From Nephrocerus scutellatus (taxonomy: Eukaryota > Arthropoda > Insecta > Diptera > Pipunculidae), in contig OX352763.1 of NCBI GenBank assembly GCA_947095585.1, positions 99,675,908 through 99,739,907 of the forward strand: DNA of 64,000 nucleotides, in the 5' to 3' direction. How positions within the stretch are numbered: position 1 is the stretch's first letter; every line of letters starts with the position of its first letter. Positions 1 to 64,000 of the stretch are shown here, one piece after another. The position numbers were made by a program, and so were the translations under genes. The notes beneath the pieces were generated by a model that was given only the letters and a program-made list of their open reading frames with translations, was not told the DNA's origin and made no database searches.

Positions 1-410
1 CTCCAAATTTTGTACAAAAAGTGTTGTCTATCAGAGATACACATGTGTATTAAATTTGAAGAAAATCGGGATAGTTTTTTAAAAAAAAGTTATGGAGCCC
101 CACGAACCCGTTCCGGGGTCTCCAAAAAAGTGTTGTATATCAGAGATACACATGTGTATAAAATTTGAAGAAAATCGAGCAAAATTTTGTAAAATATTTG
201 TATGGGAGCCCACCGGCCCGAGGGTCCTCAAAATAATAGAAAGTGTTGTCATCGGAGATATGCATGTGTGCAAAATTTCAATAAAATAGGACTTTGGGAA
301 GTGGGTCAAAAATTGATCACATGATTCCATGACACACAAATCCACAAACAAACAAACCCACAAGCCCACAAACACACGGGCAAGTGAAGTTATTATAGAG
401 AATTCAAAAA
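1..410 (+). mobile_element. HINE-like non-autonomous element, copy 1 (5' cut by window)
   Basis: Non-coding short element. Three related units follow each other at a spacing of about 110 bp, anchored on ACACATGTGTAT near 39 and 148 and a diverged version near 260. Each anchor is followed by AAATTTGAAGAAAAT-type sequence and a GGGAGCCC/GGGGTC-type G+C block. The last unit is the characteristic terminal unit (CAAAATTTCAATAAAAT, then AAGTGGGT). The 3' end reads ATAGAGAATT at 395-404. The element probably starts before the window. Short ORFs across it are by-products of the repeat. Confidence 0.85.
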
Positions 411-689
411 GCTTTGTGTTCGGTTGTGAACCATAGCATATTTTCGGCGTTTCTCGGCTGCCCCATCACATTGATCCCCACCAAACTGATTACCCGACCA
501 CTGGCATCCAGCCCGCTGATACCCTTAACCCACATTGACCATCTCAGGCATACAGAAAACTATAGAATCGATACATATATCGGCGAAAACATATACGTGT
601 TCGAATTGCGAGTTATGGTCGCGAGTTCATAAAAAAATTCCATTGAAAAAGCACTTTCCCGAATTTTCTAATTTTGTTCCAACTCCAAA

Positions 690-1985
690 AAACCTTATTC
701 GGACCATTACGAGAAAGAAAGGAGACAAATTGGGACCTATCGTCATCAAAGGCACCACATTAGATTATTCAAGTGAAGTTAAATATCTCGGCGTCATCCT
801 TGATAAACGGCTAAACTGGAATTCCCATATCAAGTCCGTCATCGAACGCGCCACTAGGGCCTTGTGGGCTAGTAGACATCTCTACGGAAAAACTTGGGGT
901 CTAAATTCTAAAATGTTACATTGGATGTAAACAATGATGTTGATACCCATTATCATATACGCGGTTATTGTTTGGTGGCTGAAAGTTTTTGAACGGACAA
1001 CGGCAACTAAGTTTCAAAAGCTACGTTAGAAGCTATTGTAGGGCTTCCAAACTTGCAAATCTTCATCAAGAATACGGCTGTTAGATTCGCTATTAAGCTG
1101 AAACTAGAATACGGGTACAAACTGGTTGACTATCTGGGTCATCTGAAAATTCTTCACTCAGTTCCTAAAAGAGACATATTCTGTACTATCCCCGACATAA
1201 TGGTCAGGGAACACTGTTTCGGAGGAAATTCGAGGTAGAAACATTGGACCAGGTAAACTGCAACAATGGCAATAATGGATCGAAGATGGAAACTGGAGTG
1301 GGAGCTGGTGTCTTTGGACCCAACACCAAAGTCTCGATACTAATGGAAAAAAGTTCATCTGTGTTCCAGGCAGAACTCCATGCCATTGAGATTAGCGCCA
1401 GAATTTGCCTTAGTATATATGAAGGGAGCTATATTATATGTGTTTGCAGATAGCCAAACAGCACTTAGAGTGATGTCATCCAATTTGATGGACTCTATAA
1501 TACTCAAAAACTGTTACGATGCACTGCAATCTCTTGCCATACACAACAAAGTCACACTCGGTTGGGTCCCTGGTCATTAGCGAATTGCAGGCAACGAATC
1601 TGCAGATAAACTAGGATAGGGCTGGCCCGGAATCTGCGTTCATTCATGTCTCAACTGGGCTGCCGCCACAGCACTGATAAATTGTTGGGAAAACAAACTT
1701 CATCTGGCCCAATGGGAAAGCATCCCCTGGCTTATGCAATCACAAAAATCAGGCCCTTTTCCAACAAGGAAATCCTTAATTTTAATAGGGATAACGTTAG
1801 AAAGCTGATGAGTTTTTCAACAGGTCATTGCAACGTCCCTTATACAAAATTGGTGTGTGCTCAGAGACAGAATCTAGGTTCTGCTCAGAGAATGAGCTTT
1901 GCTTTCACAAGCAAATATGCCAGACAGCGGACTTGAGAAACTTCGCCACTAAGGATGTACTATCGTTCATTAGGGCGATAGTACA
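690..1985 (+). pseudogene. LOA/I-group non-LTR retrotransposon, 3' part of ORF2 (broken)
   Basis: Remnant of the ORF2 polyprotein (reverse transcriptase plus RNase H) that copies element RNA into DNA at a nicked target. The RT thumb is at about 775-930 (KYLGVILDKRLNW, then an ALWASRHLYGKTWGL-type stretch). An RNase H domain follows in shifting frames at about 1245-1580 (GAGVFGP, VFQAELHAIE, then FADSQTALRVM and LGWVPGH, the usual third acidic and histidine-side motifs). The C-terminal tail ends near 1985. Many stops and frameshifts make it dead. R1 elements usually lack RNase H, so LOA or a relative fits better. The piece at 63720-64000 is the same family. The 5' boundary is approximate. Confidence 0.8.
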
Positions 1986-2073
1986 TTTCTTAGAATAAAG
2001 AAACCCTATGACACAATAGATCTTTTGGGTCACAGTGTCGGCCACATGGGCTAGGGTAAATATAAAAATAAAT

Positions 2074-2504
2074 AAAACAATCCATAAAAATTAAAAGGTT
2101 TCATGTAAATTCTCTACAACCCAAAAGTATACTGAATTCCACTATAAATGCTGAAATATAAAAATACATACGAAGCACTGCAACCCAACATCAAAACGAA
2201 CCCAATCGTAAAGCAAGCAGCGCTGTCCACAGCGCACAACGCACACAGAATACAGTAATTTTAGTATGAAATGATCTGATGCCGGGGAAAACAATTTGTA
2301 TGGGAGCACCCAGACCCCGCAGTCCGATCACTCTCAAATTTTAATATATAAAGTATTGTCACCGGAATATTGTCACCGGAATACATGTGTGCAAAATTTC
2401 AATAAAATCGGGCATTAGGAAGCGGGTTAAAAATTGATCACAAAATCTGACCAGCCAGCCAGCCAGCAAGCCACGGGCACGCGATGTTAATATAGAGAAT
2501 TTAA
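2074..2504 (+). mobile_element. HINE-like non-autonomous element, copy 2 (short form)
   Basis: Near-complete short form. It begins with CCATAAAAATTAAAA and the 5' inverted motif TAAATTCTCTA. A 5' module follows (CTGAATTCCACTATAAATGC, then a GCGCACAACGCACACAGAA block and GAAATGATCTGATGCC), then a single terminal unit (CAAAATTTCAATAAAATCGG). After that come a (CCAG)n microsatellite, CACGGGCAC, and the 3' inverted motif TATAGAGAATTTA. It lies directly downstream of the LOA remnant. There is no coding capacity. Confidence 0.88.
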
Positions 2505-2644
2505 AAAAAAATTGTTAGTTTTATATAGAAACTAGCTGATAATCCGGGACCCGCTGAACACACTTCACCCACAATGACTCACTCAAGACCCACCAAATGC
2601 CGATATTGGAACTCGTTACAGCCAAATATAAGTACAAATTTCCA

Positions 2645-3255
2645 TAAATATCTCGACTCAAGTTCCACCTACCGTGTTGAAAAAATAAACTTACCGGAGC
2701 ACCGAACGAATATATAGTATTAATATATCTTCGATAAGTCCAGTGGTTTTGGCGTGATGATATATCGATTTCCACGCGACCTACCAGGTCCAAAAAACAT
2801 AAACTTATCGCAGTACCAAGCGAACATATGGTGTAAATATAGTTTTGTTACGAATGTTTTTAATATTAGAAATATATTTTTCCAAGAATATCTCGACTTC
2901 AGTGACAGCTCAAAAAAGGATAAACATTAAGGATCACCAACCGAACATAAGGTATAAATTTGGCTTCAATATGTGTTATGCTCTTATAGACATATTCAGC
3001 AATATATCAACTCCAGCGCCACCTACCGGGTCAACCAAAAACCTTAACTTATCGGAGTACCAAACAAAGATATGGTGTAAATATTATACACCCAGTGGTT
3101 TAGGCGTGATGCCGTATTTTATGCCATCGATTCCAACGCCACCAACCGGGTTCAAAAAAACATGAACTTATCGGAGCACCAAACGAACTTATGGCGTGTA
3201 TATGGCTTCGATATGTCCATTGATGGCTTTGGCGAGATGAGGTTAGATATATATG
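2645..3255 (+). repeat. Degenerate tandem array, about five units of ~120 bp
   Basis: Five diverged direct repeats start near 2652, 2764, 2894, 3008 and 3128. Shared words in order are a CGA-TTCCA start, CCACCTACCGGGT, AACTTATCGGAGCACC, AACGAACATATGG and CCAGTGGTTTTGGCGTGATG. The third unit is the most decayed and spaced further apart. The ORFs across it on both strands lack recognisable domains. The array sits between a HINE-like copy and the large RTE copy. It may be part of an unrecognised element or a short satellite block. Confidence 0.75.
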
Positions 3256-3344
3256 CAGAATTAAGCCACATTTTCCATATTCACAAGAATATTCACAACC
3301 TTTTTTTGATTGGTACTCTTGAAGGTTTACCTTTCTTATCAATC

Positions 3345-5145
3345 CGGTAGATAAGAAAGGTAAACACGAGCTCAGAAGATATGAAAAAACAGTTCACCGG
3401 CGAAAGAAAGCAGTCTGGGAGAAGATTCTCGTCCGTGAACTGGAACAGTACAGAGAGCAAGGACCGCACCAGGCGCGGAAATTCTACCAAAGAGTCCGCG
3501 ATATGACGCAATATACACCGCGTTGCACATACTGCAAGGACAAAGAGGGTAATCTGATCACCGATCTTAAAGGCTTCTTAGAACAATGGGATGAGCACTT
3601 TAATGAGTTTAACCAATGACCGAAGAACATACTTTGCTGCCGCCACCAAGCATAGTCGAAGTTAGCAGAGCGATAAATCGGCTCAAAAATAATAAGGCCC
3701 CGGGATCTGATGGGATCCAAGCGGAACTGATAAAAATATGAGGTCAAACATTACACCAAGCAATTCATGAAATAATAGTGCAAGTATGAGAAGAAGAAGT
3801 TATGCCAGAAGACTGGCGAAGAGGCATCCTGTGCCCCATATATAAGAAGGGAGAACATTGTTGAGTAACGCGTATAAGATTTTCTCCTCTATCCTTCAAG
3901 ACAGGATAGCCCCATACGCTAAAGTCATCATTGGTCCATACCAGTTTGGCTTCATCCCAGGCAAATCAACAACTGATCAGATTTACACCCTAAGGCAGCT
4001 GATGGAAAAATGTCTAGACTTTCAAAACTCACTACACCATCTTTTTATAGAATTTAAAGCCGCCTATGATAGCATAGCCAGAGTAGAACTTTATAAAGCT
4101 ATGAGAGAATTCGGCATCCCAAATAAATTGACACGACTATGTAGGTTAACCATGACCAATGTTATAAGCCAAGTAAAAGTATCCGGATCACTATCAAGCC
4201 CATTCAACGGGCTCCGAAAAGGGGATGGACTGGCCTGCGTCCTCTTCAACCTGGCGTTGGAGAAAGTGATCCGAGGCTCTGATGTAACGGCGAGGGGAAC
4301 AATACTCTATAAGTCCATTCAGATACTGGCTTACGCAGACGATATTGACATCGTTGGTAGAAACCAAAGAGCTGTACAGGAAGCTTTCATCCAGATCAAG
4401 GAGGCAGCACGAAATCTGGGGCTGCACATAAATGAGAGCATGGTGGCCACGTCTGCGAGTATAAGATCCAAAATTGGTCCCTGAATGCAGATAGTGAAGC
4501 GCGAATTTGAAGTACTGCAATCCTTTAACTATCTCGGGTCAACTATAGCAGCCGATAACAGCATGGAACCAGAAATACGCGCATGGTTGCTTAAAGCCAA
4601 CAAAGCCTACTATAGTCTGTCTAGACTCTTAAAATCCAGGAATTTAACCATAACATCCAAGCTGCTGATATATAAGACAATGGTCATACCAGTACTTACA
4701 TATGGATCCGAGATTTGGGTGCTTAGGAAAAAGCATTCTGACCTCTTAGCCGCGTTCGAGAGAAAAGTCTTACGAATAATTGTTGGCCCCGTATGTGAGC
4801 TAGAACGATTTTGGAGACTCTATAAAAATGAGATCTACGAGCGTTACCGCGATGTCGACATCGTGAAGAAAATTAAGCTCGGTAGGCTCCGGTGGGTAGG
4901 ACACCTAGCTCGCACGAGCGAAGAGGATCCTGCTCGGAAAGTCCTTTGCGGTAGGATTTATGGAACACGACAGCGAGGCCGGCCAAGCCTACGCTGAAAG
5001 GATGGCGTAGACCAGGACGCCCAGAGTTTAAGGATGCCAAACTGGATGACATCGGCTCGAAATCAGGACCGGTGGAGAGATTTTTTGCGGGAGGCCAGGC
5101 CAGGACCGGACCCCGGTTGCAGAGCCAAATATGATGATGAATAAG
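3345..5145 (+). pseudogene. RTE-group non-LTR retrotransposon, linker, RT and C-terminal domain
   Basis: Best-preserved retroelement in the window, an endonuclease/reverse transcriptase polyprotein lacking its endonuclease. In order: linker (LRRYEKTVHRRKKAVW, FYQRVRDMTQYTPRC) at about 3370-3620; RT start (NNKAPGSDGIQAELI, PEDWRRGILCPIYKKGE) at about 3690-3855 with two in-frame stops; an open stretch 3858-4484 with GPYQFGFIPGKSTTDQI, a LFIEFKAAYDSI motif A in which E replaces the usual D, GLRKGDGLACVLFNLALEK, and an intact YADD; a thumb/C-terminal stretch 4485-4997 (FNYLGSTIA, LTYGSEIWVL, AFERKVLRIIVGPVC, GRLRWVGHLAR, ARKVLCGRIYGT). The 3' tail runs to GCCAAATATGATGATGA near 5141. The altered motif A and the stops make it inactive. 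Other copies in this window share the tail. Confidence 0.9.
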
Positions 5146-6778
5146 GGTTTTCTTTTACTACGGGCGAGGTTATTAGCCTATCAACAACCTTATGTTGACG
5201 AGACTAGAAACCATTTCTTTTTGGGGACAAATTATCGGCAACCACCTAGCCGAGATTTGATAATGAATTTTTTTTCTCTACCTCTACTACTACTATCACT
5301 TCTTCTTCTACTACTACTATTACTAGAATTTGAATTGCACGTTATGCATTTATGTTATACTATCGGTAGGACTGTCAATGTTTAAAGTAAATTTCTAGCA
5401 AAGTTTTACATTCAAATGAACGAACCCTATTTGGTCAACATCAAGCTTATTTGTTTGAAATTCACAACCGACCTACCAATCACTATCTTCGTTATCGTTC
5501 TAATTACATCTGACTGAATTTCTTGTTAACACAATGACTGGAAACGAACGACACCTTCTGCAAGGCCAACAGTCACAGGAAACAAATTGGAAAAATTAAA
5601 GAGACTGTAAATGAAGTAAACAAAATACAAATACTAGCTGGCTAACCAGCACCTTTCATCACTCTGTTCCGTAAAATGGACACAATGAATAGAAATGGAA
5701 ATACAAATGAAATGCGCGTCACTCTCAACATCAGCTTCTTCTCTAACACTGTCATTTCCGATTTAATTCACTGTGCATCAAAAACATCCTCGAAGAAGTA
5801 CACACCGAGCGAACCATATTGTAGGTCCCATTTATCAGATGAACAATTGGAGCAAAAGATCACCTCACTGCAGCTCGTTACGTAGGTTGATGGCTAGGAC
5901 GCTGGGTTATCTTGGATGATTTCGTTCTCCAGAAGGAAATCGCTTCGAGGTGGAATTGCATTTTTGTTTTTTAATTTTGCCTGATTTCGCTTTGTGTTCC
6001 TGTGATTCATCTGTTCGTGGTAACTGGTGACATCTATCGTCTTATGTAATGCCACCAACTAGTGGTGTTTCACTTCTCTGCTTGAATGTCCTCAAGGGTT
6101 GTATTCAGAGAAGGAGATTGAAAAATATTTTTCTATATTTTTACACAAGAGGTACAATAGGTCCTGATCCTTTGAATTTCGTTTTTATTTTTTTACGTTG
6201 AGGAACTGCATACTTGGTCATCGAAAATAAATAAAATAAATAGAAGAATAGTACAAATAAGTCGGCAGTTAGGATAAAGTCAGGCTGTTGTGAGACGGGA
6301 AATATGTCGGTCCCTAAAACGGAAGTTAAAAGGGATACTTCGCTAAAGCAAAAGGAGAAAAAACGAAAAATGGAAATGTTCGATCAAGCCTTACCCGCTG
6401 ATGGGAGTAACTTATTTGTTAGGTCAGGTTACCTCTCGTTGATCACAATAGGTTCTGGTTAGCTACAATTGTTTTTAATTCTTTCCAACTTATTCCCTAT
6501 CTACCCAACTGCCTTGATTCTTATTAAGCGGATCTCGGCCTCTGCCGAGGATTGTCTACATGATTGAGAAATTTAATTCCATTGCTTAACATATCTTTCA
6601 ATAGAGTTTTCGCAGGGTCTTAAGATAGAACCGATCTATATTTCACTTGCTACTTCGTATTAAGATTTCTACGGGATTCTGTGTTGTTCGCTTGTTCTTT
6701 CCAGACACAATACGAACAGAAGATCCATAGAAAACGTAACAATGTAAAAAATATTCTAAAATAAACCCTAGTTCTTTA
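5146..6778. other. No recognisable gene; short T/C-rich simple sequence
   Basis: Between two RTE remnants. It contains a pyrimidine-rich simple stretch built of CTACTA and CTTCTT words at about 5276-5332. I recognise no protein domain, RNA gene or element end in the rest. Confidence 0.6.
6304..6462 (+). CDS. Short lysine-rich ORF, doubtful
   Basis: An open frame of 52 codons from ATG at 6304 to TAG at 6460. The N-terminal half is rich in lysine and arginine (MSVPKTEVKRDTSLKQKEKK). No domain is recognised. Length alone does not separate it from chance in AT-rich DNA. A GTCAGG follows AG near 6421, so a first exon is conceivable, but there is no supporting second exon. Confidence 0.12.
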   Translation: MSVPKTEVKRDTSLKQKEKKRKMEMFDQALPADGSNLFVRSGYLSLITIGSG

Positions 6779-7285
6779 AGCTGCCTATGATAGCATAGCA
6801 GAGTAAAGTATCCTACTTCAGTTTGTCAAGACTATTCAAATGAAGGAATTTAAGAAGACATCCAAGCTGCTCGTCAAACAAGACAATGGTCTTGCCAGTA
6901 CTTACATGTGGATCTGAGACTTGGTTGTATAACAAAAAACACCCTGAGCTCTTAGCCGCATAAGAGGAAAGGAGAAGAGGAAGTAATGACTTTATAATGA
7001 TGAGGTCTACGTTAATTTCTACAATATCAAAATCCTGTAGAGAATTAAGTTCGGTAGGCTCTGGGGTGCAAGACACCAAGCTCGTTTGAACAAATGGGAG
7101 CCAGCTCTAAAAGACTTCTGTGGAAGAATTTATAGTACACCTATCCGACAATCCTACAAGACGACTAGAATAGTAGATGCCAAACTGGATGATATCGACT
7201 CAAAATCGGGCGGGTACAAAGATTTTTTGCGAGGCCAGGTCCGGACACCGTTTGTAGAACCAAATGTGCTGATATTGATATCATT
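6779..7285 (+). pseudogene. RTE-group fragment with internal deletion
   Basis: Decayed copy of the element at 3345-5145. It opens with the CTGCCTATGATAGCATAG block (the AAYDSIA region of RT) and jumps straight to the thumb region (AAGAAGACATCCAAGCTGCT, then ACTTACATGTGGATC). It continues through the C-terminal region to the 3' tail GATTTTTTGCGAGGCCAGG near 7224-7242 and GTAGAACCAAATGTG near 7253-7267. The RT core holding YADD is deleted. Stops and indels are frequent, and an antisense ORF here is a by-product. Confidence 0.8.
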
Positions 7286-9194
7286 ACTGATTATTACTTT
7301 ACTAAAAAACCGAACGAATCAGTTGGTTCTTACCAGCCTTCATCCTGATCGTACACACCAAATCGAGCGATTGGACTTTTTTTACAACTTCAAGGGTTTC
7401 TCTATGCAAAAAGCAAAACGCACTTAACTTTATTTTACTGATCTGCAAATTTTGAATGCCCCACTATCACAGAGTTATGGTTGCTATGCCTTATACCTAT
7501 ACCTCAACCTATCACGTGATTTCTAAGAAATTCTCACTTGATTTCTATGAAATTCGCAGTGAAAATCAATCATTTTTCTTTTTGTGCAAAAAGGGAAACA
7601 AAATTGCACCAAAGAGTTGCCTACTATGCCCATTATGGTGCACAATGTCATTATAATATGCGTGAGTCCTGTAACACATATCAACTACTCCAGCTCCACA
7701 CGTTGTTACGCTGTCTCATATTTCATTTAACATTTCCACTGGACACTGTACTGTTGCAGACGACGTGCGGTAGCCTGTGCACAACTGCGTAGACACGTTA
7801 TTTTTGTGCACATTTCGCGACAAGTAGCGAAAAAGAATTATCAGCGCGCACGCAACCAGCCACTATATTAGGTCCGTTGGGCGTGGAACGACAACCATCG
7901 CCCAAGTAAATTAAGAATTTCATAAGACTTCTCATCGATGCCACCTACGGCGATTTCGAACACATACAGCGGAGGATTGTAATTTGTATTGTACCCCTTG
8001 GTTGAATCGTCCGGAAGGTGGCTGCTGGGAGGCATCAGAATTAAAGGAAACATAATCCAGCAGCCGCGTAATACGGCAGGTGGTGGGCAGACATCAGTCA
8101 AAATAGCCACGGTCGTCTTCTGCTTGGTCTTCTGCTACTGATCCTACTCTACCCTCTTCTTTTCTTCTCTGTACAATCAGCAATCAGCGGACCCATCTTT
8201 GGGCACAATACTAATGAAGAGTCCTCACCTCCATCTGCCCATCTTTTTGCCGTGGTGTCGCAAGAAAATCGAAAGTGAAATGGGCAGTTAGTGCCTGGTT
8301 TGGTTGGCAATCGGGATATGCCTCAAAAAGAACTCGCAACTTTTCGTATAAGATCAATTGAAAGAATCCCAAAGCTAGGCTGTAGTGTTGTGCCGTGTCT
8401 ATACTGTTTGTACGGAGTAGCTCCACGTCGTCCGTGGCCGCGTCAGAACCATGACGGTTGTTATGCAAATGTAATTTGCGCTTCGCCCGTCGACTGGCCA
8501 GACACTGCGATTAATCACCTACTATTAATGTAGCACTTAGGATATTTACGTGTATTAAATTGGTCGTGAATGATTTTCCGTAGGTGTTGGAGGATGTTGG
8601 GTATTTTGTCGCTGCTTTTCGATAGACACCACCACTACTGCGTGCAGGAAATTATGGCGTGATACGGCACGTAGAAGAAGGTGTCAATGACACGCTGTTA
8701 TATTGGTCAAAATATTCGTTATCCGCTCTGCTGTTGTGTCTGGCAATGAGACGACGGACCGCCCGCTCATTGCACTCACATAAATGGAGTTGCTGCAAGC
8801 GCTTCAAATAGCCGAGATCTACTTAGTAACTCGTAAGACGGGAGTAATTTTCTTTTATCCAGCAACAAAAACGCGACGTGTGACATGTCCACAGAGCAAA
8901 GTTGCATATCTATTGCGCCGGCAATATAAGTTATAAGGATATTGTATAGAAGCGCTTGGGTTACTTAGTTTGGTCTAATTTATGAGTGCGATTCGTCTGA
9001 ATAATTGCAATCTCACCGCAGCAGTTGTTTTGGTTGTTTTTTGTGTGCATCGTTGAATTGCATTGGCAACGGGTTTTCGTGGTGTTATTGCATTAAGTAT
9101 TGGTTATGAATTAGTGAAATTCAATGGCCTGTTACCTTATTTTTGTCATGAGTTACATGTGACAACTGCTTGTGAAAAATCGTAGTGTGCGTGA
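7286..9194. other. No recognisable gene; part is less AT-rich than surroundings
   Basis: No transposon protein, RNA gene or repeat end was recognised. The stretch at about 7850-8900 looks richer in G+C and CpG than its neighbours. It has several ORFs of 65-85 codons on both strands (for example minus 8110-7868 and minus 8468-8211), none with a domain I know. It could be unique host sequence such as an exon, promoter or old unrecognised element. Confidence 0.5.
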
Positions 9195-9335
9195 ATTTTT
9201 TTGGCACACAAATGTAAGGGACATACGAATAGAAAATTTTCCATGACTGCTATTACTATCAGCCGTTTGTTAGACACTTGCGAGAACCTCACGCTCAGTA
9301 TTCCAACGCACTACCCACTGAGCCGCGGTGCCAGT
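9195..9335 (-). mobile_element. tRNA-derived SINE, head and body (tail missing)
   Basis: Read on minus it begins with GGCACCGCGGCTCAGTGGG, a tRNA-type A box (GCGGCTCAGTGG). A degenerate B-box region follows (GAGGTTCTCGCAAG). The body word CATTTGTGTGCCAAAAA near 9200-9220 is shared with the SINE at 11057-11350. It starts immediately after the 3' end of an RTE fragment on the same strand. There is no cloverleaf acceptor pairing, so this is not a working tRNA gene. Confidence 0.65.
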
Positions 9336-9450
9336 CCAATATCGTTATCATATTTGGCTCTACAACCGAGGTCTCACCATGGCCTCCAAGCAAGAAATCT
9401 CACACTGGTCCCGATTTCAAGCCAGTTTCATCCAGTTTGGCCACTCCAAG
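9336..9450 (-). mobile_element. RTE-group 3' tail
   Basis: On minus this matches the last ~110 bases of the RTE at 3345-5145: GCCAAACTGGATGA, GAAATCGGGACC, GGAGGCCATGG, then GGTTGTAGAGCCAAATATGA as the end. It is a strongly 5'-truncated copy, the usual product of incomplete target-primed reverse transcription. The adjacent SINE begins within a few bases of its 3' end. Confidence 0.75.
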
Positions 9451-9854
9451 AAGCACGGTATTTTTCCAACTGTCACCCGTTCGTCACACTCTCCTTGGAG
9501 GTTCACCATACGCGCGCTATTTAAGGCGAAGCATTCCTTTAATTCTCTGTCCCCCTGAGCTCTATTCAAAGATTCGTCCGGCCGGGGGGATGACGTGCAT
9601 CCGCTCCTCATTATTATCCATATTAAGCATTCAGTACGTTACTACTTGTCTAGGTCAATTTTGCTGTGCAGGTCGTATTATTGGTAATTTTTAATCTCTA
9701 CCAGAACCAACCAACCAACCAAAAGCCGCCGTCAACGCAAATGGGATGTATAATCATCCAAAGAACTTTTCGTTCGAAACGACCAAGGATATAGTCCATT
9801 CTTCAAAGCAATAAATAAGGACTGTTGAATAAGGTTTCCTACAAGATTCTCGTA
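9451..9854. other. No recognisable feature
   Basis: Short overlapping ORFs only, with no domain. Upstream continuation of the minus RTE tail was looked for here and not found. Confidence 0.5.
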
Positions 9855-10005
9855 TTGGTCCAATAGATAGCTTTACTACTCAATTGCCATCTTAGCTCAA
9901 AAACCAGGATTGGCAGGAGTGAATCACCATTTGATTTCTGAGCTATCAGATCAATAGTTAAAAAGGTCACCTATTACCTATCCTGCACAGTCAAACCAAT
10001 TTGCC
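9855..10005 (-). mobile_element. RTE lineage 2, small C-terminal fragment
   Basis: Shares words with the minus RTE copy at 25850-27290 in the same order: CTTTACTACTCAA and then TTTGATTTCTGAGCT near 9870-9950, compared with the same words near 26007-26063. It represents the thumb/C-terminal region and is too decayed to translate. Confidence 0.5.
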
Positions 10006-10382
10006 GGGAATACTTAACTTAAACATGGGTTGTATAGCTCATCTCGATAAATGTTCACATATACGGATTTAGAATCGGTAAATTTGTAATTAGTATCGAT
10101 TTGCACTTCTCCAGAACCTGCCGCAATGTCAACATTTGGACGACTGTGGACTTTCGTGACCTAAACGTGTATGTGTATGTGCCAATTCGGGTGATAACAA
10201 GTGGCTTCAAGCATTAACACCATGAAAGATAGGATTTTTCGATGTTAAGAAGACTAAATTGTTTATAGTTGGTGCCGCTTAATGGGTCCTCTTTTTTTGT
10301 GGATCGGGCAAACAATGCTGAGACTCAACGCATTAAACATTATACCTTTCACCTGAACAACATGATGGAAATATGAAAACGA
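10006..10382. other. No recognisable feature
   Basis: AT-rich with no ORF of note and no repeat match seen. Confidence 0.5.
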
Positions 10383-10490
10383 ATTTTATATTACTGATTG
10401 CACTGCCATGAAAAGTCAATTAATTTATATTGCTAATGGTCTGCCACAAGGCACACTAATGAGACCAAAATTGTTCTCAGATATCTACTG
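10383..10490 (+). pseudogene. Non-LTR reverse transcriptase fragment (Jockey/CR1-group)
   Basis: One frame gives IANGLPQGTLMRPKLF near 10427-10477. This fits the conserved RT block xGLPQGSxLSPxLF around the primer-grip side of the palm in Jockey- and CR1-type elements. A stop follows at 10488. Sequence on both sides is too decayed to extend. The assignment rests on this single motif. Confidence 0.45.
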
Positions 10491-11040
10491 AGAGACAAGA
10501 ATGCTACTCTGCTTGTACAGCTCAATAATTGAAAATAAACCTGCACTGCTTCTTTGATCGCGGCTCTCAATGTATTTAATGTAATTAAAAAAAAACAGCA
10601 AATACCCAGTGCAAAAAGGTTTTAATCTTAGATTGTCGAGCGCCTTAAGGTATCCGTAGTCGTTAGAGACTCAGTGATAAGGATCCAGCCTGTGCTTCCT
10701 TGGTATATTTTTTTTGTGTCTTCAGATTTTCAGTTTGCTGGATGAGTCTATAAATACACTAACTTATGTAATCTTTCAGCACTTCTGGAACATACTTAAT
10801 TCGCGTGTTTGCGACATTAAATCAAATAACCGAGCGGATAGTTAAACGCGTTTTGAAAAAGATCCCATTCACATACAGATGTTACTTTTGCATTCCGAAC
10901 TTAAGCTTCCTCAAATTCACTTAACTTACTCTGGGGTATGTTTTCCTGACGCTATGATGTTGGTGTATTATCCACTGGTGCATTGCACAAACGTTATTAT
11001 TTTTAATCGAATTAAAATTTTTCCTGATTTTTATTTTAGC
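10491..11040. other. No recognisable feature
   Basis: AT-rich. It may include further decayed sequence of the RT fragment just upstream, but no motif supports that. Confidence 0.45.
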
Positions 11041-11367
11041 TCATAATCCCGATAATCATAATCATGTGGGCACCGTGGCTCAGTGGATAAGAGCATGGAC
11101 TTCTGAGCAGGGGGTTCGTGGCTCGAATCGCAGTAACACCAAAAGTATTTTTCACGGTGTCTAACCTCTCGTGAACGTTTGTCGTTCCGAGAGTAATAAC
11201 TTGTCACGGAATGCTTCTCAATTCGCCGTTCGGAGCAGATTAAATTGTAGGTCCCCTCCATTTGTGTGCAAAAATATACATGATCAACAAAAATTTTTTG
11301 CGAGATGCAAAGCCCTGGACCGCAATGGTCTGTCGCGCCGAATATTATTATCATAATTCCGAAATAA
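11041..11367 (+). mobile_element. tRNA-derived SINE with candidate target-site duplications
   Basis: Body about 11057-11350. The head is tRNA-like with an A box TGGCTCAGTGG at 11076-11086 and a B-box-like GGCTCGAATCG at 11120-11130, the internal RNA polymerase III promoter layout. Body words include CACCAAAAGTATTTTTCACG and CATTTGTGTGCAAAAATAT. The tail reads TTTTTTGCGAGATGC, CCTGGACCGCAATGG, then AATATTATTAT. It resembles the RTE tail at about 5075-5141. Flanking imperfect repeats TCATAATCCCGATAA (11041-11055) and TCATAATTCCGAAATAA (11351-11367) look like the target-site duplication. The best-preserved SINE copy here. Confidence 0.85.
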
Positions 11368-12503
11368 AAATTTGAGATTTTTATTTAAAAAATTGGCTTA
11401 CGAGTGCGAGGAAATTTTAAGTAAGTCCATTAAAAAGCTTACACAGCAAACAAACAGAACCGATTCTAACTGGTTCTTGAAGAGTTTTTTTTTCTTTAAC
11501 CATAAAATCAAAAAAATCTTAGCATTTCTCTATCAAAGCTATCAGATTCGATTGATAAAAATCACCCCATTCACTCATGAGTCCCGCTTAAAAGTGTAAA
11601 ACTTTCCGACAGCAACAAATTAGCAGCGAACTAATGAATAGGCAGATCACACGCGGCGGCTGTTGGCTGTTTCCACATATCCTTTCCATTTGGCAACCTG
11701 CACGTATACATATAATTATCAATCAAATCATTGCCATCAAAAAAGAATCCGGTAATGCGAATCAAAAAATCATACACAAACAAGAAACCTCCACGGAAAC
11801 AGGTAGGCAAACAACAACTAACCTCTATGGAGGTTCCATTCCATCTTCTTACTTATTCCATAATCCATACATCCACACAGGCAAAGCCCAAGAATATAAC
11901 ACGCGTTCATTTCGATTTTATCGAGTTATAGCGCTTTTTAACCGATACCCTATTATGCATGTTATGTGTTTCCTATATCCATTCATTAGGAGTGCGGATT
12001 CATATTCATACACCGAAGTCTGCCTTCTAGTCGGTTCCTGTAGCACAGCAACAACACCTTGCGACTATGACGACGATCACCGACAGTGAAAGAAACGTCA
12101 TGTGTGATCTTCCTTATAGATCGCGCAGGAAGAAAGACAAACAATTTAGAGATGTCCTATCTTTGTGCAAGCGCGACCGGAGAACGTCTTTCCCGTATGG
12201 AAAGGAGCGGAAGATTATTAATTCAAGACCCACCTGCGATTGCGACACTATAGACTCTATGCAGTCCAAAACCAATGGTTCTCTCGCCGGTCGAATCTAA
12301 AGATGCTGAAGAATGATTAACTGCAGCGTGGAATAAGCACAGAGCGAAGGCCACAGCCACCTTGGTGTTTCCTTCATGTATAGGAAGACTACAGACTTCG
12401 TATTGAATTCCAAATTAATCGGTGGATGTCATTCGAGTGTGATCAGATGAGATTTAAGAGGTCATCGGCGATTTGTCCCAGTAATATTGATTGTGAGTAA
12501 AGC
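11368..12503. other. No recognisable gene
   Basis: Two overlapping plus-strand frames (11634-12089 with 151 codons, 12067-12300 with 77 codons) are open, but I recognise no domain. The second is rich in charged residues near RSRRKKDKQFRDV. They could be exonic, but nothing independent supports that. Confidence 0.4.
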
Positions 12504-12520
12504 AAAAAAAAAAAAAAAAA
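12504..12520 (+). repeat. Poly(A) run, 17 A
   Basis: Uninterrupted run of 17 adenines preceded by AATATTGATTGTGAGTAAAGC. It could be the tail of an unrecognised retroposed sequence, or simple slippage. Confidence 0.85.
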
Positions 12521-12735
12521 CACCGCAATGTGCGATGAATTTTCTGAATTTCTTTTATTTTCAATTTAAGTTTTTGTTGATTTTAGTTTCAGAGAATCTT
12601 CTAAAAATTGGCTGCTTAAGTAGCATTGGGTGAGCTGATTAGATTCTAATATTAGGCTTATTTTCTTTGTGCTTCATTAAAATTTGGTGTAACCATCATG
12701 CGCGGTATAAGTGTAACTTCTTTGATACTGTGTGG

Positions 12736-13110
12736 CAAAAAACCCCCAACAGAATTTTATGAGTCTCTTGAAGACCATCAATAGACCCACAAAACCCCCA
12801 AAAGAATCATAAAAAGACCCCTTAAAAACACCCTCAAAATATCCCCCAAAACCTCCAAATAAACGACCCGAAGACTCTCAAAAGAATCTTTAAAAAACTA
12901 CCAAAAGACCCCAAAAAGACTCCCAAACGACTTTTCCAAAAATTCCGTAAAGTACCCGCAAAAGCCCACATAATTACCCTCAACAACGCCTAAGAAACCC
13001 AAAAACTGACCCTTAAAAGTAAGACCCCTTAAGAGGAAAGACCCCTAAAATACCCTCAAAAGATTCCCAAAGACCCCCAAGAGTATCTCAAAAGGCCCAA
13101 AAAAAAATAT
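12736..13110 (+). repeat. Cryptic A/C-rich repeat of AGACCCCAAAA-like words
   Basis: About 375 bases consisting mostly of A and C on the plus strand, with repeated words such as CCCCCAAAA, AAAAGACCCC and ACCCTCAAAA at roughly 10-base spacing. T and G are scarce. It is neither a clean microsatellite nor coding. Its edges are fairly sharp against normal AT-rich DNA. Confidence 0.8.
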
Positions 13111-13719
13111 AGAAATCGCCTGAGAAATCGGCTTAGTTCCCGAAATTCCAGTCCCTTATGACCGTATTCCTGAATTTCCATAGAAACAAGTCTTACTGTC
13201 GCACCTTAGTCACAGAAATCGCTTGAGAAATGACTTAGTTACAAGATTTCAAGTCAAAAAACACAAAATCGCAACAAAAAATCCTAACGCAAAACCGTAA
13301 CACAAAATTAATTTTTGCTATCGTGCTAAAATTTCCCCTCACCACCTATAAAGTAGTTCCACTTACAAAAATGGAATCCTATCAGTCGGGTACCATCCTC
13401 GCTTTTATTGGAAGGAGTTTTTTTAAATGAACTAAAATTTATTGCGAGCCCGAATGGCGAAGCTTATATTCAGAGGACATGAAAGTTTTTTCAGCGAGCG
13501 CGTGTCCTTTGTACGTACGTTTGTACCGTTTATTTGCTGTGTCGTATATCTCGGCTTCTACTAGTCATAATTTGATGGGACCTGTTTTAAAACAATTGTT
13601 TAAAGCTCTGCTTCAGATGGTGCAATTTCTTGATTGCTTTGATTGCTTGATTGATGGCGTAAGGGTACTACCCATTTGGAAACTGAAAAAAATACTCAAT
13701 CACTCATGTGAAGGAGACT
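13111..13719. other. No gene; short direct repeat
   Basis: Contains two copies of an AGAAATCGCNTGAGAAATNG-type word near 13109 and 13216, about 107 bases apart. Nothing else recognised. Confidence 0.5.
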
Positions 13720-15130
13720 ACCAATTTCAATGTTGTTGAGTTCATTAATATCGTTGTAGAAGAAAGCTCCCATATGGGTTTTACGTTTTTTGAATAGGGC
13801 TGGATCAGTACAGAGAAGATGGACGATGGTCTCCTCCTTCTCCTCATCCATGCAGCTTCTGCAGAAGTCATTCGAGAAGACTCCAAGTCTTGCTGCATGC
13901 CTGCCTATGAGACAATGTCACAGTGTGATGACATCTTTTTGAGATATCAAACACTTGGAGCGTTTCAAATCTAGCTTGGGTCAGATATGTTTTGTCGCTA
14001 CGCAAGTTGTACCGTTTGACCATACCTACAGTAAGTTTTTAAATTAGCATCCCGCATTAACAAGTGTTTGCATGTAGCGATTGGTATGCCTATGGAACTA
14101 TATTCAGGTAAGAAGGGTAGTGTAGTTCCTTGCTTGGCGAGTTCGTCAGCCATCCAATTACTCGGAATGTTTCTGTGCCCCGTCACCCAACACAAGTAGA
14201 TATTGAACTGCTCCGCCATCTCCACGAGAGATGATCGGCAGTTAAGGCCTAGAATTTAAGCAGTAGAGACTGATTCCAGAGATTTCATTGCAGCTAGGCT
14301 ATCCGAGAATATACGGATATACTTAGAGGTTATGACGTTTCTCTTCAGCTAAGACAATACTTCACTGATCGCCATAAATTCAGCCTGGAAAACACTACAG
14401 TGATTAGGAAGACGGAAAGAGAGGCTAAGATTTAGGTTTTTTGAGAAAGCACCTTCGCCGATTCCGTCATCAGTTTTTGACCCGTCTGTGTAAGAATGAA
14501 TGTGTTCACCTTCCAAGCAAGCATCTTCGTCTCAGATTGATCTGATGGGGAAGGTAACCTCTGTAAGTTTTTGTTGAAATGGTGTAGTTTATGTTGTCTG
14601 GGAACCTGACTAAATTCAAGATAGAGGATTAACCGATTTCCTTTTTAGTCCACTGGGAGATAGCATAAAGGCGAATAGTCGAACTAGCAGCTGCTTGCCT
14701 GCTGTAAATGTCGAGTGATGTAAGGTCGAACAGAATGTCCAATGCGGCGAAGGGGATTGTACGAAGTGCTCCGCTCATACATAGACTAGCTCGTTCTTGG
14801 ACTTTGCTTAATTTGTCAAGGTGTGCTCTCTGATTTAAGGCAGCATACCATACAGTCACACCGCATAGAAGAGTAGGACTTACTACAATGGTGTTGAAGA
14901 CCACATCTGCTACCAATGGCTTTTTTGCTTGAGAAGAGTGCCCCTGTGGCTTTACGAACTCTTTCTTGTATGTTTAGTTTCCAGCTTAGTTTCCTGTCCA
15001 AAATAAGACCCAAATACTTGGCTTTATCAGAGAATTTTAAGCTTATACCTTTCACAGAAGAAGAGTTTATAAGTGGAACTTTATATTTTCTGATGAAATG
15101 ATGATTGTTCTGCTCGCTGACGGATAATAT
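13720..15130 (-). pseudogene. LOA-group non-LTR retrotransposon, ORF2 3' part (thumb to C-terminus)
   Basis: On minus, from 15130 down: RT thumb (KAKYLGLILDRKLSW, then ATGALFSSKKAIGSRCGL) at about 15100-14920; a connection region (PTLLCGVTVWYAAL, LSKVQERASLCMSGALRT, LTSLDIYSRQAAA) at 14916-14640; decayed RNase H at about 14480-14010 whose last motif is CWVTGHRNIPSNWMADELAK; and a C-terminal cysteine-rich tail (CRSCMDEE-type, then VHLLCTDPALF) near 13900-13790. Frameshifts separate the pieces. It is related to the 36955-37720 and 53485-55770 copies. It abuts an RTE piece at 15131. Confidence 0.82.
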
Positions 15131-15360
15131 TACCATTACATCAGTCGCGAATCACTTTTCTAACCCTTCATTGAAGAGTCAGAACATCTTCTTGTCGGAG
15201 CTCGTTCTTGATAGTGATCCTGTTATCTTTAGTTGGCTTATAAAATTGTTCATGGTTAACTTAAATAGTCTGTCAGTTTATTTCTTTCATGGCTTTTTAA
15301 AGTTTTACTCTATCTATGCTATCATAAGCGGTTTGTTATTTTTTAAACAGACAGTGAAGT
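15131..15360 (-). pseudogene. RTE-group RT fragment
   Basis: On minus, TTATGATAGCATAGATAGAG (AYDSIDR, motif A) near 15308-15330 is followed by GAAGCCATGAAAGAAA-type sequence. Next comes AGTTAACCATGAACAATTTT near 15242-15262, and then GGATCACTATCAAG. These match 4060-4200 of the large RTE copy in the same order. The frame is destroyed. The LOA remnant starts right at its 3' side, so one element may have inserted into the other. Confidence 0.7.
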
Positions 15361-17044
15361 GGATAAAAATTCATGACAATTTTCCATCGTCAAAGGAGAT
15401 CGCTATCGTACTGAGTGACTATTTTGGAATAAATTGGAAAAGATTGATTTTGTGTAAATGCAGTTACAACCAGATGGTGCCACATGCCACACAGCTGGTC
15501 AAACAATTAAGTAAATGAAGTTCAAAGTTGGGTGCTTAGACCAGCCAATCGGTCGTCTCATTCATACGCCTCTGAAGTTTTTTTGTGACGTCTTTGTTCA
15601 GATTTCAATCCATACGAATAAGCCCGAGATTTTTACGAAAAAGTCCTGAAGAATTTATCGTGCAGGCGTTTCCGTGAAGAAAATTTGAATGACTTAGTTT
15701 TTCAAAAATAATATTATCGATATGTAAATAAAACTTTTTATTAATTTTCACATTTACAGCTTTATTTTTTAGTTAAAATATCTTCATATCGAGCATTCAA
15801 TCACGTCTTATTATGTGATCTTAAACACCAACCCTACATTGACTTACCTCCTAAATTAAATTCCCTATACTCATTTAGATTACCATCTCAAATTAATCGG
15901 AAGAAATCACTGAACAGCTGCAGTTGTCCGCTGTCAAGTATCCTTCTACTTCTAATGGCTTATTATGACTGTTTGCCAAATGTCGCTTTTTTTCTTCTTC
16001 TTAGAGTTTTAAGCTGCAGCGTCTCAATACGCCCACACCCATTGTCACAGCTGCAAATAATTCAATCCAATTCCTTTGCAACGAAAGGGTTCATATTCTC
16101 ATCGTCCTTCGATGGTAGCTAAATAGAAAGCAACACCATTAGACAGAAAAAAAGGGCTGAACAAATAAATCACTTTCTTTTATTTATTTGATTTTTTCGT
16201 CATAGCTGATTTTCATTAAGGAAAATTTTTAATAAAGAAGTACGGAAAAATTGTCCTTGTCCATGATATTGTCCATGCCACCAGTATCGACTGATTCTTC
16301 TAATTAAGGCGAAATTGAATATTTTAACGGCGATACAAGCTCTACGTTTTCCAAATGAAAAATACTTTGTGCAAGCTTCAATGCCCCGGAGACTTAACTG
16401 AATTCTTTTTTACTTTTTTTTTCTCTTAATTTATCGGCGATGTCCTCCATTTCTGAACGAAATGTGCACCCGTTCAATATTGTTATCTTGCTGTGGACAT
16501 TTTGCTTGAAATAAAGTATACTCATCTATTCCATCTGTTTTTTGTTGTTGTTGTAAAAAAGTATAACGGATATTTCAAAAACTTCCAAGTGGGAAAGGAT
16601 TTTCTATTTTCAATTTTATCTTTTTCTTATTCTTTCACCGCAAACGCGATTTAACTCAATAAGAGAGTTTTTTCTTTTTGAGGAATTACGATAGAGGTCT
16701 CATTTAGACAACAAGAAGTTGTAAGCTATATCTTTGCTGACACAAACTGACAACATCAAACTGCATGTTGACAGTAGTTGTTGATTAATGGTCATTATTA
16801 TTGAACCTATCTTCTTCGAATTATAACTTTTTGGTTTTATCCTTTCGAGGCCGTTAAACTTATCGAAAATAAGTTTTGAACATTTTGTCTGAAAAAGGCA
16901 ATAAATTGAACCTTCTAATAAGATGATAAGCTTGAAGTGACAATTTTACACGTCAAATGCCAATCAAGTATTTTAATGTCGGTGTTAAAAAAACAAAACT
17001 CAAAGAAAACATATTATGACCCTTTTTTTTATAATTTGCACACG
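15361..17044. other. No recognisable gene
   Basis: AT-rich. The stretch 15380-15720 lies next to the RTE piece and may be an unrecognised insertion. From 15720 to 17044 I see only simple AT-rich DNA without domains or element ends. Confidence 0.5.
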
Positions 17045-18520
17045 CTAGAGGGGTTTGCACCCTTATAATGCTGACCACAGTGTGGACATAAGGAAATTAG
17101 GGAGAGGAAAAAATTAGATGTCTATGAAAGTGTGTCTTAAATGACTGCAGATCATGCAAACGCGGTAACATAGAATCCAGCAATTCATTCCACATAACTA
17201 TAGTGCGGCTAATTGGTTTAGTGCGTCAAAATATAAGCCTAATGGTAGACCCGTGGGCTCGAGTTGAGACACGGTTATTACGGATGGGTTAAAGAATGGG
17301 CGAGTATATGCCTTGTTAATAGTAGCCAGATCGAAAGGATTGAAGTATATCTTGCAACGTTTTAGGAAACCTAAACATTTCGCAACATTCTTGGCGATGT
17401 CAAATATGTCATTTAAACGAAGCTTGTTGTTGACTCACATACCAAGAATTGCGAGGTTTTCAGTTTCTTCCATGCAAGATCCATTCATGGATAAAGGCAA
17501 GACAGCATTGGGTTTTGGAAGCGTTAAATTCTACTCAATTGTGTAGTCCCCACCTTGTTATGCTGTCAAGGTCATAATTAAACGTGCTTGACAATGTGCT
17601 GTTGATCGAGTTTCAATTGGGATGAAGAGAGGCGTGCAGAAAGCGCGAACTCATATGAAAAGCTAATGGTGCTGTCGACAGCGAAAGAATGAATTTGATT
17701 GGAAGAAGCGGAGAGTTAATGAAAATGAGAAAGATTGTCGTAGACAAAAAACAGATATTGTGGAACACCGGCGTTTATGCGGTGAACACTGGATTATAAA
17801 CCGTCCAATGCGACCTGGATTGAGCGGCCAGAAAGGTAGTTACTAGTCCAATCGAGTAGGGTGTTGTTAATTCCATAAGCAGTCATTTTCGACAAATGAG
17901 CTCGATGCCAGACTCTGCCAAATGCCTTGAAATGAAATATCGAGCGCAACTACTTTGCTTTTACTAAATGCGTGAACAGACGGTTCCACTTTTCAGTGAG
18001 ATAAGCCATCAGGTCACCTGTTGAATGCTGCCTACGAAAACCGTACAGCTGTTCTCGCTAAGGATTTAACTTGATTCAAGGTATTGCATAAGCTTACGAT
18101 TGATCACCGTTTCCATAACCTTAGAAAGTATGGATGTTAGCGCAATGGGTCGGTACGAGGAAAGAGATGACGTTTTGCCTTTTTTTGAAACAGGCTGGAT
18201 AAAGGCTGTTTTCCAATTGCTTGGGACGACTCCAGAAGTATAAGATAAATGGAAAAATCTGCTCAATGGTAATGCCAACGTTGAAGAACACCTCTTCAAA
18301 ACTATAGCAGGAATGCCATCAGGTCCAGCAGGTTTATGAATGTTGAGATCATTTAATACCCTAGCCACTTGACGAGTACAAAAGTGAATCTGTCCCATAC
18401 AGGATTCGACTCTTGCAAGTACTGACGGTACTGTGGAGTGGGGCGAAATGTAAAGCAAGCAGATTGGCCTTGTCTATAGAGCTAAAAAGAACTATCGAGT
18501 TTGCAGAATTGGACTGAGAT
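17045..18520 (-). pseudogene. CR1-group non-LTR retrotransposon, RT to C-terminus
   Basis: On minus, from 18520 down: linker (SSIDKANLLALHFAP), RT blocks 0-2 (LNDLNIHKPAGPDGIPAIVL, LSYTSGVVPSNWKTAFIQPV, SYRPIALTSILSKVMETVI) in an open frame 18458-18066; then decayed palm and thumb with VEFNASKTQCCL near 17560-17520; then the C-terminal tail with an NPSVITVSTRAHG-type region near 17290-17240. There are frameshifts after 18066. The same family lies on plus at 20580-22740, and a short C-terminal scrap occurs at 50740-50945. The CR1-group assignment rests on these RT blocks; the exact clade is uncertain. Confidence 0.82.
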
Positions 18521-19197
18521 TTATTTAAAGTTCATATTGTGGCCATACTTTGGCGGTCAACAGCCAATTTTCTTTTGATGTTGACACTCGAAAATGCGCA
18601 CAAAAAGGGATTTTTTAAAAATGAACCGAAAACATTTTTTTAAGAAGGTAAAAATGTCAATCAATTAAAAAATACTTTTTCTACCAATTCAACAATTTTT
18701 AAATTCCCTAGCCGTTCTCATTTCGAATTTATTTTCAATCACATTTCTAAAATCCTCCAGATCACCTTCTCGCTCAAACAGCGAAAGTAATATCTTTACC
18801 TTTTATCTCCTGTTAATTGATCGAATGATATCTTCAAAAGAATTTTTCATTTACATTTTGTATCCACGGTATTTGTTGCCATTGCCCGAGACATTTTCAT
18901 CATCATCGTTTTCGTGATTAAATTGGCCGGCGGCTGAGATGAGCGTGACATGAAAGATGCCGTCTTGCAAAGAGGTCGACGTGGTGACACTTATAATACT
19001 GTTAAGTGACACTGGAAACACAACATGGGACAAAAGATTTGTTTATTAAAAACTCGTCAAACAATTCATTTTATACGTTTATGTATATCCGGTAATAAAG
19101 ATTGCTTCCTTGACAACAGCTTTTATAATGAGTTGTTGTTCTCTGTTGATTATTGCCATTTGCTTACATTAAATATAGATATATATTAATAAAAAAA
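18521..19197. other. No recognisable feature
   Basis: AT-rich DNA between a CR1-group copy and a HINE-like copy. No domain or repeat was recognised. Confidence 0.5.
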
Positions 19198-20092
19198 CAA
19201 CCCATAAAAATTAAAATTTTTCATCTAAATTCTCTAATCGCAGAAATTGATATGGGAGCCCCTCGATCCTGGGCCATTTTTTTTTATTGTAGAAGAAAAT
19301 CATCGAAACAAACATTTGACATCAGATGTTAAAATTGAAAAAGCTCAGATCATTTTATTCTGAGCACTTAGAGCACGCTCATACTCTGAGCAAATAAGAA
19401 ACACGAACATTTATCTTGAGAACTCTTTGACTGCTCTGAACTAATTTATGAAAACGCCAAATGACAGAAAATTGTGAAAACTTGTTGTTCTATCTGTATG
19501 TTGATATCGACAACAAAAAAAACGACATCAATAAAAATACAATTCAGTATATAATAAAAATGTAAGTTGAAGTAAGCATAAAACATTTATGTCTCGTTTC
19601 ATTTGCTGGGTTCATTTGTGCGTGCGCTAAGATTTCTCTCTCTCTCTCCACCACCACCAAACCATGCAGCGCAGCCGACTGCACAGCACACACCGCACAC
19701 AGTCCATAAAGGGCGACGAATATCTGATGCCAGTACAGATATTTAAAAAATGTATAAGGGCCTTGCGGCCGAACCCGGGACCCGATCACTACCAAATTTT
19801 CGAAAAAGTATTGTTTATTGGGTATACACATGTGTGTAAAATTTGAAGAAAATCGGGTAAATTTTTTAAAATTTTTGTTTGGGAGCCCCCCGACCCCGCA
19901 GCCCGAGGGGCCTCAAAATTTAATAGAAAGTGTTGTCTCCGGAAATACGCAAGTGTGCAAAATTTCAATAAAATCGGGCCATGGGAAGTGGGTTAAAAAT
20001 TGATCGCAAGAATCCACGACAGACGACCGACCGACGACCGACGACCGACCGACGACCCACGGGCAAGTGAAGTTAATATAGAGAATTTAAAA
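19198..20092 (+). mobile_element. HINE-like element, copy 3 (chimeric, two repeat units)
   Basis: 5' end with CCCATAAAAATTAAAATTTT and CTAAATTCTCTAA at 19201-19237. Then about 360 bases unlike other copies (19290-19655), including a (TC)n run near 19637. The 5' module resumes (GCACAGCACACACCGCACAC, ATCTGATGCC), followed by one internal unit (anchor near 19828), the terminal unit (anchor near 19945), a (CCGA)n-type microsatellite at about 20020-20056, CCACGGGCAAGTG and AATATAGAGAATTTA. The 360-base block may be an insertion or a replaced segment. Confidence 0.82.
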
Positions 20093-20579
20093 ATAAAAGA
20101 GTGTATAAATTTTTGTATCGGTATTTTTTTCCATTGTATCCTGAAGATGGGGTATATTGAACATTAAGCTTAAGGAATTGCTGTGTTTACTCCGAACATA
20201 TGGGAATATCTTCAATGTAAAGAAGTAGTGGAAAGCAAAAGCTTGTGTTTCCAGCCACATACGTGGGCTGAGAACGAATTTTTTCGCTTTGTTTACATAT
20301 GTACATGTCCACAGTCCACAGTCCAGCAGTTCTGGCACTGAGCGAAACTCAAGTATTTGATAATTCTGATACTTCGGATTTAAATCTGCCTGGGTATAGC
20401 TTAGTGCCATAATTTTTTCAACGGCGCAGGCTCGCAATTTATGTTGGTAGTGATGTTGCATTTAAATTTTTGCCTTAATCAAGTCAATGTTCCAATGCGG
20501 AATTTTAATTTCATATGGCCGAGAGTAATGGTACAAGGGCGCAACACTCACTACTGCTTTCTTTAAAGAAGAACTAACT
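20093..20579. other. No recognisable gene
   Basis: A 124-codon minus frame (20461-20087) is open but has no recognised domain. It lies between a HINE-like copy and a CR1-group copy. Confidence 0.45.
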
Positions 20580-22740
20580 TAGACAGAGTTTCAACTCGTG
20601 ACGAGTTTGATGCACTGTCTGATTCAATTGCAATTTCATAAATGATGATAACACTGAAATCGTTATTGCGGGCGATTTCAATGTACACAATTCTGTGTGG
20701 CTTCACCATTCTGGCCAGAAAACACACGTAGGAAGGGATGATCCTACAAGAATACCTGACATTGCAAATCATTCCGCGAACACCCTTGACTTGTTCCTTA
20801 CCTCACGTCCTGATAATTACTCCGTCAATGTATTATCGCCTATAGGCTCGTCTGACCATTGTGTTTTATCAGCTAATTTCTCGTTAAGAAACCACGCAGT
20901 TAGAGAAAAAACTCCCAAAAAACCGTATGGCAATACGAGAAAGCCTTAACAACTTCTTTAGGAAAATTAACTGGTCGCTATTGTTTCGTGATAGCAACGT
21001 GGATGGCGTCGCTTATGCAATCACAAACATCATCATTATTGGTATGAGAGACTTTATACCTTTCAGAAATAAGTCTATCACACCAAAAACGAATGGATGG
21101 TATGACTCAAGAGGTAAAGAGGCTTCTAGGATTAGAAAGGTGTGCTTTCGGTTTTACAAAACAAACCCTACTGAGGAAAACTTAATTTTAAACGAGCCAG
21201 AAATGATTGCAATGCTCGGTGAGTCAAATTCACCTACTAACAAAAATTTAGGCAAAAATACTACAATGTCCCAGAGTTAGTAAAAATATATGGTCATTAG
21301 TGGAAAGAATCAAAAATACAGCCTCGTCGTCAATTCCAACGCTCATTTATAATGACACTCCAGTTGTCAACTCTAAAGACAAAGTCAATCTGTATTTGCT
21401 GAAAATTTTGCGGGTAGCTCCACGCTTCCAGATTGTGCATTGATGCCGCATACACCTCCGAATATTAAACACTCTATGGGACATATCTTCATTCGTACTC
21501 GTGCAGTTGCTTAACGATCTCAACATTAAAAAATCCGCTGGGCCACATGGTATTACCCCATTGGTTCTGAAAAGGTGTTATTCCAAGCTGGCGTTACAAT
21601 TGCGTAAGCATTTTCATCTATCCTATTCGTCTGGACTTTTCCCGAAAAGTTGGAAAACAGACTTTGTTCAGGCAATACCCAAAAAAGGCGAGCCGTCGTC
21701 GTCTTCGACGTACCGACCAATAGCACTTACATCCATTCTTTTCAAGGTCATGGAAACGCTGATCAATTTTCAGTTCATAAAATATCTTGAAACCAACGAA
21801 ATCTTTAGTGACCAGCAGTACGGATTTCGTTGGGAACGTTCCACTGGTAATTTGATGGTATATCTTACCAAACAGTGGAACCGATCTTTGCATCAATTTG
21901 GTGAAAGCAAAGCTGTTGCACTCGATATTTCCATAGCATATGAAGACGAGAAACTGCTTCATTGGATTAGAAGCTACCAATTCAAGTTGTATTAGACGGT
22001 TTAAAGTCTGAAATACATCAAATAAATGCTGGCGTTCCGCAGGGCTCTGTTTTGTCCCCAACACTCCTGCTCATTTTAATTAATGATCTCTTAATCTGTG
22101 ACTTCTTATCCAATTCACTCTTTCGCTGACGACAGCACTCTGAGCTTCTCATATTCTCATATAAGTTTGCGGAACTTCCTTCACTTCTAATGTAGAAATC
22201 AAACAACTACATATGTTAAGAACGTCAAATTCTAAACTAGATAGCGTAATAAAAAGGGGAGAAATCAATCGAGTAGAATTTAACGCTTCGAAAACCCAAT
22301 GTTGTCTCCTGTCGTCTAAGCGATTCCCAAATCCCAGCGCTGCTCAAGAGAAGTGGCCAGTTGCATGTCACCTCTCCTTGAATTCAACCGCAATACTCGT
22401 TGCGCTCTAAATGCTCATCAGTTTACCTTCGGACGTACAGTTAAGTTCAGGGATTCGTTCTTCAGCCGTGCAATACGTATGTGGAATGCTCTGCCAAGCT
22501 CTGTCTTTCCATATCACTATGATCCACAGGCATGCAAAACACAAGCTCATAGATATCTCCTAGTTTCTTCTCCTTTCCATTAATGCCTACGCTGTGCCAA
22601 GCATATAGCCGAACATAAAAAGAGTGCGAATTATAAAAAAGCAAATCATATGAGAGGAAGGTCTCTTTTCATCTCCTGTGGTATCCGCAACGTCTTACAT
22701 CGAATGCACCTGGGTATAGACCTTAGAATACTTTCCAGAA
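20580..22740 (+). pseudogene. CR1-group non-LTR retrotransposon, endonuclease C-terminus to 3' end
   Basis: Endonuclease C-terminal half at 20650-20900 (EIVIAGDFNVHNSVWLHHS, NTLDLFLTSRP, PIGSSDHCVLSANF: the conserved GDFN and SDH endonuclease motifs). A linker follows at 20930-21250. RT runs at 21501-21995 (LNDLNIKKSAGPHG, TYRPIALTSILFKVMETLI, QQYGFRWERSTGNLM, VALDISIAYED), then AGVPQGSVLSPTLL near 22030 and a decayed adenine-side region with DDSTLS-like sequence near 22130. A C-terminal tail lies at 22353-22583 (FFSRAIRMWNALPSSVFP). Motif A reads DISIAYED where DISKAFD is usual, and frames shift repeatedly. The 3' end is approximate. Confidence 0.85.
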
Positions 22741-23003
22741 AGAACATTAATATCTAAGAGGAAATAATTATATAATTTATAGTCCTAAAACTAAAAATTC
22801 AAGGCCAGTGTTCATGCGGCTACGGATATTACAAAACTAGCTATCCAACTGAAAGACGAAGACTAATACTAAATGTGCAAGACCAATAATAAGATCATGT
22901 CTGCAAGACTCTTGCAGAAACAATAACAAATACGAAAAAGTTATCTAAATGCTAAGTTGTTTTTGTTGTGAATTTTATAATATTTGTACACACGTTTGTA
23001 ACT
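22741..23003. other. No recognisable feature
   Basis: A- and T-rich spacer between a CR1-group 3' end and a HINE-like 5' end. Confidence 0.5.
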
Positions 23004-24120
23004 CAAAAAAAAAACAACCCATAAAAATACAATTTTTCATGTAAATTCTCTAATAGGAGATGTGTTAAAATTTGAAGAAAACCGGGCTAATTTTTAAAAA
23101 ATTTACATGGGCACCCCTAGGGCCTGTTCACTCCAAAAACTTTACAAAAAATTTTGTCCATCGGAGATACACATGTATATAAAATTTGAAGAAAATCGGG
23201 TTCTTTTTTTGAAAAATTGTTATGGGCCCCACGACCCCGGCCACCAAATTTTTTACAAAAAGTGTTGTCCATCGGAGATACATACGTATATAAAATTTTA
23301 AAAAAAATCGGGTTAAGTTTTTTAAAAAATTTGTTGGGACCAATGACCCTGGGGTCCGGGGTCTCCAAAATTTTTACAAAAAGTGTTTTCATCGGAGATA
23401 CATACGTATATAAAATTTGAAGAAAATCGGGTTAATTTTTTTTAAAAAAACTTTGGAGAACACGACCCCGGAGCCCGGGGTCTACAAATTCTTAAAAAAA
23501 AGTGTTGTCTATCGGAGATACACATGTGTTTTAAATTTGAAGAAAATAATTTTTTAAAAAAAAGTAATGGGGCCCCACGAACCCGGACCCGGGGTCTCCA
23601 AATTATTTACAAAAAGTTTTGTCTATCGAAGATACACATGTGTATTAAATTTGAAGAAAATCGGGTTAATTTTTTTAAAAAATTGCATTGGGCCCCACGA
23701 ACCCGGGCCCGGGGTCATAAATTTTTTACAAAACGTATTGTCTATCGGAAATACACATGCGTATTAAATTTGAAGAAAATCGGGTTAATTTATTAAAAAA
23801 AGTTATGGGGACCCACGAGGTCTCCAAATTTTTTACAATAAGTTTTGTCTATCGAAGATACACATGTGTATTAAATTTGAATAAAATCGAGTAAAATTTT
23901 GTAAAATATTTGTAGGGGAGCCCCCCGACTCCATGGCCCGAGGAGCCTACAATTTTAATAGAAAGTGTTGTCTCCGGAAATACACATGTGTGCAAAATTT
24001 CAATAAAATCGGGCTTTGGGAAGTGGGTTAAAAATTGATCGCAAGATTCCACGACCGACGACCGACCGACGACCGACATCCGTGCCACGGGCAAGTGAAG
24101 TTAATATAGAGAATTTAAAA
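23004..24120 (+). mobile_element. HINE-like element, copy 4: nine internal tandem units
   Basis: Longest copy. 5' end with CCCATAAAAATACAATTTTTC and TAAATTCTCTAAT. Then a head-to-tail array whose anchors (ACACATGTGTAT and variants such as ACATACGTATAT) lie near 23058, 23169, 23280, 23400, 23520, 23634, 23752, 23860 and 23982, so a period of about 108-122 bp. Each internal unit reads anchor, AAATTTGAAGAAAATCGGG, a T- then A-run, and GGGGCCCCACGA-type sequence. The ninth is the terminal unit (CAAAATTTCAATAAAATCGG). A (CCGA)n-type microsatellite, CCACGGGCAAGTG and AATATAGAGAATTTA close it. Its many ORFs (for example with repeated GPHEPGPGV) are repeat by-products. Confidence 0.93.
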
Positions 24121-25849
24121 AGTATATTTCTAGTCATGATCAGATGCTGCTTGAATAAGACATGCCCGCTCATCAGACCGTCAAGTTGGGATACCACGAA
24201 TATTTGTTTTGTGAAATGAAATTCGAAAAGAGACTTTATTTCAAAAAGTAAAAATACCTGCCGTCCGTCCGTGACTACGTTAAGGAACGGAAAAAAACTT
24301 TCTTGAATGTTGACGCACGAGTTACTTAAAATTTAGTTTTCCATGCGTATTTTTTGATACTTACAGTAGAAGTAACATTTTTGCAAGCTAAATTAATGAT
24401 TCACTTTTTTCCAATACAATATATTTATTCAAAAAATGCAACTTTAGGTTGAAAATTAAGTACGAATATTTACAACCTTTAGCATGCTGTACAAAGAACA
24501 TCTTAGCAAAATCCTTTAAGTAGTAAATTAGGGGACACCCTGTATATTAGTCCATTTTCTACTATAACATTTTTTTGCGAAGCCGAACAAAAAAATCCTT
24601 TCACGATGAGTGCACGTAACACGCAATCTATAACAACTGTTCAATAAATACCCATCAGATCCTCGTCTTAAGCAAATCAAAATTGATGGTTGTAGTTATT
24701 ATGGGTAGAGGACCCTAGTTTACCACTTGATTTTGTATCCTTTTACGGCCATACTCCTACACGACACATAAAAACAATACTCGTGTAATAAAAATCGTCG
24801 GACAGAAAGTGTGCGTGTGGCATTAAATGCTCCGTTGTACCACTGTCATTCACTACAATATCTTTCAAAGACAACATTTCGATGTCTCCTTTGTAGCATC
24901 AGCTCAATAAAATTCCAAGGAAATATTTATTGGCTACAGTAAGTGCGAAATAATAATTTTATTGTTAACAAGGACGTCCATGTTGCGAAAGATGGGGAGA
25001 AATTTTCCTGATGTTCACTTATGATAGGAACGATACACGCCCAACCAGCACATCCAGTCGCCACAGCCGCCCGACTTTATTTATTCCACATTACATTAAA
25101 GGAAAATGCTTAAGCAATAATGCACTCGACACTTTTATTGCTTTTTTGCTGCTGACCCAAGACCGAGTAGACTATGTTCGCAGTTCGATGTATATTGTGT
25201 TTCCTTTAGTCTTCTGGAGTCAAAGGTTGGCTGGCCAGCCTACACCATCAGGTCATTCTTAGAACGTATTTATTATTGTTTATGATGGAGTGATTTCAGT
25301 TCTATTCGAAAAGTGATAGGAATTTCAGTAGGCGAGCTGGAACTTTTATAAATTTGAAGATTTCCTTCAGTTGTCCTGATTCTCTGCACAATACTCGTAG
25401 GTTCGTCTATCTGCCCATTGCGTGTTGTACCAAAAAGCAATCGCGCAGCATCATAAGTTGTAATTTCTAAGTAGACATTGCAACTCTGGATGCTTTGGTA
25501 GTTATATCTGTTATGCCGGTTAATGATAAAATGTAATCATAATAAAAAAGGATTTTCGCGATTATTGCCTCAGTGTTTTATGGTTAGCGACCAGGGATAA
25601 AAGCAACTAATATTTCCGTAAAACTACTCGTAGATAGGAGTATCCTATCGAACGAACGGGAAAAGAAACCTTAATTTTTAATATTGAAGCTTTACGTGCT
25701 TACGATTGGTATTGATTTCTTTTATTCATTTTTATGTTATACAGGAATAATGTTCAATGATGCTGGGACTACAGATCGAGTGGGCGCCAAAGAAAATACA
25801 CTCACATATTAGAGTAGTAGATTCATGAGCCATTGTTATTTCCGTAAGC
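24121..25849. other. No recognisable gene
   Basis: AT-rich. The frame 25011-25262 (83 codons) has no recognised domain. No element ends seen. Confidence 0.5.
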
Positions 25850-27290
25850 CGCCTAAAACTGGTTATAGAACCAAAAATCCATTAACCAAATTGGACCGAA
25901 CGTTATTTGACTTCGATAGAGTCCATGATTCTGCACTATAGAGCAGTACTGGGAGGATAGAGGATAGAGCTTATGCGAAGTCTTCTTAGTGGTCCCAGAG
26001 AGGGCTTTACTACTCAAATGCCTCCTTGAATAAAAACATCGATTCATCGTTTGATTTCTGAGCTGGTGTCGTTATTATACCTATGTTATAGAGGAGCCTA
26101 GGTAGATAAAGTCGCTAACTACCTCAAGGGATTAACTGTCAATAGTGGCATTCATACCAATACGACAAAGTTAGGTGTTTCTTGTTGACAGTAAATACTT
26201 AATTTTGCTTTCTGCTGCAAATCCAATTTTTCTGCTATTGAGACACAAGCTGGCAAAAGCTCGCTAGTTTCTACCAATAATATAAATGTCATCAGCATAT
26301 GCCAGCAGTTGAAACGAATTGAAAAAATTTGTCCTTCTAATTTGTCCTCTCCAATAGGATGTTTAAGAAAGCATATAACAGAAATCCTCCTTTACAAAAT
26401 CCTTTCTTAAGATCGAAGCTCTTGTTCAGGGTGTTCTCGACCTTAACAGAGCAGCGAGAATTCACCATATCATCATTCTGGACAGTCAAATGAGTTTGGC
26501 GGGGATATGAATATAATCTGTATAAATTCTTTTATATGAAACATAAAAGAAGGTAGTGAATATCAATTTGCAATTCTTGGGTCTCCTAAAGGATCTACTC
26601 CAGTGTGAATATTTAGTCGACTGTGTATCTTTCTGGCTTTAACACCCTCTCACAAACGATTAGATTAGCCGGTTAGAGGTTTAAATCCCAGAAACACCAA
26701 ATATATTTTTTACGGTGCTATCTCTCGCGAAATTCAAACAAACGTCTGAGAGACATAGGTCCTTCCAATTTGTGTGCAAAAATATAAAGCGCACGCAAAC
26801 AAAATATAGCACACGAGAAGCTAGGCAAATAACATTATTAGTCTTAGCCACTTCACAAGTAATCTTCTGCAATTGTATGCCATCAAGACCAACAGCTTTG
26901 CGATTCTCATGTCTAGATATGGCAATCCTCACTTCAACTTGGTCAGGTGGACAGACATTTTGGCTATTATCGTTGAATATTATCGAGGTTGATGGTTTCC
27001 TTAAACATGTCATGAAACTTCTGAGCATTTTTCATGGCCTGGCATCGCTCACTTTTATTTTTCCTTTGTAAGAGCCGGTGTTCCTCTCGCCTTTAATGCG
27101 GATAAAATTCACGAGCATCTCTCATCCTTTTTTGGAATCTCCTGAATAATGTCCCTTATTTTGCTGCATGCGCCTGCTTACTTTCGTCAACAAACAAGGG
27201 GTTTCGTTGCGGTGGACGGATCAAACCGAGTACATAAGTAGCGGTATCTCAAATGACGTAGCCACCGGTCCTCGGTTCTTGCGGCATAGA
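25850..27290 (-). pseudogene. RTE-group element, second lineage, linker to C-terminal domain, interrupted by a SINE
   Basis: On minus, from 27290 down: linker (FQKRMRDAREF, then PPDQVEVRIAISRHENRKAV, GLDGIQ) at about 27160-26870; a SINE on the opposite strand at 26668-26841; RT palm at 26470-26340 (NSRCSVKVENTLNKSFDLKK, GFCKGGFLLYAFLNILLE); LLAYADDIYIIGRN at about 26320-26275; KIKYLLSTRNT near 26200; SSEIKRRI and CRIMDSIEV-like C-terminal pieces to 25850. It is clearly diverged from the 3345-5145 lineage and full of stops. The YADD motif survives. More of the linker or endonuclease may extend to about 27800, unproven. Confidence 0.75.
26668..26841 (+). mobile_element. tRNA-derived SINE inserted in an RTE copy
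   Basis: B-box-like GGTTTAAATCCCAG near 26679-26692, then AACACCAAATATATTTTTTACG, TGTCTGAGAGACA-like sequence, CATTTGTGTG-type word CCAATTTGTGTGCAAAAATATA near 26765-26786, and GAGAAGCTAGGCA followed by AATAACATTATTA. These align with the SINE at 11057-11350, lacking the A box and part of the tail. RTE coding sequence lies on both sides on the opposite strand. Confidence 0.72.
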
Positions 27291-29414
27291 ATTTTACAAA
27301 ATGTGTGGGATACGCGTTCCAGCGATAAGCAATCTAGTTGACACCGCCTTTTGTCGGCTTTATCCACTGCTGATATTGGCAAATTTAGCATTAATGCGAA
27401 TTGCTACAACGCATCGTGAGAAGACAGTTATTTCCGCAGTAGAGCTGTCAACCCGACGCTCAACCCAACATATCTCACCAATTTCTTTAACGCATCCTTG
27501 CACAAAATTAAGCTAGGTATATCCTGGTCCTCAGATGGTGTGACGCTATGAATAAGTCTGATTAGCACAAATAAGGTGTTCACCAAATCATTCAAATCAT
27601 GAAATTGAAGACGCCACCGTTGAATTTAATTAGAGCTTTACCCCTACCGTACCAACTCTCGCGATTGCCTTGGTGGGCAAAATTCTTCGGTTCAATGTAA
27701 TTGCTTGCAATTTACTGCTCAACTTCGACCTTTTTCAGATACAGATCCCTAGTACACATAAACAGATAGCCCTAACTTAAGATTTAGGTGTTATGTAAGC
27801 CCTTCCGCCGCAACAAGGCTTAACCCAAGGTAGGGGTATTATAGACCATATCTTTCTCATTAATTTCAATTCCTATTTTATCTATTTCCAACCATATATT
27901 TGGTGCATCTTCTTCTCAGCGTCCTCTAACAACCTTTGTTATCTTTAGTAGATTTAATCCGAAAAAAAGTAGAAATATAAATTCAAGTCATCAGTTCTAA
28001 ATATCTGATTAAAACAGTCTAAGGGTAATAACCGCGATATCATCGAGAACGTTAAAAGCTAGATGAAGTTATAGGAATACACCCTTAAAGGAATATACGA
28101 ATGTGAAATAATACATTGATATCTTGCCTCCTGCATCCCTTGGCTTTTCATCCACGACAATTATTTACGCATAATCTAGATGCTGGCATCGAATTTCATT
28201 CGCATACGATGCCTATTGGTTTTCCAATTTTAATTTTTAAGGCAAAAAGAATTCACCTCAGAAGGGGATGAACTAAGTTCTCCACAGGAGGTGCACCACA
28301 ATTCACAACCCAAACCAGACCACCACGACGGCTGACAGAAAATGAACACGACAAAAGGGTTACAAGTGCGCACGGAAAAGGGTTGTTATTTCACTCAATG
28401 ACCCGTGATGGCGACGACGTCGTGCAGTTTTTGATACCTATTGTATACTCGTATCTTTATTCATCCCTATCCGGAAGGATTCTTCCCACTGACTGCATGC
28501 GATGCGATGATAATCATCTCGACATGCCGTGTTGTCATCTGAACATTGAAGATATTTGCAGAAAGACATTATAACTGCAAGGGTTAAACCTAACTAAAAT
28601 GGGAACCCTTTCGAAAGTGGGTGGATGGATGATGAAACTTTTGCGATACCGGTATTATCCGATTAAAAATTTTCAAATTTAAATTTTAAATTTTGTTTTT
28701 GTTTTGTTCTCATTAGCGGCAACGGGCATCGCATTACTTTTCCCAATACAATGTCTTGTGAACTTTTTGTGGTGATCCTTTCGTTTGGTTGGATTGTTTT
28801 GCAGCTAAAGGCAAATAGACAAGTCAATAGAATAGCCAATATTTCTCATTATATTCTCCTTTTAATTTATTCCGATCATTTCGGTTGAGAAATCAAAATT
28901 TCCATTAGGGATTCAGGATAAATATTGACGAATGACTGTTGTGAGAAGAATTGCGGTAGCATCGAAATCGAATATTCTTGAAGTTTGGTATTTTTACTGA
29001 TAAATCCAAGTTAAACAGCAAGGATTAAAGTCAAAGCAATGAAAAGACAATGTGAGGGAGAAGTTAATAAAATAAAAAATCCAGCGCAACGCACACAAAA
29101 TTGACAATCGAAATGCTACTTTGTTAATCGATTTAGCTTTCAGAATTTTCCTAGGATTTAATTCAGGTAAATAAATAAATAATTTAAGGTCTGATTAATT
29201 TAGAAAATTCTGCATTGAAATACATATGTAAGGGATTGGTTCAATTGTTCAATTTGCTTTTTTAACCTTCGTCCGGCGGCATAGGTAAAGTTGCGTTTTT
29301 TAATTTCAGTAACTTATATTCCGATAACCGTAGATAGCTAAAATTTTGTAACATCTCTACACATTTGTTAAACTCCTTTCAAGATAGGGGGTAAGATAAT
29401 TTTTGCTCTCATAA
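27291..29414. other. No recognisable gene
   Basis: Up to 27800 may be decayed upstream RTE sequence on minus. A 71-codon plus frame (27301-27516) is not supported. From 27800 on I see no domains. The stretch 28240-28580 is slightly less AT-rich and holds an unrecognised 63-codon frame (28383-28574). Confidence 0.45.
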
Positions 29415-29575
29415 GAATAATTGATGTACAAGCATATAAAATTTTAAGAAAATTAGGTAAATTGTGGCCCGAGAGCCACCAAATTTTAATAGGAAGTCTT
29501 GTCAAGTTTTTCAAAGTTTGAATTAACGAGCTAGGAAAGTGGACGCTATTTTTCACACGACCAAACCAATTTTTC
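29415..29575 (+). mobile_element. HINE-like element, copy 5 (very decayed)
   Basis: Retains ATAAAATTTTAAGAAAATTAGG near 29437, CCAAATTTTAATAGGAAGT near 29478, and GGAAAGTGG near 29532. These are in the order of the internal and terminal units of better copies. Both ends are lost. Confidence 0.6.
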
Positions 29576-30416
29576 TGCTAAACTGCTCATTCGCAATGCA
29601 AAACTACTCTGGGAATGTGTGTACGCTGAGACTGCAGTAAATAACAAAAGTATTTTCTATGATAACACACTAGTGTGAATAATGCCTACTTTCGAGGGTA
29701 GGTTATGGCGTAGAAAACAGTCACTTTCGTCTGTGGCCGTGTGAAAAGGAATTATTTTTTGAATGATTTATGAATGGACATAAGGTTTCAACATGACGGT
29801 TTCACCTGCTACACAATGCGAGAAACAATGTAATTATTGTTCACAAAGTTTTCGAACCCCGTGATAGCGCGTCTAGGCAAACAAATTATTTCACCAATTT
29901 CGTTATGGTTATTTGAAAAAGCGTTTATGCCAATACCCCAAATATTTTAGAGCTTAAGGACGATCCCATAGCTAGAGGAAGATATTTGACGAACTTTTTA
30001 TTAATAACCGCAGAGCTTATTCCGGAAAGCAATGGACAATTTCATAAAAAGGACGGAAGTCGGCAAGAAACAGATTCTTGGTAATAGCATTGATGCCAAT
30101 GTCTCAACTGAAATGAAAAAAGTATATAGAAAACCAATCCTATAGACAGCAAGAGCTTAAAATATTGTCGACGTCATCAAAATGTTTTTCGAAATTCGTG
30201 TCATTCACATGTTATGCTCATAAGGAATCGATGCGAATGGATTTATTCAGGTACCTCTGAAATTGTATGGGTTTTTTTCAAAAGCAGATAATTTGCCTCT
30301 GTATTCTATACAAAAAGTCCGTTATATTCCTTTTAGATAGAATTTTGTTTCTTACACAAATTGTTCCTTGATTACAGAAAATGCTAAAAGGACCAAAAAC
30401 AGCATGAAATGACACC
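29576..30416. other. No recognisable feature
   Basis: AT-rich; no domain, RNA gene or repeat recognised. Confidence 0.5.
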
Positions 30417-30595
30417 AGAATGGAACGAGATCTTAGCGCAAGGTTGCTTAAAGTCAACAAAGCCTATACTAAAGGAACCTTACAATGTCATCCAAGCCAT
30501 AAAGTTAGTGATGCCAAGCTGAGTAACTACGGAACGGAATCGGCCACGAGCCGAAGCCCGTTTGTAGAGCAAAATAAGATGATGATGGATGAAAT
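30417..30595 (+). mobile_element. RTE-group fragment with large internal deletion
   Basis: Begins with AATGGAACGAGATCTTAGCG and GGTTGCTTAAAGTCAACAAAG. These match the IRAWLLKANKAYYSL region near 4563-4620 of the large RTE copy. It then skips to the tail (GATGCCAAGCTGAGTAAC, GTTTGTAGAGCAAAATAAGA) and ends in ATGATGATGG. Several hundred bases of the C-terminal region are missing. Confidence 0.72.
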
Positions 30596-31377
30596 GTATA
30601 CGTATTATTACAAAAACAGATTAAGAACACTTAACAGTGCCATCTGTGGATCAAGTAATATTGCATATAAAAATCATATGTATTGAAATTGTGTGACGGG
30701 AACTTTGTATAAATTATAGCACAATGTAATTCATGTAATCAAAGAACCGACACTTCTAGAAACTGCTGATTTAGTATAAATACCCCATATTTCATTGTAG
30801 TTAGATATCATAGAATAAACGAATATGTGTTGCGTTTCTATTTGCAAAATCCATTTCAAGCCACAATTTCGTAACAGTACCCACACAATTTCATTTAATA
30901 ACAAACCAGTAGCCCATTCCATGGCTAAAAGAGTGAAATAAAACCCTGTTTCGTTGTCTTATCTAAATAGAAAAATACCCTTTAATTCACATATCTCCAA
31001 CGGAGCCATTAATTATAATGACAGCAACTCTTTCAGCTGTTCTCAATCTTTCATAGTGGTAGTTATTCTCAAACTTTTAAATACAAATTGATAAATATTT
31101 TTGTTGTAAGACATTTAACTTTAAATGTAATAATGCAAACTAGGCAGCAGGTTTATTCGATGCTGCCACACTCACCTATATTTAAAATATTGCAAACCGG
31201 AGCTTCTCAGCTCGTCATATGGATAGTTGTAACTTAGTATAAAGACTGAATTAGTAAAAAAAAATTTAAGTTTCATGAAAAAATTCTTTTTTACTCTTAA
31301 AAGTACCGCCCTTGAGCATATTAGAAGCATAGAGTTAGACTTTTGTATTCGAACTAAAGTATACTTGCTGCTCACAG
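30596..31377. other. No recognisable feature
   Basis: AT-rich; short ORFs only. Confidence 0.5.
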
Positions 31378-31613
31378 CACACCAGCGCACACAGAATACA
31401 GTCATCTAATGCCGCTATATGGGAAAAAAACTTGTATGTGAGCTCCGTGGCCTGATCACTCTAAAAACAGAAAGTGTTGTCATAGAAAACACACATATGT
31501 GCAAAGTTTGAATAAAATCGGGCTTTAGGAAGTGAGCTAAAAATTTATCACAAGATTCTACCACCAGCCAAGCCAGCCACGGGCACGCAAAGTTAATATA
31601 GAAAATTTAAAAA
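31378..31613 (+). mobile_element. HINE-like element, copy 6 (5'-truncated short form)
   Basis: Starts within the 5' module (CACACCAGCGCACACAGAA, then TCTAATGCCGCTATATGG). It carries one terminal unit (CACACATATGTGC, AAAATCGGGCTTTAGGAAGTG), short CCAGCCAAGCCAGCCA, CACGGGCACGC, and the 3' end AATATAGAAAATTTAAAAA. The inverted motif has one change from the consensus. Confidence 0.85.
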
Positions 31614-31805
31614 GCAAAGGTACAACAACCGCCCAAGAAAGCATTGACAACGTAAATTGTTTCGCAGACTTTATAATATAATATATCGATCTGATGTAAC
31701 ACGAAGGTAATTAAAGTTCCAGAAGACTGGTTTGTTTATTAGATGAATAGGAATATATAAACCTTGAGCGTCCTAGCGAGCAACTCGTTCAGTGTTAGCA
31801 CTGGC

Positions 31806-32110
31806 TGCGTTTTTTGTCTGGTGTGGTGTGCATCATTAATCGAGGGCAGAAAGTGGACGTAATCAGTAAAAACGGAGTACATCCAAAAGGGTACATCCGG
31901 ATTTATTTCGTTCATGACAACGCAAGACTGCACAGTGCCGATCGTTAGCCAATATCTTACATAATGAGTGGCTAACAAAAAGTCCAGTTCTAACCTGAAT
32001 CCTATAGAATCCTTGTAGGATCAACTGAAATGAGGGATTCGGAATTCAGAGCTATCACTTTTTCACAATTCAAGATCTAAATGCTGTAATCGAAAGTGAA
32101 GTGAAGTTAA
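31806..32110 (+). pseudogene. Tc1-like DNA transposase, C-terminal catalytic fragment
   Basis: Cut-and-paste transposase remnant. Frames carry GVVCIINRGQKVDVI near 31820-31870 (the VWGGISYNGRTDLV-type block), FVHDNARLHSADR near 31907-31945 (the HDNARPH block with the second catalytic Asp), then SSSNLNPIES near 31985-32012 followed by DQLK (the SPDLNPIEHLWDQL block with the third acidic residue). LNAVIESEVK-like sequence ends it. At least one frameshift and three stops. The DNA-binding domain and terminal inverted repeats were not found. It lies about 190 bases from a HINE-like copy. Confidence 0.75.
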
Positions 32111-32282
32111 TGTACCCATCCATGACATGAATAAATTCCCATTTAAAGTCAATCATTTTAAAACAAATAAAAGTTAGCATTTACCTATAACTTATATTTA
32201 CCTAGAAGTAAGACAATTTAACGACCTTTCAGTTGGTCGGACAGATGGGAAAATATTTCTTTACAATTCAAAAAACAATAAA

Positions 32283-34420
<2,138 letters not shown>

Positions 34421-34699
34421 GAAATGAAATGAAATGAAATGAAATGAAATGAAATGAAATGAAATGAAATGAAATGAAATGAAATGAAATGAAATGAAAT
34501 GAAATGAAATGAAATGAAATGAAATGAAATGAAATGAAATGAAATGAAATGAAATGAAATGAAATGAAATGAAATGAAATGAAATGAAATGAAATGAAAT
34601 GAAATGGAATGAAATGAAATGAAATGAAATGAAATGAAATGAAATGAAATGAAATGAAATGAAATGAAATGAAGTGAAATGAAATCAAATGAAATGAAA
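34421..34699 (+). repeat. (GAAAT)n pentanucleotide array, about 55 units
   Basis: Nearly perfect GAAAT repeats over about 279 bases, with isolated variants (GGAAT near 34606, GAAGT near 34671, CAAAT near 34686). The minus-strand frame with repeated SFHFI is a by-product, open only because the pentanucleotide has no stop in that frame. Confidence 0.98.
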
Positions 34700-34743
34700 C
34701 CAAATCAGTCAATCAGTCAGAAATACAAAATTGGACTAAACAA

Positions 34744-35170
34744 TAAAAAAACTACCCATAAAAATTAAAATTTTCTAACAACCAAAATATGCGTCTAAAA
34801 ATATACTGAATTCCACTATAAATGCTGAAAAATAAAAACACATGGGAAAACCTGCGTGCTTTTGTTGTAAAAAAACAAGCACTTATTCGAAATCAGCGCT
34901 ACACAGAGCGCATACAGTCATTATAGTATGGCGTGAATTGATGCCAATATATGGCATAATTTTTGAAAATATTGTATGGGAGACCTCCGATCCCATGGCC
35001 CGATAAATTCCAAATTTTAATAGAAAGTGTTACCACCAGATATACATACGCGTGCAAAGTTTAAATTAAATCGGGCTTGGGGAAGTGGATGAAAAATGAT
35101 CCCAATATTGCACCCCCGAACGAACGACAGACAGAACCATACCGACGCGAAGTTAATATAGAGAATTTAA
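34744..35170 (+). mobile_element. HINE-like element, copy 7 (short form)
   Basis: 5' end CCCATAAAAATTAAAATTTTC, then CTGAATTCCACTATAAATGC, an extra CTTTTGTTGTAAAAAAAC-like stretch, GCGCTACACAGAGCGC (itself a small palindrome), and ATTATAGTATGGCG. The terminal unit follows (anchor variant ACATACGCGTGC, then AAATCGGGCTTGGGGAAGTG). A CGAACGAACGACAGACAG microsatellite and AATATAGAGAATTTA end it. It starts 45 bases after the (GAAAT)n array. Confidence 0.87.
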
Positions 35171-36602
35171 TAAAGAACAGCTAAAAAAAGAAAGATGGAA
35201 AACTATAACACTAATACAGAGTGAATGTAATATCAACTTAAAACAAGCCTTTACTTAATTTATAAAATAATATAACCGAATTAGAGGTTAATTTATACAC
35301 GCGGAGTTTAAAATTCAAGTTAGTGCTACTACATATTCCTGGACTCTATATTAACTAAATGTAAACAAACTGCCGTTTAATAAGTTTTAGGAAGGGACTA
35401 GCAAGTAAATAAGATAGTGTCTGTCTTTCTACTCGTGAAACCAGAATATTTTTTTTATGAATTAGATAAAGGACAACATAATAAGAAATAAGAAGTTTCC
35501 TGAATAGACGCAAGTGGTTTTTTCCATTATAAACTTTGTGATTGTCATAATGAACATACATCCATCCATACATGAAAATGTTGAAAAGCGGCCAGCACCG
35601 TAACGAACTCGATTTATAAATAAATTACGTGAACTCAACAACATAGAGTCACAGAAGGCGAATTAAAAATTCAAAATGCCTTACTGGGGTGTTGACCATA
35701 AGAGGAATAATGCCGTTAAAATTTTACTACTAGGTACATCCTTTGGTCATTTGGGGGTTTTCAAGCAAAAGAATTTCACATACACACACTGATAACAAAT
35801 CATTTGTTAATAGTGGTGGTAGTGTACTGCCAACTACTGCCCACTCATAACGGAAACTATTCGCACCGAAAAGGTTTAATAAGAGGTTGCAGTCATCCCT
35901 TCCCGACAAACCTTAAACTCTACTTCTCCATTTTGGGTATTTCATTTAGAATTGAATGCCTATATACATATTTGGATATCTATAAATTGTCTTCTTCACA
36001 AATTACTAGCAAAAGAGCAATCAAACTAGAGGGGGCATCTCACAAAGTTTTAATACAATCCTATCCCAAACGCTTAAAAATAACTGGGATGATATATACA
36101 ACCGTTGTATGCGGCGGTCGGTTAAATGAAAATACTTTGAATTATTCATCTGATACACATGGCGATATTATGGCTTTGACCAAATCAACCTCTGTTTAAC
36201 GATGACCACGTCCATACTTCCAACTGGCAGTTACTATTACAGCAAAGAGAAGACAAGTTTATCTTTCACATGAATATTGTCCATATATGTACGTTTGCAT
36301 TGGTCAAGGGAAAACAACGAAATCGTTTTAAATATTAAAAACTGAAACAAGAACTAGAAATAATTAAAGGGAGAAATTAAATTTCTGCTCGGGTTTGCCA
36401 TATTTTTATGTTCTCCTACGAATTGAGTTATGCTTTTAAATAACAAAATTCAAATCGTAAAAAGTTAATTTGCTATTACTTTGATTTTCATTGTTACAAT
36501 GCTACATCAAACATCAAATTGAATCAAAGTGAATAAAATGAACTGGCTTATAGGTAAATATTCATCACTATCTGTCCAAAATAATTTTTCGCTTAGCAAT
36601 GT
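35171..36602. other. No recognisable gene
   Basis: A 131-codon plus frame (35804-36199) is open but has no recognisable domain, and its composition is unremarkable. No element ends seen. Confidence 0.45.
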
Positions 36603-36760
36603 GTTATTGAATTTATTCAAAGATTCCAAAATAACGTTTTAAGAAACATAATAAATGCGCCATGGTACGTTAGAAATGTTGATCTTCACCGGGATCTGGG
36701 AATATTAACCGTCCACGATTTCATCGGCAACATCGTGAAGGCCTATAATTGAGGAGGCAT
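36603..36760 (+). pseudogene. Jockey-clade non-LTR retrotransposon, C-terminal fragment
   Basis: One frame reads FIQRFQNNVLRNIINAPWYV, then RNVDLHRDLGILTVHDFIGN up to a stop near 36750. This is the well-known block after the RT thumb of Jockey-clade ORF2 (IQxxQxxxLRxIxxAPWYVxN). The frame is open across it, so this piece is younger or luckier than its neighbours, but the rest of the element is absent. Confidence 0.82.
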
Positions 36761-36954
36761 CAATACCAAGATCAAGATCAATATCAAAGTACCAAATTTT
36801 TTAAAATTAACTAAAACAACGTCAGCACATCGGCGATCGCAGCTGCAGTGTCCGCCAAGAAGTTACACGACTGACTCGGCGAACTAATCAATATCCTGCT
36901 TATAATTCGGATCATTAATTAAAACTGTGTGTGGCGTCCAGCTATATATCTGGT

Positions 36955-37720
36955 TGCAGATGAAGAAGGTAGATTTCTATCCCCCTTCTTTGGAATTCAG
37001 TGGTGAATGAGCTGCTGATATACATGCAAAGGGAGGGCTGCAGATAGATCGCCTATGCGGATAAAGTTGCTATTGCCGTTAAGGAAAACACCTTATTACC
37101 CTGAAGTTACTCTTGCAGAAGACCTTTAACAAGCTAACTAAATGGGCAGATCGTTGTGGTCTGGAAATAAACCCCCACAAAACAGAACTCGTCCTCTTCA
37201 CTAGAAAAAATTAAATTCCACATGTTGACGCACCCTCTATAAAGGGTACAAGCTTAACATTCTCTGACAAAGCTAAATATCTGGGTCACATTCTGAACAG
37301 AAAGCTAAGCTGGTAACCTAATATATAAGAAAGAGTTCGTACAAAAGCCATTGGTAGCAAATAGGATCTTCAACCCCATATCACGCATTGGTTTTATATT
37401 TCGGTAATAAGACCTACACTTCTGTACGGCGTGGTCGTCTGGTAGACTGACTTAGACATAGCAATAAATTGCGACAAACTAAGCAAAGTCCAAAGATCAT
37501 CAGCTTGTATGTGTATGAACGGAGCTCTATGCACCACCCTCTCCGCTGCAATAGAAATATTGATCAACCTAACACCACTGGACATCTTCAGCAGACAAGT
37601 TGCTGCTATTCTCCTCAACGCTACCTTCCAGTGGATAAGAAATGAATTCGGACACTCCTGTATTCTGAATTCATTCAGGGCTCCACCAGGAGGCATAGAC
37701 TACACTATTATTTTTCTAAA
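36955..37720 (+). pseudogene. LOA-group non-LTR retrotransposon, RT palm end to connection region
   Basis: LSPLLWNSVVNELLIYMQRE near 36978-37035, IAYADKVAIAV near 37050-37080 (second D of the usual YADD changed to K), a CGLEINPHKTELVLF-type block near 37160-37200, KAKYLGHILNRKLSW near 37270-37315, PTLLYGVVVWWTD near 37413-37450, LSKVQRSSACMCMNGAL near 37480-37530, and LTPLDIFSRQVAAI near 37570-37610. Frames shift at least three times. Close in content to the 13720-15130 copy. The lost YADD aspartate and the missing ends mark a dead fragment. Confidence 0.82.
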
Positions 37721-38959
37721 ATTTAGCGCTTTGAACAGCATAAATCAGAAGGTGCAGTAAAATATTTCGATGGAGGGTAAAGCAATATCTGATGAACAAT
37801 GGGAACAGAGTTCATCCTAAAAAAATACTATGAAAGTATATCCCCTAAGAGCGCATCATAAATTTACTATCACATTGTAAATTACGAATCTGCATAAAAA
37901 ATTATCCAAATCTTATTAAGCAGTTTTGTAATTTTTTAGAATCAGTAATTTTTTATTCGCCATAATTCTTGCTTATCATCACATGAACACGCCAACATAC
38001 GAACAAACAAAAAATGATTTAAATATTATTTCACCGACCCTTTATATGACGATTTGTTGGGTTTCAGCTTCGTTCAGTTCCGCATAGCAACCATTTTTAA
38101 CTCGAACCCACCAAGATAATCGTGCAGTGGTACTTCTGACGAGGATAACCAAATGAATAATGATCCGAAATCAATCAGTTAGTCAGTCACCCATGAATAA
38201 CCCGTATTTGTATTCACAAGAATTTGTTGAGTATTTTTCAAGCTCTGATAGAGAAAATGAAGACGTTATTCAGTTGCCTATAAGTGGTAGCACACGAGAT
38301 TATTGCAGGTGCAGGTTGAAGATAAAAAAGCTTCGTGAATTTTTTGTGATTTAGTATTAGATAAATAGATACCTATTTATAACTTGAACTTTCCTCAACA
38401 TTTTGGCAATCCTCTGTATAAGGTAAGTTCTTACATTTTTTAATAAATTCCAGTTATAATTTTAACAAGTTTCTTGAGGTATGAGAGCAACGTATGTTAA
38501 GACAATGATCCATTATTCTAATTCAATTCTTCCTATCTTTGCTATCACCTTGCTTTTGTCTATTGTGTATCATGATTACTCGAAAATAGTGCGAAGGAAA
38601 TCTTCATATTGGCATATCAATTTTCAGCGAAAATAAAATTGAAACCGGCTACAAACGTGAGAAATGTGATATATTGTAAATCACATTTCTCCGATTTAAT
38701 TCAATAAAGGGCTTAGCCCACCTTATTGCCGTGGCGCAAGTCATTCAGGGAGTATTCCCTTGGCAATAAGTTTAAATATAAAAAAAAAACGTTCCCCGTT
38801 ATGCGAACATTTTAAAGAAATACCATTTGATAGTTAAAAACTGAGTGATGTAGTGGCTATTACGGAACTCCAAATCCAAATTGAAAATACTGATCTCCGA
38901 CGATGTGGTCATCGGATACGGTTAAACCATTTAAAAATGTATGCCTTCTTAACGTGCAT
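37721..38959. other. No recognisable gene
   Basis: AT-rich. The last 150 bases may be upstream sequence of the next retroelement fragment. No domains. Confidence 0.5.
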
Positions 38960-39565
38960 TAAAATATATAAACATTGGTAAACGTTCACGAGGAGGATTA
39001 TGGGAAATATGAGTTCAATAAAACGGCGAGATCTTGTCGAGGCTGTATTAAACGGTGCATCAAAGAATTCTCTTACACTTATGTGACCATATCCCTCTAT
39101 ATCAATTACGTCCATCCACTCCTCAAGTGCGCTAATCAAGCGTGGTCCAACTATAATTATGTTCATGTGCCCGGAATCGAGAGCATCCAACGTCGTTTTC
39201 TCCGATTTGCTCTTCGAGGTCTACCTTGGGACAATCATCTTATACATCTCCCTAGCAAGGCCGCCTTAACCCAATCAAACTTCAAAGCAGTCGTGGAACG
39301 CAGAGAAGTGGGTGACATTCTTTTCATACATCGTCTCCTCTTAGGCTCCGTCGATTGCGTGTCTCTATACAACTCGATTTTCTTTAACACTAACCCGCCT
39401 CTATTCTATCTACCGACACACCGAACCATGTACGGATCTAACAAAGCAATCTCCCGTATACTGCAAAAGGTCAACTTAAACCTTACCGTTTTTGATTTTA
39501 AACACAGCGCCTTAAACTCGATCTTCTCCGCCATTCCCCTATCTTTATATGTTATCTTTTAGGTA
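38960..39565 (+). pseudogene. Non-LTR retrotransposon ORF2 C-terminal part (Jockey/CR1-type)
   Basis: An almost open frame of 195 codons from 38975 to 39562. Order: CIKRCIKEFS, then LYINYVHPLLKCANQAWSNY, IESIQRRFLRFALRGLPW near 39180-39235, RREVGDILFIHRLLLGSVDC near 39300-39360, LPTHRTMYGSNKAISRIL near 39410-39465, and VFDFKHSALNSIF near 39490-39530. This is the tail region after the RT thumb in insect Jockey/CR1-type elements. No RT core precedes it. The next piece, directly at 39570, is RTE endonuclease sequence from another element. Confidence 0.75.
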
Positions 39566-39569
39566 GTAC

Positions 39570-40600
39570 ATTAGGATTCATGGAGCCACTCGCAACCAGA
39601 TAGACCACGTCTTGATACACTGCCGCCACAACCCGAAATTGTTGACGATACAAAGGTACCGAGGTGCCAATGTCGACTAGAACCAATATATTGTTGGTAT
39701 GGTGCTCTAAAAACGGATGGCATTACCAAGAAAGTCGATTAAAGCAGCGAAAGGATTCGCCCCAAAATACGACGCGAGTAAGTCCTGTAGCCGACATAAT
39801 AGATGTTGAAGATAGTGCCTTAAAAATACTATCATTAATTAGTACTGGTTACGGCAATGAGAAAGCAAATGTATTGGCGAAGAAGATTTTCATATTTTGA
39901 TTGATATTGATATTGACTACAATGAGAGATTCTGCTGTCCATGGGGCTCGTCAGGAAACGTATTCGCACCTTTTAAACACCAAGGCACAGCCAAGGTGGA
40001 ATGACTTAACCAACTGCACCATATCAAGAGCGATGTGTCCTTCCTATAATAAGAAAACAAATCCACCAAGCTGATATAATCGCAGGCCATTGGTCAGTGA
40101 CAGCACACTTAAGCGCTATTTAAATGTCTCGCTAGGGCGGCAAAGACTCTACCTACCTACCTTGGAGTCCATCCTAGCCATCTTAGCCAGTACTCGTTAA
40201 GGTGGGAAGGACTGGTTCGATGACGAATGTAGGCTAGCGATACCGAAAGAATTTTGCGTACAGCGAACAATGTAAAAATCTCAACAAACGCGGTCACGTA
40301 AAGCAGAAGAGACGCTATAATGGTGAGGTCTACGAGCGTTACCTCGATGTCGACATCATGCAGAGAATTAAGCTCAGCAGCCTACCGGTGGCCACGATAC
40401 TTAGCTCGCACTAGCGAAGAGGAACCTGCTCGGAAAGTTCTTTGAAGTTCGATTTATTGCACACTATGCTTGAAGGCTGGTGTAAACCAGAATGCCGACA
40501 GTTTAGGGTTGCCAAACTGGTTGAAGTAGGCGTAAAATCGGTATCTGTGGAAAGTTTTTTTGCGGAGGATCGGACTCTGATAGGCGCAGCCAAGCACCGC
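39570..40600 (+). pseudogene. RTE-group element with endonuclease, linker and tail pieces, interrupted
   Basis: TRNQIDHVLIHCRHNPKL and RYRGANVD at 39582-39680 match the RTE endonuclease end (TRNQIDHxxIDxRH, TYRGxNxDSDHYLV). A gap filled by LOA RNase H sequence follows. RTE then resumes at 40204 with KDWFDDECRLAIPKE (linker) and jumps to the C-terminal region at about 40320 (GAGGTCTACGAGCGTTACC, ARTSEE-like GCACTAGCGAAGAGG, GAGGAACCTGCTCGGAAAG). It ends with the tail (GGTTGCCAAACTGGTTGAAG, TTTTTTTGCGGAGG, AGGCGCAGCCAAG) near 40595. The RT is deleted. The only copy here retaining recognisable endonuclease sequence. Confidence 0.72.
39785..40145 (+). pseudogene. LOA-group RNase H/C-terminal fragment inside the RTE copy
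   Basis: STGYGNEKANVLAKK near 39842-39890 corresponds to the PGHxGIxGNEKADxLA end of RNase H. It is followed by QPRWNDLTNCTISRAMCPSY near 39985-40045, the WxxLxxCxxSRAxWP stretch that follows RNase H in LOA-type ORF2. Frames shift and stops occur. RTE sequence lies on either side. Confidence 0.62.
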
Positions 40601-43600
40601 TGGGTATTTCAGCTAGTAAATTTATTAAGACGTAGAAGAACACCTAAAACTTGGTAAACTAGAACGCTATTCGACTAAATAGACTAGCCCGAAAAATTAT
40701 ACTGAGATTCTGTTCTAGCCAGTGTGGGTATGTTTTAGTCGAGAGTTTCCTAATGTCACAAGCTTAAGTGCAGTTTGGCTTTCACTTTCCAAAACAAAAC
40801 AAAAAGTAAATGGGAAAAGGAGGAGGTTCTAAGTAGGTAGGTAGGAGGTTCTTAGAAATATAGTTTCTTATGAATCTCGCACTCGCAGTATTTGGTATAT
40901 TTTCCTTGAATAGCATAACTTCTTACGAGTGAGGCTGGTGATACCACTGTGTTTATATTCCTAGTCTATTTGTAACAGTTCAGATGACACGTCGGTATCA
41001 TTTACGCTTTACGTTCTTGTACAAAACTTGCTACAAAACATTTTGAGATTAATATGTCACACAAGTATGTTAAGTATTTTTTTTTATATAATAATGAACC
41101 AAAAATTATATAAAAGTGCATAAACCTTTAATTGACCAAGAGTCCAAGAATAAGAAAAGAAAAAGAAGTAATTATTGTATTGATGCATAATTCTTCACGG
41201 CAATTTTTCTCATATATATTAACTCAGAATAACCAACCGGTTTTATGACCTAACGTTTCACGTTCTCGTTTACATTACTTCGAATTCGATGAATGAGTTA
41301 ATGGTTCGTTGAATTAAACCTTTGGTCATTCTAAGGAAAAATAAAGAAATTTGCCCAAAGCAGGAATCACTCGTCTTAACGACAACAACGAACGCTTTTT
41401 CTGTTATACAAACAGACGGAAATTTTGGGAAAAACTGCAAACGAAACTAATTAAGGAGGCCGGATCGACTAGGACGAAACACCAAAAAGCAATCAACACT
41501 AAAACGCCCGCTCTCTTGGCATTAATTGTCCTATCGCTTGTGAACACGGATAACTACCCTCGTACATGAACATCTAATGATTGTTTGACATCTGTAAGAG
41601 GAAGAGCACAAAGGTTATAAAACTGAATCGCTTTTCTATCTGCCAACAAACTTTGCGAATTTTATTGTCATTTTGTAGTATATAGGCAACGAAAGGTTGT
41701 ATCCTGTGGCAATGACCTTACAACAATTAAGTAAATATACACACATAGGTACAGGTTTGATCCATCCTCATTTGTGATCCACTTCCTAGTTATAAGCATC
41801 AGAAAAAAACGATAAAAGCATTACAGTTGCGTCGTTTTCCTTCGTATTCGGCTTCAGCATTTTCTTTAATTGCTAATTGAACGGGAGAGCTGCAAAAGGC
41901 AATAATTATCAGCATTCTCTAATAATCGCATCCAGTTATCCATAACGTTTCTTAACTAGTTTTTTGCTTTTCGGAAACTTAACGTTCATCAGTTCGTCAA
42001 TACATACCATCTTGTTTAAATAAATCTAATTATTTTTCATAAAGTCAATCAATCCTTTACTGTAGCTGCAATATTTAACTGAGGTTCAAATATCCTTCAA
42101 GGTGACACTAATAATCAATGCAGAACACATTGTATAGTTATGCTCTTTATTCGATTCGTGTCCTGTAATTAAACGTTGACACAACTGCGTTTAATTGGAA
42201 ATAAAGTTTTCCTGTTCCTCTGATTAATGTTGAGATGGCCAAAATGTCGTGGTCATGTTGCCGCTGGTTGGGCTTGTGGTCTTCTACTAATGCTCCTTGT
42301 AGGCAATTCATCCCATAATATACAGTGACAGAATAGACAAACTGCAATATTAAATTCGATTGAAACGGTTTGGTACATCAGGGACACCCTCGTTCATCCT
42401 CGATCGCAAGGTCGTCCTTTATTAGAGGAGATTGAACAGCCGTGTGTGCGAGTATACGAGAGTTTATAGTTTCACGCGAAATTGCCAATATAACGAGAGA
42501 CTATAAGCTGAACCAACAGTCGAACGATATTGTCAATATATGCGTACAGATCCTGTAAATACGGGCACACATACACAGAAGCAATAATCTGTAACGAAAA
42601 CAGCCTAAAGGTACATCAAGCGTGTAATTAAGGATATTTTATTGACATCACCCGTCTGGGATTCTGTGGGTATTTTATGCCGCAGCATGCATTGAGCGAA
42701 GCAGCCTGTCTTCTCCAAATATTTTCATCAAGGTTGTACCGAATGTGCTTTAGTGAAGTTGCGTCGTTTGGTTCTGCGAACACGGCAGAGTACACCACAT
42801 TCAATTGCTGCATACATGGAATAGATGATGCCTACAATCAAGACTGCAATGTAGGACGAGCGAGCGAAATCTTGTTCATCTGGATCATTTACCAAACATA
42901 TAAAATGTTATTGGATTTGTCCGCAAGGACATCAAATTTTCGATCGTTGTGTATCTTCCCAAAACAGACTGCAAATAGCGCTTCGGGTGCCTTCATCAAA
43001 ATCGTTGATGTTCCACAATAGCATGATGGGGTGGTTATTTCCTTCGACCATTTGCAACGCAAGGTGACAAAGCATATAGATTGTGCCACTAAACCTATGG
43101 GGTTAATATTTTCACTTACAATATTGTTGCACCACTACGGCTGACCTTAATGGCTATAAGATGTTATTTTTCCTGCTTATGGGTATTCTCTTCATGTATT
43201 CTGTCTTGACGATAATATTGGGTGTAATATTGGTTAATAGTTTATTTGTTAATCCTGCTTGTCACATTTGCGGACCAATGGATTGCTACTGTATATATAG
43301 ATGAGGTTTATTGGAAGGGATGAATATATTTCTGAAAGTAAAGATGACATAATCTTCTCAATTTCTTTGTTTCACTGCATCGATTCCATAAACCTTAACA
43401 AAATGCAGTGTCGAAAGATTCTATTTATGTTTTAAATACTAAATTAATTATAATGTATACTCATAATTATAAATTTTTGTTTTCATAACCAACATTTTAT
43501 AAATGTAACAAGTATTTAAATTGATTTGAAAACCCGAAAACCGGTCCGGTCCATTTTATTTTGAATTTTAACAGCAGCCTTAAGGATATGCTGCTTGGTA

Positions 43601-44279
43601 CACCTCATTATTGGTTAATTCCTAGATTTCAAAGACTAAATTAGGCCTTGTTGGAGTTAAGCTACTTTGCGGATTTTCTGGTTTCATTCATTCATTTATT
43701 CTTTAATAAGAACACTCGGTGGATGAGAACAAAAAATATAAAATATTTCTAATAGCATAATTTATGACCAGCGGTCGTTCGCCTATGAAAATAAATATGC
43801 AATCTAAGTGTCATGGGCAAACGAGCGCTGGCCGCTTAGAACGTTAATTACCCCTTCCATGCATTGCGCTGAGTACTTGACGCGGTCGGTCATATGCTAC
43901 ATACTTACACACATTATGCTGATCGAGCATTTTTTAGTAATATCGATGTATAGGCATGCAAGAGTCGATATTTGGTCGAAAACAATCCAATATTTTCTTA
44001 CTAAAATCACTCGTAATATTACAGTAAGCCCGACGACTATTCCTCTTATTTTCGGTATCTGACGCCCAACGGATCCCCGGCTTTTGGGTATTCGTTAACC
44101 AGGCAATTCGCCGGACGAGTCAGATATCGACTTAGTATCTAGTATCTTAATCCTATTTTAAGTTCTTACAACAAAGTTGTTCATAAAATAAAACAAATTT
44201 ACAGCGTGCGTGCGTGAGTGCATGCGTGCGTCCGTTAGTGATCGACTGACCTGAGCAATTAGTATACTGGTTGTTTGTT
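40601..44279. other. No recognisable gene
   Basis: The longest stretch without a recognised element. Frames at 41351-41569 and 42677-43021 (plus) and 43089-42889 (minus) show no domain. A CGTGCGTGCGTG-type simple stretch lies near 44206-44232. This is the most likely place for unique host sequence, but I cannot support an exon. Confidence 0.45.
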
Positions 44280-44885
44280 CCACAGTGAGACCATCACTTT
44301 ATTTAACGCTAGCTTCAAGAACACGCATGCTAGTCCTTCCCCTTGTTGGGGCCTATTATAAATGTTGGATGGGCTTTGATCCGGATATCTTAAATTGACA
44401 TATAATCTTTATATTCGCGTCATTTTATTTAGAATGCCATATTTCCTCATGGCTATATTAAGTTCTGCTCTACCTATCCTATCACATGTGGCTTTATAGT
44501 CTATAAAATGTTGATGTTGTGAGTTTTGGTACTATAAAAAATTTCACCGTCGCCTACCTAAGGGTGACGGGCACTGGATGCGCTTTATCCAGTCTTCAGG
44601 CATCGTTTGTTACTTCTAAACTTGCTCTTTTATTTAACAAAGAGCAACAAATATATTTTTTGATCTAGATTGAATTTACATCATAAGTGCGGACGTGCCG
44701 GGACGTAACCGAAATCCAACCCACTGTGCTCCGAGTGGGAGCCAATGGTGCAAACCACTGTACAACTGTTTATCTTTGTCTTTCTGCGCCTGATGCGGTC
44801 CTCGCTCTGTGTACTTTTCAAGTTTACGGTCGAGATTTCTTTATCAGACAGCTATATTTCGAGAGAAGTTGCGTATGCCCATATA
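44280..44885 (-). pseudogene. RTE-group element, linker and RT fragments with deletions
   Basis: On minus, from 44885 down: linker LEKYTERGPHQAQK-like sequence near 44830-44790; MPEDWIKRIQCP near 44603-44565 (as PEDWRRGILCP in the large copy); DYKATCDRIGRAELNIAMRK and YGILNKMTRI near 44510-44420 (motif A region with both acids altered or lost); QQGEGLACVFLKLALNKVMV near 44352-44295. The order is collinear with 3400-4270 of the large copy, with at least two deletions. The plus-strand 89-codon frames here are antisense by-products. Confidence 0.75.
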
Positions 44886-45079
44886 CCTTTTCTGGCACTA
44901 CTCCGTCTGCACTTGGAAAAGAAAAGAAAAGAAAACAACAACAGTACCAAATCTAATTCAAATAATTATACTGAGACAAAATCACTGATTTCCCAAGAAT
45001 TATATTTCTGGTAAAAGGGGGAATGCGTGTCTCTACAACCAGGAACTTGTAGTTACAACAGCAAAAATAAAAACAATGC

Positions 45080-45517
45080 ATACAAATAAAAATGTTTCGT
45101 CATCGGAGATACAAATGTGTATAAAATTTGAAGGAAATCAGGTTAATTTTTAAAAAATTATATGGGAGCCCTGGGACCATTTCCAAATTTTTACAAGTAG
45201 TGCCGGCCATATGATTAAATACGTCTGTGTAAATCTGAAGATTGGGTAACTTTTTTAAAAACTTTGTTTGGGAGCCCCCCGACCTCGGGTCCTGATCACT
45301 TCCAAATTTTTACAAAAAGTGTTGTCCATCGGAGATACACATGGGTTAAATTTTAAAAATTATATGGTAGCCGCTCGGCTGTTGTCCATCGGAGATATAC
45401 ATGTCCATTAAATTTGAAGAAACTCGGGTAAATTTTTGAAAAAAAATCGTATGTGGGGCACGACGATTTTTACAAAAAGTGTTGTTCATCAGAGATACAC
45501 ATGTGTATAAAATTTGA
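45080..45517 (+). mobile_element. HINE-like repeat units without element ends, copy 8
   Basis: Four to five internal units with anchors near 45110, 45330, 45395 and 45495 (CATCGGAGATAC, ACATGTGTATAAAATTTGA). They are separated by GGGAGCCC blocks. No terminal unit, microsatellite or 3' inverted motif follows. The sequence passes directly into a different tandem array. Confidence 0.78.
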
Positions 45518-45549
45518 GCCAAAGTCTGCCGCTTGTAAACTGCAGGTTT

Positions 45550-46590
45550 AATCAAATTTTTCCGTATTTTCGACAAGTTTTAGGTCCTTTTTAACCACCT
45601 TCCACACGACCTAGAGAGCTGAAATTTTGTGAGTGTCTAAATCCAAAATAGAATTTTTATATTCCGAGTATGACGCGTGTCGCGCGTGTGATAGATTGAA
45701 TTTCTTTTTTCGACTTCTTTGAGGTGCTTTTTAGCCACCTCCCACATGACCAAGAGAGATGAAATTTGTGAGAGTTAGTTAGTTAGTTAGAAACAGCATT
45801 TTTTATATTCCGCGTATGACGCGTGTCGCATGTGGCGCGTGTGATGGGTTGAAATTTTTGTTTCGACTTATTTGAGGTGCTTTTTAACCACCTTCAACAC
45901 GACCTAAAGAGTTGAAATTTTGTGAGTGTCTAAGACCAAAATAGCATATTTTATGTTCCGCATACGAAGCGTGTTGCGCTTGTGGCGCGTGTGCTAGGTT
46001 TAAATCGCGCCATTTTCTCGTTTTTTGAGGTATTTTTTAACCACCTATCGCACGACCTAGAGTGCGGAAATTTTATGAGCACTGTAGCGCTTTTTTGTAC
46101 CCGAAAACGAAGCTATTTTACATTTTACTTGTTTTCTGATTAACCAAGTATCTATTTCAGTTCTTTAAAAACAAACTTTCGGGTAAGCGTGTTGCGTTCC
46201 GCGTGTAGCGCGTGTGATGGGTTGCAATTTTTTTTCGACTTCTTTGAGGTCCTTTTTAACTACCGTTGACATTTTTTGAGTATCTAAGTCCAAAACAGTA
46301 TTCCCAAGTTTATAAAAACGCGGGTTAATCGTCACTTTATGCAATACCTCTTATCACACCTTTATATTCTGTGTATGACTCGTGTTACATTTCGCTTGTG
46401 GCACGTGTGATGGTTTGAAATCGCGCCATTTCTCATTTTTAGGTCTTTTTTAATCACTTTTCGCACGAACTAGAAGGCTGAAATTTTGTTACCGGCTCAA
46501 TGTCAGGGGCCATTTTGATATCCTGCTTTCAAAGCGTGTCGCGAATTGCATGTGGCTCATGTAAAGCGTGGAAAAAAGAAAATTCTTTCT
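45550..46590 (+). repeat. Degenerate tandem array, about six units of ~145-220 bp, CpG-rich core
   Basis: Units begin near 45559, 45702, 45861, 46012, 46231 and 46428. Shared order: TTTTCGACTTCTTTGAGGTC, TTTTTAACCACCTTCCACAC, GACCTAGAGAGCTGAAATTT, TGTGAGTGTCTAA, TATTCCGCGTATGACGCG, TGTCGCGCGTGTGATGGGTT. Units 4 and 5 carry extra inserted sequence. The GCGTGT/CGCGTG core is very CpG-rich against an AT-rich background. Non-coding. Confidence 0.85.
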
Positions 46591-48023
46591 TTTGACCTCT
46601 AAAATAGATATTTTTATTTTTCACTGATGTGCTACTTTTGTACATTTTGCTTTAACTCAAATCAATTTTTATTCGTCCTAATATTTAACTTGATTTTCAT
46701 ATTCAAAAAATTGTGCGTCAGAATCAATACGGCTCTATCTATGTTTTCGTAAGAACAAACTAAGTAGAGTGGGGAAATTCGAGTAAATTTCCAGATCAGA
46801 GAATAGCAACAAAAGTTTTGTAAAAGCCTAAAAAACCACAATCACAACTACAACCAAAAACAAAAACATTTTCTACGCAAAACGTATCGCCTCGCAGCGA
46901 CTAAAATCATTCACATCTCTGTGGGAATTGGTACTTAAGTTTACCGCAGGTTTCTTGAAGACAACCACCGCTGTCTTTTGTAGGAAAATTAAGGAAGAAT
47001 AAAAATCATCACAAGCCATTCAAGCACAAAGGACGGCTCGAGATAGCAATAAAAGTGACAATAAAATCGTAAAGTGGCATTACTTTAAATGCCGTCGTCG
47101 AAGAACACAACTACATTTCATGCAGTTATCAAAACTGTCCACTTCAGTGGTTACCCTAACCAATAAATAGTGAGTTCTGCTTTCCACAAACCTATTGTAT
47201 GAATATATGCCAAGACTATTTGAACATTTTCATCTGATTTGCATATAAATCAAGTGAGTTTCCAAGGCAGCGAGTTTATGCCACAACTATATAGCAATAA
47301 AATAAAAATGAAAACTTATTATTTCCATATTCGTTTCCGGGAATAATGTTTGGCATATTGAGTTTTTGGATTCAAAGATAGCAAATCTCAGATATTTCGT
47401 GTAGTAGCTTTCCGTTGGATTATTTTCGCTGTATGCCTTCCAAATTCCATTCACCCGGTTGTCGTAACCTTCAATAGGTCATATAGAGATTACAGATATT
47501 AGAAAACGAAACAAAACGCTAAACGGCTCTAAAAACCCATCAATAAAATCAAACTCTTAGAAACCATTTCAACAATTGGAAGTTTCGAGTGATTAATCTA
47601 ATCGATGCAATGTTGATAGTCTAGTGGAATACTGATCCTCTAGTGGAAATTTCTTTTTGCTCCTATTACTAGGTCCGAGTTTCTAGTGCAAATCAACCCG
47701 CTTCATAACTCGTACGCTTGCGATGACGATGGTGTTTTCAACCACACTTCTAAAATCATCTCATAATATTGCTAATATTCTAGATCATTTTTTTTTAATT
47801 TGGACTCCTATTGGATCATTTCCCGCAAAAATAAAATAAGGTTAACAACTACAGGTAGATTTCTTTGCTGTCTTCAATTTAAATTTTTTATGAAAAAACT
47901 GTCAAAATTAGAGCGTTGGCTTACCTTAAGAAAGTAAATTTTTTTTCCTATGCAATTTGGATTTAGAGAATAGCTTTCGATGAAATTTGTTTGCGCTAGT
48001 TTGTTCGTGAACCATAGTGCTTG
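46591..48023. other. No recognisable gene
   Basis: AT-rich, A-rich near 46840-46870. Nothing recognised. Confidence 0.5.
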
Positions 48024-48260
48024 ATATGGTTAACCACAGCATTCTTCTGAACAAGCTACATTCTACTGGTTTTCGTGGCTCCGTGTACAGTTGGCTTATG
48101 ACTTATTTAAAAGACAGAACACAAAAAGTAAAAGTTGGATAATATCCCAATATTTGTCAATCATAAGGTAAATGAAAGCAATACAATTTTTATTTTATCT
48201 GTCAGCATTTATTGTTGTTCAAAATCATAATTCTAAACGACCTAATCAATGAATTCACTT
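48024..48260 (+). pseudogene. Non-LTR RT fragment (CR1/L2/Jockey-type)
   Basis: One frame gives DMVNHSILLNKLHSTGFRGS, then YSWLMTYLKDRTQKVKVG (48024-48138). This is the stretch after motif A (AFDxVxHxxLLxKLxxxGxxG...WxxSYLxxRxQxVxV). A second frame gives ILNDLIN near 48231-48251, the end of the PQGSxLGPxLFxLxINDL block. The LPQGS core between is decayed. Family cannot be fixed further. Confidence 0.65.
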
Positions 48261-50404
48261 TGTAGCTTATTTCCTGGCCAACTGCCTACTCGTCTGAATC
48301 TTTACTCATTACTGAGACCCATACAAATTTAAGCTAATTTACAAAAAGGTCACAATTTTGATCATGCAATATACCTAAATTCGACTAGAAAGGCCCTATT
48401 TTTCTTCTAGGAATTAATGTATTAAGTATACAAGAAGCCCTAGTACGTATCGCACAAACACCAAAGACTCACATACTCTACCGCAAGAATTGTCTATTAG
48501 AAATTCGCCAACGACCTACTACGCTGAGTACATCGGAGATCGGATCTCGTCCCTGATCATCGACATTAATCAGCATTCAGGTCGGTAAATACTTAGATGG
48601 AAGACCATTAAAAATACGAAACAGCCCGATGGTTGCTTTATTCATATGGGCATACATATAATAATATAAATAGATGGCTTCTTTTGCCTGCTATGGTCTT
48701 CAATTGCTCACTTGACTGATGGCATTTTCGTTTTTTTAGATCACGTATGTGAGCAAAATCAAAGAGTATACTGATATCTCTATACTATAGGCAACAAAAG
48801 ACCTAGTAAATATACGCGAGATCATTAGATTGATTATTAAATTATTATAAAGAAGTCCATGTGAAAGACAAGTAAAGATACTGATTTAGATACAGACAAA
48901 AAAATCAATAATATTTTAAGACAAAAATATTAACTCTAACTTCAAATATTATCAGTCTCAAAAAACATTTAATGCTGGGTTTTCCAACCCTATCTTGTAA
49001 GGGACTCCCAACCAACATATCTTGTAATGGATTAGCTGCCAGCAGTAATAAAAAACGATAATTAGTTGTGTTTTAATATTTATCTTTTTCGACTTATAAC
49101 ATATTCCCCAAAAGCATTTGCTTATAGAGGCAATTTTAATGAGTTTCATCTTTAATATCTGCACACAAACACTTGGGTATTCTTTATATGTGTATCTATA
49201 AGATTCTGGATGGCAAGGATTTCCAAATTTATTACACAATAAATTTATATAAGACATCGTGTGCATTGTGACAAGGTAGAAGTAGTAGAGCCGCGCAGGT
49301 CATGGAATCTCTCATCACCATTATTGTCTTCGCGCATGTTTCAGATTTTTGTAAAATTCATTAGCAATAGAAAGGGTTGAGTTTCCCGTTCGTCCCGCAT
49401 ATATATGTTCTAGTATTTGTATGTGCAAAATAACTGTTAAAGCGATAATTTGTAATGCGACGCGAAACCTAATACATCCCCAGTGCGTATGCTTCAATAA
49501 TACCTAAATATTTAAAACTGTATGAGGGAAAGGATATATATTTTCAGCAAAGACGATGCGTCGAAACTTTCTTTACACTCGTGTATTCTTTAACGTTGCT
49601 TTTACTACCCGCACTCATCGACGGTCGGTCGTTCCTTTCTTCAGTTTAGGCGAAATTAATTTTTTAATAAGCTAATCTATCGCGGATAAGCAAACGAACG
49701 GGGCAAAAAGGACTTATACTCGTTGACACATATTTGTTTAGGAATACTTTCAAGCATCCAAGAACGAATGATACTACATACTGATAAAGTGTTTGCACAA
49801 AGATTCAAATATGTCAATGTTTGAACATACAAAGTTCTCCAGTGTCTTCATAGAGAAGCACAGAGTTGAAGGAAATCCCGTATCTTCGGGAGTGTGCTTG
49901 CTTGTTTGTAGATAGTATTTACTTTCGTAGAAAATCGTTTCACCAAAAGTCTAGTTGTACTTTTGGTTCTCTGAAGGCTCTTTTTAACAGCGAAATTAAA
50001 TATGCTTTGGTTAATAATGTTTTTAATGATAGTGCTGATCTTTAAAAAAATTAATTGATTAAAACTAAAATCAATCTATTATGGAGGAGCACTTTTAGGG
50101 CTTGACTTTGAATTGCATACGTCACGGTTTGTATGTAATATTACGATACACAAACAGTGATAAATAGAGTTCAGAAAAGATCAAATGACCTTGAATGTGC
50201 ATCTGGAAGCTTATACAAATGACATGTATGGTAATGACGAAATTTAGGCATCAAATTCAACAAAAGCGATATAAAACAATCATAGAAAAGATAAGATCGA
50301 GCTGCAACAATTTGATACCCTGTCCAAAAAAAAGTGAGCAATACAACAAAATGCAATGGATAGAATGAGGTATTACAAAAACGAGAATATGATTTTTATT
50401 TTAT
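48261..50404. other. No recognisable gene
   Basis: AT-rich. Minus frame 49266-48958 (102 codons) has no recognised domain. No repeats matched. Confidence 0.5.
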
Positions 50405-50706
50405 TTTTTAAATTCTCTATATTAACTTCGCGTGCCCGTGGCTGGCTGGCTGGTTAGATTTTCTGACCAATTTTTAACCCACTTTCCAAAGCCCGATTTT
50501 ATTGAAATTTTGCACACATGTGTATTTCTGGAGACAAACTTTCTATTAAAATTTCTATTAAAAATTGAGGCCTCAGGGCCGAAGGGTGCCCATATAACAT
50601 TTTTAAAAATTAACCCGATTTTCTTTAAATTTTATACAAATATGTATCTCCGATGGGCAACACTTTTTGTAAAAATGGGGCCCCATAAAAATTTTTAAAA
50701 AAATAA
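50405..50706 (-). mobile_element. HINE-like element, copy 9 (reverse orientation, two units)
   Basis: Read on plus it opens with the inverted 3' end TTTAAATTCTCTATATTAAC, then GCGTGCCCGTGGCTGGCTGG (microsatellite), the terminal unit in reverse (CCGATTTTATTGAAATTTTG), and one internal unit in reverse (TTATACAAATATGTATCTCC). The 5' end is lost near 50706, where CR1-group sequence begins. Confidence 0.85.
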
Positions 50707-50739
50707 TTAAGCGGTTTTTTTTTTCAATTTTAAACACGG

Positions 50740-50945
50740 GTGTATTGTATTGTTATTGTTGTGCGGATAAAGAAGGAATCTATGCATTGGTTGGTACGTC
50801 AGAAAATAGGTGTAATGGTAGACCCGTGAGCTCGATTTGAGGCACGGCTTTTTCGGTTGGGCTGAAGGATGGGCGGGATTCATCTGGTTATTTCCTTTGA
50901 ACAACGCTTATTGATAAAGCGGTGTATTGCATTACAGTTGTCATG
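50740..50945 (-). mobile_element. CR1-group C-terminal scrap
   Basis: Shares GTGGTAGACCCGTGGGCTCG-type sequence and GGGTTAAAGAATGGGCG-type sequence with 17240-17300 of the minus CR1-group copy (here AATGGTAGACCCGTGAGCTCG near 50814 and GGCTGAAGGATGGGCG near 50858). On minus this reads NPAHPSAQPKKPCLKSSS-like, RVYHYTYF. A short, 5'-truncated copy. Confidence 0.6.
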
Positions 50946-51239
50946 CTCGAAGTGGGCTTTCTAGTCAGCAAAATAATGAAACCCATCTTTATGACTTAAA
51001 GCACACATTTTAGAAAACAAGCCTCATACGAGTTCATGCAGCTCATATGCTCCCAGCGGGGATTTTTTCACCAAGAAGAACTACAACAGATTCGCTTCAA
51101 CACAACTGCCAGAAGAGATCAGAATAAAGTACTGTCAAGCGATAGGAGACGCCCTTAATTGAGAGAGATGCCAGGCGTAGAAGAGAAATAGACACTCTTA
51201 GAAATACTATGTATTAGTACTGCTGACTAGATCTTATTT
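50946..51239. other. Unclear, possibly upstream RTE sequence
   Basis: Plus-strand sequence rich in short A/G words, immediately upstream of recognisable RTE linker. Probably decayed RTE, but no motif proves it. Confidence 0.35.
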
Positions 51240-51865
51240 ACTAGTCGTAAAGATCGGAATGAGTAGTTCGATGATGAAAGTCAGTTATCCACTGAACGCT
51301 GGAATGTTGTGTACAGTGAAACAATCACAGAGAAGGCAGGCTGGCGAAGAAGAATACAAAGAGCTTAAAAGATAAATAAAACAGTTCACCGACGAAAGAA
51401 AAATTATAATAATATTCGGCGCAATAGACCTTTGCGGTCCAAGGCCTAGCTTCTCAACAAATTATTACCCTCGGACAGTCGCGAGAGGTGGGACACCATG
51501 AAAAATACTTTTGGTGTTACTGGGATTCGAAACTCGAAGAATTTTTCAATATATGTAGAAAATATAAATTTTGGATACCGAAAATTTTAAAAATTCCAAA
51601 TCCGAAATGTTCTAAAAACGACAAAAAATCAGGTATTAAAATTATATTGGTTTATGTTGTAATGGGAATATTCCTGCCTCATAATATTGAGCAAACGAAA
51701 AAGAAGCTTTTTCAATTTCCTTTTAGTTGTCATATTCCGCAAAACCCCACTAATTAAGAAAGTGTATACTAATTTTGATATCGGCTGGAAAGCGGGACAG
51801 GTGCAGAGACTTTTTGCTGGAGACCAGGACTCCGGTCTTACAGCCAATATGATGATGTTGATATT
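51240..51865 (+). pseudogene. RTE-group linker and 3' tail with SINE in the middle
   Basis: Linker FDDESQLSTERWNVVYSETI near 51262-51320 (RTE WFDDECxxAxxxxN block, W replaced by a stop), then KAGWRRRIQ, then KTVHRRKK at 51378-51400 as at 3385-3408. A SINE on minus occupies 51402-51537. After about 230 unassigned bases the RTE 3' tail appears at 51768-51865 (GATATCGGCTGGAAAGCGGG, GACTTTTTGCTGGAGACCAGG, TTACAGCCAATATGATGATG). The RT itself is missing. Confidence 0.7.
51402..51537 (-). mobile_element. tRNA-derived SINE, body and tail
   Basis: On minus: B-box-like GTTTCGAATCCCAG, AACACCAAAAGTATTTTTCA, ACCTCTCGCGA, GGTAATAATTTGTTGAG, then the tail GCCTTGGACCGCAAAGGTC and GCGCCGAATATTATTATA. Collinear with 11118-11350. 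The head is truncated at the B box. It lies within the RTE copy on the opposite strand. Confidence 0.78.
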
Positions 51866-53484
51866 CATTCACCATCTTGGGATTTTTCGTACTGATCATA
51901 TTTTTTTGACCCAAAATTCTGACACAAAAGATTGTGATGATTTATAAAATAGGTGTTTTTCTCTATTTACTTTATCCACTTAAAATACTTTAGACGCTTT
52001 AATAATTATACAAAATGTAAACGTATATATATTTAAACCTCTTTCAAATTTATCGGGGTTTCTCCAAAGTCTGACCATGAATAAATCAACACAACTAAAT
52101 TCAAACAAAGAAACCAGACTAACCTCAGTATTATTTCTATTTTGCGAACTACTGTATTGTGAGTGTTGTTCTGTTAACCGACTTTCAATTAAAATTCATT
52201 GTTGGAAAGTGTATTAAGCATGCCACGCGTCATTGCAGACGTGCAGTATCCAAAAGCATCCCTTCCATGACAGCCGGCCATTAATTTCAAACAATATCAC
52301 TTTAAAATAAAAATACAATTTTCCAAATTCAATAACAGAAATCAGCAAAATGATCGACTGAAGAAAATCCCCAAGGCAACGTGTCTAGCAAATTTCAAAA
52401 GATATCTTTCCGAATGATGATGACTGGTCATTGCGTATACGTGCAATGTGTGTACTTGTACACATACTTATTGCAAACAGCAACAGTTTTCTTGTAACTT
52501 GCGGTGACTTAAAGTGAACAGTCCCCAACGGTCATTCAGACACTTGAACAAGGGTTGAAGTTTCTTGGAATTCGTTTGCTTCATCTTCTTCTCAATCACA
52601 AGTTACTTAAATATCAATGACCGGCTGTTAGCTGTAAACTAATAACTTCCTCCATTTGTGATGAAGCGATGATTTTGGAATACGAAACAATCGAGAGACT
52701 ATAGCAGAGAAAAGTGTCAAATCAAACCCCTCGTTGTGGATTGTTCTTTGGTATGTTATTGTTTGCATTGAATGAAATTTTTCGGTTGTGTCTATTACTT
52801 ATTCAGAACTGTATCGCTTTTCGTTGATATTCAATGATAATAAAAAAAGCATACAAATACAAATCATGCGTACAGAAGAGGAAAACATATAGATGTTAAC
52901 AGTTTGCCGGTTGTTGTCCAGGTTTACTGTACAAAATGCGGACCTGGGTATTTCTGTTTCTACCAACATTTCATCCTTGACATTAATTTTTAAAGTTTCA
53001 TTAAAAGTGAAACGTGTAAACTATTCAAAACTTACTAAGTACTCGTACATTCTTAAGTTTGGTATTTGTGTATTTCTTTAGGCGATTTATCTTGTTGATC
53101 ATCACTACGTGTTATTAGACAATAATCATATTTTTGATCACTTTAGAGTCTTACTAAGCTCAAGCGTGTTATTCGAAATACAAATATGTACAAAGTTGAA
53201 ATTGTAATTATGATTGGAATAGTAATTGAAATTGAAGTTAAACTTAAAAATAATAATAAGACAGGGACTAACACTGAAACTGTAATTGAAATTTTAAATT
53301 AAATTGGCACTGCATTAATGGAGCGATATGAGCGAGATCAGCGAAAATGTCACTGCTAGATTGTTTGTTAGGACAATCAGAAATTGCAGATTTTTAACAG
53401 ATTTTCATTCTGTTTACTTATATTTATAAAGTTAAATAATCCCAGGACGTAATAGCTTGTTAGATTAGGTTGCGGTGGCAGCTG
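51866..53484. other. No recognisable gene
   Basis: AT-rich; no domains or element ends seen. Confidence 0.5.
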
Positions 53485-55770
53485 ATGCTCACTTAGACCA
53501 TTCGTGGTCCTTTGTGCTTTGTTCAAAGCCCTTAATGAATCGAAGTATATCTCGCACTTTGCCGTTTTCGAGATCTGATAGGTTATTCATTAACCGCTTA
53601 CCTAAGTATTTGTGCCTTCTGTGCATTAGTACCGGACATGAGCAAAGAAGATGTTCTATGGTGTCGTCCTCCTCCTCGTCCATGCAGCTTATGCTGAAGT
53701 CATTATATTCGACACCCATCCTTCTCGCGTGTTTCCCTAGAAGACAGTGTCCTGTCATTATCCCTACAACCGTTCTTAGTTTACGTCTTTGTAGGGAAAT
53801 AAGCGCAGTTGAGCGCTTCAAGTCCAGCTTCGGCCTGACCTGTCTTGATATATTGCAAGAGGCGGTGTTTTCCCACCTTACTCTACCTCTTTCCGAAACT
53901 CAAGTTTCAGTGTCGCCATAGGACTCCTTACCTCTGCCCTTTCCGGTAGCAGCTGGAGAGCCGTACCACGTCTAGCTAACTAGTCCGCCCTGCAGCTTCC
54001 TAAAAATCTGTGTGGCCCAGGACCCAAATGATCCTTATATTAAACTGCTCACTCATCTCGTTAAGAGAGGAGTGAAATCTGAACGCCACATTAGATTTCA
54101 GCGAGACCGCCTGCAACGATTTTATGGCCGCCTGACTGTCCACATAAATGATAATCTTCTTTGAAGATAATACATTATGCTTCAGCCAACTCATAACCTC
54201 TTAGATCGCTATCACCTCAACCTGGTATACGCTGCAGCGTTCTGGTAGATGGACAGGGATGCTTACTTTCAGCTTGTCACAGAAGACTCCTGCTCCTATT
54301 TTACCGCTTAGAGCCATCCGTGAAAAACTTTATTGTGTCATTATCGTTTACGGATCCACTCTTACAGTCTTCTCTAGAGGGTACTATTGTCCAAAACCCG
54401 TTTCGTCAGCTCTTGCTTTAGCGATTTAGTTATGGTGGAGTGCCCCTTTTGAAGACTTTTCCACTGATTGACAGCTAACATTCGTGTAGTTTTTACGTGC
54501 TTTTTTCCATAGCTGGCCACCATACGCTTACCTCGTACAGTACCAAAGTGTAAAGCCAGTGAATCAACTTTGGTTTCAAACCCCATTTTTTACCAATGGC
54601 GTTCTTGCATGAGTATAAAGCAATATTCGCTTTATTTAGTCGTTCTATTATATTAGGTTTCCAGCTTAGTTTCCTGTCCAAGGTTGTCCCAAGAAATCTT
54701 GAGTTATCAAAAAAACTAAGGGGGTACCATTTAGTGTTGGCGAATCAACTGTTGGAATTTTATATTTCCTGGGGAAAAGGACAAGCTCTGTCTTATTTGG
54801 GTTGACGCCCAGACCGTTTTTATTTGCCCATTCTTTAACGATTAGGAGCGCATCTTGCACAACTTCCTTAATCGTTCTGAGGTATTTTCCTGAGACAGCT
54901 TACGCTACATCATCAGCATACGCTACCAGTTTTATCCCCTCTCCTTCCAGTTTCAACAGTAATTCGTTGATTACTATATTCCAGAGAAGAGGGGATAATA
55001 CACCTCCTTGCAGTGTTCCTGTAACTGCATGCATCTCTAAGATGGAAACACCCAGCACCGCACTATTAATTCTGCCTAGAAGCATATGATTAATTGGTCT
55101 GCTTATAGGGTAGTCCACCTCTAGGTCTGACAGTCCTTTACAGATTGCCTCTGTTTTAACACTATTGAACGAACCCTCGATGTCCAAGAATGCTAATAGT
55201 TTATACTCCTGGGAGTATATTGATTTCTCAATTGTGCTTACTAAGGACTTTGCCCAACTTCTAGGTTTTGCCTTACCCCTTATATGAATATCTATCGGTC
55301 CTTCCAGAGTTTTCAGAAGAAAGGATGATAGAGTTATAGGTCTTAGGTCTTTTGGGTAGCCATGTATAAAAACTCCTTGACTTCCTTCCAAGCCCTAGGA
55401 ATGTATATCAGCTTTATACACCCTGTGAAAATTGCCTCTAATCATGGGAGTATCCACTCCAGGTTATTCTGAATTTCTGCAGGGATTATCCCATCTGGGC
55501 CAGCCGATACAATGGGTTTGAAACCGCTTCGCCCACTGGATTCGCATTTTGTTCGCGATGCCTTTCGTTTGAACCGAGTTAGATTCCAGATGTTGCCTAA
55601 TTATTTCTGAGTCCCACACCCGAGTTGAGTCAGGAAAGTAAGTCTCTATGAGGAGTTCCAACGATTCCTTACTCGAGATCGTCCATGAACCATCGGGTTT
55701 TATTAAATAACTTGGAGTGGTTTTTGTCATAGTGAGAATCTTTCGTAGGAATCCCAGCTCGTAAGACCTG
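53485..55770 (-). pseudogene. LOA-group non-LTR retrotransposon, ORF2 from RT linker to C-terminus
   Basis: Largest LOA piece. On minus, from 55770 down: pre-RT linker (SYELGFLRKILTMTKT, LIKPDGSWTISSKESLELLI) 55760-55600; RT 55391-54900 with DLRPITLSSFLLKTLEGPID, LAFLDIEGSFNSVKT (motif A intact), TGTLQGGVLSPLLWNIVINE and VAYADDVA (catalytic pair intact); NPNKTELVLFPRKYKIP 54800-54750; MDRKLSWKPNIIERL thumb 54681-54630; RNase H near 54250-54000 (IIIYVDSQAAIKSL, IIWVLGHTDF); C-terminal SCMDEEEDDTIEHLLCSCPV at 53690-53630. Frameshifts and stops separate blocks. R1-type elements lack RNase H, so LOA or a close relative. Distinct from the 690-1985/60560-64000 family by thumb sequence. Confidence 0.87.
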
Positions 55771-56599
55771 AGTTTTAAAATTAAAATTAGAAAGAAATTA
55801 TAACTAAAAAACAAATGTTTGCGAAGCCTTTAAACAGAGCGCTAAAAAAAGTGAATGACAAAAAAGGATTGTTTGAAATAGGACATTACCGTTTATAACA
55901 AGCAAGGCAATTTTACCAGTGTATTAACTATATTTTATATATATTAAATCAAATATTTAGTGCGTTCAAAATAAAAATAAAAAATGAGTACCTACCTTCA
56001 AAATTAATACCAGTCAGTTATATTGAATTATCAAAGTTTGACTTAAAGATGATCATTGTTTTTATTTTTTCCCTTCAATTACTACTCTTCGCACCAAATT
56101 AGGCAGCAAAGGGTCTACATAAAAGACTGCGGCGAAATTAGTTTTTTATTCGCACCTATACGCATAAGAGTCTTACATGCACATAATGTCGGCATTATAT
56201 TTTATTGTAAAGAGGAGAACGAGATATTGTTATGGGCAGTTGTATTGAACGCTTGTGAGTTATATTAGTGTGGAAATATTCACGTTGGCAAAGCATTCTA
56301 AACTTAACTGGATACGGGTCGTACAAGACTCTATATTATTGCATTCCCTCCACTTTGTTTTAATACGCTTTGAGTCAAAGGCCTTAGACATATGAATGAA
56401 TGATAAATAGACTGATAACAATTGTGGTAGAAATATCCGATCCGCGAATCATATTCGAATCGAGAGTCGAAAAAAAACCAAAAACAACTATGGCCCAGCG
56501 ATATGACTTTCCCTAAATGCAGGGATAGTATGATGAGATCTTAGTGATAAAGGTGACATGCAGGGCCCTTGTAAAAAATACTGCAATAATGAGAAAAGA
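55771..56599. other. No recognisable gene
   Basis: AT-rich; frame 56056-56268 is not supported by any domain. Confidence 0.5.
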
Positions 56600-56830
56600 T
56601 AACATATGTATCATAGACATCCTATCCGTAATCAAAGCTATTAGTGCGGCAGGTAACAATTAGAAACTTTTAAGGCGTTGTTAAGACAATAACTTCTTGA
56701 CATAACCATAGTATGGGTGTCAGGCAATAGCGACATTGATGACAATGAGAAAGCAAACGTTCTAGTGATGAATGGCGTTATTTTGAGCAACGACACTGCG
56801 GAGACAGAGTCAGTTTTCCACTGAGCTCCA
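56600..56830 (+). pseudogene. LOA-group RNase H fragment
   Basis: FLDITIVWVSGNSDIDDNEK, then ANVLVMNG near 56694-56780. This corresponds to the VxWVPGHxGIxGNEKADxLA end of an RNase H domain, with the catalytic-side H of PGH replaced by N. Upstream, VIKAISAAGNN near 56627-56660 fits the preceding IKAISS-type helix. No other LOA sequence is attached. It lies just upstream of an RTE copy. Confidence 0.65.
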
Positions 56831-56984
56831 TTAAAGCACAGGATTATTATATAGAAAATTTTAGTTCAGTGTAAGATTTTTATGTATGACAGTATAGCCT
56901 ATGTGGTTCTTAAAGACAGTAAAGCCGCATCCGGTAAAATCCATACCAGGGTGGCAAATAAAGTAATTAATAGATTTTTACCGA

Positions 56985-58330
56985 TAGAAAAAAGACTTTA
57001 AAGCCGCCTATAATAGCATTGCTAGAAAATAAATTTATAAAGCCATGAGAAAACTCGTCATCACAAATAGACTGACACGACATTGAAAGATGGGTCCATC
57101 ACCAATAAAATAAATAAATATATATAAATAACAGCCCATTTGTCATGTAAATTCTCTAATTAGAAAAAGTATTCTGAACTCCACTATAAATGCTGAAATA
57201 TAAAAACATATACGAAGCACTGTAACCCAACAAAAAAAAACAACCCCAATCGTAAAGCAAGCGCTACTCATAGAGCACAGCACACAACGCACACAGAACA
57301 CAGTCATTATAGTATGAAATGATCTGATGCCGCTATATGGGGAAAAAAATTTGTATAAGAGTCCCCGCGACCCCGCGGTCCGATCACTCTCAAATTTTAA
57401 TAGAAAGTATTGTCACCGGAAATATACATGTATGTATTTCCATAAAATCGGGCTTTGGGAAGTGGGTTAAAAATTGATCAGAAAATCTGACCAGCCATCC
57501 AGCCAGCCAGTGCACCAGTCACGGGCACGCGAAGTTAATAAAGAGAATTTAAAAATAAAAATGGTCGGATCACTATCAAGCTCAACAATATCTATAACGG
57601 GCTCCGAGAGGATGGACTAGCCTAACTGGAGTTAGAGTTTGTTTACCGGCGATAGGAACAATCCGCCATAATCCCATTCATATACGCGGACGTTATTTAA
57701 ATAATCTTTAGAAACTTGAGTGCTGAAATAGAAATGGAGCACTGGTTAAGAGAAGTGCAAGCCTTTAATTATCTCGGGTCAATGGTGGTAGCCGATAACT
57801 GCAGGAAACCTTAACTTACCTTACGAGACATTACAGTCAAAAACTATTTTAATCTGTCAACACTCCTCAAATTTAAGGATTTAACCCCATAACAATCTAG
57901 CTGCCGGTCATACGAGTAATATCGATAACAAAACGCAATCTGAAATCTTAGCCGCGTTCGGGAGAAAAATCTTACCAAGAACTGTTGGCTCTGTTGTGAT
58001 TTGATGAAGCCCGATTCCGGAGACTCGATATTGATGAGATCTATGAACATTACTACGATGTCGACGTCTTGGAGAAAATTATGCTCGGTATACTCCGGTG
58101 CACAGTAGGACACCTAACTCACATTAGCGAAGAGGATCCTGCTCGAAAAGTCCTTTGCGGTCGAATTTATGAAACACGGCAAGCCTACGGCAAGATGGCA
58201 TAGTTAAGGACAAACAGAGATTTTGGATTCCAAACAAAACGATATCGACCCAAAATCATGATAGATGTAGAGATTTTTTGAGGAAGGACATGACAAGACC
58301 GCTTTTTTTAAGTGAAACATGATTATGATA
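56985..58330 (+). pseudogene. RTE-group copy split by a HINE-like insertion
   Basis: FKAAYNSIARK near 56994-57030 and YKAMRKLVITNRLTRH near 57035-57085 match 4050-4145 of the large RTE copy. A HINE-like element occupies 57104-57556. RTE resumes at about 57561 with GTCGGATCACTATCAAGC and ACGGGCTCCGAGAGGATGG (4180-4230 equivalent). It continues with a deletion over YADD, FNYLGSMVVADN near 57772-57805, AFGRKILPRTVG near 57953-57990, DEIYEHYYDVDVLEKIMLG near 58033-58090, HISEEDPARKVLCGRIYET near 58121-58180, and a tail near 58330. Stops and frameshifts throughout. Confidence 0.85.
57104..57556 (+). mobile_element. HINE-like element, copy 10 (short form, nested in RTE)
   Basis: AACAGCCCATTTGTCATGTAAATTCTCTAAT-type 5' end at 57128-57159 (split motif: CAGCCCAT, TAAATTCTCTAA). 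Then CACTATAAATGCTGAAATAT, GCACACAACGCACACAGAA, TATAGTATGAAATGATCTG, one terminal unit, CCAGCCATCCAGCCAGCCAG at about 57492-57511, CACGGGCACGCG and AAAGAGAATTTAAAAA. Flanked on both sides by RTE sequence that was contiguous in the parent element. Confidence 0.9.
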
Positions 58331-59877
58331 ATAACATACTTGTCACCCTACGAACTCGCTTTCAAATTTGCATCATTTTCGATTCAGATCTCAAATAAGA
58401 AAAATCAAGAATTTCTTGTTAATGGTTGAATTATCAACGTTCATAAAATTACGTCCTCGGGAAAGCATTTTTACAGCCTATTAGGTTTATTCCTCATTAA
58501 GCATAAATTAAAAAATATCACAAGATTAGTGGTTTTGAATTATTGCTATTCCTCGTGGCTGGACAATAACAATTTTAGATACAATATTCGATAGAAGATA
58601 CGACATCGTGTCATATTTTTCCCTATCATCTGTGATATATTGCTAAGAAAAATAGAATTTCTTTTAAATTTCAAAATGCAATGTGCGTTTTGCCACCCCA
58701 ACCCCCGCCTCAAACATCAGGATAACAAGATTCACACTGGAAAATTTATTTATTTTTGTTATCATGCTATACGATAGGGTTGGTTGGTGGGGACGGGTAG
58801 GTATGGCTCTTTTGTTGTCAGTTGCTGTAATAATTAATAAAAATGGTAAACTTTCCCACTTTCCACTCGAAACAAAATTTTATTTTATCTGCTAGGCAGG
58901 ACGCGATGCGATGCATGTTGTGTATCCTGAATAAATTTTTCAATTAGAAGGAAAACATTCAGATGGAAAATAAGTGGGGTAGAGGAAGGAGAGGAGAGTA
59001 ATGCTTAATGTACCTAATATGTATGGGTGTGGGATGTTGAGGGGCTGCTTCAGTACCAGGACAACCTTACTTTCTTGTGTTTTGGTTTTTTTTCTGCTTG
59101 CATCTCGAAGATTGTTAATGATGATTAAAAGGAAGAACAAGTAGGAGAAGAAAAAGAAGAAGAAGAATAACATAAACCATACCCCGCTTCAGTATAGAAA
59201 ACGAATGCATAAAAAAATCTTGTGCACGATGGCATCCCCTGGTGTCGAACCTGTAAGCACATTAGAGTGGGACATTGGTACGAGAACTCTCGTATACTCT
59301 AGTAACCATCTGAGATTGTAAATTCCCATTAATGTAGGAGAACCCCACCACCGTTACGTTACCCCTTTATACGAGTTACCATTTCATAAACAAGATATGC
59401 GCCTTTTCCTGATGTCAATTAGTGTGCGTGTGTGTGTACACGTTCTTTCAAGTAATCAACCACCTGGAATCGAATCTTGAAATAATTCCATTTTGTGTGT
59501 GGTGTAAATTTTTAGACGACAAGTACGTCTTGCGAGAGGAGTCTCTAAATGGGCTCGTCTGTGTGGTATTGCACTCCCGTTGGAATTTTTCTCAACTCAT
59601 CTCCTCATCTCATCTTCATTTGTTGGTTGCCTACATTAAGTAATAAAACAAAATTAAAATAAAACATTTGGGAATTAAACTTGTGCGCAAATGTAGCCTA
59701 CGTATAAGCGTTTTTGTTTGGACTATCGGTCTTCTTTTAGCCCTTTGGGAGACTTAATTTTTTTAGGAAGAGTCATTTGTAATACTTGCGTTAAACAGTA
59801 GACAGATTTGTCATCTCTAATCCAAAATGCCTTATTGGTTTGAACAGATTTGAAGTTCTACTTGTGGATAGACCATA
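58331..59877. other. No gene; purine-rich tract
   Basis: Contains a GAAGAA-rich purine tract at about 59128-59170. The minus frame 59173-58940 with a poly-Phe start is its by-product. The frames 58683-58895 and 59422-59643 have no recognised domain. Nothing else recognised. Confidence 0.5.
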
Positions 59878-59992
59878 ATATTAAAAATATTTGGTGCGAC
59901 AGACCGTCGCGGTCCAGGTTCCTGCGACCATTCGTGTTATGCTTGTTATATTTTTGGACACAAACGGAGAGAACTAAAATTTAGAGACACAT
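59878..59992 (-). mobile_element. tRNA-derived SINE, body and tail
   Basis: On minus: CTCCGTTTGTGTCCAAAAAT, then CCTGGACCGCGACGGTCTGT, CGCACCAAATATTTTTAAT. These are collinear with the body and 3' tail of the SINE at 11057-11350. The tRNA-like head is missing, so it is 5'-truncated. Confidence 0.72.
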
Positions 59993-60559
59993 TCGAAAGG
60001 CAAATGGGAAGCTTTCCGTGACTCACTAAAGTCACAGCATCCACAGAAGATATACTATATAGATTCAATTTTCAATTTTCATTAAAAAAGGGCTAAAGCG
60101 TTATTATCAATTCTTGGAAATCTTGCAAGACTGAACGGTGGTTCTATTGTTAGTAAAATGGTTCGAGTATTGAGTAAGAAGTTTGCTAAATTAATTACAT
60201 ATTTACGTATTACATATTGATATTAAGACTTGAACTAGTGCCCCTTTGGGTTTGATAAAAATGCATCGAAATTTAGGCTCTCTAGAGAGTTCTCAATGGA
60301 TTTTGCAAAGAAAATTACAACAAAAGTAAGTTATTCACAAATTAAAACTGTAATTCACAAATAAGAAGAGTTCACAAATATACACTGGTGATTAGTTATT
60401 ATTCACACAATGATATGATGGTAGCATGCCGTTCCCAAGCCCGGATAAAGGATGAGGGTCTGAGGTAACGAACTAGTCATATCCTCAGTCAATGTTTATC
60501 TTTATCCAAGGTGGAGCAGCTTACGACGGTAGATACTTGGCTAAGAGGGAGCTTAGTTG
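59993..60559. other. No recognisable feature
   Basis: AT-rich DNA before the LOA element. The 5' UTR of that element may begin somewhere after about 60420, where G+C rises, but no boundary is visible. Confidence 0.45.
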
Positions 60560-60589
60560 CTACTAAGCGAACTCCGAATACCTGGCAAC

Positions 60590-61645
60590 CTTCGGTTTAA
60601 ACCCCAGTACATAGCAAACCGGGCTCAGTCATGGGAGACCTTTTTTTCACGGATATCAAAATTGATCCAAATTCAAATATTTATGAGACGATGCATCTCA
60701 AACTGCATCAACCCCGGAACCCGTTGTAGGACAGCCAGTTGCAACACTAGAAGCTGATGTGCTTCCAATACCTCGGCCTGTTGTTGGACAGCCGAAGTCT
60801 GCACCAAGTTCGGACGGTGTTGCCATACAGACCCCACCCGTATCTCACGAGGCTGTCGGATTAGGCTATGTACAATCTACAACCTCTGCTTCTGACGAAT
60901 CCACACTTGTCGAAGTCTGTAGCGTCATCTCGGAGTAATCCGGTTGTTCTTCTACGGGGAAGGCATTAGGCTGCAGTGGCAGAAAGAGAATGGTAGATTC
61001 ATCAAACGGAGCTCGCTTGAGAAAAGGCAGTTAGACATGACTTATGCATTTTCGAGAGTAGAGAGATTGCTCTCGAATATGCAATGCTTCCCCTAAACAA
61101 CGCGATAATTATCGGATTATATTTGATGATCAAAAACCACCCAATTCGGGTGCCAAAAAAGTTAAGACGGGACCTACACCTGACATACACATCTTCAGCA
61201 AAGTGGCTAGTGGTGTCAGGTTGAGTGTTGTCGCGACGGACCTGGCTACAAAATCCCTCACAAATGGGCAGATGGCTCATTTTCAAGAGGCGGCTATAGA
61301 CATCTCGATTGAGATGACCGATACCGGTGTTTGGCCGTAATTTACCGGCTCGTATTTCAAAACGGGGTGGCTCATTTTCGTGGGCATTGACGATACTACT
61401 GCGAGGTGGTTGCGCTCGAACTTCTAGAAGATTAGAGCCAAGAGTGGATTGAACGCGACGCTGGTGGAATAATAATCACTCTCCAAACCACACATCTTTT
61501 TCAGAGTTCGGAGCTATCTTCGGACAAGATTCTAGTCACAATCGCGGCGCTGAATGCCGGACTGCAGGCTAACTCTTGGAAAGTCATACAGAAAAAGCAG
61601 GAAGGTGCACTCCTCCACCTCGTATTGGCTGTGTACGACGCCTTA
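60590..61645 (+). pseudogene. LOA-group element ORF1 (gag-like), broken
   Basis: Nucleic-acid-binding gag-like ORF of the LOA element running to the window end. N-terminal low-complexity part at 60703-60935 has PVVGQPVATLEAD and PRPVVGQPKSAPSSDG, so the VVGQP word is repeated. The conserved part is at 61196-61425: SGVRLSVVATDLATKSLTNG, QEAAIDISIEM, a stop, then FTGSYFKTGWLIFVGIDD and TTARWLRSNF. The last part lies at 61509-61640 (DKILVTIAALNAGLQANSW, KVIQKKQEG, LHLVLAVYDAL). This order fits the ORF1 domain seen in insect LOA-type elements (DUF4780-like; from memory of the family, to be checked). No zinc knuckle was seen. Frameshifts and at least two stops. Confidence 0.68.
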
Positions 61646-61984
61646 ATAAGTAGGCGTTAATAGGTGTTAACTGCAAGCCCAGCTCTTCTGGCAACAGAGG
61701 CGGCAAAAGCATAGTTAAGCCGGTGGTCTACTATTGCAAAGATTGTACGAATGTACCTCGTATGGCCGGTAACGTGGCATGAACTTCCGTTTGGAGAAGC
61801 GGTGCTGCTGTGCACGCTAATCGGAAGATAGTTAAGTCGGATAATAATAGACCACAGGGCCAAACACTGACCGCTTGCCATAAGGGAAAAGGCCCAAAAG
61901 AAGCCCAATAACTCTAGCAAGCTAACTCCTCAAAAGAGGATTTACGAGCACCATTAGGGTTATAAAAGCGAATGCATCACGGTA

Positions 61985-64000
61985 AGGGCGCGTCCGCTAA
62001 CCTCTGCAAAAGATTCGCTGACGAAAACATAACCCTTAATCTTTAACCCTTGGCCATTCAAGAACCATGGGTTATCAGCGGACGGCAGTAGTGACATCAA
62101 CAGAAGGGGTGAGTGTCTTTTAGAACATCTCATTAATAATAATGTAAAAATTGTTAATAAGGGCTCGAAACCCACTTTCATAAATGGCATACACGAAGAA
62201 GTACTTGATCTCACGCTTGCCAGTCCATTTATATCTAGTATCATCGAAAACTGGCATGTGTGAGGAAGCCTCTCTGTCTGACCATCAACACATCAGGTTT
62301 GACCTTCCAGGAAGATTGGCATACGCTTCTTTCAGATACGATCCTAAGTCTACGGACTGGAATCTTTATCGGGGACTTGTCCTCACCAAGTTAGATATGC
62401 TACCTATTCCAATAAATTCCAATGGGAGCCTAGATGAGGCAGCTTATCAGTTAAATGATGTGTTTCTAGCTTCCTAATATGTCAGCTGTGTCCCCAAAAC
62501 GTAAGGTGTCCTGGTGGAATTACCGGATGGCCAAATTTAGGAATAATGTTAGAAAGCTTTTCAACACTTTTCAAACGCATGAAGAGCTGGGACGAATATA
62601 AGTTCGCCCTTATTAAGTATAACTATGAGCCACATGGAGGAAATGCTGAGAGAACATTGCTCATATGCCAGTAGCGGCACGAATCCACAAGGAACTCGTC
62701 TAGGATCAGACAAACTGTGTAAGCTTTTTGAAGAAAACAGATGGTAACTACACGTCGGACCGTGAGGACACAATTAGAAAGCTACTTCAAGTGCATTTCC
62801 CCGGTACGTCTACTTGTGTTTCACATACACTAAATGCTCCTAGCCATAGGGCACGTATTGGCAGCAGGGTAAATAGTTTATCTTAAAAAATATTTAGTCC
62901 GGATAAGATTAAATGGGCCGTAGGGCTCATCCTGCCGGGGTTGATTGCCTTGTTTAGCGCCAGCTACAACTGGAATTACACTCCGTATACCTGCAGAAAG
63001 GTTAACGTTATTTTCATCCCCAAACCAGGCAATAGGCCTAGTGAGCTGCCTTAATCTTACATACCAATAAGTCTTACATCATTTATTCTCGAATTTATGG
63101 AGAGACTTATTGCTGTTCATATCAGAGACTGGCTAGATACTTCTAGCCTTCTCCACTCAAGTCACTTTACATACAGGAAAGGTAAAAACACAGAGGGCGC
63201 CCTTGACTATCTAGGTAAAAAGATAAAAGGAACTTTTCGTTCCAAAAAACGGCTCTGTTCGCTTTCCTTGACATAAACATAGAGGGCGCCCTTCACTATC
63301 TAGGTAAAATGATAAAAGGAGCTTTGTTTGCTTTCTTTGATATTGAGGGTGCTTTCGATAACACTGGCTACGACTCAATAGCAAGAGCAATCAGTAACAG
63401 AGGTATCGAGGGATCAACCAACCAATGGATAAAGGCCATGCTGGAAATTCTAGTCATTACTTCCTCCTCAAGGGGAGTTTCTGTGTCGGTGATTGCAGCT
63501 AAGGGCTGCCCGCAAGGAGGCGTACTCTCGCCCCTTGTATGGTCACTTGTCATATCATAGACAACCTTCTAGCCGATGTCCATAGATCAGGTTACATCGC
63601 GATTGTTTATGCTGAAGATTTTGCGATCATAATTAGTAATTAGGTAAGTACAACACGTCTTAGAATGGTGCAGTAAAGAAGGGCTCTCCATCAATACTGA
63701 CAAAACTGTTCTAGTGCTTTTCAAGAAAGAAAGGTTGTCCGCTATGGGACCTATAGTCCTAAAATCACTACATTAGTGTATTCCACTAAGGTTAAATATA
63801 TCGGAATCATCCATGATAAACGACTAAACTGTCATTCTCATATCAAGTCCGCCATTGAGCGTGCCAATAGGGCCGCGTGGGCCTGTAGGCGCCTCTACGG
63901 CAGTACTTGGGTCTTAATCTTAAAATGGTACATTGGATGTGAGATCAATTATCACGTACGTGGCTATCATATTGTGGCCGAAAGTTCTTGAACGGATAAC
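61985..64000 (+). pseudogene. LOA-group element ORF2: endonuclease, RT and thumb (3' cut by window)
   Basis: Endonuclease start CKRFADENITLNL and AIQEPWVISG at 62003-62085. It jumps at once to SSDINRRGECLLEHLI at 62084-62132, so most of the catalytic domain is deleted. It continues with GSKPTFING, EEVLDLTLASPFISSIIENW and ASLSDHQHIRFDL (SDH motif) to 62300. Pre-RT linker 62300-62860. RT: FIPKPGNRPSELP near 63015, SYIPISLTSFILEFMERLI near 63056, motif A FAFFDIEGAFDNT near 63328-63365 after an 89-bp duplication, AKGCPQGGVLSPLVW near 63497-63543, YAEDFAI near 63607 in place of YADD. Thumb at 63776-63960 (KYIGIIHDKRLN, AAWACRRLYGSTW). Same family as 690-1985. Confidence 0.85.

Follow-up and report, generated by a model that had tools for sequence, protein, structure and literature searches.

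The window, i.e. the whole 64-kb stretch of DNA that was analysed, includes nine dispersed copies and one decayed fragment of a small, non-coding element whose copies differ in the number of central tandem units. In the features listed below, the ends are named 5′ and 3′ as in HINEs, the copies carry the prefix c, and TRF, profile or other evidence is given in brackets.

23005..24121, minus strand: complete element c23, HINE 5′ end at 24121 and 3′ end at 23005 (both end profiles, TRF, subterminal repeats or subTIRs)
24107..24121, minus strand: HINE 5′ end of c23, four T and the subTIR TAAATTCTCTA (24107-24117)
24052..24077, minus strand: GTCG-type microsatellite of c23 (TRF)
23892..24013, minus strand: terminal unit of c23, on the side of the HINE 5′ end (groups with the other seven terminal units)
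23087..23891, minus strand: seven internal units of c23 (unit profile, phasing)
23005..23052, minus strand: HINE 3′ end of c23, with the subTIR (23042-23052), a weak AT palindrome that is not significant, and a T-run
1..410, minus strand: c1, truncated at the window edge; the terminal unit, one full internal unit and part of another (profiles)
2066..2507, minus strand: c2, both ends, terminal unit and core (profiles)
19186..20093, minus strand: c19, both ends, an internal and a terminal unit, and other sequence amounting to several hundred bp
29423..29568, minus strand: tenth copy, decayed; parts of one internal unit, one terminal unit and the block that follows
31370..31613, minus strand: c31, without HINE 3′ end, terminal unit only (profiles)
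34741..35173, minus strand: c34, with terminal unit, core and both ends, although no 3′ subTIR was found
45064..45521, minus strand: c45, HINE 3′ end adjoining some five internal units, whole or partial
50403..50746, plus strand: c50, in the opposite orientation; terminal, one internal and one partial unit, HINE 3′ end not found
57104..57555, minus strand: c57, both ends, terminal unit and core (profiles)

The array of c23 was reported by TRF at 23060-24013 with a period of 119, 8.2 copies and a score of 741. The first-pass annotation had counted nine units in the copy at 23004; when the count is phased so that the terminal unit stays whole, eight of them are full (seven internal and one terminal, 107-122 bp) and the ninth amounts to only about 30 bp. 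Across copies the units are 98 to 129 bp long. A profile of the right ends, on the strand used in that annotation, had eight matches in the window (E values from 1e-52 to 3.6e-39) and one of the left ends had six (about 1e-15 to 9e-11), both profiles having been built from the very copies that they then found; neither located further ends of comparable strength in the window. The differences in unit number between dispersed copies were borne out by the profile searches in the window. Ten copies had been claimed and nine places listed, and a copy is present at all nine; the tenth consists only of the decayed fragment at 29423-29568, in which parts of an internal and of a terminal unit stand in the proper order and no ends were found. 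The profile matches of this fragment are weak (E values of 0.019 and 0.2), and its best BLAST E value to c23 is 4.5e-6 in a search against the nine elements only. The claim that all copies share their ends and a terminal unit holds for part of the family: both ends are found in five of the nine copies (2066, 19186, 23004, 34741 and 57104), the copies at 31370 and 50398-50746 are without the left end, and copy 1 runs off the edge of the window. At 45064 the right end is missing, the profiles having detected neither a terminal unit nor a HINE 5′ end.

Immediately next to the truncated c45 stands a second tandem array (45555-46490), whose sequence differs and whose units measure about 150 bp. Modified forms of the motif TTTTTAACCACC are found there at 45588, 45728, 45881, 46034, 46253 and 46447; the array is absent from the TRF output and is reminiscent of oyster HINEs in which one array follows another. 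Two simple repeats also lie in the window, a (GAAAT) repeat at 34421-34699 (about 56 copies, 97% matches) that ends about 40 bp from c34, and a (TTA) repeat at 32285-32514 (about 77 copies, 100% matches).

Read on the strand of the first-pass annotation, the right end of a copy consists of the microsatellite, a conserved block and TAGAGAATTTAAAAA. On the opposite strand most parts of a HINE can be recognised: the 5′ end reads T-run, TAAATTCTCTA, conserved block and microsatellite, and the 3′ end reads TAGAGAATTTA, followed by AT-rich sequence that includes a weak palindrome and then by a T-run. A complete element includes, from 5′ to 3′, a T-run, the subTIR, a conserved block, a short microsatellite, a conserved block and the terminal unit, followed by further units and/or a shared core, the inverted subTIR, the AT-rich 3′ segment and a T-rich border. 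The published order of parts in HINEs is 5′ subTIR, microsatellite, central repeats, 3′ subTIR and palindrome, in the sections cited of PMC7492417 and PMC4067079. The order in the window matches this one, and the copies can with good confidence be considered a family of HINEs, i.e. non-autonomous Helentrons, a class that also holds Drosophila DINE-1 and oyster Cg_HINE. The orientation of the units with respect to the ends is identical in nine of nine copies (unit profile search). As in a HINE with tandem repeats, the 5′ block carries a microsatellite, and the central units vary in number and keep one direction. The microsatellite beside the HINE 5′ end differs among copies in motif and length; by eye, it is GTCG- or CTGG-like in six of eight copies. 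No Helitron domain was detected in the 20 checked of the 74 window reading frames of at least 90 amino acids, Rfam gave no window match at gathering scores, and the exact 25-base pattern of the HINE 5′ end had no match in viral contigs. As is inferred for the class, the Rep/helicase of an autonomous Helentron elsewhere would copy the element by rolling circle from its 5′ to its 3′ end, and the copy would then insert into T-rich DNA.

The exact 11-bp subTIR occurs nine times in the window, always within the elements and inverted at the two ends, as against a mean of 0.05 occurrences in 20 simulated sequences. Forms with one mismatch are found at seven further sites; element ends account for three of these, and the remaining four are outside the elements. 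All eight HINE 5′ ends include the subTIR (five exact, three with one mismatch), and the exact form is present at four of the six HINE 3′ ends, those of c34 and c45 being the two in which it was not found. At least five T in a row are present at seven of the eight 5′ borders (c34 reads TTTATT), and the six 3′ borders are all rich in T, with runs of four or more, these being raw counts in an AT-rich background. T-runs stand at both borders. In c23 the subTIR is set back four T at the 5′ border and up to 37 nt at the 3′ border, the exact depth depending on how many T are assigned to the element. Mite HINEs have subTIRs 2-4 nt from the 5′ end and about 38-60 nt from the 3′ end according to the section cited of PMC4067079, values close to those of c23, and the unequal depth at the two ends fits the HINE class. 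A search with exact words of at least 6 bp found, in eight of eight ends, no second inverted repeat beside the 5′ subTIR, a trait of DINE-1 and oyster HINEs; mite HINEs are likewise described without it in that section. Folding of the 3′ segment compared with shuffles gave z values from -1.10 to +0.52 in six copies, none significant, and short pairing segments were seen after the 3′ subTIR in c19 and c23. The 150-bp flanks (n = 15; neighbouring repeats led to the omission of those to the left of c34 and to the right of c45) showed no mutual similarity with E values up to 0.01, which indicates that the copies are separate insertions.

The 11-bp inverted repeats at both ends could also be the true transposase-binding ends of a cut-and-paste MITE with internal tandem repeats. 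DINE-1 itself is classed as a MITE in PMC2374699, and MITEs with internal arrays possibly feeding satellites have been described (in the part cited of PMC12628747). On the other hand, the subTIR depth in c23, four T at one border and up to 37 nt at the other, and the placing of the microsatellite and the T-runs as in HINEs speak against a MITE, which we consider quite unlikely. It is less probable still that recombination or segmental duplication dispersed a satellite of which the copies are the remains, their ends being no more than conserved flanks: c45 is single-ended and has the second array directly adjoining it, as such a history might leave behind, but the subTIR, the place of the microsatellite and the T-rich borders are common to one-unit and array copies, and the 15 flanks are mutually dissimilar. 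Short arrays in general are open to misassembly, and collapse or expansion during assembly had been named beforehand as something that might account for the unit numbers; since the 21 pairs of internal units in c23 are only 67-91% identical, with no identical pair among the 20 units in the matrix, we regard an assembly error as highly improbable.

The units were compared in a tree of 20, eight terminal and 12 internal; incomplete units (in c1, c19, c23 and c50), the later c45 units and the 29423 fragment were omitted. The terminal unit had been described as a diverged version of the internal one, and the profiles agree in both directions: the right-end profile matches internal units (E values from 9e-8 to 0.34) and the unit profile matches terminal units. 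In the tree the eight terminal units form one group with a support of 98/98. A single clade of the seven internal units of c23, a group chosen for the test after a first tree had been seen, was rejected with a p-AU of 0.018, because the units of c1 and c50 fall among them on moderately supported branches, and a single clade of all c23 units was rejected more strongly (p-AU 9.6e-06). Only three of the 17 inner branches were starred, so that the finer branching order is uncertain. By identity, the internal unit of c50 is nearest to c23_i3 (84%) and that of c1 to c23_i5 (87%); the position of these units among the c23 internals suggests that the internal units probably predate the spread of those copies. 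It is therefore probable that terminal and internal units were already distinct within an array before the family dispersed.

The identity of internal units is higher within a copy (77.4%, 22 pairs) than between copies (71.7%, 44 pairs), which indicates that some array growth was local and took place after dispersal. The arrays would thus probably be partly inherited and partly grown in place. The idea that the array grew from one ancestral unit is sustained in that the units are homologous and some growth was local; separate growth in each copy is not supported, given the single group of terminal units and the rejection of the c23 internal clade. That internal units of different copies should be closest relatives agrees with the raw identities, the nearest relative lying in another copy for eight of the 12 internal units, in the same copy for four and being a terminal unit for none; five of those eight relatives are c50_i1, a short unit that may score too high because part of the alignment is missing in it. 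Six of the eight terminal units are nearest to another terminal unit, and c50_T and c34_T are nearest to c50_i1 (c34_T in a near tie); in the tree, even so, both belong to the terminal group. Damage to c45 makes the limits of its units c45_i1 and c45_i2 uncertain. Reverse-strand self matches had pointed to a large hairpin in every unit; as a common feature this was discarded, since only two of the 20 units clearly beat shuffles (with RNA parameters, z was -4.09 for c23_i4, -3.50 for c23_i7, -1.95 for c1_i1 and between -1.06 and +0.60 for the rest).

The one-unit copies c2, c34 and c57 have in common a sequence of roughly 200 bp, the core, between the left end and the unit. The last part of the core is also found in c31 and c19, and in c19 the internal unit sits between this part and the terminal unit. 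In c23 and c45 the left end runs directly into units. These few copies suggest that units may at first have been added at the junction of core and terminal unit, with loss of the core coming later. Changes in array length would have preceded as well as followed dispersal, with slippage, unequal exchange or partial rolling-circle copying between units as the mechanism, and the terminal unit beside the microsatellite block would have been kept as a boundary. A narrower reading, which we find unlikely, is that units were gained at one place only, 3′ of the terminal unit, during rolling-circle copying, with the terminal unit as a fixed boundary. It draws on the closest internal pair of c23 (i5 and i7, 91%), which is located near the terminal unit, on the c23_i5-like unit of c1, which adjoins its terminal unit, and on the position of the c19 unit. 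The identity of c23 internal units by distance is 79.4% for neighbours and 79.6, 75.7, 77.0, 74.3 and 77.1% for lags 2 to 6, a slight fall that is clear neither for nor against neighbour duplication or polarity. If growth at one place were true, array growth in Helentrons would have a direction.

The family is probably a new HINE family of a known kind; its relatives are compared here by description. Variable central repeats and satellites arising from such elements have already been published, and elements of this kind are well known from flies, mites and oysters. The likeness to Drosophila DINE-1/INE-1 (sections cited of PMC2374699 and PMC4067079) is one of architecture; the subTIR is 13 bp there and 11 bp here, and in the window family no second inverted repeat was detected and the 3′ palindrome lacks significance. 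HINE-Mo of Metaseiulus occidentalis, as presented in the same part of PMC4067079, has a similar subTIR spacing and T-rich targets, lacks both the second inverted repeat and the DINE-1 core, and includes microsatellites or tandem repeats in some copies, but its subTIRs are palindromic and that of the window family is not. Helitron2_Cv of Calliphora vicina, compared by description (PMC3630058, in part), has 11-bp subTIRs and a GTCY-type microsatellite, and differs in having a partial inverted repeat and 9-bp hairpin stems. Together with Helitron3_Cv, which has no 3′ subTIR in that description, like two copies here, it is non-autonomous and frequent in one genomic region, as is the case in the window; the word "tandem" is absent from the main text of that paper. 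The Cg_HINE elements of the Pacific oyster (section cited of PMC7492417) have short satellite-like arrays between conserved flanks, in fixed orientation and mostly with few units, and some include two arrays in a row; by description, their units are predominantly 140-180 bp, against 98-129 bp here. DINE-TR1 (Dias et al. 2015, via the part cited of PMC9957191) is a fly element, also present in Bactrocera tryoni, with central tandem repeats as here, and differs, by description, in its units of about 150 bp and in their expansion into satellites.

An array such as that of c23 could possibly act as a seed for satellite DNA. In the 64-kb window, TRF and the unit profile detected no long array of the unit without element ends. 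A satellite derived from the central repeats of DINE-TR1 forms uninterrupted arrays of up to about 82.6 kb (PMC9957191), central repeats of about 50-500 bp vary in number within species (PMC2374699), and oyster arrays most commonly have two or three units, with 29.3 in the longest (PMC7492417). Slippage and rolling-circle models are reviewed in PMC12628747. Taken together, the passages cited from these four papers identify the satellite seed as a published general model for this element class, and as it stands the family confirms published knowledge. It does permit a copy-by-copy comparison of core with one unit, part of the core with two units, and an array without core. If copies across the genome confirm this order, the family could reveal whether or not unit gain has a fixed site, which bears on how transposons seed satellites.

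The window also includes LINE fragments at 3846-4481, 20623-20946, 21444-21992, 54903-55394 and 63219-63557, with four RVT_1 matches and one Exo_endo_phos_2 match. One of the LINE reverse transcriptase fragments, which suggests that the host is probably an insect and perhaps a fly, had 111 protein matches, and the only species named among those shown is Anopheles coluzzii, with 59% identity.
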